DNA from: Blastococcus mobilis
Lineage (GTDB): Bacteria; Actinomycetota; Actinomycetes; Mycobacteriales; Geodermatophilaceae
Direction of reading: 5' to 3'
Assembly (NCBI RefSeq): GCF_900188025.1
Contig: NZ_FZNO01000002.1
Span: forward strand, 62,001 to 126,000
DNA length: 64,000 nt
The position numbers and the translations under genes were made by a program. How positions within the stretch are numbered: position 1 is the first letter of the stretch; the number at the start of each line of letters is the position of its first letter. The notes below the pieces were generated by a model that was given only the letters and a program-made list of their open reading frames with translations, had not been told where the DNA came from and ran no database searches. Positions 1 to 64,000 of the stretch are shown here, piece after piece.

Positions 1-86
1 CTGGTCGCGGGCTGGGCTGCTTGGGGCGTCCCCATGAGCAGCGTCCGGGCCCCTTGGGCGGGATCGGCGTACAACGAGATCCCGGA

Positions 87-147
87 CCCTTGACAGCGGC
101 CGTGTCCCCCGTTTGGGTGACCTCCTCTACAGGCGCCGTGTCAAGGG
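87..147. repeat. 9-bp inverted repeat upstream of the LVIVD gene
   Basis: CCCTTGACA at 87-95 is matched by its exact reverse complement TGTCAAGGG at 139-147, 43 bases apart and just before the first gene. Each arm contains a TTGACA -35-like hexamer facing inward, so it could be an operator or paired promoters. The forward arm extended to 15 bases (87-101) recurs at 6146-6160. No function can be assigned from sequence alone. Confidence 0.35.
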
Positions 148-191
148 AAGCGGCCGACCGACCGGCCGGTCCGCTATCCCGGGGAGGGCAC

Positions 192-2036
192 GTGTTCACG
201 AGGATCGGCAAGGTCACGGCTCTGGCCGCCGTCGGCGTGTTCGCGACGGCCGCGCCGGCGTTCGCGCACGACGACGAGGGAGCGACCGAGGAGACGCAGG
301 TCGCTCAGGGACGCGACGCGCAGCACGACGGGACCGACGGTCACCTGCTGCCCGTCGACGAGAACGTCGACCTGGTCAGCAAGCTCGAGCTCAGCAACGT
401 CGAACCTGGGGGCATCGCCGACGTCGCCGTGTTGGGCGATCACGCTTATCTGGCCGCATTCGGCCGGTCGGTCTGCGAGAACACCGGGGTCCACGTCGTC
501 GACATCTCCGACATCGGAAATCCCCGGGAGGTCGGCTTCGTTCGCGCACCGGAGGGCAGTTTCCCTGGCGAGGGGGTGCAGGTCGTGTCGATCGACACCC
601 CGGGCTTCACCGGCGACGTCCTGCTGACCAACAACGAGATCTGCAGTCCGGATAGCGGCTTCGGCGGGATCAACCTCTACGACGTCACGGACCCTCTCCA
701 GCCGCAGCCCCTCGCGGTCGGTTTCGGCGACGCCGATGACCCCACCAACCCACAGATGTCGGCCCATCAGACCCACAGCGTCTTCGGGTGGGACGCCGGC
801 GACAAGGCGTACGCGGTGCTGGTGGACAACCAGGAGTCCGCGAACGTCGACATCGTCGACATCACCGATCCCAGAACGCCGGTCCTCATCGCGGAGCACG
901 ACCTCGCGGCTCTGTTCCCGGAGATCCTGCAGCCGGGTCAGGGCCTCGACCAGGTCCTCCTGCACGACATGGTGGTCAAGGAGATCAACGAGCGGTTCGT
1001 CATGCTGGCCTCGTACTGGGACGCCGGCTACGTGCAGTTGGACGTGACCGACCCGGCCAACCCGGTCAACCTCGCCGACAGCGACTTCGCCGAGCCCGAT
1101 CCCGAGGCCCTGGAGAGTGGCTTCAGGGTGCCGCCGGAGGGCAACGCCCACCAGGCCGAGTTCACGGCGGACAACGCCTTCGTGATCGGCGCCGACGAGG
1201 ACTTCAACCCCTACGCCGTCACCGCTCGCAATGACACCGACGGCACGGAGCTCGACGCCGCCCCAGGCAGCAGCGAGGGCACCCGGCTCGAGCCGGGTGA
1301 GACGATCAGCGGTCAAGCCGTCTTCGTGGGACGGGCCTGCCCCGGGGACCCGGCGGTGCCGACGGGCGGGGAGGGCACGCAGATCGCCGTCGCCGAGCGC
1401 GGGGTCTGCGAGTTCACGGCGAAGGTGGCCGCGGTGGAGGCCGCGGGCGGCTACGAGGCCGTCCTCGTCTTCAACCGGGAGGGCCCGGACGGCTGCAACC
1501 TCCCGGCCGGCATGGCGGTCGAGGGCAACATCCCGACGTTCGGCGTCGCGCCACGGGACCAGGGCTTTGCCATCTTCAACGCTCCCTACGACGACGCCGC
1601 CTGCCGTGCCGGGGACGGTTCGGCGGTCGCGCCGATCGCCGTCGGCACGGCCGGGGACACGCTGACCTTCTCGTCGTACTTCGACGGATGGGGCTACGTC
1701 CGCCTCTTCGACGCCACCGACATGACCGAGCTGGACACCTACGCCATCCCCGAGGCGCACGATCCGCGCTTCGCCCGCGGCTTCGGTGACCTCTCGGTGC
1801 ACGAGGTGGCGGTCTCGCAGGAGTCCTCCGGTCTGGCCTACCTTTCGTACTACTCCGGCGGCCTGCGCGTCATCGAGGTCAGCCCCGGGGAGATCCGGGA
1901 GGTCGGCGCCTTCATCGACGAGGGCGGCAACAACTTCTGGGGAGTGGAAACCTTCGTCGCGGACGGCGTGGAGTACGCGGCAGTGTCCGACCGGGACTTC
2001 GGGCTCTACATCCTCCGGTACACACCCGCGCCCTAA
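192..2036 (+). CDS. secreted LVIVD-repeat beta-propeller protein with inserted PA domain
   Basis: Exported protein of about 614 residues. A basic start, hydrophobic stretch and AFA cleavage site (residues about 1-25) form a signal peptide. Repeated blades carry the LVIVD signature (HVVDISDIGNP, VDIVDITDPRTP, VQLDVTDPANP), as in surface-associated beta-propellers. Between about residues 370 and 475 sits a protease-associated (PA) domain with paired Cys, containing the RGVCEFTAKVAAVEAAG core; the propeller then resumes. The GTG at 192 is chosen because GGGGAGGG at 181-188 precedes it and the signal peptide starts there; the frame is open to 21, but that part is not protein-like. It stands alone; whether it binds ligands or other surface proteins is unknown. 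Confidence 0.8.
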   Translation: MFTRIGKVTALAAVGVFATAAPAFAHDDEGATEETQVAQGRDAQHDGTDGHLLPVDENVDLVSKLELSNVEPGGIADVAVLGDHAYLAAFGRSVCENTGVHVVDISDIGNPREVGFVRAPEGSFPGEGVQVVSIDTPGFTGDVLLTNNEICSPDSGFGGINLYDVTDPLQPQPLAVGFGDADDPTNPQMSAHQTHSVFGWDAGDKAYAVLVDNQESANVDIVDITDPRTPVLIAEHDLAALFPEILQPGQGLDQVLLHDMVVKEINERFVMLASYWDAGYVQLDVTDPANPVNLADSDFAEPDPEALESGFRVPPEGNAHQAEFTADNAFVIGADEDFNPYAVTARNDTDGTELDAAPGSSEGTRLEPGETISGQAVFVGRACPGDPAVPTGGEGTQIAVAERGVCEFTAKVAAVEAAGGYEAVLVFNREGPDGCNLPAGMAVEGNIPTFGVAPRDQGFAIFNAPYDDAACRAGDGSAVAPIAVGTAGDTLTFSSYFDGWGYVRLFDATDMTELDTYAIPEAHDPRFARGFGDLSVHEVAVSQESSGLAYLSYYSGGLRVIEVSPGEIREVGAFIDEGGNNFWGVETFVADGVEYAAVSDRDFGLYILRYTPAP

Positions 2037-2322
2037 CCCGAACCTTTCCGGGAGGCCGGTGCGGCACCGCGGAGCAGGCACCTCGGCTGGTCCGGCCCCG
2101 CACTCACCTCATCGAGCCGTGGGACGCGGCCTGCGTCCGGCCTACGGCTCGACGAGGCGGTCCCCACCAGAGTGGGCCCGGCCGGCGACAGCACCGGCAT
2201 CGCGGTGACCTGCCAGGTGCCCGGCGCAACGCCGGGCACGCGAACCGTCAAGGCGACGCGCCCGCCGCCCAGAGGCCGGGCGGCCCTCGGCGACGCAGAC
2301 GACGTCCGGAGCGACGGCGACC

Positions 2323-2592
2323 GCCCAGGAGACCGGCGGTGGCTCCGGGCCTCAGCACAATCCCCACGGTGGTCCTCCGCCCGAGGGGATCGAGACGGCG
2401 ACCGATCCCACGTACCCCGTCGGCACGACGGTCATCCTCACCGCCAACCACATGACCCGCATGGACGGCGCAAAGGCGACGATCGAGAGCTCGACCGACG
2501 AGACCGTCTACATGGTCGACACCGTGATCAACGGCATGACGTTGACCAACCACAAGTGGCTCGTCGAGAGCGAGGTCCAGCCGGCCGAGTGA
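2323..2592 (+). pseudogene. YdhK-family (DUF1541) domain remnant
   Basis: This frame encodes a Gly/Pro-rich linker followed by one recognisable DUF1541 unit: [14 protein letters not shown], then [14 protein letters not shown], and a terminal [14 protein letters not shown] before the stop. YdhK proteins are secreted or lipoproteins usually carrying two such units behind a signal peptide. Here no start codon or signal sequence lies in frame; a stop at 2206-2208 and a junk-like Arg-rich stretch come first. It is therefore most likely the C-terminal end of a gene that lost its 5' half. It abuts an IS701-type fragment directly downstream, consistent with damage by insertion. Confidence 0.6.
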
Positions 2593-2627
2593 TACCGCGC
2601 GCGGAAGAGCAGTGCAGAAATTTCCCA

Positions 2628-3041
2628 ACGCTGTTCACCGAGGGTCCAGCAGGCCGGCGATGCCACGCGGATGCGATGCAGCGGCTGCTCAACCACGCTG
2701 GCTGGAACGCCGACGCCGTCCGCGACGACCCGCGTGACTACGTCGTCGAGCACCTCGGGCAAGCGGTGCTGGTGGTGGACGAGACCGGATTTCTGGAGCA
2801 GGGCAGTAAGTCCGCCGGAGTGGCCCGGCAGTACTCCGGCACCGCCGGGCGGATCGAGAACTGCCAGGTCGGGGTCTTTCTGGCCTACGCCACCCCGGCC
2901 GGGCGGGCCTTTCTCGACCGGGAGCTGTATCTGCCGAAGCCCTGGATCGAGGACCGGGCTCGTTGTGCCGAGGCCGGCATCGGCCCCACGGTCGAGTTCG
3001 CCACCAAGCCAGAGTTGGCGCTGGCGGTGCTCGCTTGCTCG
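2628..3041 (+). pseudogene. IS701-family transposase, internal fragment
   Basis: About 135 codons match the central part of IS701-type DDE transposases: [60 protein letters not shown] and [12 protein letters not shown]. The VVDETGF Asp is one of the expected catalytic acids. The N-terminal 70 or so residues of a normal enzyme are missing. After [11 protein letters not shown] near 3035 the frame is lost, with traces (LARLAAL) continuing in another frame. The element is dead, and I see no terminal inverted repeats. Confidence 0.75.
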
Positions 3042-3214
3042 GCTGGCCGCGTTGGCCGTCTGCGCCGGGACGGGGTGGCATCCGGGCGAGGAAGGGCGCT
3101 GAGAGGCCTCCGCGATCCGCGCGTTCGTGGGCAGGATGGCCGGGTGTTGCGCCGACGCCGGACCGCTTCTCCACCCCCGAACCCCCCGGCCGTGCTGCAT
3201 GTGGGTGAGTCGGC

Positions 3215-3605
3215 GTGGCGAGATCTCCAGGCGCCGCGCCCCCGTCGGCGGAGGAGAGCGCACTGCTCGCCCCGCTGACGGCGGCCACCGGTGACCCGCG
3301 GCTGCTCGAGCAGGCCCGGTCAGCGGCCGTCGTCGCGGTGTGTCGGTGTGGCTGTTCCTCGGTGCGGCTGCGCAGCGACACCGGGCGGAAAAACTGACGG
3401 GGCCAGCCCGGGCTTGGTCGGCGGTGGGGGTTGGGGTGACTACTTCAGCGTGGCGGCCTCGGCACGTGGTCCAGGACATGAGGTCGTCACCCTGGCCCTG
3501 CACATCGTGTCCGGCTACATCGAGGAGCTGGAGGTGTTCGCCGGGGAGGGGATCGCCGTTCCGCTGTCCGGCATCACCGACCTGACCGAACCGGTGGCGG
3601 GCTGA
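3215..3605 (+). pseudogene. conserved hypothetical protein split by a frameshift
   Basis: Two halves in different frames look like one small protein. The first (GTG at 3215 to stop 3395-3397) contains [22 protein letters not shown] and a Cys-rich CRCGCSSVRLRSD segment. The second, open until 3605, carries VTLALHIVSGYIEELEVFAGEG and ends near DLTEPVAG. Both read like natural protein, while the join at about 3397-3460 does not. A one- or two-base change between them would give a product of about 125 residues. I recognise the style (short actinobacterial protein of unknown function) but not a named family. It lies in the decayed strip among IS fragments. Confidence 0.45.
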
Positions 3606-3929
3606 CCAGCACTCGTCGCCGCCCACTCGTCGGGCCGGTGCCAGCAGGAACCGCCCGCCGCCGCGCTGCACCGCCCGTCTCCCCTACCGCGACCGACGGT
3701 CAGCCCGCGGCCTCGGCAACGGCGACCGCAGTCGGCCGTCGCCTCCCTACCGACGCCCCGCGGCGTAGCTCTAGGAACTTTCGGCGAGTGGCGTGACGCA
3801 CTTTTTCCTGGAAGCAGGTCGACGCTCCCGCCACGCGCATGGCCGTGCCCGCCTGGTGGCGCTGTCCAGCCCGTGAGCCCGACCGTGGGCCGCGAGCTGG
3901 TGACCTACGCCGGTAGAAGCTGGTCAGGG
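3606..3929. other. 324-bp stretch with no recognisable gene
   Basis: No frame here gives plausible protein, and no RNA gene or strong hairpin was seen. It separates the broken hypothetical gene from the end of the small membrane protein gene on the minus strand. Confidence 0.5.
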
Positions 3930-4496
3930 TCAGGCGACGCGGAGCAGTCGGGCGCGCTTGGCCAGGATCCCGGGGACCTGCTGGTTGGGCCGCTGCTGCT
4001 CACCGTGGACGGCGTTGAGCACGGCGATCCCGCCGGTGAGCGCGGGGATGACCCACTGGGTGATCTTGAGCTGCTGCTGGGCCTGCGCGACGTCCTGGGG
4101 GGTGTCAGCGGCGGGGTCGGTCCCGCCCTCGACCGGGGTGCCGGCGGCCTGCTCGAGCTTCTTGCCCAGCGCCCGGCTGTAGGCCGTCACACCCAGGGCG
4201 GCGCCGGTGAGCGCCGTCTTGGCCGCGGTGGAGGCGCCGACGCCGCTCTGGGCGGCGACGCGCCCCTTGTTGGCGTACAGGAGCCCGGCCCCGCCGACGA
4301 GGTGCGCGGCGATGGCGGCCAGGTTGATCGGGGTCCAGCGGGCCCAGCCGGCGTTGGCCACGAGCAGCCGCTGAGTCTTGTCGGGGACGACGGCGGCGGC
4401 ACCATTGACGGCGATGGCACCGGCCAGGGTGCCGCCGAACCAGGCGGCCAGACCCAGGTCGTGCAGGCTGCGAACGACGGTATTGCGCTCGGACAT
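3930..4496 (-). CDS. small conserved membrane protein, unknown function
   Basis: 188 residues starting at MSERNTVVRSLHDLG. Hydrophobic stretches near residues 10-35 (GLAAWFGGTLAGAIAVNGAAA), 55-72 (NLAAIAAHLVGGAGLLYA), 85-105 and about 150-168 (WVIPALTGGIAVLNAVHG) suggest three or four membrane segments. A Gln-rich polar stretch (AQAQQQLK) precedes the last. No enzymatic motif is visible. The ATG at 4496 is chosen because the longer upstream frame is Arg/Pro-rich and not protein-like. Codon use is normal for the genome, so unlike its neighbours it looks intact. Related membrane proteins occur in actinomycetes, but I cannot name a function. Confidence 0.65.
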   Translation of the reverse strand: MSERNTVVRSLHDLGLAAWFGGTLAGAIAVNGAAAVVPDKTQRLLVANAGWARWTPINLAAIAAHLVGGAGLLYANKGRVAAQSGVGASTAAKTALTGAALGVTAYSRALGKKLEQAAGTPVEGGTDPAADTPQDVAQAQQQLKITQWVIPALTGGIAVLNAVHGEQQRPNQQVPGILAKRARLLRVA

Positions 4497-4798
4497 GGTG
4501 TGGCCCTTCGACGGTCGGCACCGAGGAGCCGGAACCATCCGTCGCGACCCACCCGACGGACTCCCGGTCCACCCTGAACGGGGTGACAACACGCTACCCG
4601 CGACTGACCCCACCCGGCACCGCCCCCGCACGCTGACGCAGTCAGGAGGTGGGCGCCATGACAGCCGCAGATCGAGGCGCTCGCGGCGCGACCAAGAGAT
4701 GTCATCTGACCGAGCGCCTCTTGAACCTCGGGACTGCTGCACGAGCAGGTGACGTCTGATCTGTGGTGCCGAGAGCTGCCGCTGGAAGGATGCACACC

Positions 4799-5092
4799 GT
4801 GCCCAAGCCCTACCCCAAGGAGTTCCGCGACGACGTCGTGAACGTTGCCCGCAACCGCGAGCCGGGCCAGCATCTGAAGCAGATCGCGGCCGACTTCGGG
4901 ATCAGCGAGTCGTGCCGGACGAACTGGATGAAGGCCGCCGACGTCGAGGATGGGGTCAAGCCCGGGACCACGGCGGCCGAAAACGCCGAACTGCGTGAGG
5001 CCCGCAAGCGGATTCGGCTGCTGGAGCAGGAGAACGAGGTCTTGCGCCGGGCTGCGGCCTACCTGTCCCAGGCGAACCTGCCGGGAAAATGA
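4799..5092 (+). CDS. IS3-family transposase subunit A (OrfA)
   Basis: About 97 residues, the usual OrfA length. An N-terminal helix-turn-helix of the HTH_8/transposase_8 kind (YPKEFRDDVVNVARNR, LKQIAADFGISESCRTNWMK) binds the IS ends. A C-terminal leucine-zipper-like coiled coil (ENAELREARKRIRLLEQENEVLRRAAAYL) mediates multimerisation. GTG at 4799 is preferred because GGAAGGA at 4784-4790 is correctly spaced; ATG at 4790 is in frame but overlaps that site. Its partner is a dead gene, so it probably has no transposition function now. Confidence 0.75.
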   Translation: MPKPYPKEFRDDVVNVARNREPGQHLKQIAADFGISESCRTNWMKAADVEDGVKPGTTAAENAELREARKRIRLLEQENEVLRRAAAYLSQANLPGK

Positions 5093-5745
5093 TCTACCCG
5101 CTCGTCGGTGAGCTCGCCGTCGACGGGATCCCCGTGACGGAGGCGTGCCCGGTTCTGAAGCTCGCTCGCCAGCCCTACTACCGGTGGCTGGCCACCCCGG
5201 TCACCGCCGGCGAACTGGCCCAGGCCTACCGGGCCAATGCGTTGTTCGACGCCCACCGCGACGATCCGGAGTTCGGCTACCGGTTCCTCGCCTGCGAGGC
5301 CGCCACCGGCGGGCAGCCGATGGCGGCGCGCACGGCTTGGGCGATCTGCTCGGCCAACCGGTGGTGCAGCGCGTTCGGCAAGCCCCGACGGGGCAAGGGC
5401 GGCCGTCCGGGGCCGCCGGTGCACGACGACCGAGTCCAACGGGTGTTCACCGCCGCTGCACCCAACCAGCTGGGTTGACCGACATCGCCGAGCACCGACC
5501 GCGCGAGGGCAAGCTCTACCTGTGCGCGATCAAGGACGTGCACTCCAACCGCATCGTCGGCTACTCCATCAGTGATCGGATGAAGTCCCGGCTCGCTGTC
5601 ACCGCGATCGACAAAGCCGTCGCCCGGCGGGCCGCCGACGGGGCTGAGGTGGCCGGCTGCATCGTGCATGCGGACCGCGGATCGCAGTTCCGTAGCCGGA
5701 AGTTCGTCCAGACGCTCAATCGCCATCAGCTGTCGCGCTCGATGG
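5089..5745 (+). pseudogene. IS3-family transposase subunit B (OrfB), frameshifted and truncated
   Basis: The first frame reads IYPLVGELAVDGIPVTEACPVLKLARQPYYRWL up to APNQLG and stops at 5478. The catalytic core continues in another frame from LTDIAEHRPREGKLYLCAIKDVHSNRIVGYSI to VHADRGSQFRSRKFVQTL. The two normally join as NQLW-LTDI, so a few bases were lost near 5470-5482. The first two acids of the DDE triad (TDI, HADRG) are visible. The last glutamate region and C-terminus are missing because the sequence switches to an IS256-type tail at about 5745. Non-functional. Confidence 0.8.
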
Positions 5746-5901
5746 GGAGCGCTGCTGCGGCCGGCCGGCGCCGTCCTGGTCGAGGCCCACGACGAATGGC
5801 AGGTCTCCGACCGCCGCTACCTCTCCGAAGGCTCCATGACACTGCTCAACCGCCCCGACCCGACCGAGGAGGTGGCGCAGCCCGCTCTGATCGCGTCATA
5901 G
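5746..5901 (+). pseudogene. IS256/mutator-type transposase C-terminal tail
   Basis: The frame ending at 5899-5901 reads LRPAGAVLVEAHDEWQVSDRRYLSEGSMTLLN. The EW-V-RRYLS--SM signature closes IS256-family (transposase_mut) enzymes. Only about 50 codons remain, joined directly to the truncated IS3 OrfB, so one element once inserted into or recombined with the other. No other part of an IS256 element is present nearby. Confidence 0.6.
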
Positions 5902-5905
5902 CCAC

Positions 5906-6053
5906 CCCACCGCTGACCAACACGGTGAGGACTACATCCACCACTCAACGGGACGTCACCGACGTCTTCTACGACCAGCACGTGGCCGGCAAGCCGCTGA
6001 TGGGGCCGCTCACCGCCGCGCAGTCGTTCGCGCACCAGTTCTTCGGGATCTGA
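5906..6053 (+). pseudogene. short unidentified coding tail
   Basis: A frame ending at 6051-6053 contains TDVFYDQHVAGKPLMGPLTAAQSFAHQFFGI, which has protein-like composition and codon use but no start. I do not recognise it. It may be the end of another decayed gene in this IS-rich strip, or read-through beyond the IS256 tail. Confidence 0.2.
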
Positions 6054-6202
6054 GTCACTGATACCCCGCGCTTCACCCGCCCGAGGGGGATAGAGCACCG
6101 CTTGGTGGGCCGCCTAATTCGCACACCGAGCGACGGACAGGCCCGCCCTTGACAGCGGCCCCCGGCTGCTCCGTCAGGCACCGCCGACGGCCCGGCCCGC
6201 GC

Positions 6203-7066
6203 TCAGCGGGCGGCTGCCACGAGGCGGGCCAGCTCCTCGACCATGACTCCGGGAAACTGCAACGGCACGAAGTGGGTCGCCGACACCTCACGGAGCCGGG
6301 CCCCAGGCACCGCCCGCGCTGCCTGCCTGACGTCGCGGACGTGCACCAGCGAGTCGTAGCGACCCGCCACGAAGGTCACCGGGCAGCACACCGCCGCCAC
6401 GTCCAGAGGCGCGTGCTCGGCGAGGGCGAGGGTGAGGTGGCGGTACCAGTTCCAGTCGTGGCGGGCGAACTCGTGCAGCACCGCCCAGAGTGCGCCGGGG
6501 TGGGCCGCCTCCTGCGCCGGACCCCGGACCGCCGCCGGCGACCACAGATCGTGCGCGGGCGGCAGGCTGGCCACGAGCAGCGGCAGCAGCGGCCCCACCA
6601 CGGGCAGCAACCGGCTGCTGAGGCGGCCCATCCGGGGTCGCATCCGCCGCGGGACACCAAAGGCCCCGAACAACGAGGAGTAACTGCCCCCGGGGATGCC
6701 GGCGACGGCCAGCACGGCGCCTACCCGGGCCGGGTCCTCGAGGGCGAGCTCGAACGCCACATTGACGCCCAGGGACCAGCCGATCACGACCGCGGAGGGC
6801 ATGTCGAAGGCGTCGAGCACCGCCCGCGCGTCCTCGGTGTGGTCCTCGACCCGCACCCGGCCGGGATCGGCCGGACGCTTCGATCCGCCCAACCCACGCT
6901 GATCCCAGGTGACCACCCGGTAGCCGCTCCCCCGGGCGGTGATCCGGGGCCAAGCCTCCGGCGGCGCGCCCAGCCCGTTACAGAGCAGAACCGCCGGCCC
7001 GACGCCGTCGTTGCACCAGGCGCGCAACCGGGTCCCGTCGCCGCTGCCCACGACGCGCGTGCTCAT
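6203..7066 (-). CDS. alpha/beta-fold hydrolase
   Basis: 287 residues with a classic alpha/beta-hydrolase layout: oxyanion-loop region VLLCNGLGAPPEAW, the strand VTWDQRGLGGSKRP, a nucleophile elbow GWSLGV (Ser) around residue 95, AGRYDSLVH with the likely acid, and ATHFVPLQ with the catalytic His near the C-terminus. Such enzymes hydrolyse esters, lactones or haloalkanes; nothing fixes the substrate. No signal peptide, so cytoplasmic. The ATG at 7066 fits the first strand; the frame upstream of it is not protein-like. It is transcribed alone, away from a 361-bp gap that holds one small open frame. Confidence 0.75.
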   Translation of the reverse strand: MSTRVVGSGDGTRLRAWCNDGVGPAVLLCNGLGAPPEAWPRITARGSGYRVVTWDQRGLGGSKRPADPGRVRVEDHTEDARAVLDAFDMPSAVVIGWSLGVNVAFELALEDPARVGAVLAVAGIPGGSYSSLFGAFGVPRRMRPRMGRLSSRLLPVVGPLLPLLVASLPPAHDLWSPAAVRGPAQEAAHPGALWAVLHEFARHDWNWYRHLTLALAEHAPLDVAAVCCPVTFVAGRYDSLVHVRDVRQAARAVPGARLREVSATHFVPLQFPGVMVEELARLVAAAR

Positions 7067-7164
7067 GAGCGCGGGACCTGCTGTGTCACGGCGACGCCCG
7101 ACGCCCGCGCGCCTTCGGGTCGCCCCCCGCTGCACAGGCAGGACGCCAGCGACCGTCGGACGGC

Positions 7165-7317
7165 ATGACTGGGGAGATGCAGGAAACCGCGGGCCCCGGA
7201 CCGTACGGTCGACTCGCGCTCGACCCCACGGAATCCGGGCGCGAGTCCGTACGCCGCTGGCCGAGGGAGCTGTTCCGCCCCGAGGCCGGCGCCATCCTGG
7301 GCATGCCTGACAGGTAG
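7165..7317 (+). CDS. possible 50-residue small protein
   Basis: ATG at 7165 opens a 50-codon frame (start MTGEMQETAGPGPYGRLALD, end AGAILGMPDR) in which most third positions are G or C, as in real genes of this genome. A GGGGAG at 7171-7176 directly precedes a second ATG at 7177, which could be the true start. No domain is recognisable. It could be a small protein or the tail of a lost gene; it precedes a metallo-beta-lactamase remnant on the same strand. Confidence 0.3.
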   Translation: MTGEMQETAGPGPYGRLALDPTESGRESVRRWPRELFRPEAGAILGMPDR

Positions 7318-7427
7318 CAGCCGTCGAGAGCCGGGCTAACGCCGCGCATGGCTCACTATCCCGCAGGGATACCGACAGTGGGCCGGACTGCGTCCAGATA
7401 CTCCGGAGGCACACCGGTCCCACCTAG

Positions 7428-7664
7428 AACACGCGCACGCGCTCCGACCGCGCCATCGACGGGCACCTGCCCCCCGACTTCCCCGGCGGCGTCGGCAAGA
7501 CCCAGAAGGACCCGGCGCGGTTCGCCAGCCTCATCGACGACGTCGAAGAACGTCTCTTCGGCACTCTCCCCGACCAGGCGTGGGTCTACCCCGGGCACGG
7601 CAGGGACACGACGATCGGGGCCGGGCGTCCCCACCTCGCTGAGTGGCGCGCCCGCGGCTGGTGA
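7428..7664 (+). pseudogene. MBL-fold hydrolase C-terminal remnant
   Basis: The frame ending at 7662-7664 encodes FPGGVGKTQKDPARFASLIDDV, then RLFGTLPDQAWVYPGHGRDTT and RPHLAEWRARGW. This is the end of a glyoxalase-II-like metallo-beta-lactamase-fold hydrolase; VYPGHG carries the last metal-binding His. An in-frame stop at 7425-7427 precedes it and the first two thirds, including the HxHxDH motif, are absent. It is a truncated relic. Confidence 0.6.
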
Positions 7665-7695
7665 GCGCGCCACCGGCGCGCGCGGCCGTCGTGCG

Positions 7696-7977
7696 CTACG
7701 CGTCGTCGAAGAGGTCGACCACCTCGTCGACGGTCCCCGGCAGGTAGAGCGGGACGACCGACACCATCCACTCCGGACGACGCTCGTCCACGCCGACCGC
7801 CAGGTCCCAGGCCGCCCGCGCCGTCAACGGGCCGAAGCATCCGTCGTCGCCCTCCTCCCCGACGGCCACCTCCACCAGCCACTGGTCGGAGAGGTCCGAG
7901 GCGAGCTCGGCGAACGCCGGTTCGGCGTCCTCGTCGGGCTCGGGTGCGTCGGCCTGGACGGGATAGATGAGCGCCAT
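7696..7977 (-). CDS. small acidic hypothetical protein
   Basis: 93 residues, start MALIYPVQADAPEPDE. It is rich in Asp and Glu, with a patterned middle (QWLVEVAVGEEGDDGCFGPLTARAAWDLAVGVDER) and a hydrophobic segment MVSVVPLYLPGTVDEVVDLF. No transmembrane segment, metal site or enzymatic motif is evident. The ATG at 7977 is the second Met of the frame and begins the protein-like part. It lies 54 bases downstream of the S9 peptidase stop on the same strand and could be its distal partner. Function unknown. Confidence 0.6.
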   Translation of the reverse strand: MALIYPVQADAPEPDEDAEPAFAELASDLSDQWLVEVAVGEEGDDGCFGPLTARAAWDLAVGVDERRPEWMVSVVPLYLPGTVDEVVDLFDDA

Positions 7978-8031
7978 GGCCCGCACGCTAGGGCCTCTGC
8001 CGCCCGCAGGCAGTCCGCGCGGACGCCTCGC

Positions 8032-10119
8032 TCAGTCGACCCGGGTGGCCCGCACGGTGAGCGGTTCGGCGCCGGGCGGCTCCACCGCGTCGGGACCGTC
8101 CTCACCGGCGCCGAGGGCCGCAGGCTCCGAGGCCACCGCCTCGACCAGTTCCGCCGATCCGGCGCCCGGGTTCTGTGCGGTCGGCAGCCACCGCGCCCAC
8201 CAGCGCAGGACGTGCTCGAACCGCGCCAGCCGGTGCGCCGGCCGGCCCGACCGCGTCAGCTCGTGACCCTCGCCGGGGAAGAGCAGGAGCTCCGACGGGA
8301 CGCCGCGGCGCTTGAGCTCCACGTAGAGCCGGGCGCCCTGCTCGACGGGGCAGCGCCAGTCCTCCTCGGAGTGGATGACCAGGGTCGGCGTGGTGATCGA
8401 GCCGGCGTTCGCCAGCGCGCTCTGCGTGGCCAGCCGGTCGGGGTCCGTGCCCAGGTACTCGTCGGGAAAGAGCCAGCCGATGTCGGAGGACCCGACGAAG
8501 CTGACCGGGTCGAGGAACGCCCGCTCACTGATCGCGGCCGCGAAGCGCGAGGTGCGGCCGATCAGCAGCGCCGTCAGGTAGCCGCCGTACGAGCCCCCCA
8601 TGATCCCGACGCGGTCGGCGTCCAGCTCCGGCTCCTCCAGCGCCGCGTCCAGGAAGGCCAGCACGTCGGCAGCGTCCAGCCCACCGAACCCGCCCCGGAT
8701 CGCCCGCCCGTGCGCCGAGCCGTACCCCGACGATCCGCGGGGGTTGCACTGCACGACCGCGTAGCCCGCCGAGACGTAGACCTGGGTCTCGTCGAAGAGG
8801 CTCCAGCCGTACTGGGCGAACGGGCCGCCGTGGATGGTCAGCAGCACGGGGTGCGGGCCGGGCCCGGGAGGGGTGGTGACCCAGCCGTGCACCGGGTAGC
8901 CGTCCGGCGCGCTCGCGGTCAGCTCCCGCATGCGGTGCACCCGACCGGTCTCCCCCAGTCGCCGACCGAAAGCCGTCAGCAGCCGCCGCCGGCCAGGGCT
9001 GATCGCGATCAGCTCCCCGGCGGACCGGTCGTGCGCGACCACCGCCACGACGACGCCGCCGGCCGCCGCGAAGCTGCGCACCGTGAAGGGTCCGTCGACC
9101 AGCGGTTCCGGGACACCGCCGTCCAGCGGCACCCGCACCAGTTCGACCGCGCCCCGCCGCTGCACGCCGACCAGCACGGCGCCGTCGACGAGGACGGTCG
9201 CCGGCGTCTCGTCGCCGCGATGCTCCAGCTCCGCGTCCAGAAGGGGCTCCAGCGTCCCGCTGGCCGCGTCCACCCGGCACGGCACCGACTGCCTGGCGAC
9301 GAAGTCCACCCCGTCGGCACCGAGGTCGGGCACGGCGGTGACGTAGAGCTGTCCGCCGGTGCGGTCGTAGGCGGGGAAGGCGCAGTCGCCTCGGGAGCTG
9401 GTGACCTTCCGCAGCCCCGACCCGTCGGGCCGCACGGTGTAGACGTCGCGGACCAGGTCGCGGTCGGCCCGGGGATGCCGCGCGGAGACGAATGCGAGCT
9501 CCGCCCCGTCGGGCCGCCAGGTCACGTCGACGCAGTCGGCGTCGCCCGTGGTCACCTGGAACTCCTCGGGCAACGGCGCCGTGTCGTCGTCGAAGTCCTC
9601 GGGCAGAGCGAGGACGAAGACCTGGCTCCGGCGGTCGGAGAGGAATCCGACGGCGTCCCGCCGGTACTGCAGGGTGGTGATCAGCCGCGGCGGCTCGGCG
9701 CCGGGCCCGACGCCGTCGACGGTGCCGTACCTGCCGTGCTCGGGGACCCGGGCGGTGTACGCGACCCGGCGGGAGTCCGGTGACCAGACCGGTGCCCCGG
9801 CGCCGAGGTGCTGCTCCGTCAGCCGGCGCGGGGCGCCACCGGCGGTGGGCAGCAGCCAGATCTGCGGCCCGCCCCCGGGCTCGGCACTGAGGTAGGCCAG
9901 CCACCGGCCGTCCGGGGAGAAGGCGGGAGCGGAGTCCTGGTGTCCCGTCGTCAGCGGTCGCGCCGGAGCGGAGGCGTCGGTGGGTACGGCCCACAGCTGA
10001 CTGCGGTACTCATCGGCCTCGGGATCGGGACGGGCGACGGCGACGACCACCATCCGGCCGTCGGGGGAGACCGTCGGGACACCTGGCGTGCGCAGGAGCG
10101 CGAGGTCGTTCGGCCGCAT
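8032..10119 (-). CDS. S9-family (prolyl oligopeptidase-like) serine peptidase
   Basis: 695 residues, normal for acylaminoacyl/prolyl-oligopeptidase-type enzymes that cleave short peptides in the cytoplasm. The N-terminal two thirds is a WD40-like TolB/DPP beta-propeller with repeated SPDGR blades (VSPDGRMVVVAV, FSPDGRWLAYLS, SPDSRRVAYT). The C-terminal alpha/beta-hydrolase domain has the triad: Ser about 510 in GGSYGGY, Asp about 587 in SEEDWRCP, His about 619 in GEGHELTR. MRPNDLAL at 10119 is the usual family start. No signal peptide. The only close same-strand neighbour is the small acidic protein. Confidence 0.9.
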   Translation of the reverse strand: MRPNDLALLRTPGVPTVSPDGRMVVVAVARPDPEADEYRSQLWAVPTDASAPARPLTTGHQDSAPAFSPDGRWLAYLSAEPGGGPQIWLLPTAGGAPRRLTEQHLGAGAPVWSPDSRRVAYTARVPEHGRYGTVDGVGPGAEPPRLITTLQYRRDAVGFLSDRRSQVFVLALPEDFDDDTAPLPEEFQVTTGDADCVDVTWRPDGAELAFVSARHPRADRDLVRDVYTVRPDGSGLRKVTSSRGDCAFPAYDRTGGQLYVTAVPDLGADGVDFVARQSVPCRVDAASGTLEPLLDAELEHRGDETPATVLVDGAVLVGVQRRGAVELVRVPLDGGVPEPLVDGPFTVRSFAAAGGVVVAVVAHDRSAGELIAISPGRRRLLTAFGRRLGETGRVHRMRELTASAPDGYPVHGWVTTPPGPGPHPVLLTIHGGPFAQYGWSLFDETQVYVSAGYAVVQCNPRGSSGYGSAHGRAIRGGFGGLDAADVLAFLDAALEEPELDADRVGIMGGSYGGYLTALLIGRTSRFAAAISERAFLDPVSFVGSSDIGWLFPDEYLGTDPDRLATQSALANAGSITTPTLVIHSEEDWRCPVEQGARLYVELKRRGVPSELLLFPGEGHELTRSGRPAHRLARFEHVLRWWARWLPTAQNPGAGSAELVEAVASEPAALGAGEDGPDAVEPPGAEPLTVRATRVD

Positions 10120-10194
10120 GCCGGCGACGCTAGCCGAGGCCGCTGACACGCCTGTCGCGGCGCACCTCGCACGGGACCGCAGGGCTCAGGAGCG

Positions 10195-10223
10195 GACCCG
10201 CCCGGCGCCAGGCCGGGCGGGTC
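10195..10223 (-). terminator. hairpin terminator downstream of the first terC-like gene
   Basis: GACCCGCCCGGC (10195-10206) pairs perfectly with GCCGGGCGGGTC (10212-10223) around a 5-base loop, about 100 bases after the TerC stop and ahead of the peptidase gene on the minus strand. No T-run follows, as is common in high-GC actinobacteria. A second hairpin, GCCGCACG/CGTGCGGC at 10243-10262, lies between it and the gene end. Confidence 0.6.
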
Positions 10224-10321
10224 GAAGAGCAGCCCGAGCAACGCCGCACGGGCGCGTGCGGCTGGAGGTAAGGACCGAGTCCCCACCGGCCGCCGCCGGG
10301 ACGGGCTCGGAAGGTGCCGTC

Positions 10322-11416
10322 TCAGCGGCGGGCGCGCTCCTCGTCGGACTCGTCGGCGATGCGCGACTCCGCGGCCGCGGCCGCCTCCGGCCCGCCGGTG
10401 GGCACCGACCTGGCGGTCTCCGGGTCGATGACCGGCTCGTCGACGGTCACGAGCTGCCCCCGGGTCTTCACCAGGCTGGCCACCGTGGCGATGATCAGGA
10501 CGCCGAGGATGATCGTGAGCGAGAGCCAGATCGGGATCTCCGGCACCGCGTCGATGTGCTCACCGCCGTTGATGAACGGCAGCTCGTTGGTGTGCAGCGC
10601 CTCCATGATCAGCTTCACGCCGATGAAGGCGAGGATCACGGCCAGGCCGATCGACAGGTAGACCAGCCGCTTGAGCAGGCCACCCAGCAGGAAGTAGAGC
10701 TGGCGCAGGCCCATGAGGGCGAAGACGTTGGCCGTGAAGACGATGAACGGCTCCTTCGTGAGGCCGAAGATCGCCGGGATGCTGTCGAGCGCGAACAACA
10801 GGTCCGTCGTCCCCAGGGCGAGGAAGACGATGACCATCGGCGTCCAGTACTTCTTGCCGTCCACGGTGACGCGGATCTTGCTGCCGTGGAAGTCCTGGGT
10901 GAGCGGCAGGACCTTGCGCGTCCGCCGGATGAACGCGTTCTCCTCGTAGTCGTCCTCCTCGCCCCGGTGGCGAACGAGGTTGATCGCCGTGTACACGAGG
11001 AACGCGCCGAAGATGTAGAAGACCCAGGTGAACCGCTCGATCACCGCGGCGCCGAGCAGGATGAAGACTCCGCGCAGGACCAGCGCGATGATGATGCCGA
11101 CCATCAGCGCCTCCTGCTGCAGGTGCCGCGGCACCTGGAAGCGGGCCATGATGATCACGAAGACGAAGAGGTTGTCGACCGAGAGGCTGTACTCGGTGAG
11201 CCAGCCTGCGTAGAACTCGGTCGCGTACTGCCCGTTGGTCACGGCCAGGATCACCAGCCCGAACAGCAGCGCCAGGGCCACGTAGAAGCTGACCCAGATG
11301 CCCGCCTCCTTGACCGAAGGCTCGTGCGGACGGCGGGCGACGATGGCGAGGTCTGCGAGCAGCAGGACCGTGAGCCCTACGAACGTCGTGATCTCGAACC
11401 AGACGGGGAGCTCCAC
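10322..11416 (-). CDS. TerC-family integral membrane protein (copy 1)
   Basis: 364 residues with about eight hydrophobic segments. TerC-family signatures include the acidic pair in EYSLSVDNLFVFVIIM and in LLFALDSIPAIFGLT, thought to line a metal-ion path, plus GLRQLYFLLGGLLKRLVYLS and AVILAFIGVKL. A cytoplasmic charged loop (RGEEDDYEENAFIRRTRKV) and an Ala-rich, charged C-tail follow the family pattern. TerC relatives such as Alx/MeeF-type proteins export Mn2+ or supply metal to secreted enzymes. It is a close relative of the next gene upstream and separated from it by a strong terminator, so it needs its own promoter in the short 68-base gap (11417-11484). Confidence 0.88.
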   Translation of the reverse strand: MELPVWFEITTFVGLTVLLLADLAIVARRPHEPSVKEAGIWVSFYVALALLFGLVILAVTNGQYATEFYAGWLTEYSLSVDNLFVFVIIMARFQVPRHLQQEALMVGIIIALVLRGVFILLGAAVIERFTWVFYIFGAFLVYTAINLVRHRGEEDDYEENAFIRRTRKVLPLTQDFHGSKIRVTVDGKKYWTPMVIVFLALGTTDLLFALDSIPAIFGLTKEPFIVFTANVFALMGLRQLYFLLGGLLKRLVYLSIGLAVILAFIGVKLIMEALHTNELPFINGGEHIDAVPEIPIWLSLTIILGVLIIATVASLVKTRGQLVTVDEPVIDPETARSVPTGGPEAAAAAESRIADESDEERARR

Positions 11417-11484
11417 GGGGCCTCACTCTACGGGTGAGGCTCGTGCGCCGCCCTCGGCGGAAGACACCGGTGGACGGTGGCGTC

Positions 11485-11520
11485 GGTCACGGCGGAGGGC
11501 GTCACCCCTCCGCCGTGACC
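11485..11520 (-). terminator. 15-bp perfect hairpin between the two terC-like genes
   Basis: GGTCACGGCGGAGGG at 11485-11499 and CCCTCCGCCGTGACC at 11506-11520 form a perfect 15-bp stem with a 6-base loop. It starts 13 bases past the stop of the upstream (riboswitch-controlled) gene, where a terminator is expected, and insulates copy 1 from that transcript. Confidence 0.8.
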
Positions 11521-11532
11521 GTGGCCCGTCGG

Positions 11533-12633
11533 TCAGCGGGACTGACGAGCCGGCGCGTCGGGGAGGGGCCGGGCCGCGGTCGGGGGCGTGGCATCGGCGG
11601 GAGCTTCGTCCTCGCCCACCGTCGCCTCCACGAGCCGCACCTCGGCGGCGAGCCGCCGCGCGCGATCCCGGCGGTTCTTGGCCAGGCTCGCCACGGTCGT
11701 CACCAGCAGGGTCACCAGGATGACCGTCAGCGACAGCCAGGTGGGGATCTCCGGGATCACGGTGACGTGCTCGCCGCCGTTAATGAAGGGCAGCTCGTTG
11801 GTGTGCAGCGCGTGGATGAGCAGCTTCGCGCCGATGAAGCCGAGGATCACGGCCAGGCCGTAGGACAGGTAGACGAGGCGGTCGAGCAGGCCGTCGATCA
11901 GGAAGAACAGCTGGCGCAACCCGAGCAGCGAGAACGCGTTCGCCGCGAAGACCAGGTACGTCTCCTGGGTCAGGCCGAAGATCGCCGGGATCGAGTCGAC
12001 GGCGAAGATGATGTCGGCGGTACCGATCGCGATCAGCGCGATGGCCAGCGGGGTCAGGTATCGCTTCCCGTCGAGGCGGACCGCCATCTTGTCGCCGTGG
12101 TACTCGTCCGTCGTCCGCAGGTGCCGGCGGGCGAACCGGAGGACAGCGTTCTCCTTGTAGTCCTCGTGGCCGTCGTGGCCGCCGGACCGGGCCTGCACCC
12201 ACGCGGTGTAGACGAGGATCGCGCCGAAGATGTAGAAGACCCAGCTGAAGTTCTCGATCGCGGCGGCACCGATGACGATGAAGACGGTGCGCAGCACGAG
12301 CGCGAACGTGATGCCGTAGAGCAGCACCTTCTGCTGCAGCTCCCGGGGAACCCTGAAGCTGGCCATGATCAGCACGAACACGAAGAGGTTGTCGATCGAC
12401 AGGCTCTTCTCGGTGATGTAGCCGGCGAAGTACTCGCCGCCGAACTGGGGCCCGTAGAACCAGAGGATCAGCAGCCCGAACACCACGGCGATCGCGACGT
12501 AGACGCCCGACCAGATCGCGGATTCACGCAGGGTCGGCGCATGCGGTGTCCGCACGTGCCCGACGAGATCGAAGATCAGCATCCCCACGATCAGACCGAT
12601 CGTGAGAGCCCACACCCAGAAAGGAACGTCCAT
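11533..12633 (-). CDS. TerC-family integral membrane protein (copy 2), Mn-riboswitch controlled
   Basis: 366 residues starting MDVPFWVWALTIGLIVGMLIFDLVGH. It carries the TerC signatures TEKSLSIDNLFVFVLIM, IIFAVDSIPAIFGLT and GLRQLFFLIDGLLDRLVYLSYG with about eight membrane segments, and a divergent C-tail compared with copy 1. ATG at 12633 has GGAGG (minus strand, 12643-12647) 9 bases upstream. The leader contains a yybP-ykoY riboswitch, so the gene is probably induced by Mn2+. By family and control the product is likely a manganese exporter. Confidence 0.9.
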   Translation of the reverse strand: MDVPFWVWALTIGLIVGMLIFDLVGHVRTPHAPTLRESAIWSGVYVAIAVVFGLLILWFYGPQFGGEYFAGYITEKSLSIDNLFVFVLIMASFRVPRELQQKVLLYGITFALVLRTVFIVIGAAAIENFSWVFYIFGAILVYTAWVQARSGGHDGHEDYKENAVLRFARRHLRTTDEYHGDKMAVRLDGKRYLTPLAIALIAIGTADIIFAVDSIPAIFGLTQETYLVFAANAFSLLGLRQLFFLIDGLLDRLVYLSYGLAVILGFIGAKLLIHALHTNELPFINGGEHVTVIPEIPTWLSLTVILVTLLVTTVASLAKNRRDRARRLAAEVRLVEATVGEDEAPADATPPTAARPLPDAPARQSR

Positions 12634-12642
12634 GCGGCAATG

Positions 12643-12675
12643 CCTCCGGCAACTGGCAGTCGTCAGTACCGGAGG
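12643..12675 (-). promoter_or_regulatory. anti-Shine-Dalgarno pairing in the terC leader
   Basis: On the minus strand CCTCCGG (plus 12669-12675), inside the conserved GAGAGACCTCC part of the riboswitch, is exactly complementary to CCGGAGG (plus 12643-12649), which contains the Shine-Dalgarno of copy 2. Metal binding, which locks the former into the aptamer, would free the ribosome binding site: a translational ON switch. Confidence 0.5.
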
Positions 12676-12772
12676 TCTCTCCCGCCGCCGGCGTGGCCGA
12701 CAACCGACCGGACCGGAGATCACGGGATCTCGTACTGACGGCCCTGCCGCGGGGGGATACTCCCCTCCTCGG
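12660..12772 (-). ncRNA. yybP-ykoY manganese riboswitch
   Basis: Reading the minus strand, GAGGAGGGGAGTAT (plus 12757-12770) gives the conserved GGGGAGUA loop and GGGAGAGACCTCC (within plus 12669-12683) gives the second conserved GAGACC-type element. The two are embraced by GTCAGTAC and GTACTGAC (plus 12732-12739 and 12662-12669), which pair perfectly. These are the hallmarks of the yybP-ykoY Mn2+ aptamer, and TerC is a classic client. The start codon lies 27 bases past its 3' end. Outer limits are approximate. Confidence 0.8.
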
Positions 12773-12836
12773 ACCCGGATCGGGGGCACGCGTCAGCGCC
12801 CGCACTCCGTGTGGTCCGCTTCGTGCAACGGCAGGA

Positions 12837-12860
12837 GTCGGCGGGAAGTTCCCGGCCGAC
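12837..12860 (-). terminator. imperfect hairpin beyond uvrB and the remnant after it
   Basis: GTCGGCGGGAAG/TTCCCGGCCGAC folds back on itself with one bulge, downstream (minus strand) of uvrB and the short coding remnant. It is a plausible terminator. Confidence 0.4.
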
Positions 12861-12883
12861 AGATCGGCTCGGCGAGGCCTACG

Positions 12884-13039
12884 TCACACGATGTGCTCAT
12901 CCGGTCGGACGGCGCTCTTCGGCAGCGCTGCCACCGCTGCGTCGTAGGACGCGTTGATCAGCTCGCGGACCTCGTCATCGGGGACCGGACCGGCGAACCG
13001 CGGATGATCGACTCCAGCGGGCCCAGATGGGGCCCGTTC
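12884..13039 (-). pseudogene. possible C-terminal remnant of an MmcQ/YjbR-like protein
   Basis: A minus-strand frame ending at 12884 reads VDHPRFAGPVPDDEVRELINASYDAAVAALPKSA before a short tail. The DDE-RELI-ASYD-A pattern resembles the last helix of MmcQ/YjbR-type (DUF419) proteins. No start codon of its own precedes it; the frame runs into the end of uvrB. Too short to be certain; it may be chance coding potential. Confidence 0.25.
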
Positions 13040-13040
13040 G

Positions 13041-15158
<2,118 letters not shown>

Positions 15159-15677
15159 CGCGCTCACGGGACGACGGTACGACGGGGATGGGACACAACG
15201 GGCGGGAGCGGTCGTCTGCGTCGGCTGGTGCACGCGGGGACACCGGGACCGATCCGCTACTTGTCCTGCACGGTGGCGTCCCCCTAGCGTGCCTGGTCGC
15301 AGGAGCGGTTCCAGACCGGGGACCAGCGCCACCCGGGCTCCCCCGGGCGAGGTCGGCCCCCGGAGCACGGCGTCCGACCCCACGGGGCCGCTCACCGTGG
15401 CCGCCCGGTGCCGAGGCCGCCCGCCCGGCCCCCGCCGGACCTGCGCACGACGCCCCCGCGACTCGGCCCGGGGGGCGTCGTCGTGCTCGGATCGTTCCCG
15501 TCCGGCGTCGCCCCCGGGCTCCAGGACAGCGTGCGGACTCACAGACAAGTCAGGTGTGCCGCCCGCTCCGCAGGGGCACCCGACCACGGTCGCCCCAGGC
15601 GGCCTCCTCCGCGAAGATCGCCGGAGACACACCCGAGCCCCGCGCGACCGGGGCACCATGCAGGAGGAACGCTCAGG
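15159..15677. other. 519-bp divergent intergenic region with terminator-like hairpin
   Basis: No convincing gene is seen between divergent uvrB and glgX. A GC-rich inverted repeat (15444-15485; ACGCCCCC against GGGGGGCGT with flanking GCACGAC/GTCGTGC) looks like an intrinsic terminator, which is odd between two gene starts. The uvrB and glgX promoters should lie here; none is obvious. AGGAGGA at 15662-15668 is the glgX ribosome binding site. Confidence 0.5.
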
Positions 15678-21083
<5,406 letters not shown>

Positions 21084-21089
21084 GCGAGG

Positions 21090-21136
21090 CCCCCCTGCAC
21101 CCCACCTCGAGCTGCGAGGGGTGGGGGGCAGGGGGG
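21090..21136. terminator. bidirectional terminator between rpf-like gene and ABC permease remnant
   Basis: A long C-rich arm at 21090-21109 pairs with a G-rich arm at 21115-21136 around a 5-base loop, with two small imperfections. It lies 6 bases after one stop and 7 bases beyond the other on the opposite strand, so it can serve both convergent genes. Confidence 0.75.
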
Positions 21137-21143
21137 TCCTTCG

Positions 21144-21776
21144 TCAGAACCGGATGGCGTCGATCACCTTCGCGCGGACGGCGATGATCGCGGGCAGCAG
21201 CCCGGCCAGCGCGCCGACCGCGGTGGCCGCGATCATGCCCTCGACCGCGGCCGCCACCGGGAAGCCCGGCAGGTCGGCGATCGGGATGCCGTTGTTCAGC
21301 AATCGCTCCAGCGGCAGGTTCCGGACCAGCCCGATCGAGGCACCGACGGCGATCAGGCCGGCCAGGGCGGTGGCGCAGACGCTCTCCAGCATCACCGCGG
21401 CGAAGATCCGACCGGAGGTCGCGCCGAAGCTGCGGCGGACGCCGATCTCCCGGATCCGCTGTCGGACGGTGACCAGTCCGATGTTGAGCACCCCGAGCCC
21501 GCCCAGGACCAGCACCACGGTGCCGGCGCCTCGGATGGCCAGCCGGAGCAGTGCGATCGTCTCCTCCGCCCCCTGCGGGCCGGACCGGTAGGCCTCCACC
21601 TGGACGTCGCCCAGCGCGAGGGACAGGTCATGCCGCACCGACTCCATCACCTGCTCGGCCTGGTCGGCGGGCACCCACAGCTCGAGGGTGCTCGGACCGC
21701 CGTACATCGCGTTCGCCGGATCCACGACGCCCGCCTCGCCCCAGGGGCCGGCGACGCGACCGTAGTGGCGCAGTTG
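21144..21776 (-). pseudogene. FtsX/MacB-type ABC permease, N-terminus missing
   Basis: The recoverable product covers only the C-terminal half of a lipoprotein/macrolide-type ABC permease: a short piece of the extracellular domain ([36 protein letters not shown]) and the FtsX core with three membrane segments ([72 protein letters not shown]). Homology ends abruptly near 21776, about 120 bases before treZ, and upstream minus-strand sequence is not protein-like. The signal, first membrane segment and most of the extracellular domain are gone and no partner ATPase is nearby. Confidence 0.75.
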
Positions 21777-21896
21777 CCCACTGTGGTCATCCTGCGGACT
21801 GACGCGCGGTACGACCCGGGGTTGACCGGCCGCGGGACGGGCATGATCGGTGCGCCCTCGTTCACCCTCCCGTCCGTTCGCCCTGGAGGCCCCTGC

Positions 21897-23648
<1,752 letters not shown>

Positions 23649-23649
23649 C

Positions 23650-24384
23650 GTGCGGCGGCTGCTTCCCGATCCGGCGGACCTCGACGACGCCGCGCTGATC
23701 GAGGCCTATCGGCTGCCGGCGGGGAGGTCGCTGCGGGTCAACTTCGTCGTGTCCCTCGACGGCGCGGTGACCGTCCGCGGGGTCAGCGAGGGGCTGGGCT
23801 CACCCGGCGACCAGCGGATCTTCCGCGTGCTCCGGGCCCTGGCCGACGCCGTGCTCGTCGGCCACGGGACGGCGGCGGCCGAGGGGTACCGGCCTCTCAC
23901 CGCCGACTCCGCCGTCGGCCGCCTGCGTACATCGCTCGGCCGACCGGCGACCGCACCTGTCGTCGTCGTCTCCCAGCGGGCGTCGCTGGACCCGCGCAGC
24001 CGGCTCGTGAACGAGGCCGTCTCCCCCACCGTGCTGGTCACCTGCGAGGCGGCCGACGCCGACCGGCGAGCCGCGCTCGCGGCGGCCGGGGTGACGGTGC
24101 TGGTCTGCGGGGACGACGACGTCGACCTGACCCTGGCGGTCGACCAGCTGAGAAGGCTGGGGCACGAGCAGGTGCTGTGCGAGGGCGGGCCGCACCTGCT
24201 GCGCGCCGCGCTCACGGCCGGGGTCGTCGACGAACTGGACCTCACGGTCTCCCCGGCGCTCGTCGGCGGCCAGGCACGACTGCTCCATGCCGCCCTGCCG
24301 GCGCTGCAACGGCTGCAGCTGCACCAGGTGCTGGAGGAGGACGGCGTCCTCTTCACCCGCTACGGGGTTCGCGCCGCCCGCTAG
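23650..24384 (+). CDS. pyrimidine reductase family protein (RibD C-terminal domain)
   Basis: 244 residues starting at GTG one base after the treZ stop. It is a RibD_C/dihydrofolate-reductase-like fold: RVNFVVSLDGAVTVRG (strand with conserved SLDG), SPGDQRIFRVLRALADAVLVGHGTAAAEGY with the NADPH-binding GxGT, and LCEGGPHLLRAALTAGVVDELDLTVSPALVGG. Stand-alone members reduce pyrimidine intermediates of riboflavin or related deazaflavin pathways; the exact substrate is not evident. Close spacing implies co-transcription with treZ, perhaps only by position. Confidence 0.8.
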   Translation: MRRLLPDPADLDDAALIEAYRLPAGRSLRVNFVVSLDGAVTVRGVSEGLGSPGDQRIFRVLRALADAVLVGHGTAAAEGYRPLTADSAVGRLRTSLGRPATAPVVVVSQRASLDPRSRLVNEAVSPTVLVTCEAADADRRAALAAAGVTVLVCGDDDVDLTLAVDQLRRLGHEQVLCEGGPHLLRAALTAGVVDELDLTVSPALVGGQARLLHAALPALQRLQLHQVLEEDGVLFTRYGVRAAR

Positions 24385-24479
24385 GCACCGGGCGCCCGAT
24401 ACGAGGCCCCCTGGGCCACGCCGAGGGCGGCCATCGTGCCCTCGACACTCGAGGGGTGTAGCTGAACCTGGTCAGGGAC

Positions 24480-25019
24480 ATGGGCATCGACGTGCCTCCC
24501 GACGCGGGTCGACCTCGCGCTGGCGTCGCCCGCGTGCCCGCGGACGACGTCCAGATCTCCCCCGCCACCCCGGACGAGGTGGAGCACCTGCTGGCCGCGT
24601 CACGGCATGCCTTCGCCGAGTCGCTCGCCCGCCACCGGGGACTGTCACCGGCGGACGCGGCCGAGAAGGCGGACAGGGACACGGCCGCCCTGCTGCCCGA
24701 CGGCGCAGGTACGGAGGGTCAGGTGTTCCTGGCCGCCCGTCGCGGCGGCGACCTGGCCGGCGCGGTGTGGGCGGCCGTCCAGGGCCCCGACCGGCCCGAT
24801 GCGGCCTGGATCTACTTCGTGTGGGTCGCGCCGGCCGGCCGCCGCCGCGGGCTCGGACGCCGACTAGTCGAGGAAGCGGCCACCGCGGTCCGGACGCGGG
24901 GGGCCCGGTACCTGCAGCTCAACGTCTTCGGCGACAACACCGCCGCGATCGCCCTCTACGAGAGCATGGGTTTCACCGTCGCCGCGCAGCAGATGACGCG
25001 TCCGCTCACCGAGGGGTGA
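24480..25019 (+). CDS. GNAT-family N-acetyltransferase
   Basis: 179 residues. The GNAT fold is clear from about residue 25: ISPATPDEVEHLL (beta 1, alpha 1), GAVWAAVQGPDRPDAAWIYFVWVAPAGRRRGLGRRLVEEAAT with the acetyl-CoA-binding RRRGLGR loop, and LNVFGDNTAAIALYESMGFTVA at the C-terminus. It acetylates an unknown amine, from acetyl-CoA in the cytoplasm. A GTG at 24534 is an alternative start that trims an unstructured N-terminal tail. It ends one base before the convergent next gene. Confidence 0.8.
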   Translation: MGIDVPPDAGRPRAGVARVPADDVQISPATPDEVEHLLAASRHAFAESLARHRGLSPADAAEKADRDTAALLPDGAGTEGQVFLAARRGGDLAGAVWAAVQGPDRPDAAWIYFVWVAPAGRRRGLGRRLVEEAATAVRTRGARYLQLNVFGDNTAAIALYESMGFTVAAQQMTRPLTEG

Positions 25020-25020
25020 C

Positions 25021-25695
25021 CTACCGGACGACGGCGACCGGTCCTCGGGCCGTGCCGCCGTCGAGCCGGGTCCAGCCGGCCTCGACGCGGCCCAGCCCCG
25101 TGGCGGCGTCGTCGGCGCCGACCGACGGCTGCAGGACGCGGACGAACTCGAGCCGGCGCTGACCCGTCGTGGTCGAGGAGTCGTCGCTCAGGTCGACGGC
25201 GACGACGGTTCGCCCCTGCGCCGCGTCGAAGACCCGGTGCGGGCGAGCGGCGGCCAACCGCCCCGGGGAGCCCCAGTGGCGGCCGACGGAAGGGTCGGGG
25301 GTGTCGCTCTCGCTCTGGTGCTGCGCCTCGGCCGCGCCGCAGAGGAACGCGAGCAATTGCGTGACGGCGACCGGGTCGTGGGCAGCGTCGTAGATCCACC
25401 GACGGCCGAGGACCCCGTGCTCCGAGGTGCCGATCAGGCCCTGCTCCGCCTCCGCCAGCGGTCGGCCACGGTAGGTCATCGCCGCGTGATAGGTCGTCTC
25501 GTCGCCGGAGGTGCCGTCGGTGACGAAGGCGAACTCGATGCCCACCTCGCCCGCCGGATCGTCGAGCCGGAAGCCACCCGCCCGGCTCAGCTGCGGCGGC
25601 CTGCCCGCGTGCCGGCACCACGGCTGCCGCGGAAGCCAGTCGGCGAGGAGCTCGAGCTTGGTCGGCGTCATCGTCGTGCGGTGGATCGTGGCCAT
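25021..25695 (-). CDS. maltokinase N-cap-like (CG0192-type) protein
   Basis: 224 residues. The sequence TPTKLELLADWLPRQPW, GGFRLDDPAGEVGIEF, TYRGRPLAEAEQGLIGTSEHGVLGRRWIYDAAHDPV and QHQSESDTPDPSVG matches the small actinobacterial family named after CG0192 of Corynebacterium, related to the N-terminal cap of maltokinase. The kinase body itself is absent, so it is not a maltokinase; its role is unknown, but relatives often sit near glycogen and trehalose genes, as here. ATG at 25695; a later Met (MTPTKLE) is an alternative. Confidence 0.7.
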   Translation of the reverse strand: MATIHRTTMTPTKLELLADWLPRQPWCRHAGRPPQLSRAGGFRLDDPAGEVGIEFAFVTDGTSGDETTYHAAMTYRGRPLAEAEQGLIGTSEHGVLGRRWIYDAAHDPVAVTQLLAFLCGAAEAQHQSESDTPDPSVGRHWGSPGRLAAARPHRVFDAAQGRTVVAVDLSDDSSTTTGQRRLEFVRVLQPSVGADDAATGLGRVEAGWTRLDGGTARGPVAVVR

Positions 25696-25845
25696 GCCGC
25701 ACCCTCCCACGCCGCGTGGCGGACCGACGTGCCCGGCCGTCCTCACGGTGCGGTCACCGTCCTCACCGCTCAGCCCCTGGTCAGCGACCGCACGGTGAGG
25801 GCAGGGATCATGATCGACCGCGGCTCGGACTGCTTGACTGACCGC

Positions 25846-26943
25846 ATGGATCTCCCCGTGCTGCCGCCGGTGAAGCCGATGCTGGCGAAGGCCGCGACCA
25901 AGCTCCCGATCGGTGACGGCCTCTTCTACGAGCCCAAGTGGGACGGGTTCCGCTGCATCGTCTTCCGCGACGGCGACGAGGTGGAACTGGGCAGCCGCAA
26001 CGAGCGCCCGCTGACCCGCTACTTCCCGGAGGTGGTGGAGGCGGTCAAGGCGAACCTGCCCGACAAGTGCGTCGTCGACGGCGAGATCGTCGTCCCCCGC
26101 GGGGATCGGCTGCACTTCGAGGACCTGCTCCAGCGCATCCATCCCGCCCAGTCGAGGGTCGACCTCCTCGCCGAGCAGACACCGGCCTCCTTCGTCGCCT
26201 TCGACCTGCTCGCGCTCGGGGACGAGTCGCTGCTCGAGGTTCCCTTCAGCGAGCGGCGGGCCCGGTTGCGGGCCGCGCTGGACGGAGCCCGGCCGCCGGT
26301 CTACATCACCGCCATCACCGAGGACGTCGCCACCGCGGAGCGCTGGTTCCAGACGTTCGAGGGCGCGGGCCTCGACGGCGTCGTCGCCAAGGCGGCGGAC
26401 CTCCCCTACGGCCCCGATCAGCGGCTGATGGCCAAGGTCAAGCACGTGCGCACCGCCGATTGCGTGGTCGCCGGGTTCCGCTGGCACAAGAGCGGCCCGA
26501 TCGTGGGCTCCCTGCTGCTCGGGCTCTACAACGACGCCGGCGACCTGCAGCACATCGGCGTCGCGGCGTCCTTCCCGATGACCCGCCGGGCCGAGCTCGT
26601 CGAGGAGCTCGCCCCGTACCGCGAGAACGCGCTGGAGAACCACCCCTGGAAGGACTGGGCGAACGCGGACACGAGCGCGCTGGAGGGCGAGCACCGGATG
26701 CCCGGCGCGGTCAGCCGCTGGAACGCGAAGAAGGACCTGTCGTGGGTGCCGCTGCGCCCGGAACTGGTCGTGGAGATCAAGTACGACCAGCTCGAAGGGC
26801 GTCGTCTTCGTCACACCGGCCAGTTCCTCCGCTGGAGGCCGGATCGCGACGCGCTGAGCTGCACCTACGACCAGCTCGACGTCCCTGTGCGGTACGACCT
26901 CGGCGAGGTTCTGGCCGGTGGCGGGTCGCCCGATCGGGAATGA
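25846..26943 (+). CDS. ATP-dependent DNA ligase (LigC type)
   Basis: 365 residues. It joins DNA nicks through a ligase-AMP intermediate. Motif I is EPKWDGFR, with the AMP-accepting Lys about residue 28; GEIVVP, ASFVAFDLLALG, GLDGVVAKAADLPY and MAKVKHVRTADCVV are later nucleotidyltransferase motifs. An OB-fold domain (VGSLLLGLYNDAGDLQHIGVAASF) completes the enzyme. Size and partner match mycobacterial-type LigC, a back-up end-joining or base-excision ligase. The PolDom gene downstream is its usual mate, here separated by a secreted peptidase gene. No Ku gene is visible. Confidence 0.9.
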   Translation: MDLPVLPPVKPMLAKAATKLPIGDGLFYEPKWDGFRCIVFRDGDEVELGSRNERPLTRYFPEVVEAVKANLPDKCVVDGEIVVPRGDRLHFEDLLQRIHPAQSRVDLLAEQTPASFVAFDLLALGDESLLEVPFSERRARLRAALDGARPPVYITAITEDVATAERWFQTFEGAGLDGVVAKAADLPYGPDQRLMAKVKHVRTADCVVAGFRWHKSGPIVGSLLLGLYNDAGDLQHIGVAASFPMTRRAELVEELAPYRENALENHPWKDWANADTSALEGEHRMPGAVSRWNAKKDLSWVPLRPELVVEIKYDQLEGRRLRHTGQFLRWRPDRDALSCTYDQLDVPVRYDLGEVLAGGGSPDRE

Positions 26944-26983
26944 TCGACTGCAGCGCGCCCGCAGGGCTCCTACGCTCGTGATC

Positions 26984-28543
26984 ATGCGTCTGCACCGCGG
27001 CCGGCTGACCGTTCCGTCGACCCTGCTCGCCCTGAGCCTGGTGCTGGCAGGCTGCGCGTCCTTCACCGACACGGTCGGCGAGGAGGCCGCCACCACCACG
27101 TCGGCGGCACCGGAGCCGAAGGCCGCCCCGATCGACTGGACCGACTGCAACGAGGAGATCCAGCAGCTCGTCGCCGGCCAGCCCGGCAGCGACCGCGACC
27201 TCTCGTTCGAGTGCGGCCGCACCGAGGTGCCGATCAGCTACGAGGAGCCGCAGGGTGCGACGCTGCCGCTCTTCCTGGTCCGGGTGGTCAGTGGCACCCA
27301 GACCGACCGCATCGGCTCGCTGGTGGTCAACCCCGGCGGGCCGGGCGCGTCCGGCGCCGACGCAGCCATCGGCCTGGCCCTCACCCTTCCCGAGGAGGTC
27401 CTCGGCCGCTTCGACATCGTCGGGTTCGATCCGCGAGGGGTGGGGCTGTCGACGCCGGTCGAGTGCATCCCCGGCGAGAGGAAGGACGAGATCGTCGCCG
27501 CCGAGCCACGGCCGGTCAGTGACGAGCAGCTCGACGCCGCCTTCGCCCTCGCCCAGGAAACGGCCGACGGCTGCGCCGAGGAGTACGGCGACGCCCTGGG
27601 CACCTTCAACACCGTCGACACGGCCCGGGACATGGACCGGCTGCGCGAGGCACTGGGTGACGAGCAGCTGACCTACCTCGGCTACTCCTACGGGACCACG
27701 CTCGGGTCCACGTACGCCGAGCTCTTCCCGGACAAGGTGCGCGCCCTGGTGCTCGACGCCGCGGTCGACCCCGACGGCGCCGCCATGGAGGACGCCGAGG
27801 CGCGCGCTGCCGCGTTCGAGGCCGGCTTCGACGCCTTCGCGGCGAACTGCACCGGCCTGCTGGCCGGCTGCCCGCTCGGGGCGGAGCCGCGGCAGTTCGT
27901 CGAGCAGGTGCTCGGCCAGGCCGGGCAGGCCCCGATCCCCAGCAGCGAGCCCGGCGAGACCCGTCAGGCCACCCCCGGCGTGGTGCTCACCGCCATCCAG
28001 GCCGGTCTCTACGACACCGGCTCCTGGCCGCAGCTCGCCCAGGGGCTCGCCGCCGCCCAGGCCGGCGACTCCAAGGGGCTGTTCTCCCTCGCCGACAGCT
28101 TCTCCGGGCGCCTGGAGGACGGCACCTACTCGAACCTCATCGACGCCAACATCGCCATCAACTGCGCCGACACCGACGAACGGTTCGAGGCGCGACAGGT
28201 GCGCGACCTGGCCGCCGAGTGGAACGCGAAGTACCCGCTCTTCGGCGCCGGCTCGGCGGTCGGGCTCTACACCTGCTCGGTGTGGGAGGCCGAGCGCACC
28301 CCGCTGCCCCAGCGCGACGCCGCGGGCAGCGCGCCGATCCTCGTGGTGGGCAACTCCGGCGACCCGGTCACCCCGCTGCCGGGGGCGGTCGACCTGGCCG
28401 AGGACCTGGACTCCGGGGTGCTGCTCACCTGGCAGGGGCAGGGCCACACCGCCTACCCCAAGACCGACTGCGTCACCGCGGCGGTGAACGCGTACCTGAT
28501 CGACCTCACGGTGCCGATGGACGGACTCACCTGCCCTGCGTGA
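26984..28543 (+). CDS. secreted lipoprotein alpha/beta-hydrolase peptidase (SlpD/tripeptidyl aminopeptidase-like)
   Basis: 519 residues. The signal peptide ends in the lipobox LAGC with lipid-anchored Cys about 24. The mature enzyme has NPGGPGASGA, a FDPRGVG strand, the nucleophile elbow GYSYGTT, a C-terminal domain with GNSGDPVTP (acid) and GQGHTAY (His), and paired Cys. These are hallmarks of Streptomyces tripeptidyl aminopeptidase and SlpD/E, which trim peptides outside the cell. A TACGCT -10-like element at 26971-26976, seven bases before the ATG, with no Shine-Dalgarno, suggests a leaderless transcript. It lies between the ligase and polymerase genes. Confidence 0.88.
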   Translation: MRLHRGRLTVPSTLLALSLVLAGCASFTDTVGEEAATTTSAAPEPKAAPIDWTDCNEEIQQLVAGQPGSDRDLSFECGRTEVPISYEEPQGATLPLFLVRVVSGTQTDRIGSLVVNPGGPGASGADAAIGLALTLPEEVLGRFDIVGFDPRGVGLSTPVECIPGERKDEIVAAEPRPVSDEQLDAAFALAQETADGCAEEYGDALGTFNTVDTARDMDRLREALGDEQLTYLGYSYGTTLGSTYAELFPDKVRALVLDAAVDPDGAAMEDAEARAAAFEAGFDAFAANCTGLLAGCPLGAEPRQFVEQVLGQAGQAPIPSSEPGETRQATPGVVLTAIQAGLYDTGSWPQLAQGLAAAQAGDSKGLFSLADSFSGRLEDGTYSNLIDANIAINCADTDERFEARQVRDLAAEWNAKYPLFGAGSAVGLYTCSVWEAERTPLPQRDAAGSAPILVVGNSGDPVTPLPGAVDLAEDLDSGVLLTWQGQGHTAYPKTDCVTAAVNAYLIDLTVPMDGLTCPA

Positions 28544-28593
28544 CACTCCCCCTTCCTTCGTGAAGGCCCACCCGCGGTAAGGGAGAGCACCTG

Positions 28594-29661
28594 ATGGCCA
28601 GCAGCAAGGACGCCGTCGTCCTCGACATCGACGGCCACGAGGTGCGCGTCTCCAACCCGGAGAAGCCGTACTTCGGCGAGCGCGGGATCCGCAAGATCGA
28701 CGTCGTCCAGTACTTCGTCGCGGTCGGCGAGGGGATCCTCTTCGCACTCAAGGACCGGCCGACGACCCTCGAGCGGTGGCCGGGCGGGGTCTTCGAGGGT
28801 GCCCGCATCTCGACCCGCGTGGACAACACCGGCGACGCGTTCTACCAGAAGCGGGTGCCCAAGAACGCCCCCGAGTGGGTGCCGACGGCGCACATCACCT
28901 TCCCCAGCGGGCGGACGGCGGACGAGATCGCGCCCGACTCGGTGGCGGTGGTCGCCTGGTGCGCCAACCTGGGCACGCTGACCTTCCACCCGTGGCCGGT
29001 CGACAAGACCGACGTCGAGTCACCGAACCAGATCCGCATCGACCTCGACCCGCAGCCGGGCACCGACTTCTCCGACGCCGTCTGGGTGGCCCCGCACGCG
29101 CGGGAACTGCTCGCCGAGTTCGGGATGCAGGGCTGGCCGAAGTCCTCCGGCGGTCGCGGCGTGCACATCTACGTGCCGATCCAGCCGCGGTGGACCTTCA
29201 CCGAGGTGCGGCGCGCGGTGATCGCGTTCGGCCGCGAACTGGAACGCCGCCTGCCCGACCGCGTGACGATGTCGTGGTGGAAGGAGGAGCGCGGCGAGAA
29301 GATCTTCATCGACTACAACCAGATGGCCCGGGACCGCACGATCGCCTCGGCCTACTCCATCCGGCCCAAGCCGCACGCTCCGGTCTCGGCACCGCTGGAC
29401 TGGGACGAGCTGCCCGACGTCTCACCGTTCGACTTCGACGTCCTGACGATGCCCGACCGCTTCCGGAAGGTCGGCGACAAGCACGCGGGGCTGGCGGAGC
29501 ACGCCTTCGGCATCGAGCCGCTGCTGGAGCTGGCCGAGCGGCAGGAGAGGGACGCGGGCCTCGGCGACCTGCCCTATCCACCGGACTACCCGAAGATGCC
29601 CGGCGAGCCGATGCGCGTCCAGCCCAGCCGCGCCAGGCGTCCCACCAGCACAGACGGATAA
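28594..29661 (+). CDS. LigD-like polymerase-domain protein (PolDom, end-joining polymerase)
   Basis: 355 residues, an archaeo-eukaryotic primase-type polymerase equivalent to the Pol domain of LigD but stand-alone. Motifs: VSNPEKPYF at the start, LKDRPTTLERWPGG, the catalytic IRIDLDPQPG with metal-binding Asp pair, SSGGRGVHIYVPI, and EKIFIDYNQMARDRTIASAYSIRP. Such enzymes fill gaps and add ribonucleotides during non-homologous end joining or repair, commonly paired with LigC. GGGAGAG precedes the ATG. No nuclease or ligase domain is fused. Confidence 0.92.
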   Translation: MASSKDAVVLDIDGHEVRVSNPEKPYFGERGIRKIDVVQYFVAVGEGILFALKDRPTTLERWPGGVFEGARISTRVDNTGDAFYQKRVPKNAPEWVPTAHITFPSGRTADEIAPDSVAVVAWCANLGTLTFHPWPVDKTDVESPNQIRIDLDPQPGTDFSDAVWVAPHARELLAEFGMQGWPKSSGGRGVHIYVPIQPRWTFTEVRRAVIAFGRELERRLPDRVTMSWWKEERGEKIFIDYNQMARDRTIASAYSIRPKPHAPVSAPLDWDELPDVSPFDFDVLTMPDRFRKVGDKHAGLAEHAFGIEPLLELAERQERDAGLGDLPYPPDYPKMPGEPMRVQPSRARRPTSTDG

Positions 29662-29668
29662 CGAGGCC

Positions 29669-30025
29669 ATGAGCTGGGCGACGGCGGTCCTGCTCCTGCT
29701 GGCGTGCTCCATGCTGGGAGCGCTCGCCAGCTTCGCACCCGGCCGGGTCCGCACCCGGTTCCTCGTCCTGGGTTCGATCGTGGGGGCATTCCTGGTGTTC
29801 ATGCCGGCGAAGTGCGTCACCGCGACGGCATCGACGCCACTCGGCACTCCGGAGCAACTGGGTGGCCAGACGTCGTGCGAGACGCTGTACGGCACCGCAC
29901 TGCCAGAGGTCGGCGCGGTGCAGGCGGACGCGGTCGGCACCCTCCTCGGGATCATCGCTGCCGGAGCCGCAGCAACGGCCCTGCTCGTGGTGCGGCGTCG
30001 GACGAGCAGTCCGCCGCCGGCCTAA
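29669..30025 (+). CDS. small membrane protein, unknown function
   Basis: 118 residues. Two hydrophobic N-terminal segments (TAVLLLLACSMLGALASF; FLVLGSIVGAFLVFM), an exported loop with two Cys (AKCVTAT and QTSCETLYG) that could form a disulfide, then a third segment (AVGTLLGIIAAGAAATALLVV) and a basic tail. No family recognised. ATG lies 8 bases after the PolDom gene, so they are probably co-transcribed; its last four bases overlap the convergent carboxylesterase. Confidence 0.6.
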   Translation: MSWATAVLLLLACSMLGALASFAPGRVRTRFLVLGSIVGAFLVFMPAKCVTATASTPLGTPEQLGGQTSCETLYGTALPEVGAVQADAVGTLLGIIAAGAAATALLVVRRRTSSPPPA

Positions 30026-31539
30026 CCGGGCCTCTGCAGTGCCGGCGGCGTGTGCGCCGGACGGTGCCGCCGCCAGATCCGTCGTGAGGCCGCCAGAGGG
30101 TCGGCAACCATGCTGTCGCGCGCAGCCCACACCCGGGTCAGAGCCTCGCCGGGGCGGTAGCTCGACCACCCCGGGTCGCCGGTGGCCGCGAACGCCGTCC
30201 AGGCGGCTCTCATCCGGGCCGACAACTCCTCCTCCGGCTCCCCGGTCCGCCCCAGCCACGCGCGGGCGAACGGGGTGTCGAGCGTGCCGAAGACGAACGG
30301 GATCTCAAGGGCGTGGCAGGCCCCGAGCGCACCGCCGGCCACCGGACTGGGCCACGCGAACTCGTAGGCGAAGGTTCGCCCCTGCACGCTTCCGGCACCG
30401 GCATGCCCGTCGGCTGCATCGAGGGTCGGCATCCGGAACAGCCAGTCCGAGCACAACACGGAGTACAGGTCGGGGCCGGCCAGTCCGCGGTAGGCCCGCC
30501 CGTAGTCCTCCGCTGCGGCGCCCCCGGAGAACAGCGTGACGGCGGCCCGGAACACATCCTGCATCCCCTGCCGGCCGCGCCGACCAGCCGACTCGAGCAT
30601 CATCTGGTACTCATCCCGGTTGTAGCCGACCAGAAGATCCAGGTCGGCGGCGGCGCCGTCGCCCAGGGCGTCGAACGGCGACGCGGGGAGCACCTCACCG
30701 TCGATGATCGGGAAGTACGGCGTGGTGGCGTAGTGCAGCACGCCCCAGGCCTGCGGCGCGTCCTCGAGCGCGGCGATGACCTCGGCGGAGGTGTTGGCCA
30801 GCTGCTGCGGAGCGAGGGCCGCCAGTTCCTCGGTGCGCGGGGAGACCCCCGCCGCGGTGGCGACCCGTCTGGTGACCCGGGAGGCCAACTCCGGCGGGTA
30901 GAACAGGCCGGGGACGCTCTGAGCGATGCAGCGGCGGAACAGCCCCCGTGCGGACGGCATGGTGGCCAGCGCCACCACCGATCCCCCGCCTGCGGAGGAA
31001 CCGCATACGGTCACGTTGTCCGGGTCGCCGCCGACGACGGTGATGTTGTCCTGCACCCAGCGCAGGGCCGCGACTTGATCGAGCAGGCCCCGGTTGTCGG
31101 GAACGTCGGGCAGATGGCCGAAGCCCTCGAATCCGACGCGGTAGTTGAAGGTCACGACCACGACCCCTTCCCGCGCCAGCCGCGTCCCGTCGAGGACCGG
31201 GTCGTCAGCGGACCCGTGCTCGTAGGCGCCGCCGTAGATCCACACGAGCACGGGCAGTCCCCGGGTGGTCGGATCCGGGGTCCAGACGTTGAGCGTCAGA
31301 CAGTCAGGAGCGCGCGCCGGCCGGGCAGGCCGGTCGCTCCCCCAGATGGGCTGCGGCGGGCGGGGGCCGAACCGGGTCGCGTCCCGGACGCCGGACCAGG
31401 GCACCGGCAGGGACGGCGCCCGGAATCGGCGCGGGCCGAAGGGAGGCGCGGCGAACGGGACGCCGCGGAGGACGGCGCCACCGGCGGGATCACGCAGGCC
31501 GCGCAGGAGTCCGGCCCGGGTCCGGAAGGTCACCTCCAC
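30022..31539 (-). CDS. type-B carboxylesterase/lipase family protein
   Basis: 505 residues. Type-B carboxylesterase signatures: RGVPFAAPPFGPRRFRAP, DCLTLNVWTP, PVLVWIYGGAYEHGSADDP (oxyanion hole), the nucleophile elbow CGSSAGGGSV in DNVTVCGSSAGG, GYNRDEY (acid region) and ACHALEIPFVFGTLD (catalytic His). It hydrolyses carboxylic esters, probably in the cytoplasm as no signal peptide is seen. GTG at 31539 starts the family's usual N-terminus. It lies 95 bases behind the hydrolase-CoA ligase fusion on the same strand and could supply free aromatic acid from esters to that pathway; this link is inference. Confidence 0.88.
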   Translation of the reverse strand: MEVTFRTRAGLLRGLRDPAGGAVLRGVPFAAPPFGPRRFRAPSLPVPWSGVRDATRFGPRPPQPIWGSDRPARPARAPDCLTLNVWTPDPTTRGLPVLVWIYGGAYEHGSADDPVLDGTRLAREGVVVVTFNYRVGFEGFGHLPDVPDNRGLLDQVAALRWVQDNITVVGGDPDNVTVCGSSAGGGSVVALATMPSARGLFRRCIAQSVPGLFYPPELASRVTRRVATAAGVSPRTEELAALAPQQLANTSAEVIAALEDAPQAWGVLHYATTPYFPIIDGEVLPASPFDALGDGAAADLDLLVGYNRDEYQMMLESAGRRGRQGMQDVFRAAVTLFSGGAAAEDYGRAYRGLAGPDLYSVLCSDWLFRMPTLDAADGHAGAGSVQGRTFAYEFAWPSPVAGGALGACHALEIPFVFGTLDTPFARAWLGRTGEPEEELSARMRAAWTAFAATGDPGWSSYRPGEALTRVWAARDSMVADPLAASRRIWRRHRPAHTPPALQRPG

Positions 31540-31634
31540 GGGTGCAGCAGTGCCACCGGTTCCGTCGGTTCACACCTGGGTGGACGGCGGAGCGGCCGGC
31601 TTCGCCGGAGGAGGCGGCCAGGCACCGTCGGCCG

Positions 31635-34034
31635 TCAGCCCGCGACTCCCAGCAGCGCCTGCTCGCGCAGCCGGGACCGCTGCACCTTTCCCGCATCCGT
31701 GCGCGGCAGCTCGGACACGAAGTGGAAGGTCCGTGGGGTCTTGTTGCCACCGAGGCGCTGGCGCACCTGCTGGCGCAGGGTGACCGAGAGCGCGTCCGAG
31801 GGGGCGACCCCGTCGAGCACCACGAACGCCTCCGGCTTGATCAGCTTGTCCCGGTCGGGCACGCCGACGACGGCGCACTCGGCGACCCGCTCGTCCTGGC
31901 TGAGCACCGACTCGATCTCCACCGGGCTGACCCACATGCCGCCGACCTTGAGCATGTCGTCCTCGCGGCCCAGGAAGGAGAAGTGGCCGGAGTCGTCCTC
32001 CACGACGACGTCGCCGGTCCGTAACCACTCCCCCGTCATCGTCTGCCTGCTGAGCCCGAACTGCCGCCAGTAGAACGGCGCCAGCGAGCCGCCTCGGACG
32101 AGCAGCGTTCCGGTCGTGCCCGGTGGCACGACCTCGCCGTGCTCGTCGACCACTCTGGCCTCGTAGCCGTCGACCACCGTGCCCAGGCAGTCCGGTCGGA
32201 TGTCGTCGAGGCGGTTGGAGATCACGATGTGGCAGGTCTCGGTGGCGCCGATGCCGTCGAGGATGTCCAGGCCGGTGGCCTCCTTCCAGCGGTGCAGCAG
32301 CGAGCCGGCCAGCGACTCGCCGGCCGACACGCAGACCCGGATGCCGCGGAAGTCGGCCGGCCCCGAGGAGCTGGACCCGGCGGCGAGGGTGTTGGCGTAG
32401 CCGGTGGGAACACCGAACAGGACCGAGGGCCGGAATCGCCGCACGACCTCGGCCACCATGCGTGGCTGCGCCGGCGCGTCCAGCAGGACCGACGTGGCGC
32501 CTACCGCGAACGGCAGGTACAGCCCCCCGCCCAGGCCGTAGGCGAAGGAGAGCTTGGAGACGGAGAAGGTCACGTCGGACTCGTCCAGGCCGAGGACCGG
32601 CCGGGCGTAGGCGTCGGCGCAGAAACGCATGTGGCTCTGCAGGTGCACGACCGCCTTGGGGCGCCCGGTGGTCCCGGAGCTGTACAGCCAGAAGGCCATG
32701 TCCTCGGCCACGGTGTCCGCTGGCTCGAGCCGGTCGTCGGCCGCCGCGGTGATCTCGGCGAAGTCGGACTCGCCGGGCACGGGTTCGGTCTCACCGACGA
32801 CGACCAGCCGGCACGGGCGGGTGGCACCCAGGTCGCGCACCGCCGTCCGCACGGCGAGCGCGGTCGACGCGTCGACGACCGCCACCTTGGCGCGGCTGTC
32901 GGTGAGCAGGAACGCGTAGGCGTCCGGGGCGAGGCTCGGGGGCACCGGGACCGGCACCGCACCGGTCTTGACCGCGCCGAAGAACGTCGTCGCGAACTGC
33001 ACGCCGTCCGGCAGGGCGATCAGCACCCGGTTCTCCGGCTCCACGCCGAGCTCGCTCAGCGCGTTGCCCACCCGGTTGGCGGCCGCGGCCACCTCCCCGT
33101 AGGTCCACTCCCCCTCGGGGGTCCGGACGGCGGTCTTGTCCCCTCGGCCCAGGTCCAGGTTGCCGTCGAGCAGGTCGACCGCGGCGTTGTAGTGGTCGGC
33201 CTGGCTCAGCCACCGGGCAGCGGGAGAGCCTCCGACGGCGAGGGGATGGCGGCCCAGGAAGTCCAGCAGGATCCGGGCGGCGCTGGTCGGCTGCTGGATG
33301 TGCAGCAGGTGCGTGGCGCCCTCCAGCACAGTCCGCTCGGTCTGCGGCAGCCACTCGCGGATCTGCTCGTAGCACTGCTCGTAGAGGGCTGAGCTGCGGG
33401 AGCCGCGGACGAACAGGAGGGGGGCCCGGATCCGGCACGCCTCCTCGGCGCCGAACCGCCAGGCCTCGTGCGCCGGGGCCTCCACGCCGAAGTAGGTGTC
33501 GGTGTCGCGCAGGCTCTGCTCGAGCGCACCGGGCACGTTCTGTGCGACGGCGGCCCGCTCCTCCGGGCTGCCGAGGAACAGGTCCTGGGCCGCTTCCCAG
33601 TCACCCAGCCGGTATCGCTCCCCGGCGGCCCGGACCAGATCGACGACCGCCCGGCCGCCGGGCACGGACAGCAGCGCCGCCTCGAGCAGCACCAAGGACT
33701 GCACCCGCTCCGGATGGTCGGCGGCGAGCTGCAGCGCGATCGTCCCGCCGTAGGAATGGCCGACGACGTGGGCCCGCTGCACGTCCAGGTGGTCGAGCAG
33801 CGCCCGGGCGTCGGCGGCCTGGTCGGCGATGGTCACCGGCCCCTGCACCGGCGAGCTGCCCAGGAAACCCCGGCGGTGGTAGCGGATGAGCATGTACCGC
33901 TCGGCCAGCTCCGGGCGGGTCACCAGCGGCAGGAACGAGCGGGCGATGTGGCTGCCGTGGACGAACAGGACCGGTTCCCCCGAGCCGCGGATCTCGTACT
34001 CGAGCGTGGCACCGTTGATGCGCGCCGTCTGCAC
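31635..34034 (-). CDS. fusion of alpha/beta hydrolase and benzoate-CoA ligase-family enzyme
   Basis: One uninterrupted frame of 799 residues. Residues about 1-265 form an alpha/beta hydrolase: LFVHGSHIARSF, YHRRGFLGSS, elbow GHSYGGT with Ser 94, ATHLLHIQQ with His 242; the usual Asp after the sixth strand is replaced (FVRGSRSS). Residues about 275-799 are an acyl/aryl-CoA ligase of the benzoate-CoA ligase family: YSSGTTGRPKAVVH (P-loop), YGLGGGLYLPFAVGA, GIGATETCHI, WLRTGDVV, REDDMLKVGG and DAGKVQRSRLRE. It would activate an aryl acid with ATP and CoA; the hydrolase could act as a thioesterase or on ester precursors. The GTG is the first plausible start. It diverges from the gentisate genes across a shared operator-like repeat. 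Confidence 0.88.
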   Translation of the reverse strand: MQTARINGATLEYEIRGSGEPVLFVHGSHIARSFLPLVTRPELAERYMLIRYHRRGFLGSSPVQGPVTIADQAADARALLDHLDVQRAHVVGHSYGGTIALQLAADHPERVQSLVLLEAALLSVPGGRAVVDLVRAAGERYRLGDWEAAQDLFLGSPEERAAVAQNVPGALEQSLRDTDTYFGVEAPAHEAWRFGAEEACRIRAPLLFVRGSRSSALYEQCYEQIREWLPQTERTVLEGATHLLHIQQPTSAARILLDFLGRHPLAVGGSPAARWLSQADHYNAAVDLLDGNLDLGRGDKTAVRTPEGEWTYGEVAAAANRVGNALSELGVEPENRVLIALPDGVQFATTFFGAVKTGAVPVPVPPSLAPDAYAFLLTDSRAKVAVVDASTALAVRTAVRDLGATRPCRLVVVGETEPVPGESDFAEITAAADDRLEPADTVAEDMAFWLYSSGTTGRPKAVVHLQSHMRFCADAYARPVLGLDESDVTFSVSKLSFAYGLGGGLYLPFAVGATSVLLDAPAQPRMVAEVVRRFRPSVLFGVPTGYANTLAAGSSSSGPADFRGIRVCVSAGESLAGSLLHRWKEATGLDILDGIGATETCHIVISNRLDDIRPDCLGTVVDGYEARVVDEHGEVVPPGTTGTLLVRGGSLAPFYWRQFGLSRQTMTGEWLRTGDVVVEDDSGHFSFLGREDDMLKVGGMWVSPVEIESVLSQDERVAECAVVGVPDRDKLIKPEAFVVLDGVAPSDALSVTLRQQVRQRLGGNKTPRTFHFVSELPRTDAGKVQRSRLREQALLGVAG

Positions 34035-34045
34035 CGGGGGTCCCG

Positions 34046-34159
34046 CTAGGCCGAGGGAGGGGCCGACGCCGGCTCGGCCGCGCGCTCCGGCGCCGCAGCC
34101 TCCTGGGAAGTACGGCCGACCGCTGGCACCATCGCGAGCTCCCTGACCTCGACGCTCAT
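34046..34159 (-). CDS. possible 37-residue leader peptide
   Basis: An ATG at 34159 opens a short frame (MSVEVRELAMVPAVGRTSQE, ending Pro/Ala-rich) that stops 11 bases before the fusion gene start. Its position suggests a leader or translationally coupled peptide, but there is no strong ribosome site and no recognisable motif. It may be noise. Confidence 0.2.
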   Translation of the reverse strand: MSVEVRELAMVPAVGRTSQEAAAPERAAEPASAPPSA

Positions 34160-34253
34160 GGAGAGTCCCAGGTCGGAACGGCCGCGGTGGCGGCGTCCCC
34201 GGTCGGCAGCGGTGCGGTGTGGGCGTAGGCGGCGCGCGGAACGTCGCCCTGCC

Positions 34254-34296
34254 CGTACCAACCGACGCCGTCCATCCCGGCTCCTCGGTTGGTACG
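34254..34296. promoter_or_regulatory. 12-bp perfect inverted repeat, likely operator
   Basis: CGTACCAACCGA at 34254-34265 and its exact reverse complement TCGGTTGGTACG at 34285-34296 flank 19 bases in the 430-bp gap between the divergent fusion gene and gentisate dioxygenase gene. Length and placement fit a regulator binding both promoters. No regulator gene is immediately adjacent. Confidence 0.6.
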
Positions 34297-34463
34297 CGCA
34301 ATGCTGAACGCAGTCAAGACCGCGCCAGACGTCGGTCCGGCCGCGACCGGCGAGCAGCTCGACCGTCGATTGCGCAGGCACGGCGATCCTGCACAGCGGA
34401 AAACTGTTCCCCACGGCGTCGGAACGTCGGAGGATCGACCACCCGTCGAGGAGGACTCCCTTC

Positions 34464-35612
34464 ATGGCCCAGCAACTCGCGTCGCCTGTCTCGCTGACCG
34501 CCGTCGATGCACCCGACCAGCCGACTCCCACGCCCGAGCTGGAGCAGCTGTACCGCGGGTTCGAGCAGGAGCTGCTCGTCCCGTTGTGGACCGAGATCGG
34601 CGACCTCATGCCGGTTCACCCCCGGTCCCGTGCCGTACCGCACGTGTGGCGCTGGCAGAACCTGGTGGAGCTCGCCGACCGGGCGGGACATCTCGTGCCC
34701 GTCGGCCGTGGCGGTGAGCGCCGGGCGATCGCGCTGGCCAACCCCGCGCTGGGCGGCAAGCCCTACGCCACCCCCACCCTGTGGGCGGCGATCCAGTACC
34801 TGATGCCCGGCGAGGACGCTCCCGAGCACCGGCACACGCAGCACGCCTTCCGCTTCGTCGTCGAGGGCGCGGGGGTGTGGACCGTGGTCGGCCGGGATCC
34901 GGTGCCGATGAATCGCGGCGACTTCCTGCCGCAGGCCGGCTGGAACTGGCACGCGCACCACAACGCCGCCGACCGGCCGATGGCGTGGATCGACGGCCTG
35001 GACATCCCGTTCCAGTACACCTCGGAGTCACAGTTCTTCGAGTTCGGCCGCGAACAGATCAGCGAGCAGGAGCGGACCACGCCGGAGCGCTCCCGCTCGC
35101 AGCGGTTGTGGGGTCACCCCGGCCTGCGCCCGGTCTCCGTACCGGGCACCACTCCCGGCACCCCGCTGCTCAACTACCGATGGGCCGACACCGACGCCGC
35201 GCTCACCGACCAACTCGCGCTGGAGGCCGAGGGCTACCCGGGCACGGTGGAGCCGGGCCACGCCGCCGTCCGCTACACCAACCCGACCACCGGCGGGGAC
35301 GTCCTGCCGACGATCCGGGCCGAGATGCACCGCGTCCGCCGCGGCGCCGAGACCGCCCCGCGTCGCGAAGCCGGGTCCTCGGTGTTCCAGGTCTTCGACG
35401 GCAGCGGCACCGTCACCGTCGGCGACTCGTCCTGGCGCGTCTCACGCGGCGACCTGTTCGTCGTCCCGTCGTGGCAGCCGCTGTCCGTCCATTCCGAAGC
35501 CGGCACCTCCGACTCCGACTCCGGCGCCTTGGACCTCTTCCGGTTCAGCGACACCCCGATCTTCGAGGCACTGCACCTCGACCGCGTCTCCGTGGAAGGC
35601 GCCGAAGGATGA
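34464..35612 (+). CDS. gentisate 1,2-dioxygenase (bicupin)
   Basis: 382 residues, the normal length. This Fe(II) ring-cleaving enzyme converts gentisate to maleylpyruvate. The first cupin has PEHRHTQHAFRFVVEGAGVWTVV, giving metal-ligand His 122 and 124 with a further His in NWHAHHN. The second cupin (residues about 285-360) has EAGSSVFQVFDGSGTVTVG and RGDLFVVPSWQPLSVHSE. The N-terminal PVHPRSRAVPHVWRW stretch is typical of gentisate and 1-hydroxy-2-naphthoate dioxygenases. GAGGAGG at 34448-34454 gives a strong ribosome site. The stop overlaps the next start (ATGA), and three further genes of the lower pathway follow. Confidence 0.9.
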   Translation: MAQQLASPVSLTAVDAPDQPTPTPELEQLYRGFEQELLVPLWTEIGDLMPVHPRSRAVPHVWRWQNLVELADRAGHLVPVGRGGERRAIALANPALGGKPYATPTLWAAIQYLMPGEDAPEHRHTQHAFRFVVEGAGVWTVVGRDPVPMNRGDFLPQAGWNWHAHHNAADRPMAWIDGLDIPFQYTSESQFFEFGREQISEQERTTPERSRSQRLWGHPGLRPVSVPGTTPGTPLLNYRWADTDAALTDQLALEAEGYPGTVEPGHAAVRYTNPTTGGDVLPTIRAEMHRVRRGAETAPRREAGSSVFQVFDGSGTVTVGDSSWRVSRGDLFVVPSWQPLSVHSEAGTSDSDSGALDLFRFSDTPIFEALHLDRVSVEGAEG

Positions 35613-36451
35613 AGCTGGCCACCATCCGCACCCTCGACGGGCGCACCCGCGCGGTGCGCGTCGAGGACGATCGTCTCGTCGACCTGGGCGCAGCCGACCT
35701 CGGCGTCCTTCTCGGCACCCCGGGGTGGGAGGAGCGCGCGACGGCCGCGACGGAGCCGGTCCCCGAGGTTCGGGGCGCGGCCTTCGCTCCGGTCGTCCCG
35801 CGCCCCGGCAAGATCGTCTGCGTCGGGCTCAACTACCGCAACCACATCCTCGAGATGGGCCGGGAGCTGCCCGAGTACCCGACGCTGTTCAGCAAGTTCG
35901 TCGACACCCTCGTCGGTGCGAACGACGACATCGTCAAGCCGCCGGAGACCGACGCGTTCGACTGGGAATGCGAACTGGCGGTGATCATCGGCACCCGCGT
36001 CCGCCGGGCACGCGGCGCCGACGCCGAGCAGGCGATCGCGGGCTTCGCGGTGCTCAATGACGTCACCTGCCGGGACTGGCAGTTCCGGACCCGAGAGTGG
36101 CTGCAGGGCAAGAACTGGGAAGCCACCACGCCCCTGGGTCCGTACCTGGTCACCCCGGACGAGCTGCCCGGCGGCGTCCGCCCCGCCTTGGAGATCACGA
36201 CCAGGATCGACGGCGAGACGGTGCAGAAGGACACCACCGCCGACCTGCTGTTCGACCCGGTCGCGCTGGTCGAGTACGTCTCCACGATCGTCTCGCTGCG
36301 GCCCGGCGACGTGATCGCCACCGGCACCCCTGGTGGCGTCGGCCACGCCCGCAAGCCCGCCCGCTACCTGGAGGTCGGCCAGGTGCTGACCACCGAGATC
36401 ACCGGCCTGGGTCGGTGCGAGAACATGGTCGTCGCCGACATCCCGGCGTGA
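35609..36451 (+). CDS. fumarylacetoacetate hydrolase family protein, likely fumarylpyruvate hydrolase
   Basis: 280 residues. FAH-family core: KIVCVGLNYRNHILEMG, PTLFSKFVDTLVGANDDI, the metal-binding acids in DWECELAVIIG, FAVLNDVTCRDWQFR, WLQGKNWEATTPLGPYLVT, and PGDVIATGTPGGVGHARKP. These Mg2+/Mn2+ enzymes hydrolyse C-C bonds of acylpyruvates. Directly coupled to gentisate dioxygenase and followed by a maleylpyruvate isomerase, it most likely splits fumarylpyruvate into fumarate and pyruvate. Direct maleylpyruvate hydrolysis is an alternative. Confidence 0.88.
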   Translation: MKLATIRTLDGRTRAVRVEDDRLVDLGAADLGVLLGTPGWEERATAATEPVPEVRGAAFAPVVPRPGKIVCVGLNYRNHILEMGRELPEYPTLFSKFVDTLVGANDDIVKPPETDAFDWECELAVIIGTRVRRARGADAEQAIAGFAVLNDVTCRDWQFRTREWLQGKNWEATTPLGPYLVTPDELPGGVRPALEITTRIDGETVQKDTTADLLFDPVALVEYVSTIVSLRPGDVIATGTPGGVGHARKPARYLEVGQVLTTEITGLGRCENMVVADIPA

Positions 36452-36494
36452 CGGCGATGCGCGACGCCGCGACGCCGCGACGACCCAGGCTCGG

Positions 36495-37172
36495 ATGGAC
36501 GAGGGCACGTCGGTCTTCCTGGACAGCCTCGCCCGCATCGAGGACGACGCACTCGCCGGTCCCACCGCGCTACCGGGCTGGACCGGTCGGCACCTGGTGG
36601 CCCACGTGGCCGCCAACGCCGAGGCGCTGGTGAACCTGGCGCACTGGGCCGCCACCGGTGAGGAGACGCCGATGTACTCCTCCCGGGGACAGCGGAACGC
36701 GGACATCGAGGACGGCTCCCGACGCCCACCGGACGAACTGCGCCGGTGGGCGGCCGCCTCCTCGGAGCGGCTCTCCTCCGTCCTGCGTGCGCTCACCGAC
36801 GAGCAGTGGTCACGGCGCGTCCGCACCGCCCAGGGGCGCGAGGTCGCGGCCACCGAGATCCCGTGGTTGCGCGCGCGGGAGGTCATGGTGCACGCGCTGG
36901 ACCTCGACCCGACCCTGACCTTCGACGACCTGCCCGAGGGTTTCGTTCTCGCACTCGTCCACGACATCGTCGCGCGTCGATCGAACGGCGAGCAGCCGGC
37001 CCTCGCCCTCGCCGCCGACGGCGGCCGGCACGTGTGGTCGATGCCGGGGCGGGACCAGCCCATCGAGGTCCACGGATCACTCGACGGCGTCGCGGCCTAC
37101 CTCGCCGGGCGCCCCGGAGCCGACGTGACGAGCCCGACCGGTGCGGTTCCCGATCTTCCGCCCTGGCTGTAG
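36495..37172 (+). CDS. mycothiol-dependent maleylpyruvate isomerase family protein
   Basis: 225 residues. The N-terminal DinB-like/MDMPI four-helix domain has PTALPGWTGRHLVAHVAANAEALVNLAHWA, with the His (HLVAHVA) that helps bind metal, and VMVHALDLD supplies a further His. The MDMPI C-terminal domain follows (LALAADGGRHVWSM, LDGVAAYLAGR). Members isomerise maleylpyruvate to fumarylpyruvate using mycothiol, the actinobacterial thiol. Position between the FAH hydrolase and a thioesterase in a gentisate operon supports that reaction. No strong Shine-Dalgarno is seen before the ATG at 36495. Confidence 0.88.
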   Translation: MDEGTSVFLDSLARIEDDALAGPTALPGWTGRHLVAHVAANAEALVNLAHWAATGEETPMYSSRGQRNADIEDGSRRPPDELRRWAAASSERLSSVLRALTDEQWSRRVRTAQGREVAATEIPWLRAREVMVHALDLDPTLTFDDLPEGFVLALVHDIVARRSNGEQPALALAADGGRHVWSMPGRDQPIEVHGSLDGVAAYLAGRPGADVTSPTGAVPDLPPWL

Positions 37173-37403
37173 GCCCCTCTCTCCGCGGTACCACCGTCCA
37201 TCAGACCCCACCAGGTGCCGGGCAGGCGCCGTCCGGGGACGCGCAGGCTTGCCGGGAACATCTCCTGAGAGACCGCCGCGAACACTTCGTCCCGTCCTCC
37301 GGAGAGTCCGGGTTCCCGAGGTCATCGACGCCGGTCAGGAGCTGCGCCGGGTGGTCCCCGGAGAGGCGGGAGCGGTGGGGGCTCGGCCAGCTAGGGTCCC
37401 CCG

Positions 37404-37817
37404 ATGACCACCGAAGCGCCGGCCTGGTTCCCCGAGGACGTGACGAGTGCCCTGGACGAGAAGCTCGGCATCGAGATCATCGACTGGAATCCCGACCGAG
37501 TCGTGGCCCGGATGCCCGTCGAGGGCAACACCCAGCCCTACGGCCTGCTCCACGGCGGAGCGACGTGCAGCCTGGTCGAGACCGTGGGGTCGTACGCGGC
37601 CGCCTTGGCAGCGGGGCCCGGCGCTCACGTGGTGGGCATCGAGCTGAATGCCACCTACCTTCTCTCCGCCACGTCCGGGCACGTCACGGCGGTCTGCACA
37701 CCCGTCGGGTCCGAGCTTCCGCTCGCAACCTTCGTCATCGAGGTCGTCGACGACCGAGGTCGGTCGACCGCCAGCGCTCGCCTGACCTGCATGGTGCGAC
37801 CCGCCCGCGACGCCTGA
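37404..37817 (+). CDS. PaaI-family hotdog thioesterase
   Basis: 137 residues of single hotdog domain. LDEKLGIEIIDWNPDRVVARMPVEGNTQPYGLLHGGATCSLVETVGS contains the HGG motif on the long helix that binds and activates acyl-CoA, followed by GIELNATYLLSATSGHVTAVC. PaaI-type enzymes hydrolyse aromatic or hydroxy-aromatic acyl-CoAs, so it could release gentisate from gentisyl-CoA or rescue CoA. It follows a 231-base gap. TAGGGT at 37392-37397, six bases before the ATG without a ribosome site, suggests a leaderless transcript of its own. Confidence 0.85.
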   Translation: MTTEAPAWFPEDVTSALDEKLGIEIIDWNPDRVVARMPVEGNTQPYGLLHGGATCSLVETVGSYAAALAAGPGAHVVGIELNATYLLSATSGHVTAVCTPVGSELPLATFVIEVVDDRGRSTASARLTCMVRPARDA

Positions 37818-38022
37818 TCCGCGGCATCCGTCGTCTCGACGCACGTCGCGAGCGGAACCCACGAGCCGGGTCCACAGCGGCCGAGTCGGGCGGATCTCGC
37901 TCGGCAGAGAGCCACGCCGGTCAGGACCCGGCTCGGACGTCCTACAGGCTCGAGTCCCGAGTCAAGCGTTGCGTAGTGCGAGAGACTGACGCGGTGTCAG
38001 CTCCTGCGCACCACCTCGCCCG

Positions 38023-38922
38023 GTGACCGCTGCGACCTCGCGTGTCCAGTCGGTCGGCGGCCCGGCCCTGTTCGTCCTGCTCTGGAGCACCGGCTTCGTC
38101 GGCGCCAAGTACGGCCTGCCCTACGCCGAGCCCTTCACCTTCCTCGGCGTCCGCCTCGCGCTGGCCGCGGTGCTGCTCGCCCTGATCGCAGTCGTCCTCC
38201 GTTCGGCCGGCATGGTCTCCCGGCCGCAGTACGGCAGAGCCGCAGTGGCCGGGATCCTCCTGCACGCGGGCTACCTCGGCGGGGTCTTCTACGCGATCTC
38301 GCTCGGCATCCCGGCCGGGGTCTCCGCAGTCGTGGTGAGCCTGCAGCCGGTCCTCACAGCCGTCCTCGCCAGCCGGGTGCTCGGCGAGCACCCGACGCCG
38401 CGGCAGTGGGCGGGCCTCGCGCTCGGCGTGGCGGGGGTGGCCCTGGTGGTCGGCCCCGGGCTGGCCCGTGCCGGCTCGGCCGAGCCCCTCTCGATCCCCG
38501 GACTGGTCGCCTGCGTGGTGGCCCTCGCGTCGGGCACGCTCGGCACCGTCTTCCAGAAGCGGCACGGGGACGGTATCCCGCTGGTCTGGGGAACGGCGGT
38601 GCAGTACGTGGCGGCCGGGGCACTGCTGCTGGCGGTCGCGGCCGCCACCGAGGACATGACGATCCGATGGACCGGCGAGTTCGTGGCCGCCTTCGTCTGG
38701 CTCGTCGTCGTCCTGTCCCTGGGCGCCGTCCTGCTGCTGCTCCTGCTCCTGCGTCGCGGCAGTGCTGCCGGGGTCTCGAGCCTGTACTACCTCGTGCCGC
38801 CGGCGGTCGCCGTCGAGGCGTACCTGCTCTTCGGCGAGCGGGTGACCGCGCTCTCGCTCGTCGGGATCGTCGTCACCGCGGTGGGCGTCGCACTCGTCGT
38901 CGTGCCGCCCCGGAAACGGTGA
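38023..38922 (+). CDS. EamA/DMT-family transporter
   Basis: 299 residues with ten hydrophobic segments in two EamA repeats, starting from GPALFVLLWSTGFVGAKYGLPYAEP (the family's WSTGF motif) and LAGVSAVVVSLQPVLTAVLASRVLGEHPTPRQW-type repeat ends, then SSLYYLVPPAVAVEAYLLFGERVTALSLVGIVVTAVGVAL. Drug/metabolite transporters usually export small metabolites. It closes the plus-strand run of gentisate genes but after a 205-base gap and with its own GTG start, so co-function is uncertain. The neighbouring convergent gene is the AMP ligase. Confidence 0.85.
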   Translation: MTAATSRVQSVGGPALFVLLWSTGFVGAKYGLPYAEPFTFLGVRLALAAVLLALIAVVLRSAGMVSRPQYGRAAVAGILLHAGYLGGVFYAISLGIPAGVSAVVVSLQPVLTAVLASRVLGEHPTPRQWAGLALGVAGVALVVGPGLARAGSAEPLSIPGLVACVVALASGTLGTVFQKRHGDGIPLVWGTAVQYVAAGALLLAVAAATEDMTIRWTGEFVAAFVWLVVVLSLGAVLLLLLLLRRGSAAGVSSLYYLVPPAVAVEAYLLFGERVTALSLVGIVVTAVGVALVVVPPRKR

Positions 38923-38968
38923 CGACGGGGCGCCGCCCCTCCGACTCCCGGAACGGCGGGGGCGACGG

Positions 38969-40639
38969 TCACCCGGCGGCGAGCCGGGTCGCCAGGTCCT
39001 CGCGGAGCGCCTTCTTGTCGATCTTCCCGACCTTGGTCGTGGGCAGGTCGTCGACGACCTCGAGTCGCTCGGGCCACTTGTAGCGGGCCACGTCGGCGGC
39101 CGCCATCGCCGTCCGGACGTCCTCGAGGGTCAGCGTCGCCCCCGGCTTGAGGACGGCGTAGAGCGCCACCCGCTCCCCCAGCTCGGCGTCGGACATCGCC
39201 ACCGCGGCGACCTGCGCCACCTCCGGCAGTCGGTAGACGAGGTTCTCGACCTCCTCGGCGCTGATCTTCTCGCCACCCCGGTTGATCATGTCCTTGTCCC
39301 GGCCCTCGACGACGAGGTTGCCGTCCGGCCGGCGCCGCACGACGTCCCCGCTGCGGTACCAGCCGTCCGCGGTGAACGCGCGGGCGTTCTGCTCCGCCGC
39401 CCGGTAGTAGCCCCTCGGGGTGTACGGGCCCCGGGTGAGCAGCGAGCCGGGGACGCCGTCGGGGACGTCCCGGTCGGCCTCGTCCACGATCCGCACCTCG
39501 TCGCCCGGGCTCAGCGGACGGCCCTGGGTGGCGCAGACGACGTCGTCGGGATCGTCGAGCCGGGTGTAGTTGAGCAGCCCCTCGGCCATCCCGAACACCT
39601 GCTGCAGCGTCGCGCCGAGCACCGGCCGGATCCGCCGGGCGACCTCGTCGGCGAGCCGGGCGCCCCCCACCTGGAGCAGGCGGAGGGAGCCCAGCTCCCC
39701 GGCGCCGTGCTCCTCGGCATGAGCCAACCAGCGCTGCGCCACCGCCGGGACGGCCGCGGTCGTGGTCACGCCCTCCGCCGCGATCACGGCGAAGGTCCGC
39801 TCCGGTTCGGGTGATCCGAGCATGACCGCCCGCCCACCGGTCAGCAGCGTGCCGAGGATCCCCGGGCAGGCCAGCGGGAAGTTGTGCGACGCCGGCAGGG
39901 ACGTCAGGTAGACGGTGTCCTCGTCGAGGCCGCAGAGTTCGGCGCTGGCGCGGGCGTTGTAGCCGTAGTCGTCGTGGGTGCGGGCGATGAGCTTCGGCAG
40001 CCCCGTGGTCCCGCCGGAGAGCAGGAACACCGCCACCTCGCGGCTGCCCGGCGGATCGGCGTCCCATCGGGACCGGACCTCGTCCTCCGGTTCGGCACAG
40101 AGCGCGGTGAGGTCCACGGAGCCGGGGCGGACGTCGTCGCCGACCACCAGCACGTGCCGCAGGCCGGCCGACTCCGCCACCAGCTGCACCGCCATGGCCT
40201 GGTGGTCGAAGCCGCGCAGCTCGCCGGGGACGGCGAGGGCGGCGGCCTCGCTGTGCTCGGCGAGGTAGGCCAGCTCGTGGCGGCGATGGGCGGGCAGCGC
40301 CATGACGGGGACGACGCCGGCGCGCAGGCAGGCGAGCGTGAGGACGACGAACTGCCAGCAGTTGGGCAGCTGGACCACGATCCGGTCGCCCCGCTCGAGC
40401 CCGAGGTCGGCGAGCCGGCTCGCGGCCGCGTCGGAGCGGGTGGTCAGCGACCGGTAGGTGAGCCGCAGGTCCCCGTCGACGACGGCCACCGCGTCGGGGC
40501 GGCGGTCGGCGGCGGCCCACAGCTCCTCGCCCAGCGAGAGCCCGCGCCACCATCCCCGCTCGGCGTAGGCGGCGGCGACGTCGTCGGGCCACGGGACGAC
40601 CCCCGCGGCGATCGGCGTCGGTCGGAAGGGCTCAGACAC
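38969..40639 (-). CDS. salicylate/2,3-dihydroxybenzoate-AMP ligase-like enzyme
   Basis: 556 residues, close to EntE/DhbE-type adenylating enzymes and to SdgA of the Streptomyces salicylate pathway. Motifs: FLLSGGTTGLPKLIARTHDDYGYN (P-loop and the DHB-specific HNDY-like segment), LPASHNFPLACPG (aryl-binding Asn), QQVFGMAEGLLNYTR, WYRSGDVV, GRDKDMINRGGEKISAEEVE and TTKVGKIDKKALRED. It activates an ortho-hydroxybenzoate as the acyl-AMP. GTG at 40639 overlaps the preceding gene by eight bases, so it is translated with the CoA ligase upstream. No carrier-protein gene is near, so siderophore use is less likely than catabolism. Confidence 0.88.
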   Translation of the reverse strand: MSEPFRPTPIAAGVVPWPDDVAAAYAERGWWRGLSLGEELWAAADRRPDAVAVVDGDLRLTYRSLTTRSDAAASRLADLGLERGDRIVVQLPNCWQFVVLTLACLRAGVVPVMALPAHRRHELAYLAEHSEAAALAVPGELRGFDHQAMAVQLVAESAGLRHVLVVGDDVRPGSVDLTALCAEPEDEVRSRWDADPPGSREVAVFLLSGGTTGLPKLIARTHDDYGYNARASAELCGLDEDTVYLTSLPASHNFPLACPGILGTLLTGGRAVMLGSPEPERTFAVIAAEGVTTTAAVPAVAQRWLAHAEEHGAGELGSLRLLQVGGARLADEVARRIRPVLGATLQQVFGMAEGLLNYTRLDDPDDVVCATQGRPLSPGDEVRIVDEADRDVPDGVPGSLLTRGPYTPRGYYRAAEQNARAFTADGWYRSGDVVRRRPDGNLVVEGRDKDMINRGGEKISAEEVENLVYRLPEVAQVAAVAMSDAELGERVALYAVLKPGATLTLEDVRTAMAAADVARYKWPERLEVVDDLPTTKVGKIDKKALREDLATRLAAG

Positions 40640-42671
40640 GGTGCTCCTCCTCGCGCAGCGTGACGACGGCGTCGAGGGCGATCAGCCCGTCGACGGTGAC
40701 CCGCAGCGGATTGATCTCGACGGACTCCAGCTCGGGACGGGCCAGGAGAACCCCACCGAGGGCCACCAGCACCGCGCCGAGCGCGGCCCGGTCCGCGACC
40801 GGGCCGCCCCGGAAGCCGTCGAGCAGGGCCCGCCCGGCCAGTTCGTCGGCGAGCGCACCGGCGTCCTCCGGGCTTCCCGTCGCCGGGGCCACGGCGACGT
40901 CGGCCAGCGCCTCGGCGACCACGCCGCCCAGACCCAGCAGGACGATCGGACCGAACACGGCGTCCCGCGAGGCGCCGGCCAGGAGGTCGACCCCGGGCGG
41001 CGCCATGGACTCCAGCAGGAACCGTCCGGCGCCGAGCCCCTCGAGGGCGTCGAGCGCGGCGTCGAGCTCGACTGCGTCGCGGACGCCGAGGTGCACACCG
41101 CCGACGTCGGACTTGTGGACCACCCGCGCGTCGAGCAGCTTGACCGCGAGCGGGCCGGGCAACTCGGCCAGGGCCCGGTGCGCCGCCGCGCGGTCGTGGC
41201 AGGCCCGCCGCGGCGGGGTGCGCACGCCGAGCCGGCCGAGCAGCGTCTTCGCGGCGTCCTCGTCGAGTTCCCCGCTCGGAAGGTCGACGACGGCCGGTGC
41301 CACGGGAGGCGCGGCGGATGCCCTGGCCTGCGCCCGGGCGTCGTCGATCAGCGCGACGACCGCGGTGGTGAGGGCCGCAGGGCTCGTGAGGGAAGGGACG
41401 CCGAGGTCCCGCAGTGCCTGCCGTTGCGGCCGCACCTGCTCCGCCGGGCCGCCCAGCCCGACCACCAGGGGGCCCGCGGCCGGGTCGACGACCCCGGGCA
41501 GGTCCAGCGCGTCCGGCTCGGACAGGGCGTAGGCGCTGACCAGGTCGATGCCGGGATCGGCGGCGACGGCGGCCAGCACCGAGCCGAAGCCGGGCCCCGG
41601 TCGGCCGGTGTCGACGGGGTTGGCCTGGTAGGTGAGCGGCGGCAGCAGCTCGCCGAGCCGCGAGACCGTCGCGGCCGAGAACGCGGGGACGGGCACGCCG
41701 CGCCCGCGGAGCCCGTCGACGTGGAGCAGGCCGGGCCCCGCCTGGGCGGTGACCACCCCGACGGCGGGACCGGCGGACGGCGGCAGCCGCAGGACCGACA
41801 GGGCGGTGACCGCGTCGACCAGCGCGCGCTCGTCGTCGACGAGGACCGCGCCCGCCGAGCGCAGCGCCGCGCGGGTGGTCCGCCAGGAGGTGGCCAGGGC
41901 ACCGGTGTGGGAGCGGGCGAACTCGGCGACGTCGTTGCGGCCGACGACGAGCGCGACGACCGGGACGCGGGCGCTCGCGGCGCGGACGGCGGCGACCAGG
42001 GCCGGACCGTCGTCGACGGATTCGACGTGCAGTGCGACCACCCGCGTGCGGTCGTCCGCGGCCAGGTGCCCGAGGACGTCGGGGGCGCCCACGTCCACCG
42101 CGTTGCCGAGCCCCACGGCGAGCGAGACCCCGAGCCCGGCCTCGGCCAGGAGGAAGGCCAGCGCGTGGTTGACCCCACCGCTGGCCGCCACCACGGCGAC
42201 CGGTCCGGGCGGCACGGAGGCGACCCCGGGGACGAAGGTGGCGGTCAGCGCCCGGGCGGGGTCGAGGAAGCCGGAGGTGTTCGGGCCGAGCAGCGCGATC
42301 CCGGCGTCCACGGCCGCCGCGACGAGCTCGCGCTGGTAGGCCACGCCCGGGCCGCCGGCCTCCGCGTAGCCGCCGGAGCAGACGAGGACCGCACGGGCTC
42401 CCCCCGCGGCGGCGTCGGTGAGGGCCGCCGCCGACACCGAGGCGGGCACGCACAGCACGGCCAGGTCGATCGGTCCGGCGGCAGACGCGGCCTCGGCGAC
42501 ACCGGCGTAGCGGGCCGCCGCCGGGTCGGCATCCCGGGGGTTGACACCGACCACCGTGCCGGGGAACGCGCGGAGCGACCGGGCCATGACCGCCCCCAGC
42601 TTCGAGGGGTCGCGGGAGGCGCCGACGACGGCGATGCCCCGCGGGGCGAACAGCGGGTCCAGCCGGCTCAC
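40632..42671 (-). CDS. acetate-CoA ligase-family (NDP-forming) acyl-CoA synthetase
   Basis: 679 residues, fusing both halves of NDP-forming acyl-CoA synthetases: the alpha part with FAPRGIAVVGASRDPSKLGAVM (CoA-binding Rossmann), VLLCS-GYAE-type and GLLGPNTSGFLDP, and an ATP-grasp beta part (LGRLGVRTPPRRACHD, VVHKSDVGGVHLGV, GPIVLLGLGGVVAEAL, SVEINPLRV). The usual catalytic His of the alpha part appears as a GGVNHALAF segment. GTG overlaps the hydroxylase stop by four bases. Sandwiched between the AMP ligase and the hydroxylase, it probably completes CoA transfer to the aryl acid; this role is inference. Confidence 0.8.
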   Translation of the reverse strand: MSRLDPLFAPRGIAVVGASRDPSKLGAVMARSLRAFPGTVVGVNPRDADPAAARYAGVAEAASAAGPIDLAVLCVPASVSAAALTDAAAGGARAVLVCSGGYAEAGGPGVAYQRELVAAAVDAGIALLGPNTSGFLDPARALTATFVPGVASVPPGPVAVVAASGGVNHALAFLLAEAGLGVSLAVGLGNAVDVGAPDVLGHLAADDRTRVVALHVESVDDGPALVAAVRAASARVPVVALVVGRNDVAEFARSHTGALATSWRTTRAALRSAGAVLVDDERALVDAVTALSVLRLPPSAGPAVGVVTAQAGPGLLHVDGLRGRGVPVPAFSAATVSRLGELLPPLTYQANPVDTGRPGPGFGSVLAAVAADPGIDLVSAYALSEPDALDLPGVVDPAAGPLVVGLGGPAEQVRPQRQALRDLGVPSLTSPAALTTAVVALIDDARAQARASAAPPVAPAVVDLPSGELDEDAAKTLLGRLGVRTPPRRACHDRAAAHRALAELPGPLAVKLLDARVVHKSDVGGVHLGVRDAVELDAALDALEGLGAGRFLLESMAPPGVDLLAGASRDAVFGPIVLLGLGGVVAEALADVAVAPATGSPEDAGALADELAGRALLDGFRGGPVADRAALGAVLVALGGVLLARPELESVEINPLRVTVDGLIALDAVVTLREEEHRV

Positions 42672-44266
42672 TGCCCGGCCCCGGCGCCGAGCGGATCCGT
42701 GCTGACCAGGTCCGTCCGGCCGGAGAGGACGGCGGTCAGCGCGTCGTCGGCCGCCTGCTCCCCCGACCCGTCCTCGACCAGGAGGCTGACCGCGCCGTGG
42801 GTGAGCCGCGCCTCCTCGCACACCAGCCGCCGGGTGAGCGCGGTGCCCCCGCCGGCCGCCACCAGGGCGGCACCCGCCGCGACCCCGTCGGCGACCGCCG
42901 CGAGGGCCGCGGGCAGGTCCGCCTCGTCGTCGGGCGCGGAGACCCACAGCCCCCAGGGTCCACCGTCCCCCGGGGGCCGCTCGCGCAGCGGGAGCGGATC
43001 GCCCGGCAGCCGGGCGGTCCGCCCGGCCACCGGGACGAGTCGGCCGGGCAGCCGCTGCCCTGCGACATCGATGGGGCTCTCGAGGGGCCCGGCGCCGTGC
43101 TCGGCCCGCCAGCGCGCGTGGACGGCGCTGACGAAGGCGTCGTCGCGGCGGCGGAGCTTCGCGTCGGGCAGGCTGCGGGTGAAGAAGTGGTAGGCGAACT
43201 GCCAGGCAGGCAACGCGTCGTGCGATCGGCCGAAGTGTTCCCACCAGGAGAGGCTCGGGCGGGCGGAATCCTGGATTTTCGCCACCTGCGGCTGCCGGAC
43301 GGCCTCGTACTCGGCCAGCGCGGCGTCGATGTCGGCGCCGTGGTCGTCGAGCGCGGCCACCAGCGCGACGGCGTCCTCCATGGCCATCTTCGTGCCGGAG
43401 CCCACCGAGAAGTGCGCGGTGTGCGCGGCGTCGCCGAGCAGGGCGACCGCGGTGCTCCCCGCGCGGTGCCGCCAGCGCCGGGTGCGGCGGGTTCGGAAGT
43501 TGCCCCACCGCGAGTTGTTGACCAGCAGCGGATGGCCCTCGATCTGCTCGGCGAAGAGGTCCTGGAGGTAGGCGTGGGACTTCTCGTCGCTGCGGCCCGG
43601 CGGCTGGGTTACGTCGAACTCGTCGAGTCCGGCGGCCCGCCAGGCGTCCTCGTCGGTCTCGACGATGAAGGTGGAGACGCCGTTGCCGATCGGATAACCG
43701 TGGACGGCGAAGACCCCGTGCGGCCCCCGCTCGTGGACGAAGGTCAGCCCGTCGAACGGGTAGGTCGTACCCAGCCAGATGAACTTGGCCGTCGCCGTCT
43801 CGACGCAGGAGTCGAAGACTCGGGCGTTCCGCTCGCGAAGGCGGGAGTTCGCGCCGTCGGCGGCGACCACCAGGTCGTAGCCCGCGGCGAGCAGCCCGTC
43901 AGGATCGGCCTCGGTGGCGAACCGCAGGTCGACGCCGACCTCGATCGCGCGCTGCTGGAGCAGATGGAGCAGCATGCGGCGCTCGACGGCCGCCATGCCG
44001 TTCCCCCCGCACAGCAGCCGCTCGCCGTGCAGCCGGACCTCGATCGGATCCCAGTGGACGCCGTGCTCGGTCAGCGCGGTGCGCAGCACCGGGTCGGCGT
44101 CGTGGATGCCGGCCAACGTGGCGTCGGAGAACACCACGCCGAACCCGAAGGTGTCCTCCGGACGGTTGCGCTCGAAGACGGTGACCTCGCGGGTCGGGTC
44201 GGAGGCACGGGCGAGGGCCGCGGCGAACAGCCCACCGGGACCACCGCCGATCACCGCGATGCGCAT
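42668..44266 (-). CDS. FAD monooxygenase, salicylyl-CoA 5-hydroxylase-like, with reduced C-terminal domain
   Basis: 532 residues. The FAD domain (1-390) has GGGPGGLFAAALA, FGFGVVFSDATLAGI, AADGANSRLRE, and GDAAHTAHFSVGSGTKMAMEDAVALV, all closely like salicylyl-CoA and 2-aminobenzoyl-CoA hydroxylases. The usual OYE-like partner domain (about 370 residues) is reduced to about 140, ending RLVCEEARLTHGAVSLLVEDG and TAVLSGRTDLV, which echoes the last strands of that barrel. It likely hydroxylates an aryl-CoA at C5, giving gentisyl-CoA. GGGAGAGCC precedes the ATG. It heads the operon with the NDP-forming ligase and AMP ligase and diverges from a PaaX regulator. Confidence 0.85.
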   Translation of the reverse strand: MRIAVIGGGPGGLFAAALARASDPTREVTVFERNRPEDTFGFGVVFSDATLAGIHDADPVLRTALTEHGVHWDPIEVRLHGERLLCGGNGMAAVERRMLLHLLQQRAIEVGVDLRFATEADPDGLLAAGYDLVVAADGANSRLRERNARVFDSCVETATAKFIWLGTTYPFDGLTFVHERGPHGVFAVHGYPIGNGVSTFIVETDEDAWRAAGLDEFDVTQPPGRSDEKSHAYLQDLFAEQIEGHPLLVNNSRWGNFRTRRTRRWRHRAGSTAVALLGDAAHTAHFSVGSGTKMAMEDAVALVAALDDHGADIDAALAEYEAVRQPQVAKIQDSARPSLSWWEHFGRSHDALPAWQFAYHFFTRSLPDAKLRRRDDAFVSAVHARWRAEHGAGPLESPIDVAGQRLPGRLVPVAGRTARLPGDPLPLRERPPGDGGPWGLWVSAPDDEADLPAALAAVADGVAAGAALVAAGGGTALTRRLVCEEARLTHGAVSLLVEDGSGEQAADDALTAVLSGRTDLVSTDPLGAGAGQ

Positions 44267-44327
44267 GGCTCTCCCGGGGGACTCATGTGTGTCATCCGTT
44301 TGACCGGCGACCGCAGCATGGCACAGG

Positions 44328-45212
44328 ATGGACGTTCCGCACACCACACCGGAGGCCGACGATGACCCGCACCCGACCGTCGCCCCCGGTGCCGTCGGGC
44401 CGCCGGGGATGAAGCCGCGGGCGATCGTCTTCGATCTCTTCGGTGACCACCTCCGCTACCACGGCGGCGCGGCTCGGCTGCAGGCGCTCGGCGAACTCCT
44501 CGAGGCATTCGGCGTCGGCGAGAGCACGACGCGCGTGGTGCTCGCCCGGATGCGGCGCGAGGGCTGGTTCGAGACCCGCCGCGAAGGCCGGCAGACCGTC
44601 TACACGCTGACCGACACCAGCTGGCGACTGCTCGACGAAGGCCGTACCCGCATCTTCGACCGGCAGCGCGAACCCTGGGACGGGCAGTGGCGCATGGTCA
44701 TCTACGGCGCCGCCGAGCGGGACCGGACCGACCGGGACCGGCTGCGCCGGACACTGACCTGGCTCGGGTTCGGCCCCCTCGCGCCCGCGACCTGGGTCAG
44801 CCCCCACCCGCGACTGGAGCAGGTGGCCCGGGCCGTGGCCGCCTCCCCCGCGACGAAGGTGGACCTGCTCACCTGCCGGTCCGGCGGTGGGGCGGCCGAC
44901 CGGGAGATGGCCGCCCGCTGCTGGGACCTGAACGGCTTGGGCAGGGACTACGCCGACCTCGTCGACCGGCTCCTGGCGCTTCCCCCGCCCAGTGCGCTCG
45001 AGGAACTCCCCGGTCCCGACGCACTGCGGCTGCGGATCGAGCTCGTCTCTGCCTACCGGGCCTTCCCCTTCCGCGACCCGGACCTCCCCGCCGAGCTGCT
45101 GCCCGAGGGGTGGCCGGGGCGGCGAGCGCACGAGCTGTTCGTCGCGGCACATGACGCGCTCGCCGGACCCGCCGACGGCTACGTCGCCGAAGTGCTCGAA
45201 CGACAGACCTGA
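44328..45212 (+). CDS. PaaX-family transcriptional regulator (1)
   Basis: 294 residues. PaaX proteins repress aromatic catabolism genes until an aryl-CoA binds. The N-terminal winged helix-turn-helix appears as ALGELLEAFGVGESTTRVVLARMRREGWFETRREGRQTVYTLTDTS. The central PaaX domain has WDGQWRMVIYGAAERDRTDRDRLRRTLTWLGFGPLAPATWVSP, and the C-terminal domain LVSAYRAFPFRDPDLPAELLPEGWPGRRAHELF. The ATG at 44409 (MKPRAIVFDLFGDHLRY) may be the real start, as the first 27 residues are low-complexity. It is divergent from the hydroxylase operon with a gap of 61 bases, so likely controls it with an aryl-CoA as effector. Confidence 0.88.
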   Translation: MDVPHTTPEADDDPHPTVAPGAVGPPGMKPRAIVFDLFGDHLRYHGGAARLQALGELLEAFGVGESTTRVVLARMRREGWFETRREGRQTVYTLTDTSWRLLDEGRTRIFDRQREPWDGQWRMVIYGAAERDRTDRDRLRRTLTWLGFGPLAPATWVSPHPRLEQVARAVAASPATKVDLLTCRSGGGAADREMAARCWDLNGLGRDYADLVDRLLALPPPSALEELPGPDALRLRIELVSAYRAFPFRDPDLPAELLPEGWPGRRAHELFVAAHDALAGPADGYVAEVLERQT

Positions 45213-45219
45213 CCCGTCA

Positions 45220-46080
45220 TCAGGCGGGATCGAGCCCGGCGTAGACGCGGAGCGCGTTGCCCCCGAGCACCAGCGGGACGACGTCGTCGGGCAGGCCGAG
45301 GGACGCGACGGCCCGCGCGTTGGCGGCCTGCCCGGGAACGCCGGGCCAGTCGGTGCCGTAGATCCACTTGCCGGCCAGCCGGCCCAGGTCGAAGCGGCTG
45401 TAGTACTCGGGCAGCCGCTTGGGCGGCAGACCCGACAGCTCGATCCACACGTTGGGCCGGGAGACCGCGAGGAAGGCCGCGGCGTCGTACCACCAGCCCC
45501 GGCCACCGTGCGCCAGGACGACGTCCAGCTCCGGGAAGTCGCGCAGGACCGCATCCAGGTGCATCGGATCGGCGTACGCGTTGGTGGAGCCGGGGAAGCT
45601 GCTGGTGCCGCAGTGCACGACGAGCGGCACGCCCCGCTCCACCAGCACCGAGTAGGCCGGGTAGAGCGCCGCGTCGTCGGCTCGGAAGCCACCGTGCACC
45701 GGGTGGATCTTCAGCGCCGCCGCGCCGTGGTCGAGCTGCCGCTGGAGCTCGCGGGCGATCGGGAAGTGCAGGTGCGGGTTGACGTTGGCGACCGGCCGGA
45801 ACCGCCGCGGGTTGTGCTCGACGATCGGCAGCAGGTCGTCGAAGTGCTGGTAGCCGGTGGCCTTGGGGCTGTACTCGCAGAAGAGCAGGGCGACGTCGAC
45901 GCCCTCGTCGCCCATGAGCCCGTCGAGCGCCGCCGGGTCGGGCGTGCCGTCCGGGCGCCAGATCCGGTCGAGGATCCCGGGTGCTCCGAACTGCCGCGCC
46001 CAGTCGATCCAGGCCGGCGCCAGCGAGCCCAGGACCGGCACGTGCACGTGCGCGTCGACCAGCAGGTGTCCGTCGAGCAT
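45220..46080 (-). CDS. amidohydrolase family protein (amidohydrolase_2)
   Basis: 286 residues. A TIM-barrel metal hydrolase: DAHVHVPV (metal-binding HxH), VALLFCEYSPKATGYQHFDDLLPIVEHNPRRFRPVANVNPH, ALKIHPVHGGFRADD, VVHCGTSSFPGS, DVVLAHGGRGWWYDAA and YGTDWPGVPG (final metal Asp). The family includes decarboxylases and C-C or lactone hydrolases such as ACMSD-type enzymes of aromatic breakdown. ATG at 46080 has GAGGAGG eight bases upstream. It follows the feruloyl-CoA synthase-like ligase by 106 bases on the same strand. Confidence 0.85.
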   Translation of the reverse strand: MLDGHLLVDAHVHVPVLGSLAPAWIDWARQFGAPGILDRIWRPDGTPDPAALDGLMGDEGVDVALLFCEYSPKATGYQHFDDLLPIVEHNPRRFRPVANVNPHLHFPIARELQRQLDHGAAALKIHPVHGGFRADDAALYPAYSVLVERGVPLVVHCGTSSFPGSTNAYADPMHLDAVLRDFPELDVVLAHGGRGWWYDAAAFLAVSRPNVWIELSGLPPKRLPEYYSRFDLGRLAGKWIYGTDWPGVPGQAANARAVASLGLPDDVVPLVLGGNALRVYAGLDPA

Positions 46081-46186
46081 CCAGCGGTCCTCCTCGCTCA
46101 CCCAGGCGCTACGCAGCTCCGCTCCGGCGCCTTCGCTGTGTAGCACATCTGCGCGCCACCGGCCGTCCCGGCACCGACCTGGACGA

Positions 46187-47965
46187 CTATCCGCGGACGA
46201 CGACCTGCCGGGGCGGCGGCTCCGCCGAGAGCAGCGCCACCAGGTCGGCCCGGCGCTCCCGCACAGCGCGCTGGTTCACGTAGCCCTTGTCGGTGATCTC
46301 TCCGGCGTCGAGCACCGCGGGCTCCCGGAGGACGAGCAGTCGCTCCACCCGCTGGGACGATCCCCCGCCCTGCGCGGCCAGGCGCTCGAGCGTCTGCGCG
46401 AGCTCGGCCCTGAGCCCGCTGTCCGGGACGCCGTCGTCGTCGCAGCGGTGCGTGTGGTCCGGGTGCAGCCACACCATGGCCGTGACCTCGAGCCCGTTCT
46501 CACCGCAGATCACCGCGTCGGTGAGCAGCCCGTGCGACGCCGACAGGAGCTGGGGCCGCAGGGTGCCCACGCTGACGAACGTGCCGGTCGACAACTTGAA
46601 GTCCTCCGCGATCCGACCCTGGAAGAGCAGGCCCGCCGCCACGTCGTCCGGATCGGCGAGGATCACGGCGTCACCGGTGCGGAAGAAGCCCTCCTCGTCG
46701 AACGCGGCCCCGGTCAGGTCGGGCCGGCCGTGGTAGCCGGGGGTGACGTTGGCTCCCCGCACCCGGACCTCGGTCTTGTCGCCGGTCGGCACGAGGGCCA
46801 GCTCGACGCCGGGGAGCGGCACGCCGAGCGAGTCGCTGCGGGTGATCGGGAAGTGCGCCGACGTCGCCGCGGGCGCCGTCTCGGTCAGCCCCCACGACGT
46901 GGTCATCTGCATCGCACCGCCGTGCTCCGCCGAGAGCTTCTGCAGCCGGTCCCACAACTGCTGCGGCAGGGCCGCGGCGGCGAAGAAGCCCAGCCGGAGC
47001 CGGGAGAGGAAGGCCTGCGCCGCAGCCGGATCGCGTTCCAGGTGCGGCAGCAGCGCCGCGTATCCGGCGGGCACGTTCAGGTAGATGGTCGGCCGCGCGT
47101 CGGCCAGGTTGCGCACCGTCCGCTCGACGAGCCCGGGGACCGGCCGGCCGTCGTCGATCCACAGGGTGCCGCCGTTGACCAGGACCAGGTTGGTGTCGTG
47201 GTTGCCGCCGAAGGTGTGGCTCCACGGCAGCCAGTCGAGCAGGACCGGCGGCTCGTCCTGGAGGAACGGCCATGCCTGCCGCATCTGCTGCTGGTTGGCC
47301 GACAGCATCCCGTGGGTGTTGAGCACGCCCTTCGGCGCGCCCGTCGACCCGGACGTGAAGAGGATCTTGGCGACGTCCTCCCGGCGCAGCGCCGCGCACC
47401 GGCGGTCCACCTCGTCCGTGGGCGTCGCCGCCAGGTCGTCGGGGTGCAGCGCTCCGGGGAGGGCGGCGTCGGGGCTGAGGACCGTCCGCCCCGCGGCGAC
47501 GGCCTCGACGGCGCCGGCGAACGAGGCATCCTCGGCGACCACGAGCCCCGGATCGACCAGGTCGACCATCGCCCGCAGCTTGGCGTGGTCGGTGCTCTGC
47601 AGCGAGTAGGCCACGCTGGTCGGGACCAGCGTCGCCCCGACCGTCATCGCGGCGAGCGCGACGACCAGGTGCAGCCGGCTGTTGCCGGACAGCACCATGA
47701 CCGGCCGGTCGGCCAGGCCGCGGTCGAGCAGGCCCTGGGCAAGCGCATCGGCCTGCGTCCGGGCCTCTCCCCAGGTCAACCGCGCCCACTCCTCCCCCAG
47801 CCGTTCGGCGACGAGCAGCCGGTCGGGATGCGCCTCGCTGCCCGCACGGAAGGAGTGGACGACGCTGACCGGGTAGTCGGCCAGCGGCTCCACCGACCGC
47901 AGCAGCAGCCGTCCGTCGGGCCGCCGTTCGACCTCGATGCGGGGCGGGGCGAACGTGTCCACCAT
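46187..47965 (-). CDS. feruloyl-CoA synthase-like acyl/aryl-CoA ligase
   Basis: 592 residues of ANL superfamily. LFTSGSTGAPKGVLNTHGMLSANQQQM is the P-loop, LDWLPWSHTFGGNHDTNLVL is characteristic of feruloyl-CoA synthases, TSWGLTETAPAAT, GRPDLTGAAFDEEGFFRTGDAV and FQGRIAEDFKLSTGTFVSVG follow. It activates a phenylpropanoid or related carboxylate with ATP and CoA. A GGAGG ribosome site precedes the ATG. It is first of a two-gene minus-strand unit with the amidohydrolase and divergent from the MaoC gene. Confidence 0.85.
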   Translation of the reverse strand: MVDTFAPPRIEVERRPDGRLLLRSVEPLADYPVSVVHSFRAGSEAHPDRLLVAERLGEEWARLTWGEARTQADALAQGLLDRGLADRPVMVLSGNSRLHLVVALAAMTVGATLVPTSVAYSLQSTDHAKLRAMVDLVDPGLVVAEDASFAGAVEAVAAGRTVLSPDAALPGALHPDDLAATPTDEVDRRCAALRREDVAKILFTSGSTGAPKGVLNTHGMLSANQQQMRQAWPFLQDEPPVLLDWLPWSHTFGGNHDTNLVLVNGGTLWIDDGRPVPGLVERTVRNLADARPTIYLNVPAGYAALLPHLERDPAAAQAFLSRLRLGFFAAAALPQQLWDRLQKLSAEHGGAMQMTTSWGLTETAPAATSAHFPITRSDSLGVPLPGVELALVPTGDKTEVRVRGANVTPGYHGRPDLTGAAFDEEGFFRTGDAVILADPDDVAAGLLFQGRIAEDFKLSTGTFVSVGTLRPQLLSASHGLLTDAVICGENGLEVTAMVWLHPDHTHRCDDDGVPDSGLRAELAQTLERLAAQGGGSSQRVERLLVLREPAVLDAGEITDKGYVNQRAVRERRADLVALLSAEPPPRQVVVRG

Positions 47966-48049
47966 CGGTTCCTGACCTCCAGGACGGGGGTGCGGGCGAC
48001 GGACCGGCCACCCGGTTCGGCCATCCGCCCACGCCCGACGCCGTGCACC

Positions 48050-48061
48050 TAGGTTGAGTTC
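48050..48061 (+). promoter_or_regulatory. -10 element of a likely leaderless MaoC transcript
   Basis: TAGGTT at 48050-48055 fits the TANNNT actinobacterial -10 and ends six bases before the GTG start at 48062. No Shine-Dalgarno is present, so transcription probably begins at the start codon. No clear -35 is seen. Confidence 0.45.
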
Positions 48062-48514
48062 GTGAGCACGCGGTGGTTCGAGGACTACGTCGTCGGTACG
48101 ACGTCCGAGCTCGGCACGGTACGCGTGGACGAGGCCGAACTGGTCGACTTCGGACGGCGGTTCGACCCGCAGCCGTTCCACGTCGACCCCGAGGCGGCCG
48201 CCGAGGGTCCGTACGGCGGGCTCATCGCCAGCGGTTGGCACACCTGCGCGCTGATGATGCGACTGTTCGCCCAGGAGTACCTGTCCCCGGTGTCCAGCCT
48301 CGGCTCGCCGGGGGTCGACGAGCTGCGGTGGGTCCTCCCGGTCCGCCCGGGCGACGACCTCGTGCTGCGGACGACGGTGGAGGACGCCCGGGTGTCGCGG
48401 ACCAAGCCCGACCGCGGCCTGGTGCGCACCCGCATCGAGCTGGTCGACCAGCGCGGGGACGCGGTCCTGCGCATGACCGCGATGAACTTCATCCGCACCC
48501 GCCCCTCCGGCTGA
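48062..48514 (+). CDS. MaoC-family (R)-specific dehydratase
   Basis: 150 residues, a single hotdog domain. FEDYVVGTTSELGTVRVDEAELVDFGRRFDPQPFHVDPEAA carries the hydratase-2 signature with catalytic Asp (FDPQPFH) and His; GGLIASGWHTCALMMRLF follows. MaoC enzymes hydrate enoyl-CoAs in (R)-specific beta-oxidation and in several aromatic pathways. It lies between the feruloyl-CoA synthase-like ligase (divergent) and the PaaY-like gene (convergent), so it is probably a member of the same catabolic set. Confidence 0.87.
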   Translation: MSTRWFEDYVVGTTSELGTVRVDEAELVDFGRRFDPQPFHVDPEAAAEGPYGGLIASGWHTCALMMRLFAQEYLSPVSSLGSPGVDELRWVLPVRPGDDLVLRTTVEDARVSRTKPDRGLVRTRIELVDQRGDAVLRMTAMNFIRTRPSG

Positions 48515-48539
48515 CCTCGGCTGGGCTTCGTCGCGCGGG

Positions 48540-49067
48540 CTACGAGCCCACCTCGGCGATCCCGGCCGCATGGCGGCGGGCCAGCTCCCGGTAGGCCGAC
48601 GGGTTGCCGTCGACCCACCCGGCCGCGGTCTCCGTCAGCGGGCCGCGCACGCGGGCGGGGGCCCCCAGCGCCAGGACCTCCGCCGGGATCACGGCTTCCG
48701 GCGGTACGAGGCTGTGCGCACCGATCAGGGCGCGGGGGCCGATGCGCGCGCCGTCCTGCACGGTGGCGCCGTTCCCGATCAGGGCCTCCGCGCCGATCAC
48801 CGCGCCGTGGACGACGCACATGTGGCCGACAGTGGCACCCGGCCCGATCTCCGTCTCCGGGTCGGCACCGCCGTGGAGCACCGAGTTGTCCTGCACGTTC
48901 GCCCCGGCGCGGATCACGATGCGACCGAAGTCGGCCCGGAGCACGACCCCGTACCAGACCGAGGCGCCGGCCTCGACGACGACCTCGCCGATCAGTGTCG
49001 CCGTGGGAGCGACCCACGCCTCGGGGTGGACGTGCGGCGACCGGCCTTCGAACGAGAACAGCGGCAT
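48540..49067 (-). CDS. gamma-carbonic-anhydrase-like hexapeptide protein (PaaY-like)
   Basis: 175 residues of left-handed beta-helix repeats: ATLIGEVVVEAGASVWYGVVLRADFG, VIRAGANVQDNSVLHGG, GPGATVGHMCVVHGAVIGAEALIGNGATV and GARIGPRALIGAHSLVPPEA. The RADFG and spaced His (HGG, GHMCVVH) bind metal as in gamma-type carbonic anhydrases. PaaY, a member of phenylacetate clusters, acts as a thioesterase removing toxic CoA dead-ends; with aryl-CoA genes around it, a similar housekeeping role is likely. It is 31 bases downstream of the BadI-like gene and read in the same direction. Confidence 0.82.
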   Translation of the reverse strand: MPLFSFEGRSPHVHPEAWVAPTATLIGEVVVEAGASVWYGVVLRADFGRIVIRAGANVQDNSVLHGGADPETEIGPGATVGHMCVVHGAVIGAEALIGNGATVQDGARIGPRALIGAHSLVPPEAVIPAEVLALGAPARVRGPLTETAAGWVDGNPSAYRELARRHAAGIAEVGS

Positions 49068-49098
49068 GGGCGGGAGCGTAGGTGCCGGCCGCCGCCGG

Positions 49099-49896
49099 TC
49101 AGCGGTAGGGCGAGAAGTCCGGCTGGCGCTTCTCCGCGAAGGCGCGGGCGCCCTCCATGCCCTCCTCGCTCTTCGCGTAGTGCTCCAGTCCGTCGAAGGC
49201 GAGGTGGGAAATCCCGCTCAGGTGATCGGTGTCGGCGTTGAAGGAGTGCTTGAGGAACTTGATCGCCGTCGGCGAGTAGGAGCCGATCTTGCGGGCCCAC
49301 GCCCGGGCGGTCTCCATCAGCTCCTCCTTGGGCACGACCTCGTTCACCAGCCCCCAGCGCTCCGCGGTCGCCGCGTCGTACCGGTCGAGCAGAAACCAGA
49401 TCTGGCGGGCCCGCTTCTCGCCCACGACGCGGGCCAGGTACGCCGAGCCGAAGCCGGCGTCGAAGGAGCCGACCCGGGGCCCCGCCTGTGCGAACGTGGC
49501 GTTCTCCGCAGCGACGGTCAGGTCGCACAGCACGTGCAGCACGTGGCCGCCGCCGATCGCGATGCCGTTGACGGCGGCGATCACCGGCTTGGGGATGTCC
49601 CGGATGATCCGGTGCAGCCGCTCGATCTCGAACGTGCCCCACTCGGTCTCGCCGTACCCGCCGGTCTCGGCCCGTTCCTTGACGTCACCACCGGTGCAGA
49701 AGGCCCGCTCGCCGGCGGCGGTGAGGACGACGGCGGCGACCCGGCGATCGGCCCAGGCGTGCTTGAACGCCGAGATCAGCTCGTCCACGGTGCGGCCGCG
49801 GAACGAGTTCATCCGGTCCTGCCGGTCGATCGTGATGACCGCGTGGTTGTCCTCCTCCACCTCGTACCGGATGTCGGTGAACTCCTCGAGCTTCAT
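49099..49896 (-). CDS. BadI-like ring-cleaving enoyl-CoA hydratase-family enzyme
   Basis: 265 residues of crotonase fold. TIDRQDRMNSFRGRTVDELISAF, AGERAFCTGGDVKERAE, PKPVIAAVNGIAIGGGHVLHVLCDLTVAAENATFAQAGPRVGSFDAGFGSAYLARVVGEKRARQIWFL and SPTAIKFLKHSFNADTDHL resemble 2-ketocyclohexanecarboxyl-CoA hydrolase (BadI) and the related MenB more than ordinary enoyl-CoA hydratases. BadI opens the alicyclic ring of 2-oxocyclohexane-carboxyl-CoA to pimelyl-CoA. Here a reduced ring from the aminobenzoyl-CoA pathway could be the substrate. GGGAAGGGG precedes the ATG, and its promoter has the shared palindrome at 49940-49957. Confidence 0.85.
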   Translation of the reverse strand: MKLEEFTDIRYEVEEDNHAVITIDRQDRMNSFRGRTVDELISAFKHAWADRRVAAVVLTAAGERAFCTGGDVKERAETGGYGETEWGTFEIERLHRIIRDIPKPVIAAVNGIAIGGGHVLHVLCDLTVAAENATFAQAGPRVGSFDAGFGSAYLARVVGEKRARQIWFLLDRYDAATAERWGLVNEVVPKEELMETARAWARKIGSYSPTAIKFLKHSFNADTDHLSGISHLAFDGLEHYAKSEEGMEGARAFAEKRQPDFSPYR

Positions 49897-49927
49897 CAGC
49901 GCGCCCCTTCCCGTCGACGGTGCCCCG

Positions 49928-49957
49928 AGTATGTCGTCATGTTGACGGGCGTCAACA
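49928..49957. promoter_or_regulatory. divergent promoter with TTGACG/CGTCAA palindrome (BadI-like gene and SDR)
   Basis: TGTTGACG-GG-CGTCAACA at 49940-49957 is a perfect 8+8 palindrome. On the minus strand its TTGACG acts as -35 with a 16-base spacer to CATACT (plus 49928-49933), a good promoter for the BadI-like gene. The plus-strand TTGACG faces the SDR start at 49978 with only a weak -10. The palindrome overlaps both -35 boxes, as expected of a repressor operator. Confidence 0.65.
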
Positions 49958-49977
49958 GCGAGTGGCAGGCTCCCGCC

Positions 49978-50736
49978 GTGCCCACCCGCCGCTGCCTGGT
50001 CACCGGTGCCGGGCGAGGGATCGGCGCGGCGGTCGCCTCCCGCCTGTCCGCCGAGGGACATCACGTCGCGCTCACCGCCCGTAGCGGCGACGAGCTCACC
50101 GCGGTGGCCGCACGGCTCCCGGGGCCCTCGCTGACCGTTCCCGCCGATCTCACCGATCCCGGGGCCGCGGACACCGTGATCTCCCGCATCGAGCAGGAGT
50201 GGGGCGGCCCGGTGGACGTGCTCGTGCTCAACGCCGGCGCCGGGACGTCGGCCCCCGTCGTGCGGACCACCGACGAGGACTGGGCCCGCATGCTCGATCT
50301 CAACCTCACCGCGCCGTTCCGGCTGCTGCGCCGCGCACTGCCCGGCATGGTCGACCAGGGCTGGGGCCGCGTCGTCGCCGTCGCGTCGATCGCCGCCAAG
50401 CGGGGCGATCCGTACGTGAGCGCGTACACCGCCAGCAAGCACGGCCTGCTCGGGCTGGTCAGGTCGGCGGCAGCCGAGGTCGCTCCGAAGGGGGTCACGG
50501 TGAACGCCGTCTGCCCGGCCTACGTCGACACCCCGATGACCGCGGAGACGGTCGCGAGCATCAGCGCCACCACCGGCCGCTCCGAGGAGCAGGCGCGCGA
50601 GGCGCTCGCACGCCGCCAGCCGATCGGACGGCTGATCGACCCGGAGGAGGTCGCCGACGCGGTGCTGCTGTGCGTGCACAGCGCGGCGATCACCGGACAG
50701 GCGCTGAACGTCGACGGAGGAGCGGTGCAGTCATGA
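49978..50736 (+). CDS. short-chain dehydrogenase/reductase (SDR)
   Basis: 252 residues. A classical SDR: TGAGRGIGAAVA (NAD(P)-binding), NAGAG, the SYK-type tetrad with Ser in AVASIAA, Tyr-Lys in YTASKHGLLGLV, and PAYVDTPMT. It likely oxidises or reduces a hydroxy/keto-CoA ring intermediate, comparable to BadH next to BadI-type enzymes. GTG at 49978 lies 20 bases past the palindrome with no ribosome site, so it may be leaderless; an in-frame ATG at 49939 is inside the operator. The stop overlaps the RidA start (ATGA). Confidence 0.85.
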   Translation: MPTRRCLVTGAGRGIGAAVASRLSAEGHHVALTARSGDELTAVAARLPGPSLTVPADLTDPGAADTVISRIEQEWGGPVDVLVLNAGAGTSAPVVRTTDEDWARMLDLNLTAPFRLLRRALPGMVDQGWGRVVAVASIAAKRGDPYVSAYTASKHGLLGLVRSAAAEVAPKGVTVNAVCPAYVDTPMTAETVASISATTGRSEEQAREALARRQPIGRLIDPEEVADAVLLCVHSAAITGQALNVDGGAVQS

Positions 50737-51137
50737 GCGGTCTTGAGCGGATCAACCCTGCGGAGCTGGCCCGACCGGCCGGCTTCAGCCATGCCGTCGT
50801 CGCGGGCCCGGGCCGGACCGTGTTCCTCGCGGGCCAGACCTCGATGGACGGCGAGGGGCGGATCGTCGGCGAGGGTGTCGTCGCACAGTTCGAACAGGCG
50901 CTCGGCAACCTGCTGACCGCCCTGCGCGCGGCCGGTGGCGAACCGGCGCACCTGGTCACGCTGACCGTCTACGCCGTCGACCTCGCCGACTACAAGGCCC
51001 ACGCCCGGGAGATCGGTGGCGTGTGGCGCCGGCTCGTCGGCACCGACTACCCGGCGATGGCGGGGATCGGCATCGCCCGCCTGTGGGACGACGAGGCCCT
51101 CGTCGAGGTGCAAGGGATCGCCGCACTCCCCGCCTGA
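50733..51137 (+). CDS. RidA-family enamine/imine deaminase
   Basis: 134 residues. RidA/YjgF core: GFSHAVVAGPGRTVFLAGQTSMDGEGRIVGEG, QFEQALGNLLTALRAAGGEPAHLVTLTVYAVDLADY, YPAMAGIGIARLWDDEALVEVQGIAAL. The catalytic Arg that normally sits in the PARxxV motif aligns with AMAGIGIARL, so the active site is not the canonical RidA form. RidA proteins release ammonia from enamines; coupled to the SDR by overlap, it may hydrolyse the amino group of a 2-amino-cyclohexenyl-CoA intermediate. Confidence 0.85.
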   Translation: MSGLERINPAELARPAGFSHAVVAGPGRTVFLAGQTSMDGEGRIVGEGVVAQFEQALGNLLTALRAAGGEPAHLVTLTVYAVDLADYKAHAREIGGVWRRLVGTDYPAMAGIGIARLWDDEALVEVQGIAALPA

Positions 51138-51149
51138 GCACGGCGGCGA

Positions 51150-51998
51150 TCAGGCGCCGATGAGGCGGCGGGCGTGCTCGTGCGCCGGCCCGGCCAACCG
51201 GCCGCGCAGCTCGCTGAACAACTCGGCGGCGCGCGCCCCGTTCCAGTCGGCCGGCAGCAGGTCGAGCGGCAGGCCCGGATCGGCATAGGCCAGCCGCCGC
51301 CAGTCGGTGAGCAGCCGCACGTAGTCGGCGAACGCCTGCCCGGGCCCGGCTCCATCGCCGGCCACGATGCGTTCGCGCACCGGCTCCTGCCGCTCGAGGA
51401 ACTCGGCGTACCGGGCGTGCAACTGACCCAGGTCCCACCAGTGGGCGACGTTGTCGCGGATCTGCCCGAGCGCCAGGTGCGCGCCGCGGAAGAGCTCGAC
51501 GTATCCGGCCAGGCCGCGGCGCGCCAGCACCTCGGCGGCCTCGTCCGCCAGGTGACCCGGCGCCACCCATACGCCCGGGGCGACGGTACCGAAGCCCAGC
51601 CGGGTCAGCTCGGACCGCAACTGGTGCCGCTTGTCCCGCTCGGACTCGGGCACCGAGAAGACGACCAGCAGCCAGCCGTCGGACTCGTCCGCGCGGCGCC
51701 GGCCGAAGATGCGGGCGTCACCGTCGGCCAGGATGTCCCGGGCCACCTCGGTGAGCGCGTAGCCGGCGACGCCGTCCATCCGCAGGGCGTCGAGCAACCC
51801 CCGCCGCTTCAGCCGGGAGATCGAGGAGCGGACGGCGGGTTCCTCCACGCCCAGGGCGGCCATGAGCCGGACGACGGCAGCGATCGAGAGCCAGCCGCCG
51901 CACTCACGGGCGTAGAGCCCGTACAGGGTCACGATGAGCTGCCGCGGCTGCAGCGCACCGGACTGGGTGGTTGCCTCCTCGACGGCGGTCACCGGCAC
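51150..51998 (-). CDS. PaaX-family transcriptional regulator (2)
   Basis: 282 residues. Winged HTH near residues 20-80 (QLIVTLYGLYARECGGWLSIAAVVRLMAALGVEEPAVRSSISRLKRRGLL), PaaX middle domain with SDGWLLVVFSVPESERDKRHQLRSELTRLGFGTVAPGVWVAPGH, and C-terminal YVRLLTDWRRLAYADPGLPLDLLPADWNGARAAELF. GTG at 51998. Divergent from the 2-aminobenzoate-CoA ligase; the shared promoter carries the TTGACG/CGTCAG palindrome also found upstream of two other operons, making this the best candidate for the regulator of the aminobenzoyl-CoA genes. Confidence 0.9.
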   Translation of the reverse strand: MPVTAVEEATTQSGALQPRQLIVTLYGLYARECGGWLSIAAVVRLMAALGVEEPAVRSSISRLKRRGLLDALRMDGVAGYALTEVARDILADGDARIFGRRRADESDGWLLVVFSVPESERDKRHQLRSELTRLGFGTVAPGVWVAPGHLADEAAEVLARRGLAGYVELFRGAHLALGQIRDNVAHWWDLGQLHARYAEFLERQEPVRERIVAGDGAGPGQAFADYVRLLTDWRRLAYADPGLPLDLLPADWNGARAAELFSELRGRLAGPAHEHARRLIGA

Positions 51999-52030
51999 AC
52001 GATAGCGACGACGGGCGCCGGACGGACCAA

Positions 52031-52072
52031 GGTATGGCGCGTTGTTGACTCTCGTCAGGTAGTCGCCATACT
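52031..52072. promoter_or_regulatory. symmetric divergent promoter (PaaX 2 and aminobenzoate-CoA ligase)
   Basis: Plus: TTGACT (52045-52050), 16-base spacer, CATACT (52067-52072). Minus: CTGACG (plus 52053-52058), 16-base spacer, CATACC (plus 52031-52036). The two -35 boxes abut in the palindromic core TTGACTCTCGTCAG, and the -10 boxes lie in GTATGGCG/CGCCATAC repeats at 52033-52040 and 52064-52071. One repressor dimer here could block both genes. Confidence 0.65.
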
Positions 52073-52126
52073 TGCGCTCGACCGCCGGCCTCGCCGCACT
52101 CCGGCGACCTCTGGAGAGGTACCTCG

Positions 52127-53752
52127 ATGGCGCAGCACCCCTCCGCCGCCGGACTCAGCACGCTGAGCCCCTCGGCCCACACGGACACCTTCTGCCGGGA
52201 CAACCTGCCGCCGCTCGACCAGTGGCCGGTGCTCGACCTGGGCACCCTGGACTACGGCGAGCGGCTCAACTGCGCCACCGAGCTGCTCGCCGCGACCATC
52301 GAGCGGCTGGGCCCGGACCGGCCGTGCCTGCGCTCGCCGGACGGGCCGAACTGGAGCTACGGCGACCTGCGGGCGCAGGCGAACCGGATCGCCCACGTCC
52401 TGGTCGAAGACCTCGGCCTGGTCCCGGGCAACCGGGTGCTGCTGCGCGGCTTCAACGAGCCCTGGCTGGTCGCCTGCTGGTTCGCCGTCCTGAAGGCCGG
52501 CGGGGTCGCGGTGACGACGATGCCGCTGCTGCGCGCCGGGGAGCTGGCGACGATGGGCGAGATGTGCCGCCCGAGCGTGGCGCTGTGCGATCACCGGCTG
52601 GGCGAGGACCTGGAGCGGGCGGCGATCCCCGGGTTGACGACGGCGTTCTTCGGCTCGGCGGCCGACGACGACCTGTGCGTGCGGGCGGCCGGGAAGCCGG
52701 CGGAGTTCGACGACGTGCCGACCGCCGCCGACGACGTGGCCCTGCTGGCCTTCACCTCCGGCACCACCGGCCGGCCGAAGGCCACCATGCACTTCCACCG
52801 GGACGTGCTCGCCATCGCCGACACCTTCGCAGCGCACGTGCTGCGCCCCCGGCCGGACGACGTGTTCACCGGGTCGCCGCCGATCGGGTTCACCTACGGC
52901 CTGGGCGGTCTCGTGGTCTTCCCGCTGCGCGTGGGTGCCAGCACGCTGCTGCTCCCGAAAGCCACCCCGGACCTGCTCGCCGACGCCGTCGCCCGGCACG
53001 GGGTGACGGTCCTGTTCACCGCGCCGACCGCGTACAAGGCGATCATCGCGGGCGGCCACGCGGACAAGCTCGCGGGACTGCGGCGCGCGGTCTCGGCCGG
53101 CGAGGCGCTGCCGGGCAGCGTGTGGCACGCCGTCCACGACGCGACCGGGCTGAAGATCATCGACGGGATCGGCGCCACCGAGCTGCTGCACATCTTCATC
53201 TCGGCCGCCGACGACGACATCCGCCCGGGCTCCACCGGCCGCGCCGTGCCCGGCTACACCGCGACGGTCCTCGGCGACGACGGCCGGCCGGTGCCCGACG
53301 GGACCCCCGGCCATCTGGCCGTCCGGGGCCCGACCGGCTGCCGGTACCTGCGCGGCGACCGGCAGGAGGTGTACGTGCGCGACGGCTGGAACGTCACCGG
53401 CGACACCTACGTGCGCGACACCGACGGCTACTTCTACTACCAGGCCCGGACCGACGACATGATCGTCTCCGCCGGCTACAACATCGCCGGGCCCGAGGTG
53501 GAGCAGGCGCTGCTCGGCCACCCCGAGGTCGTCGACTGCGCCGTGGTCGGCGCCCCCGACCCCGAACGCGGCATGATCGTCAAGGCGTTCGTCGTCCTGA
53601 ACCCCGACCGCAGTCGCGACGTGTCCGCCGAGGAGCTGCAGGACTTCGTCAAGCAGGCGATCGCGCCCTACAAGCGGCCGCGGGTGGTCGAGTTCGTAGA
53701 CACCCTGCCGCGGACCAGCACGGGGAAGCTCCAGCGGTACAAGCTGCGCTGA
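52127..53752 (+). CDS. 2-aminobenzoate-CoA ligase-like benzoate-CoA ligase family enzyme
   Basis: 541 residues. DNLPPLDQWP near the N-terminus, AFTSGTTGRPKATMHFHRDVLAIADTF (P-loop), PPIGFTYGLGGLVVFPLRVGAST, DGIGATELLHIFISA, WNVTGDTYV, ARTDDMIVSAGYNIAGPEVE and TSTGKLQRYKLR. The N-terminal segment and FHRDVLA resemble 2-aminobenzoate-CoA ligases of aerobic anthranilate degradation. It forms the aryl-CoA used by the bifunctional monooxygenase 2.6 kb downstream. AGGTACCTCG before the ATG is a moderate ribosome site. Substrate preference between aminobenzoate and benzoate is not decidable by eye. Confidence 0.87.
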   Translation: MAQHPSAAGLSTLSPSAHTDTFCRDNLPPLDQWPVLDLGTLDYGERLNCATELLAATIERLGPDRPCLRSPDGPNWSYGDLRAQANRIAHVLVEDLGLVPGNRVLLRGFNEPWLVACWFAVLKAGGVAVTTMPLLRAGELATMGEMCRPSVALCDHRLGEDLERAAIPGLTTAFFGSAADDDLCVRAAGKPAEFDDVPTAADDVALLAFTSGTTGRPKATMHFHRDVLAIADTFAAHVLRPRPDDVFTGSPPIGFTYGLGGLVVFPLRVGASTLLLPKATPDLLADAVARHGVTVLFTAPTAYKAIIAGGHADKLAGLRRAVSAGEALPGSVWHAVHDATGLKIIDGIGATELLHIFISAADDDIRPGSTGRAVPGYTATVLGDDGRPVPDGTPGHLAVRGPTGCRYLRGDRQEVYVRDGWNVTGDTYVRDTDGYFYYQARTDDMIVSAGYNIAGPEVEQALLGHPEVVDCAVVGAPDPERGMIVKAFVVLNPDRSRDVSAEELQDFVKQAIAPYKRPRVVEFVDTLPRTSTGKLQRYKLR

Positions 53753-53755
53753 CCG

Positions 53756-55393
53756 TCAGTGCCCCCGGAACGCCTCCTCCAGCCACCAGGACGGCTCGCC
53801 CGCCGCCACCTTTGCGTCGATCAGCAGCGGCGCCGAGCGCGGGCCGGCCAGCCAGGCGGCCACCGGCGCGAGGTCGTCGACGGTGCGCGCGGTGACCGCG
53901 TCGAAGCCGTACCCGCGGGCGAGGGCGGCGAAGTCCGTCTCGGGGAACCGCACCGTGTCCAGCGGGTGGCCCTCCGGCCCGAAGTGGTGCACCTCGGCGC
54001 CATAGGCGGCGTCGTCGTAGACGATGACCACCATCGGCAGGCCCAGCCGCACGACGGTCTCCAGCTCGGAGGCGCCCATCAGCGCCCCGCCGTCGCCGAG
54101 GGCGGCCACCGGGAGCCGATCCGGGCGGGCGAGCGCTGCCCCGATCGCGGTGGACAGGCCCAGGCCGACCGACTGGAACGCCTGGGTGAAGCAGAAGCCG
54201 AACTCGTCCGGGACGTCGAGGAACATGCTCGGGTACCCCATGAAGTTGCCCGAGTCGACCGCCACCACGCGCTCGGCGGGCAGCAGGTCGTCCAGGGCGA
54301 TCGTCAGGGCGCGCGGGTCGATCCGTCCCTCCCCGCCCCGGTCGGAGAACGGCACGTCCCGCCAGCGCACGCGCTCGCGGATGGCCGTCGCGACCTCGGC
54401 CGTCCGGTAGCCGGCGGCGTCCGGGCCGTCGAGGACGGCCGCCACCGCCTCCGCCGTGGCCCGCACGTCGCCGACGACCCCGACGGCGACATCCCGGTGG
54501 GCGCCGAGCGCGTCGGCGTCGAGGTCGACCTGAGCGACGACGGCGTCCTCGCCGATCAGCCGCCCGTGCCGCGTCGTCCACATGTTCAGCGCGCAGCCCC
54601 AGCCGACGACAAGGTCCGCGCCGGAGATCAGCTCGGCGGCCAGCGGCGAGGCGAAGCCACCGGACACGTCCAGCGACCAGGGGCCGCCCGCGAACAGCCC
54701 CTTGGCCACCGCGGAGGTCGCCAGCAGGGCGCCGCAGCGGGCGGCGAGCGCCTCGAGCGCGGCCTGGCAGCCCGGCCCGCGGGCGCCCCGGCCGGCCACG
54801 AACACCGGTCGGCGGGCGACCCGCAGCGCGTCGGCCAGCCGTCGGACGCCGTCGAGGTCGACCGGCGCCGGAGGGAACGGCGCCGGCCGGACGGTCACCT
54901 CCCCGGCCGCGGCTGCCTCCCCCTGCACGTCCAGGGGAAGGTTCAGCAGCACGACCCGGCGCTCCTCCACCGCCCGGGCGACCGCCGCGGCGGCCTGGCC
55001 GGCCGCGTCGGCTGCGGACGCGATCCGCACCGGTACCGCGCCGACCGCCGCGGCCAGCGCTGCCTGGTCGACGAAGAAGTTCGACCGCGGCTGCGTGGCC
55101 TCCGCGGCGACGACGACCAGCGCCGTGCGGCTCTTGGCCGCCTCGGTCACCCCGGTCAGGGCGTTGGTCAGCCCGCAGCCCTGGTGGACGGTGACCGCCG
55201 CCGGGCCGCCGGTCATGCGGGCGTAGGCGTCGGCCATGGTGGCCGCGCCACCCTCGTGCCGCGCGGCCACGTACCGGGCGCCCGCCGCCACCATCGCGTT
55301 GGTGACGACGAAGTTGCCCGATCCGACGACTCCGAAGGCGGTGTCGATGCCGGCGTGGACCAGCGCCCGCCCGACCTCGTGCGCGACGGTCAT
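53756..55393 (-). CDS. thiamine-diphosphate-dependent enzyme
   Basis: 545 residues with all three domains of the acetolactate-synthase/benzoylformate-decarboxylase family. The Pyr domain has the activating Glu in ARHEGGAATMADAYARMTGGPAAVTVHQGCGL, the central domain FVAGRGARG, and the PP domain GDGGALMGASELETVVRLGLPMVVIVYDDAAYG (GDG-26-type ThDP/Mg site). Family members decarboxylate or join 2-oxo acids, and some hydrolyse cyclic diketones. The ATG overlaps the stop of the cyclase gene by four bases. A ring-opening or decarboxylating step on a reduced aminobenzoyl intermediate is an inference. Confidence 0.82.
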   Translation of the reverse strand: MTVAHEVGRALVHAGIDTAFGVVGSGNFVVTNAMVAAGARYVAARHEGGAATMADAYARMTGGPAAVTVHQGCGLTNALTGVTEAAKSRTALVVVAAEATQPRSNFFVDQAALAAAVGAVPVRIASAADAAGQAAAAVARAVEERRVVLLNLPLDVQGEAAAAGEVTVRPAPFPPAPVDLDGVRRLADALRVARRPVFVAGRGARGPGCQAALEALAARCGALLATSAVAKGLFAGGPWSLDVSGGFASPLAAELISGADLVVGWGCALNMWTTRHGRLIGEDAVVAQVDLDADALGAHRDVAVGVVGDVRATAEAVAAVLDGPDAAGYRTAEVATAIRERVRWRDVPFSDRGGEGRIDPRALTIALDDLLPAERVVAVDSGNFMGYPSMFLDVPDEFGFCFTQAFQSVGLGLSTAIGAALARPDRLPVAALGDGGALMGASELETVVRLGLPMVVIVYDDAAYGAEVHHFGPEGHPLDTVRFPETDFAALARGYGFDAVTARTVDDLAPVAAWLAGPRSAPLLIDAKVAAGEPSWWLEEAFRGH

Positions 55394-56166
55394 CGGCGCT
55401 CGACCAGCGCCAGCACCCGCGACGGCGCTCCGGAGCCGGTGACGATCGGCAGGGGCGCGGCGATCAGCACCGCGCCGGTCGGCGGCAGCAGGGCGAGGTT
55501 CTGCAGCTGGGTCAGGCCGTACTTGCCGCTGCCCATGAGCGCGGCGTGGCACGGGAAGGGCGGGTCGAAGGAGTGCGCCGCGCCCGCATCGGTGCCCACC
55601 GTCTCCACGCCCAGCCCGATGACCGGAGCCTCCTCGGCCAACCAGCGGGCGCAGGCCGGTGAGACGCCCGGTGTGTGCGGGCCGGCGTCGTCGGCGTTGA
55701 GGAACTGCTCCTGGGATCCGGAGCGGGCGTCCCAGCCGGTGCGGTAGAGCAGCCACCCGCCGGCGGGCAGCGGCCCGTGGACCGACTCCCACTCCCGGAC
55801 GTGGTGGACCTCGAGCAGGAAGTCCGGGTCGTCTGCGACCTGGGCGGAGAAGTCCAGGACGGCGGCGGGGGCGATCAGCCGGGCGGCCGGCACCGAGGCG
55901 ACGTCCTCCCGGTCCCGCCCCGTCACCCAGTGGTTGGGCGCGTCGAAGTGCGTGCCGGTGTGCTCGCCGGTCCGGAAGTTGTTCCAGTACCAGGCCGGGC
56001 CACGGTCGTCGTACCGGCTCAGCTCCTCCAGCTGGAACGGCGCGGTCTGGGCGAACTGCGGCGGCAGCTGGATGACCGGCGTCTCGGCGGACAGCGGCGC
56101 GGTGAGGTCGACGACCTCGACCGCACCGGTCGCGAGCCGGTCGGCGAGCGTGGCCAGGAGCGACAT
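55390..56166 (-). CDS. cyclase family protein (kynurenine formamidase-like)
   Basis: 258 residues. The cyclase/KynB family motif HTGTHFDAPNHW is at about residues 68-79, the metal-binding HxxTHxDxPxH, with DLTAPLSAETPVIQLPPQF before and GLGVETVGTDAG plus LALVERR later. Such enzymes are Zn/Mn hydrolases: kynurenine formamidase (making kynurenine, upstream of anthranilate), isatin hydrolase, and others. With an anthranilate-CoA ligase next door, isatin or formylkynurenine-type substrates are attractive. The stop overlaps the ThDP enzyme start; promoter at 56251-56292. Confidence 0.83.
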   Translation of the reverse strand: MSLLATLADRLATGAVEVVDLTAPLSAETPVIQLPPQFAQTAPFQLEELSRYDDRGPAWYWNNFRTGEHTGTHFDAPNHWVTGRDREDVASVPAARLIAPAAVLDFSAQVADDPDFLLEVHHVREWESVHGPLPAGGWLLYRTGWDARSGSQEQFLNADDAGPHTPGVSPACARWLAEEAPVIGLGVETVGTDAGAAHSFDPPFPCHAALMGSGKYGLTQLQNLALLPPTGAVLIAAPLPIVTGSGAPSRVLALVERR

Positions 56167-56250
56167 GGAGCCCCCTCGGGTCGGGAACGCGGACCGCCAG
56201 AGCATTCCGTGACCAGGCGTCGCGGGGGAATGCCCTCCTCGTCGGAGTTG

Positions 56251-56292
56251 CATCTAGCGCAATGTTGACGACCGTCCTGAAGGCGGCATACC
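56251..56292. promoter_or_regulatory. divergent promoter (cyclase and aminobenzoyl-CoA monooxygenase) with palindrome
   Basis: Plus: TTGACG (56265-56270), 16-base spacer, CATACC (56287-56292). Minus: AGGACG (plus 56273-56278), 16-base spacer, TAGATG (plus 56251-56256). The overlap TGTTGACGACCGTC matches the operator core seen at 49940 and 52043. Confidence 0.6.
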
Positions 56293-56328
56293 CTCGACGC
56301 GCGGTCCACCCGAGGCAGAGGACGAGCC

Positions 56329-58776
56329 ATGCGCATCGCGGTTGTCGGCGGAGGCCCCGGAGGCCTGTACTTCTCTGCACTGGTCAAGCAGCTCGACCCG
56401 GCGCACGACGTGACGGGGTGGGAGCGCAACGCCCCCGACGACACCTTCGGCTTCGGCGTCGTGTTCTCCGACGAGACCCTCGGCGGCATCGAGCACGCCG
56501 ATCCCGTCGTGTTCGCCGAGATGCAGCGACACTTCGCCCGCTGGGACGACATCGACGTCCACTACCGCGGGACGACGACCACCTCCGGCGGTCACGGGTT
56601 CGCCGCCATGAGCCGCAAGGAGCTCCTCGCCGTCCTGCAGCGCCGGTGCGCCGACCTCGGCGTCACCGTGCACTTCCGCGCCCCGGCGCCGGACCCCGAC
56701 CGGCTGCGCAGCGAGTACGACCTCGTCCTCGCTGCCGACGGCGCCCGGTCGCAGCTGCGCGCCGCCTACGAGGACGTGTTCCGACCGACGCTCGAGACCC
56801 GGCACAGCAAGTACATGTGGCTGGGCACCGACCTGGTCTTCGAGGCCTTCAAGTTCTACATCGAGGAGACGCCGCACGGCGTCATGCAGATCCACGGCTA
56901 CCCCTACGACCGCACGGGCAGCACGTTCATCGTCGAGATGCACGACGACGTGTGGCAGAAGGCCTTCGGGGACGTCGCCACCCTCGACCTGCCGCCGGGC
57001 GAGAGCGACACCAAGTCCATCGAGCTCGTCGAGCAGCTGTTCGCCGACGTCCTCGGCGGCCACCGGGTCTTCGCCAACAACTCCAAGTGGCTGAACTTCC
57101 TGTCGCTGCGCAACGAGACCTGGCGGCACGGCAACCTGGTGCTGATCGGCGACGCGGCGCACACCGCACACTTCTCCATCGGGTCGGGCACGAAGCTGGC
57201 CATGGAGGACGCCCTCGCGCTGGCCGCCTGCCTGCACGAGCACGCCGACCTCGACGCCGCACTCACCGCCTACGAGGCGGAGCGCCGCCCGGTCGTGCTG
57301 TCCACGCAGCGCGCCGCCCAGGCCAGCCTCGAGTGGTTCGAGGACATCGGGCACTACGTGCACCAGGCGCCCGAGCAGTTCGCCTTCAACATCGTCACCC
57401 GCAGCCGCCGGGTGACCTACGAGAACCTGCGACTGCGCGACCCCGAGTTCGTCGCCGGCATCGACGAATGGTTCGCCCGGTCCCAGCCGGAGCCGGTCGC
57501 GCCGCGGCCACCGATGTTCCACTCGTTCCGACTGGGACAGCTGGAGCTGAAGAACCGGATCATCGTCTCGGCGATGGACATGTACTCCGCCGTCGACGGC
57601 CTGCCGACCGACTTCCACCTCGTCCACCTGGGCAGCAAGGCACTCGGCGGCGCGGCGCTGGTGATGACCGAGATGGTGTGCACCTCGCCCGAGGGCCGGA
57701 TCACCCCCGGCTGCAGCGGGCTCTACACGCCCGAGCAGGAGGCGGCCTGGAAGCGGGTCGTGGACTTCGTGCACGGCGCGACCGACGCGAAGATCGGCGT
57801 CCAGCTCGGCCACTCCGGCCGCAAGGGCTCCACCAAGCTGATGTGGGAGGGCATCGACGACCCGCTGCCGGAGGGCAACTGGGAGGTCGTCGCGCCGTCG
57901 GCCCTGCCCTACTCCCCCGCCAACCAGGTGCCGCGCGAGCTGTCCGAGGCCGAGCTCGCGGACATCCGCGACCAGTTCGTGGGCAACGCCGAGGCCGCGG
58001 CCCGCGCCGGCTTCGACGTCCTGGAGCTGCACTGCGCGCACGGCTACCTGCTGTCCTCCTTCATCTCCCCGCTGTCCAACCGGCGCACCGACGAGTACGG
58101 CGGTCCGCTGGAGAACCGGCTGCGCTTCCCGCTCGAGGTGTTCGACGCCGTCCGCGCCGTGTGGCCGGCCGAGCGGCCGATGACCGTGCGCATCTCGGCC
58201 ACCGACTGGTACGAGGGCGGCACCGACGTCGACGACGCCGTCGCGGTGGCGCGCGCCTTCGCCGAGCACGGCGCCGACGCCGTCGACGTCTCCACCGGGC
58301 AGGTCGTGAAGGACGAGCGCCCCGCCTTCGGCCGCAGCTACCAGACGCCCTACGCCGACCGGATCCGCAACGAGGTCGGCCGCGAGTTCGGGATCGCGGT
58401 GATCGCGGTGGGCGCGATCTCCAGCTACGACGACGTCAACTCCATCCTGCTCGCCGGGCGGGCCGACCTGTGCGCGCTCGGCCGCCCCCACCTCTACGAC
58501 CCCCAGTGGACGCTGCACGCCGCCGCCGACCAGGGCTACAGCGGCCCCGGCGCGGTCTGGCCGAAGCCGTTCGCGGCGGGCAGCCGCCGACCGCAGACCG
58601 GTCGCAACGAGGGCCCCCGCCCGCGCCTGGAACTCGTCCGGCACGGGGAGTCGCGCACCCGGCACGCCCGCTGGCGCCCGGCAACGGATGACATCACTCC
58701 GCCCGACCAGCACGATGGCGCCATCACCACCGGCCCGGGCGCGCCGCCCGGGAGCGCGTCCAGCGGCACCGAGTGA
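56329..58776 (+). CDS. bifunctional aminobenzoyl-CoA (salicylyl-CoA) monooxygenase/reductase
   Basis: 815 residues, two enzymes in one chain. Residues 1-380 are an FAD aryl-CoA hydroxylase: GGGPGGLYFSALV, FGFGVVFSDETLGGI, ADGARSQLRA, GDAAHTAHFSIGSGTKLAMEDALAL. Residues about 395-770 are an Old Yellow Enzyme-type FMN reductase: SFRLGQLELKNRIIVSAMDMYS, GVQLGHSGRKGS, LELHCAHGYLLSSFISPLSNRRTDEYGG. This matches 2-aminobenzoyl-CoA monooxygenase/reductase, which hydroxylates and then reduces the ring; salicylyl-CoA 5-hydroxylase has the same layout. CoA ligase 2.6 kb upstream supports aminobenzoate. The OYE catalytic stretch is intact, unlike in the 42.7-kb paralogue. Confidence 0.93.
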   Translation: MRIAVVGGGPGGLYFSALVKQLDPAHDVTGWERNAPDDTFGFGVVFSDETLGGIEHADPVVFAEMQRHFARWDDIDVHYRGTTTTSGGHGFAAMSRKELLAVLQRRCADLGVTVHFRAPAPDPDRLRSEYDLVLAADGARSQLRAAYEDVFRPTLETRHSKYMWLGTDLVFEAFKFYIEETPHGVMQIHGYPYDRTGSTFIVEMHDDVWQKAFGDVATLDLPPGESDTKSIELVEQLFADVLGGHRVFANNSKWLNFLSLRNETWRHGNLVLIGDAAHTAHFSIGSGTKLAMEDALALAACLHEHADLDAALTAYEAERRPVVLSTQRAAQASLEWFEDIGHYVHQAPEQFAFNIVTRSRRVTYENLRLRDPEFVAGIDEWFARSQPEPVAPRPPMFHSFRLGQLELKNRIIVSAMDMYSAVDGLPTDFHLVHLGSKALGGAALVMTEMVCTSPEGRITPGCSGLYTPEQEAAWKRVVDFVHGATDAKIGVQLGHSGRKGSTKLMWEGIDDPLPEGNWEVVAPSALPYSPANQVPRELSEAELADIRDQFVGNAEAAARAGFDVLELHCAHGYLLSSFISPLSNRRTDEYGGPLENRLRFPLEVFDAVRAVWPAERPMTVRISATDWYEGGTDVDDAVAVARAFAEHGADAVDVSTGQVVKDERPAFGRSYQTPYADRIRNEVGREFGIAVIAVGAISSYDDVNSILLAGRADLCALGRPHLYDPQWTLHAAADQGYSGPGAVWPKPFAAGSRRPQTGRNEGPRPRLELVRHGESRTRHARWRPATDDITPPDQHDGAITTGPGAPPGSASSGTE

Positions 58777-58786
58777 GGGAGCGGCC

Positions 58787-59344
58787 ATGACCGACCGACC
58801 GGGGATCCCGGCCCGCGAACTGTCCGACGAGGAGCTCGAGCGCCAGGGCGTGCACGCGCACGCCATGCGGCACTGGGTCTTCCTCCACGGCACGGCCGAG
58901 CAGTTCCGCACGCACACCGAGCGGATGTTGGAACTGGAGCAGGAGTACCTGCGCCGGCACCCGCAGCGGACCTGGCAGGGCTCCGGCGGCGAGGCGGAGG
59001 CGCCCTCCCGGGACGACCGCATCCGCGACCTGGTGCAAACGTTCTCGCGCGCGATCACCGCGCTCCTGGACGAGCAGCCGCCGGCGGCCGCCACCGGCCA
59101 GAGCACCGCGCGGCGCGACCCGGTGCAGGCCCAGGCAGCCCTGCTGCGGCGGTTCGCCGAGGCACCGGACGGCCGGATGCACAAGCTGGAGGCGCATCAG
59201 ATCGCCCGGCAGCTGGCCCCCGACAGCCACCTGGTCGCCCAGCTGTACCGCCAGGACCCGCCCCTGCTGCAGGCCGACCGCGACACGCGGGTGATCACCG
59301 ACGCCGGCCGGGCCTGGCTCGAGCAGTACTCCGTCCCGGCCTGA
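58787..59344 (+). CDS. DUF6158-like small protein
   Basis: 185 residues. The N-terminal 65 residues, ARELSDEELERQGVHAHAMRHWVFLHGTAEQFRTHTERMLELEQEYLRRHP, match the DUF6158-type helical motif of short actinobacterial proteins; the rest is Gln/Ala/Arg-rich with a PVQAQAALLRRFAEAP segment and a helix-turn-like end. No enzyme motif. It follows the bifunctional monooxygenase by ten bases with AGGGAG as ribosome site, so it is likely the last gene of that operon. Function unknown; a regulatory or structural partner is possible. Confidence 0.7.
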   Translation: MTDRPGIPARELSDEELERQGVHAHAMRHWVFLHGTAEQFRTHTERMLELEQEYLRRHPQRTWQGSGGEAEAPSRDDRIRDLVQTFSRAITALLDEQPPAAATGQSTARRDPVQAQAALLRRFAEAPDGRMHKLEAHQIARQLAPDSHLVAQLYRQDPPLLQADRDTRVITDAGRAWLEQYSVPA

Positions 59345-59353
59345 GCGGACGGT

Positions 59354-60208
59354 TCAGTGGCGGCGGGCCAGCTCCGCCCACGCGGCTGCGGCGCGGGGGG
59401 CCCATGCCGCATGCCGCTCGCGGAACACCTCGGCGGCGCGGTTGCCGCTCCACCGCGGCGGCAGGAGCTCGCGTGGCAGGCCGGGGTCGAGCAACGGGAA
59501 CCGGCGCCATTCCTGCACCAGGCGGATCTGGGCGACGAGCGCCTGCCGATCGGTGCGCGGACGGGGCCGACCGACCAGTTCCAGGAAGTCCTCGTAGCGG
59601 CGCTCGATGGCGTCGAGGTCCCACGCCGTGCGCGCGAGCGACCGCTCGTCGCCGAGCCGGCCGGCGGTCGCCACGAAGGACCAGCTGCCGATGGTCAGTC
59701 CGAGTTCGTCGAGGACCCGACAGGCCTCGGGCTCGCGGTCGACGCGCGGCGTCACCCAGGTGGTGGCGTTGACCGATCCCAGCCCGGTCCAGCCCAGCCG
59801 GGTGCGCAGTCGCTGCCGCAGCGCCCGGTTGTTCTCCGGCACGCCGACGGTCATCACCAGCCAGCGACCGTCCCACGGCCGGTCGTCGGCGGCGAAGCCG
59901 TAGATCCTGTCGGTGCCCTCGCGCAGCAGCCGGGTTCCCGCGGCGGTGAGGGTCCACCGGGTCTCCCGCCCGACCCGGCTGGCCTCGATCCAGCCGCTGT
60001 CCGCGGTGCGCATGATCGCCTGGCGTGCGGCCTTCTCGGCGACGCCGACGTCGGCGAGCAGATCGATGAGCGTGGCGGTCCACACCGGCCGCTCGTCGGG
60101 CAGCACGAACTCCCCCAGCACGGTGAGCAGCAGGCTTCGGGCACTGGCCGCACCGAGCTCCTGACGCCGGGTGACGACGGGCCCCTCGACGACCTCCACG
60201 GAGCACAT
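59354..60208 (-). CDS. PaaX-family transcriptional regulator (3)
   Basis: 284 residues. Winged HTH with RSLLLTVLGEFVLPDERPVWTATLIDLLADVGVAEKAARQAIMRTADSGWIEASRVG, central PaaX domain WDGRWLVMTVGVPENNRALRQRLRTRLGWTGLGSVNATTWVTPR, and C-terminal RLVQEWRRFPLLDPGLPRELLPPRWSGNRAAEVF. Divergent from the ABC importer genes (190-base gap), so probably controls uptake. It is convergent with the DUF6158-like gene, separated by nine bases. Confidence 0.9.
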   Translation of the reverse strand: MCSVEVVEGPVVTRRQELGAASARSLLLTVLGEFVLPDERPVWTATLIDLLADVGVAEKAARQAIMRTADSGWIEASRVGRETRWTLTAAGTRLLREGTDRIYGFAADDRPWDGRWLVMTVGVPENNRALRQRLRTRLGWTGLGSVNATTWVTPRVDREPEACRVLDELGLTIGSWSFVATAGRLGDERSLARTAWDLDAIERRYEDFLELVGRPRPRTDRQALVAQIRLVQEWRRFPLLDPGLPRELLPPRWSGNRAAEVFRERHAAWAPRAAAAWAELARRH

Positions 60209-60279
60209 CGTTCCACGCCCCGTCAGCGCTCAGCCGAATCCCACCGAGGGCGCCGAGCACCCCCCTGGCGAGGTCACCG

Positions 60280-60341
60280 ATGTGTAACAACCACGCTGAC
60301 CCCGATGTGAGTCTTGACACATGTCCCCGTACCACTACAGG
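60280..60341 (+). promoter_or_regulatory. promoter and inverted repeat of the ABC importer
   Basis: TTGACA (60314-60319), 16-base spacer, TACAGG (60336-60341) is a weak promoter about 55 bases before the substrate-binding protein start. ATGTGT (60280-60285) and ACACAT (60317-60322) form an inverted repeat overlapping the -35, a possible operator for the divergent PaaX regulator 3. Confidence 0.4.
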
Positions 60342-60398
60342 CTTCATCGGCGACGGACGTGCGTCTGTAGCACGTCGCCCAACCTTCTGGAGTGTGCA

Positions 60399-61619
60399 AT
60401 GACGCCCCCGGTCCCCATTCGTCGCCGTGTGATCACTCTCTTCGGGGCCGGTTCCATGGCCTTGACCCTTGCCGCCTGCGGTGGCGGCAGCCTCGGGGGC
60501 GAGGAGGGGGGCGCGGAGGGCGGAGGCGACGGCGGCGGCACGGTCCGCGTCGGCCTGGTCATCCCTCAGGCCGGTGTCTACACGCCGCTGGGCGAGGACA
60601 TGCAGCAGGGCTGGGATCTCTGGCTGGACCAGAACGACGGGATGATGGGCGACTTCGACGTCGAGACCGTCATCGCAGATGAGGGCGAGGGTCCCGACAC
60701 CGGCGTCCCGGCCGTCCAGCGACTCCTCACGGAGGACAGCGTCGACGCGCTCGTCGGCATCGTGAACTCGGCGACCGCACTGGGCGTGGCCGAGCAGGTC
60801 ACCGAGGCCGAGGTGCCCCTGATCGTCGCCAACGCCGGTGCCGAGGCGATCACGAAGGACGCCGCCAGCCCCTACGTGTGGCGGTCGTCGTTCACCAACG
60901 CCCAGATCGCCGCGGCGATGGGCACCCACCTCGCCGAGGAGGGCATCGGGCCGGTGTACGTCATGGCCCCTGACTACGCGGCCGGTCAGGAGGTGGTGGC
61001 CGGGTTCACGGAGGCCTACGAGGCGGGTGGCGGCACCATCGCCGGTCAGGCCCTCACCCCGTTCGGCACGACGCAGGACTTCCAGCCGTTCCTGTCCGGG
61101 GTCCAGTCCTCCGGCGCGGCGGCCACCTTCGTCTTCTACGCCGGTGGCGAGGCCGTGAGCTACGTCCAGCAGTACGACGAGTTCGGCCTCAAGGACTCCA
61201 TCCCCCTCTACGGCTCGGGCTTCCTCACCGAGGGCAGCGTGCTCGACGCCCAGGGCGAGTCGGCCGTCGGCGTCCGGACGACGCTGCACTACTCCACTGA
61301 GATCGACAACGAGGCCAACGCCGAGTTCGTCGAGGCCTACCAGGCGGCCTACGACGAACTGCCGACGACGTACGCGGTGCAGGCCTACGACGCCGCGAAC
61401 GTGCTGGGCCGCGCGCTGGCCGAGGCAGGGGACGTGTCCGGTTCGGCGATCACCGAGGCGCTGGACGGTCTCGGCGAGATCGACGACAGCCCCCGTGGTC
61501 CGTGGAGCTTCACCAATCAGACCCCGGAGCAGAGCATCTATCTGCGCGAGGTCGCCGACGAGGGCGGCACACTGCTCAACACGGTGGTGGAGGACCTCGG
61601 CGTCCAGCCGCAGCCCTAG
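60399..61619 (+). CDS. branched-chain-type ABC transporter substrate-binding lipoprotein
   Basis: 406 residues. The signal peptide ends in lipobox LAAC with lipidated Cys 27, then a Gly-rich linker. The Leu/Ile/Val-binding fold follows: VRVGLVIPQAGVYTPLGEDMQQGWDLWLDQNDGMM, LTEDSVDALVGIVNSATALGVAEQV, SSFTNAQIAAAMGTHLAEEGIGPVYVMAPDYAAG, VQAYDAANVLGRALAEAG. LivK-type proteins bind amino acids or aromatic acids outside the membrane and deliver them to the permease. With aromatic-CoA genes adjacent and a PaaX regulator divergent, an aryl acid is a likely ligand. Confidence 0.9.
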   Translation: MTPPVPIRRRVITLFGAGSMALTLAACGGGSLGGEEGGAEGGGDGGGTVRVGLVIPQAGVYTPLGEDMQQGWDLWLDQNDGMMGDFDVETVIADEGEGPDTGVPAVQRLLTEDSVDALVGIVNSATALGVAEQVTEAEVPLIVANAGAEAITKDAASPYVWRSSFTNAQIAAAMGTHLAEEGIGPVYVMAPDYAAGQEVVAGFTEAYEAGGGTIAGQALTPFGTTQDFQPFLSGVQSSGAAATFVFYAGGEAVSYVQQYDEFGLKDSIPLYGSGFLTEGSVLDAQGESAVGVRTTLHYSTEIDNEANAEFVEAYQAAYDELPTTYAVQAYDAANVLGRALAEAGDVSGSAITEALDGLGEIDDSPRGPWSFTNQTPEQSIYLREVADEGGTLLNTVVEDLGVQPQP

Positions 61620-61708
61620 ACCAGCCGGAGCCGGACGCCGCGGCGGCGATCGCGGCCGGGGGACCTCCCCCGGCCGCGGCCGCCGTTCCGCGCGGAGAGG
61701 AGATCTCT

Positions 61709-62593
61709 ATGCTCGGCTGGTTCGACGCCAACCTGGTCAGCATCCTGAACGGGTTCGCGATCGGCTCGCTGCTCTTCATTCTCGCCGTGGGACTGTCCAT
61801 CGTCTTCGGGATGATGGACGTGCTGAACCTGGCCCACGGCGCCTTCTTCCTGATCGGCTCCTACCTGGCCGTGACGTTCGTCGCCGGGGAGTCGTGGGGC
61901 GGGTTCCTCACCGCCCTCGGGGTCGCCGCGCTCATCGGCCTGCTGGCCGGAGGGGCGCTCTCCGGCCTGACCGAGCCACTGGCGCGCCGCCCGATCCTGG
62001 ACCAGGCGCTGCTGACGCTGGGCATCTCGCTGATCGTCGCCGAGGTGCTGTCGATCATCTACGGCAACGACGTGTTCTCCGTCCCGCCGCCGCCGGGCCT
62101 GGCCGAGAGCATCGACGTCGCCGGTCGGGCCTACCCCGCCTACCGGCTCATGCTCATCGCCGTGGGCCTCGTGCTCGCCCTGGTCGTCTGGCTCGTGGTC
62201 GAGAAGACCTCGATCGGCGCACTGGTGCGGGCCAGCGTGGCCGACCGCGAGATGGTCTCGGCCATGGGGGTCGACAACCGGAAGGTGAAGTTCGCCGTCC
62301 TGGGTGTCGGCTCGCTGCTGGCGACCGTCGCCGGCGTCCTGGCCGCCCCTGTCTACGGCGCACGCCCCGGGCTCGACGAGACGATCCTGCTCCTCGCCCT
62401 CGTCGTGATCGTCATCGGCGGTCGCGGCTCGGTCCGCGGTGCGCTGGTGGGCGCCCTGGTCATCGGCCAGGTGGAGTCGCTGGGCCGGGCACTGGTCCCC
62501 GACCTGGCGTCCTTCATCCTGTTCGGCACGCTGGCGCTGGTCCTCATCGTCCGGCCGCGGGGACTCTTCGCCGGGAAGGTGGCCCACTCGTGA
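61709..62593 (+). CDS. branched-chain-type ABC permease, LivH-like
   Basis: 294 residues with about eight hydrophobic segments. LivH features: GFAIGSLLFILAVGLSIVFGMMDVLNLAHGAFFLIGSYLAVTF near the start, EPLARRPILDQALLTLGISLIVAEV, SVADREMVSAMGVDNRKVKFAVLGVGSLLATVAGVLAAPVYG (EAA-like loop contacting the ATPase), and a final GGRGSVRGALVGALVIGQVE. It forms the translocation pore with the LivM-like partner. A GGAGAGGAG site precedes the ATG at 61709. Confidence 0.92.
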   Translation: MLGWFDANLVSILNGFAIGSLLFILAVGLSIVFGMMDVLNLAHGAFFLIGSYLAVTFVAGESWGGFLTALGVAALIGLLAGGALSGLTEPLARRPILDQALLTLGISLIVAEVLSIIYGNDVFSVPPPPGLAESIDVAGRAYPAYRLMLIAVGLVLALVVWLVVEKTSIGALVRASVADREMVSAMGVDNRKVKFAVLGVGSLLATVAGVLAAPVYGARPGLDETILLLALVVIVIGGRGSVRGALVGALVIGQVESLGRALVPDLASFILFGTLALVLIVRPRGLFAGKVAHS

Positions 62594-62681
62594 GCGAGTT
62601 GGCGAGCTCACGCATGAGCGCAGCAGTCATGAGCACAGCAGCGCCGCGAACGCGGCCGACGAGCGCCAGCAAGGAGGACTC

Positions 62682-63719
62682 GTGAGCGTCATCCCCGACA
62701 GCTCGACCGAGACCACAGGCGCCGCCGCCGCGGTCGCCGCCACTTCCCCGGCGTCCCGGCGGAACGCACTCCTCCGGCGCGGGGTGCCGGCGCTCGTGCT
62801 GCTCGTGCTCCTCGCCGCGGTGCCGCTGTTCGCCGACCCCTTCACCACGAACACGATCTCCCGGATCCTGATCTTCGCGCTGTTCGCCGTCAGTCTCGAC
62901 CTGCTCGTCGGGATCACCGGACTCCCCTCGCTGGGTCACGCGGCCTACTTCGGCGTGGGCGCGTACACGGCCGGGCTGGTGTCGATCCACTGGACCAGTG
63001 AGGCGCCGGTGCCGGTGCTCCTGGCCGCGGGTGCCGGCGCCGTGGCCGCTGCCGCCACGGGTTGGCTGGCCGTTCGCAGCGGTGGCGTCTACTTCCTGAT
63101 GCTGACGCTGGCCATCGGCGAACTCGTCCACCAGCTCGCCCAGCGCCTGACGTCGGTGACGGGTGGCTCCAACGGCCTGTTCGGCATCCCGAGCGTGCGG
63201 ATCGGCGGCCAGCCGCTGACGCTGGCCGGGCTCGTGTACTGGTACGTGCTCGTCCTGGCGTTGCTCGGCTTCCTCGGCCTGTGGCTGGTGGCGCGCTCCC
63301 CCTTCGGCGGCGCCCTGCGCGGGATCCGCGACAACGAGCCCCGGATGCGGTCCCTGGGGTACTCCCCGTTCCGCTACAAGTACGTCGCGTTCATCCTCGC
63401 CGGCGGTTTCGCCGGACTCGCCGGCGGGCTCTTCGCGGGCCTGCTGCGGATCGTGAACCCGAGCGACGCCGGCTTCACCACGAGCGCGCTCATGCTCCTG
63501 GCGGTCATCCTCGGCGGGGCCGGGACGCTCTGGGGGCCGGTCCTGGGCGCCGCAGTCGTGGTGCTGGTCCGGGACACCTTCGGCCCCCAGCTCGACGGGC
63601 ACGGCCCGCTGCTGCTCGGCATCGTCTTCGTCGTCGCCGTGTACGTACTGCCCCGCGGGTTCGCCGGCCTGACCGGGGTCCTCGCCCGCCGGAAGCGGAC
63701 CGCGGGAGGTACGGCATGA
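62682..63719 (+). CDS. branched-chain-type ABC permease, LivM-like
   Basis: 345 residues. The hydrophobic LivM fold begins about residue 35: TNTISRILIFALFAVSLDLLVGITGLPSLGHAAYFGVGAYTAGL, VYFLMLTLAIGELVHQLAQRLTSVTGGSNGLFGIPSV, GALRGIRDNEPRMRSLGYSPFRYKYVAFILAGGFAGLAGGLFA (ATPase coupling loop), FTTSALMLLAVILGGAGTLWGPVLGA. AAGGAGGA at 62671-62678 gives a strong site before GTG 62682. The stop overlaps the ATPase start (ATGA). It pairs with the LivH-like protein as heterodimeric pore. Confidence 0.92.
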   Translation: MSVIPDSSTETTGAAAAVAATSPASRRNALLRRGVPALVLLVLLAAVPLFADPFTTNTISRILIFALFAVSLDLLVGITGLPSLGHAAYFGVGAYTAGLVSIHWTSEAPVPVLLAAGAGAVAAAATGWLAVRSGGVYFLMLTLAIGELVHQLAQRLTSVTGGSNGLFGIPSVRIGGQPLTLAGLVYWYVLVLALLGFLGLWLVARSPFGGALRGIRDNEPRMRSLGYSPFRYKYVAFILAGGFAGLAGGLFAGLLRIVNPSDAGFTTSALMLLAVILGGAGTLWGPVLGAAVVVLVRDTFGPQLDGHGPLLLGIVFVVAVYVLPRGFAGLTGVLARRKRTAGGTA

Positions 63720-64000
63720 GCCAGCCGCTGCTGTCCCTGTCCGGCGTGTGCCGTCACTTCGGCGCCCTGAAGGCCGTCGACGACGTCAGCCTGGACGTCC
63801 CCGCGGGCGCCCGGCATGCCCTCATCGGTCCGAACGGCGCCGGGAAGAGCACGCTGTTCAAGCTGATCACCGGCGCGATGCCGGTCACGGCGGGCCGGGT
63901 CGCCCTCGCCGGCGCCGACATCACCCGGCTGCCGGAGCACCAGCGGGCTCGGCGGGGGATCAGCCAGACCCTTCAGCACTCCAGTCTCTTCCTGACCCAG
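63716..64000 (+). CDS. branched-chain-type ABC transporter ATPase, LivG-like (cut by window end)
   Basis: The first 95 residues are present. LLSLSGVCRHFGALKAVDDVSLDVPAGARHALIGPNGAGKSTLFKLITGAMPVTAGRV contains Walker A GPNGAGKS, and RRGISQTLQHSSLFL is the Q-loop (LivG-type SQTLQ). It drives import by ATP hydrolysis at the membrane face. ATG overlaps the LivM-like stop. The gene continues beyond 64000, and a second ATPase (LivF) would be expected after it. Confidence 0.93.
   Translation, partial: MSQPLLSLSGVCRHFGALKAVDDVSLDVPAGARHALIGPNGAGKSTLFKLITGAMPVTAGRVALAGADITRLPEHQRARRGISQTLQHSSLFLTQ

Follow-up and report, generated by a model that had tools for sequence, protein, structure and literature searches.

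A single gene of Blastococcus mobilis encodes an alpha/beta hydrolase followed by a complete ligase of the benzoate-CoA ligase family, joined in one chain of 799 amino acids. This gene occupies positions 31635..34034 of the window (the whole stretch of 64,000 nucleotides analysed here), minus strand. Both halves are ordinary enzymes; the novelty is their joining, which was seen in no other genome examined. In the reading that we prefer, and to which we give about an even chance of being right, the N-terminal hydrolase releases an aromatic acid for the C-terminal ligase to turn into its CoA thioester, so that the protein is an accessory feeder of an aromatic-acid gene cluster.

The fused reading frame

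The fused open reading frame is real. It runs from GTG at 34034 to TGA at 31637-31635 (2400 nt, 799 codons) with zero internal stops, and the plus strand at the same coordinates contains two stops. This frame check, together with the Pfam and NCBIfam matches given below, confirmed the preliminary description of one 799-codon frame holding a hydrolase and then a complete aryl-CoA ligase. The motifs named there, GHSYGGT (with Ser94), His242, SGTTGRPK and REDDMLKVGG, were all found in the protein. The GTG at 34034 is a chosen start, as the frame stays open upstream as far as a TTG at 34301; it was taken because the alignments of hydrolase relatives begin at its residue 1. The hydrolase occupies residues 1 to about 262 and the ligase about 277 to 799. 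The GC content of third codon positions is 0.93-0.99 per 100-codon window over codons 1-750 and 0.92 over codons 240-290. Because it is even throughout, no frame slip is apparent.

The hydrolase half

The hydrolase domain (residues 1-262; 33249..34034, minus strand) was delimited by Pfam, conservation and an AlphaFold model. It matches PF00561 (Abhydrolase_1) over residues 39-248 with 87.8 bits (gathering cut-off 25.8). No cut-off was attained among the 25 NCBIfam families listed for it; the best of them, PcaDC and the enol-lactonase PcaD, scored 96.8 and 92.5 bits, far under their cut-offs of 390 and 255.85, which places the hydrolase half outside these families. By sequence and by fold the esterases 6eb3 and 8v16 rank first, with a Foldseek E value of 1.6e-19 to an esterase. 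Other matches listed are a PHB depolymerase, the enol-lactonase 2xua, haloperoxidases, C-C hydrolases and epoxide hydrolases, and dehalogenases are also among the listed sequence matches.

The nucleophile Ser94 (GHSYGG) and His242 are present, and position 214, which follows strand 7 and is usually Asp, is Ser214. The preliminary description had regarded the acid of the triad as missing and the enzyme as perhaps abnormal. Another acid, Glu118 (VLLEAA), lies 24 residues past Ser94, where strand 6 ends. We aligned 49 hydrolase relatives that cover at least 180 query residues, thus excluding matches confined to the N-terminal part, such as L018-L021 and L023, and left out the gene's own copies (window, L001, L009, L173 and L195). 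Relatives scoring at least 90 bits were called close, since the scores drop from 110 straight to 54; this gave 24 close and 25 distant rows, two of the latter from L022. Glu118 is found in 24/24 close relatives, of which 23 carry a non-acid at position 214 and one a Glu. The distant relatives have Asp214 in 25/25 and Glu118 in none, with Asp118 in one; in one distant row Asp replaces Ser as the nucleophile. A previous alignment of a smaller set showed this pattern at the acid positions as well.

Structure prediction, which had been proposed for locating the acid, agreed with the alignment. The model of residues 1-276 has a mean pLDDT of 93.5 and strands at 88-93, 111-117, 206-211 and 233-237; in it Ser94 and Glu118 are each just past a strand and His242 is in the loop after strand 233-237, so that the three modelled residues stand where a triad would be expected. 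The full-length model has a mean pLDDT of 72.7, with residues 121-290 mostly below 50, and its active-site arrangement is unreadable. The triad acid is thus most likely Glu118. With Ser94 and His242 retained and Glu118 conserved in close relatives, conservation predicts that the domain is probably a normal serine hydrolase with a Ser94-Glu118-His242 triad. Haloalkane dehalogenases also carry their acid after strand 6. PMC10913051 describes this position as an alternative, functionally equivalent site and names the zearalenone lactonases ZenA and ZHD101 as enzymes with their acid there; PMC7034887 places hydrolases with this arrangement in 'group B' of the fold. The earlier doubt about the hydrolase is therefore not upheld, given the invariant Glu118 of the close relatives and the known equivalence of its site. 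Like the hydrolase half, ZenA and ZHD101 keep Ser and His and have the acid where strand 6 ends (PMC10913051); the acid is Asp in ZenA and Glu here. Neither was recognised among the matches listed (60 of 88 sequence and 50 of 1911 fold matches).

The ligase half

The ligase domain (residues 277-799; 31638..33206, minus strand) matches PF00501 over residues 297-656 (254.7 bits) and PF13193 over 706-783 (70.5 bits). Against NCBIfam TIGR02262, the benzoate-CoA ligase family, it scores 525 bits with a cut-off of 375.25, and by this score it is a member of the family. Its nearest solved relatives are the anthranilate-CoA ligase 4wv3 (423.7 bits) and the benzoate-CoA ligase 2v7b (390.3 bits). The motifs to which roles are generally given in such ligases are present: the P-loop YSSGTTGRPK, A5 GATE, the A8 hinge GREDDMLK (overlapping REDDMLKVGG) and A10 TDAGK with the catalytic Lys783.

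The A5 stretch, DGIGATETCHIVISN, is unusual. It contains GATETC and reads TETCHIV where benzoate-type enzymes have TEMLHIF, TEALHIF or a similar stretch. At the two positions concerned, which we take to be substrate-pocket residues, Thr was found in 0/80 and Cys in 0/80 other sequences (rows of at least 200 bits and at least 430 aligned residues, exact duplicates removed, one other gene of the window included). Because of this atypical pocket stretch benzoate cannot be named as the substrate; family membership is unaffected. Compared with the family (TIGR02262; 4wv3, 2v7b and a further solved benzoate-CoA ligase, 4eat), the ligase half is alike over the entire ligase domain and is set apart by the fusion to a hydrolase and by the unmatched A5 motif. 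Its highest identity to other genomes in the scans is 47%. A second TIGR02262-type member, 42% identical, lies about 35 kb away on the same contig, in surroundings that presumably resemble a box cluster. Several of the ligase neighbourhoods that we fetched hold what appear to be box (benzoyl-CoA oxidation) genes, judged by their likeness to BoxB and BoxC sequences.

The junction between the halves

The halves are connected by a short linker (residues 263-276; 33207..33248, minus strand). The junction itself coincides with an out-of-frame TGA at codon 276. Codons 200-400 contain three TGA in this other frame, the one at codon 276 among them; a single insertion or deletion at the junction could split the fused gene in two. 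The position of the junction TGA hints at a recent join or at a base-count error. We searched codons 263-290 for an in-frame ATG, GTG or TTG and found none, so that a separate ligase would have no possible start near the junction.

The ends of free-standing relatives fall at the same place. Seven of the eight free-standing close hydrolases terminate 0-11 residues past the point aligned with query residues 260-268, and the eighth (L017) terminates 35 residues past query residue 255. Among 74 rows of free-standing ligases, 43 have a Met at most 7 residues before the aligned start; in the first 40 of these rows the alignments start at query 277-287, and 30 have a Met at most 7 residues off. Some genes occur in two loci and are counted twice in these row counts. 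From the positions of these ends and starts, the protein consists of two complete enzymes joined through about 14 residues.

Distribution of the fusion

The fusion is a singleton, confined to the Blastococcus mobilis genome in all scans made. With the full-length query, the family scan matched only the own genome among 112 at E 1e-120, the other 111 being without a match. The class, order and phylum scans, each including the own genome, matched 18/394 (1e-90), 58/397 (1e-95) and 46/396 (1e-95) genomes. In the four scans only the own gene covered residues 1-799, and the other listed matches were to the ligase half, from residue 245 or later; in the order and phylum scans, ligase places for which no locus was fetched were judged by the matched query range alone. 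Hydrolase-only scans at 1e-30 matched 8/200 and 16/374 genomes, again counting the own genome. Because of overlap between the samples these are not distinct genomes, and some genomes are incomplete. In 212 sequences compared (window included), with a ligase match in 116 and a hydrolase match in 91, five frames held both halves and every one was a copy of the fused gene.

Wider scans added no second case. None of 58 loci from the scan of named genomes was fused, the patterns there being drawn from one sequence and able to detect close relatives only. None of 192 plasmid records with a match spanned 80% of the fused protein, and viral contigs scanned with the ligase held no relative of it. An Ensifer plasmid match that starts at query residue 231 was rejected as a second fusion, its frame being a free-standing 554-aa ligase. 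Long stop-to-stop frames at ligase matches (up to 1110 codons) were also rejected, as those with a fetched locus contained no hydrolase. In open-licence PMC literature we recognised no fusion of a hydrolase with a benzoate-type CoA ligase, which is weak evidence of absence; the words 'fused', 'hydrolase' and 'thioesterase' are absent from the main text of an aryl-CoA ligase review (PMC8388817). Absence from every related genome had been put forward as a result that would speak against the fusion. We read the absence from the 111 other family genomes as marking a singleton, and the reading frame is not refuted by it. We take the singleton to be a fusion of recent date, with a sequencing artefact as the less likely source.

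Close relatives of the hydrolase and of the ligase were nowhere found side by side, and loci with both kinds of match pair weak ones only; the two functions are thus without an independent link from adjacency elsewhere. In one locus, L167, a distance of 2 kb separates a ligase from an alpha/beta hydrolase whose match to the hydrolase half is weak (43 bits); this case was set aside as giving no support. In eight hydrolase neighbourhoods no other reference protein of the window was matched at 1e-10.

Genomic context

The genes around the fusion support the salicylate/gentisate neighbourhood that had been described for it. A type-B carboxylesterase gene (30022..31539; PF00135, 307 bits) lies 95 bp downstream on the same minus strand. 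On the other side a gentisate operon diverges from the fused gene on the plus strand. It encodes a gentisate 1,2-dioxygenase-like cupin protein (34464..35612; TIGR02272, 248.5 bits, below the cut-off of 442.1), a member of the fumarylacetoacetate/fumarylpyruvate hydrolase family (35609..36451; PF01557), a member of the mycothiol-dependent maleylpyruvate isomerase family (36495..37172; TIGR03083, 97.9 bits, cut-off 50) and a hotdog thioesterase (37404..37817; TIGR00369, 89.5 bits, cut-off 36.6), which would act on gentisyl-CoA. The mycothiol-dependent isomerase would point to an actinobacterial host. Between the fused gene and this operon is an inverted repeat (34250..34300) with 16-nt arms 19 nt apart. 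It has one exact site within the window and is a possible operator.

Three further genes stand on the minus strand. The product of 38969..40639 is an aryl-AMP ligase related to DHB-AMP ligase (TIGR02275, 614.5 bits, cut-off 723.55), which we take to be SdgA-like. An NDP-forming acyl-CoA ligase (40632..42722; PF13549, PF13607 and PF13380) and an FAD monooxygenase like the hydroxylase half of salicylyl-CoA 5-hydroxylase (42668..44266; NF006101 residues 1-394, 425.5 bits, cut-off 1078) follow, and a PaaX-like regulator is also in this cluster. Each of these four scores below the cut-off of its best NCBIfam model. The pathway runs from salicylate through salicylyl-CoA and gentisyl-CoA to gentisate, as outlined in a review (PMC4600096).

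At 1e-60 a homologue of the dioxygenase is present in 20 genomes of the family, the own one included, out of 108 scanned. We examined stretches of about 19.5 kb in 10 of the 19 others; the dioxygenase relatives are 86-93% identical among these ten loci. The PaaX-like regulator, the hydroxylase, the NDP-forming ligase, the SdgA-like ligase and the dioxygenase occur together in 4/10. In the 10 stretches neither half of the fusion, nor the carboxylesterase, nor the hotdog thioesterase had a separate match at 1e-8, matches overlapped by a better match being filtered out. The salicylate operon of one relative, L185, has a separate alpha/beta hydrolase directly after the isomerase gene. Since an SdgA-like ligase, the FAD hydroxylase, the NDP-forming CoA ligase, the dioxygenase and a hotdog thioesterase lie close to the fused gene, and the core operon occurs in four relatives with no fusion nearby, the fusion is probably not a required step of the salicylate-gentisate pathway. 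Judged within the stretches of about 19.5 kb, it looks like an addition next to a pathway that does not depend on it, and the known pathway is unchanged by it.

Function of the fused protein

As a feeder, the protein would act in two steps. The predicted serine hydrolase would set an aromatic acid free from its ester or lactone; the ligase half would then convert this acid with ATP to its adenylate and on to the CoA thioester. The reading supposes that each half is active, that the hydrolase supplies the ligase with its substrate and that the compound cleaved by the hydrolase is an ester; the fused gene would probably be co-transcribed with the neighbouring carboxylesterase gene. The feeder reading is favoured by the family matches, the conservation of Glu118 and the confident hydrolase model, by the esterases as best matches with an enol-lactonase among the others, and by the adjoining carboxylesterase and the separate hydrolase in the L185 operon. 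Esters as the substrate class fit the carboxylesterase and the operon context. The fold does not dictate an ester, because haloperoxidases, C-C hydrolases, epoxide hydrolases and dehalogenases also match it, and the acid cannot be named, as the pocket motif of the ligase is unlike the 80 others. If the coupling of ester to CoA is true, the protein would be a natural one-chain catalyst from aromatic esters to CoA thioesters and of value in enzyme design, as well as a clue to the esters that Blastococcus mobilis meets. The fusion illustrates how aromatic-acid islands may acquire feeder modules.

The preliminary description had offered two roles for the hydrolase, freeing an acid from an ester, which is now the preferred reading, or serving as the missing thioesterase of the pathway, which is set aside given the hotdog thioesterase and the four core operons with no fusion nearby. 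More broadly, a thioesterase role, whether in clearing incorrect aryl-CoA products made by the ligase half or in setting free a hydroxylated acid (gentisate from gentisyl-CoA, for instance), is unlikely, and we rank it first among the alternatives. Alpha/beta hydrolases include thioesterases, the fusion places the hydrolase beside a maker of CoA esters, and the hotdog thioesterase of the window lacks a match in the gentisate stretches of the 10 relatives. However, such an enzyme would run a futile cycle with its own ligase unless highly selective, and esterases head both the sequence and the fold matches. Nor does the ligase chain need an opposing thioesterase, because the cluster already has another ligase and a hotdog thioesterase, and the NDP-forming CoA ligase kept in the four operons could release gentisate as well. 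The narrower proposal of a self-editing ligase, in which the hydrolase serves as a built-in proofreader and clears away aromatic CoA esters (or the adenylate) that its own ligase has formed in error, is the boldest of the alternatives and strikes us as distinctly improbable.

Chance could recently have joined two working enzymes that share no pathway. Such a fusion would account for the occurrence in one genome and for two families not closely adjacent elsewhere. The catalytic motifs are kept in both halves and the third-position GC is even over the join; these speak against it, although both are also expected soon after a chance fusion, and we consider it doubtful, just behind the thioesterase. 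The TGA at codon 276 lowered its standing a little and raised that of a sequencing or assembly error that merged two neighbouring genes, for which one wrong base count would suffice and with which the absence from any second genome agrees. We nevertheless hold such an error to be very unlikely. Third-position GC is even across the junction, the gene lies on a 309-kb contig, and the junction lacks a start codon whereas free-standing ligases often have a Met near the aligned start. Least probable of all is a dead or regulatory hydrolase domain, suggested by the Ser214 replacement; it was set aside because Glu118 substitutes for the acid throughout the close relatives and Ser94 and His242 are kept.

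Comparison with OleBC

In OleBC, reported from certain Actinobacteria, two activities are tethered in one chain (PMC7064751). The present fusion is alike in tethering two enzyme activities and differs in its aromatic context and in a ligase half that belongs to TIGR02262. We take OleBC to be an alpha/beta hydrolase, OleB, joined to an AMP-dependent ligase-like protein, OleC, of olefin synthesis, thus the same two superfamilies in the same order. The nucleophile of OleB is Asp, whereas it is Ser94 here, and on this ground identity with OleBC was set aside. Since OleBC presumably already tethers such superfamilies, the fusion is worth an assay rather than astonishing.

Discussion

The fusion gene, which joins an alpha/beta hydrolase to a benzoate-CoA-ligase-family enzyme, contains an out-of-frame TGA precisely at the domain junction (codons 276-277, window ~33204-33209). 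This TGA may be a relic of the end of an earlier hydrolase gene. One relative encodes a free-standing alpha/beta hydrolase (Abhydrolase_6; 4269-4982, minus strand, of the fetched locus L185) directly behind the isomerase gene in its salicylate-gentisate operon, and the N-terminal start of this hydrolase looks similar to that of methyl-salicylate esterases. An NDP-forming acyl-CoA ligase is encoded at window 40632-42722 on the minus strand, and the salicylate operon retains this ligase in four of the ten examined relatives. Running in reverse, the enzyme could convert gentisyl-CoA to gentisate with a gain of ATP; it could then substitute for a thioesterase and save energy.

The salicylate-gentisate operon (window 34464-44266) is arranged in two blocks on opposite strands, as though an inversion had happened; it occupies a single strand in four relatives out of ten. 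An inverted repeat with 16-nt arms spaced by 19 nt (window 34250-34300) lies in the stretch that separates the fusion gene from the gentisate operon. It is the sole exact site of its kind within the window and is possibly an operator.

A second benzoate-CoA-ligase-like gene is found within window 51150-58776, together with a PaaX-like regulator and a gene of the bifunctional salicylyl-CoA hydroxylase/oxidoreductase family. The ligase-like gene, presumably of the 2-aminobenzoate type, scored 347.2 bits with TIGR02262, the benzoate-CoA ligase model (below the cut-off of 375.25), and the bifunctional gene exceeded the cut-off of NF006101 (1232.6 vs. 1078 bits). Past the window end these genes are followed by what looks like a box cluster (locus L171), and the whole looks like a large aromatic-CoA island.

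Elsewhere, two short frames lie side by side at window 4763-5478; by appearance, they are presumably an insertion-sequence transposase pair.
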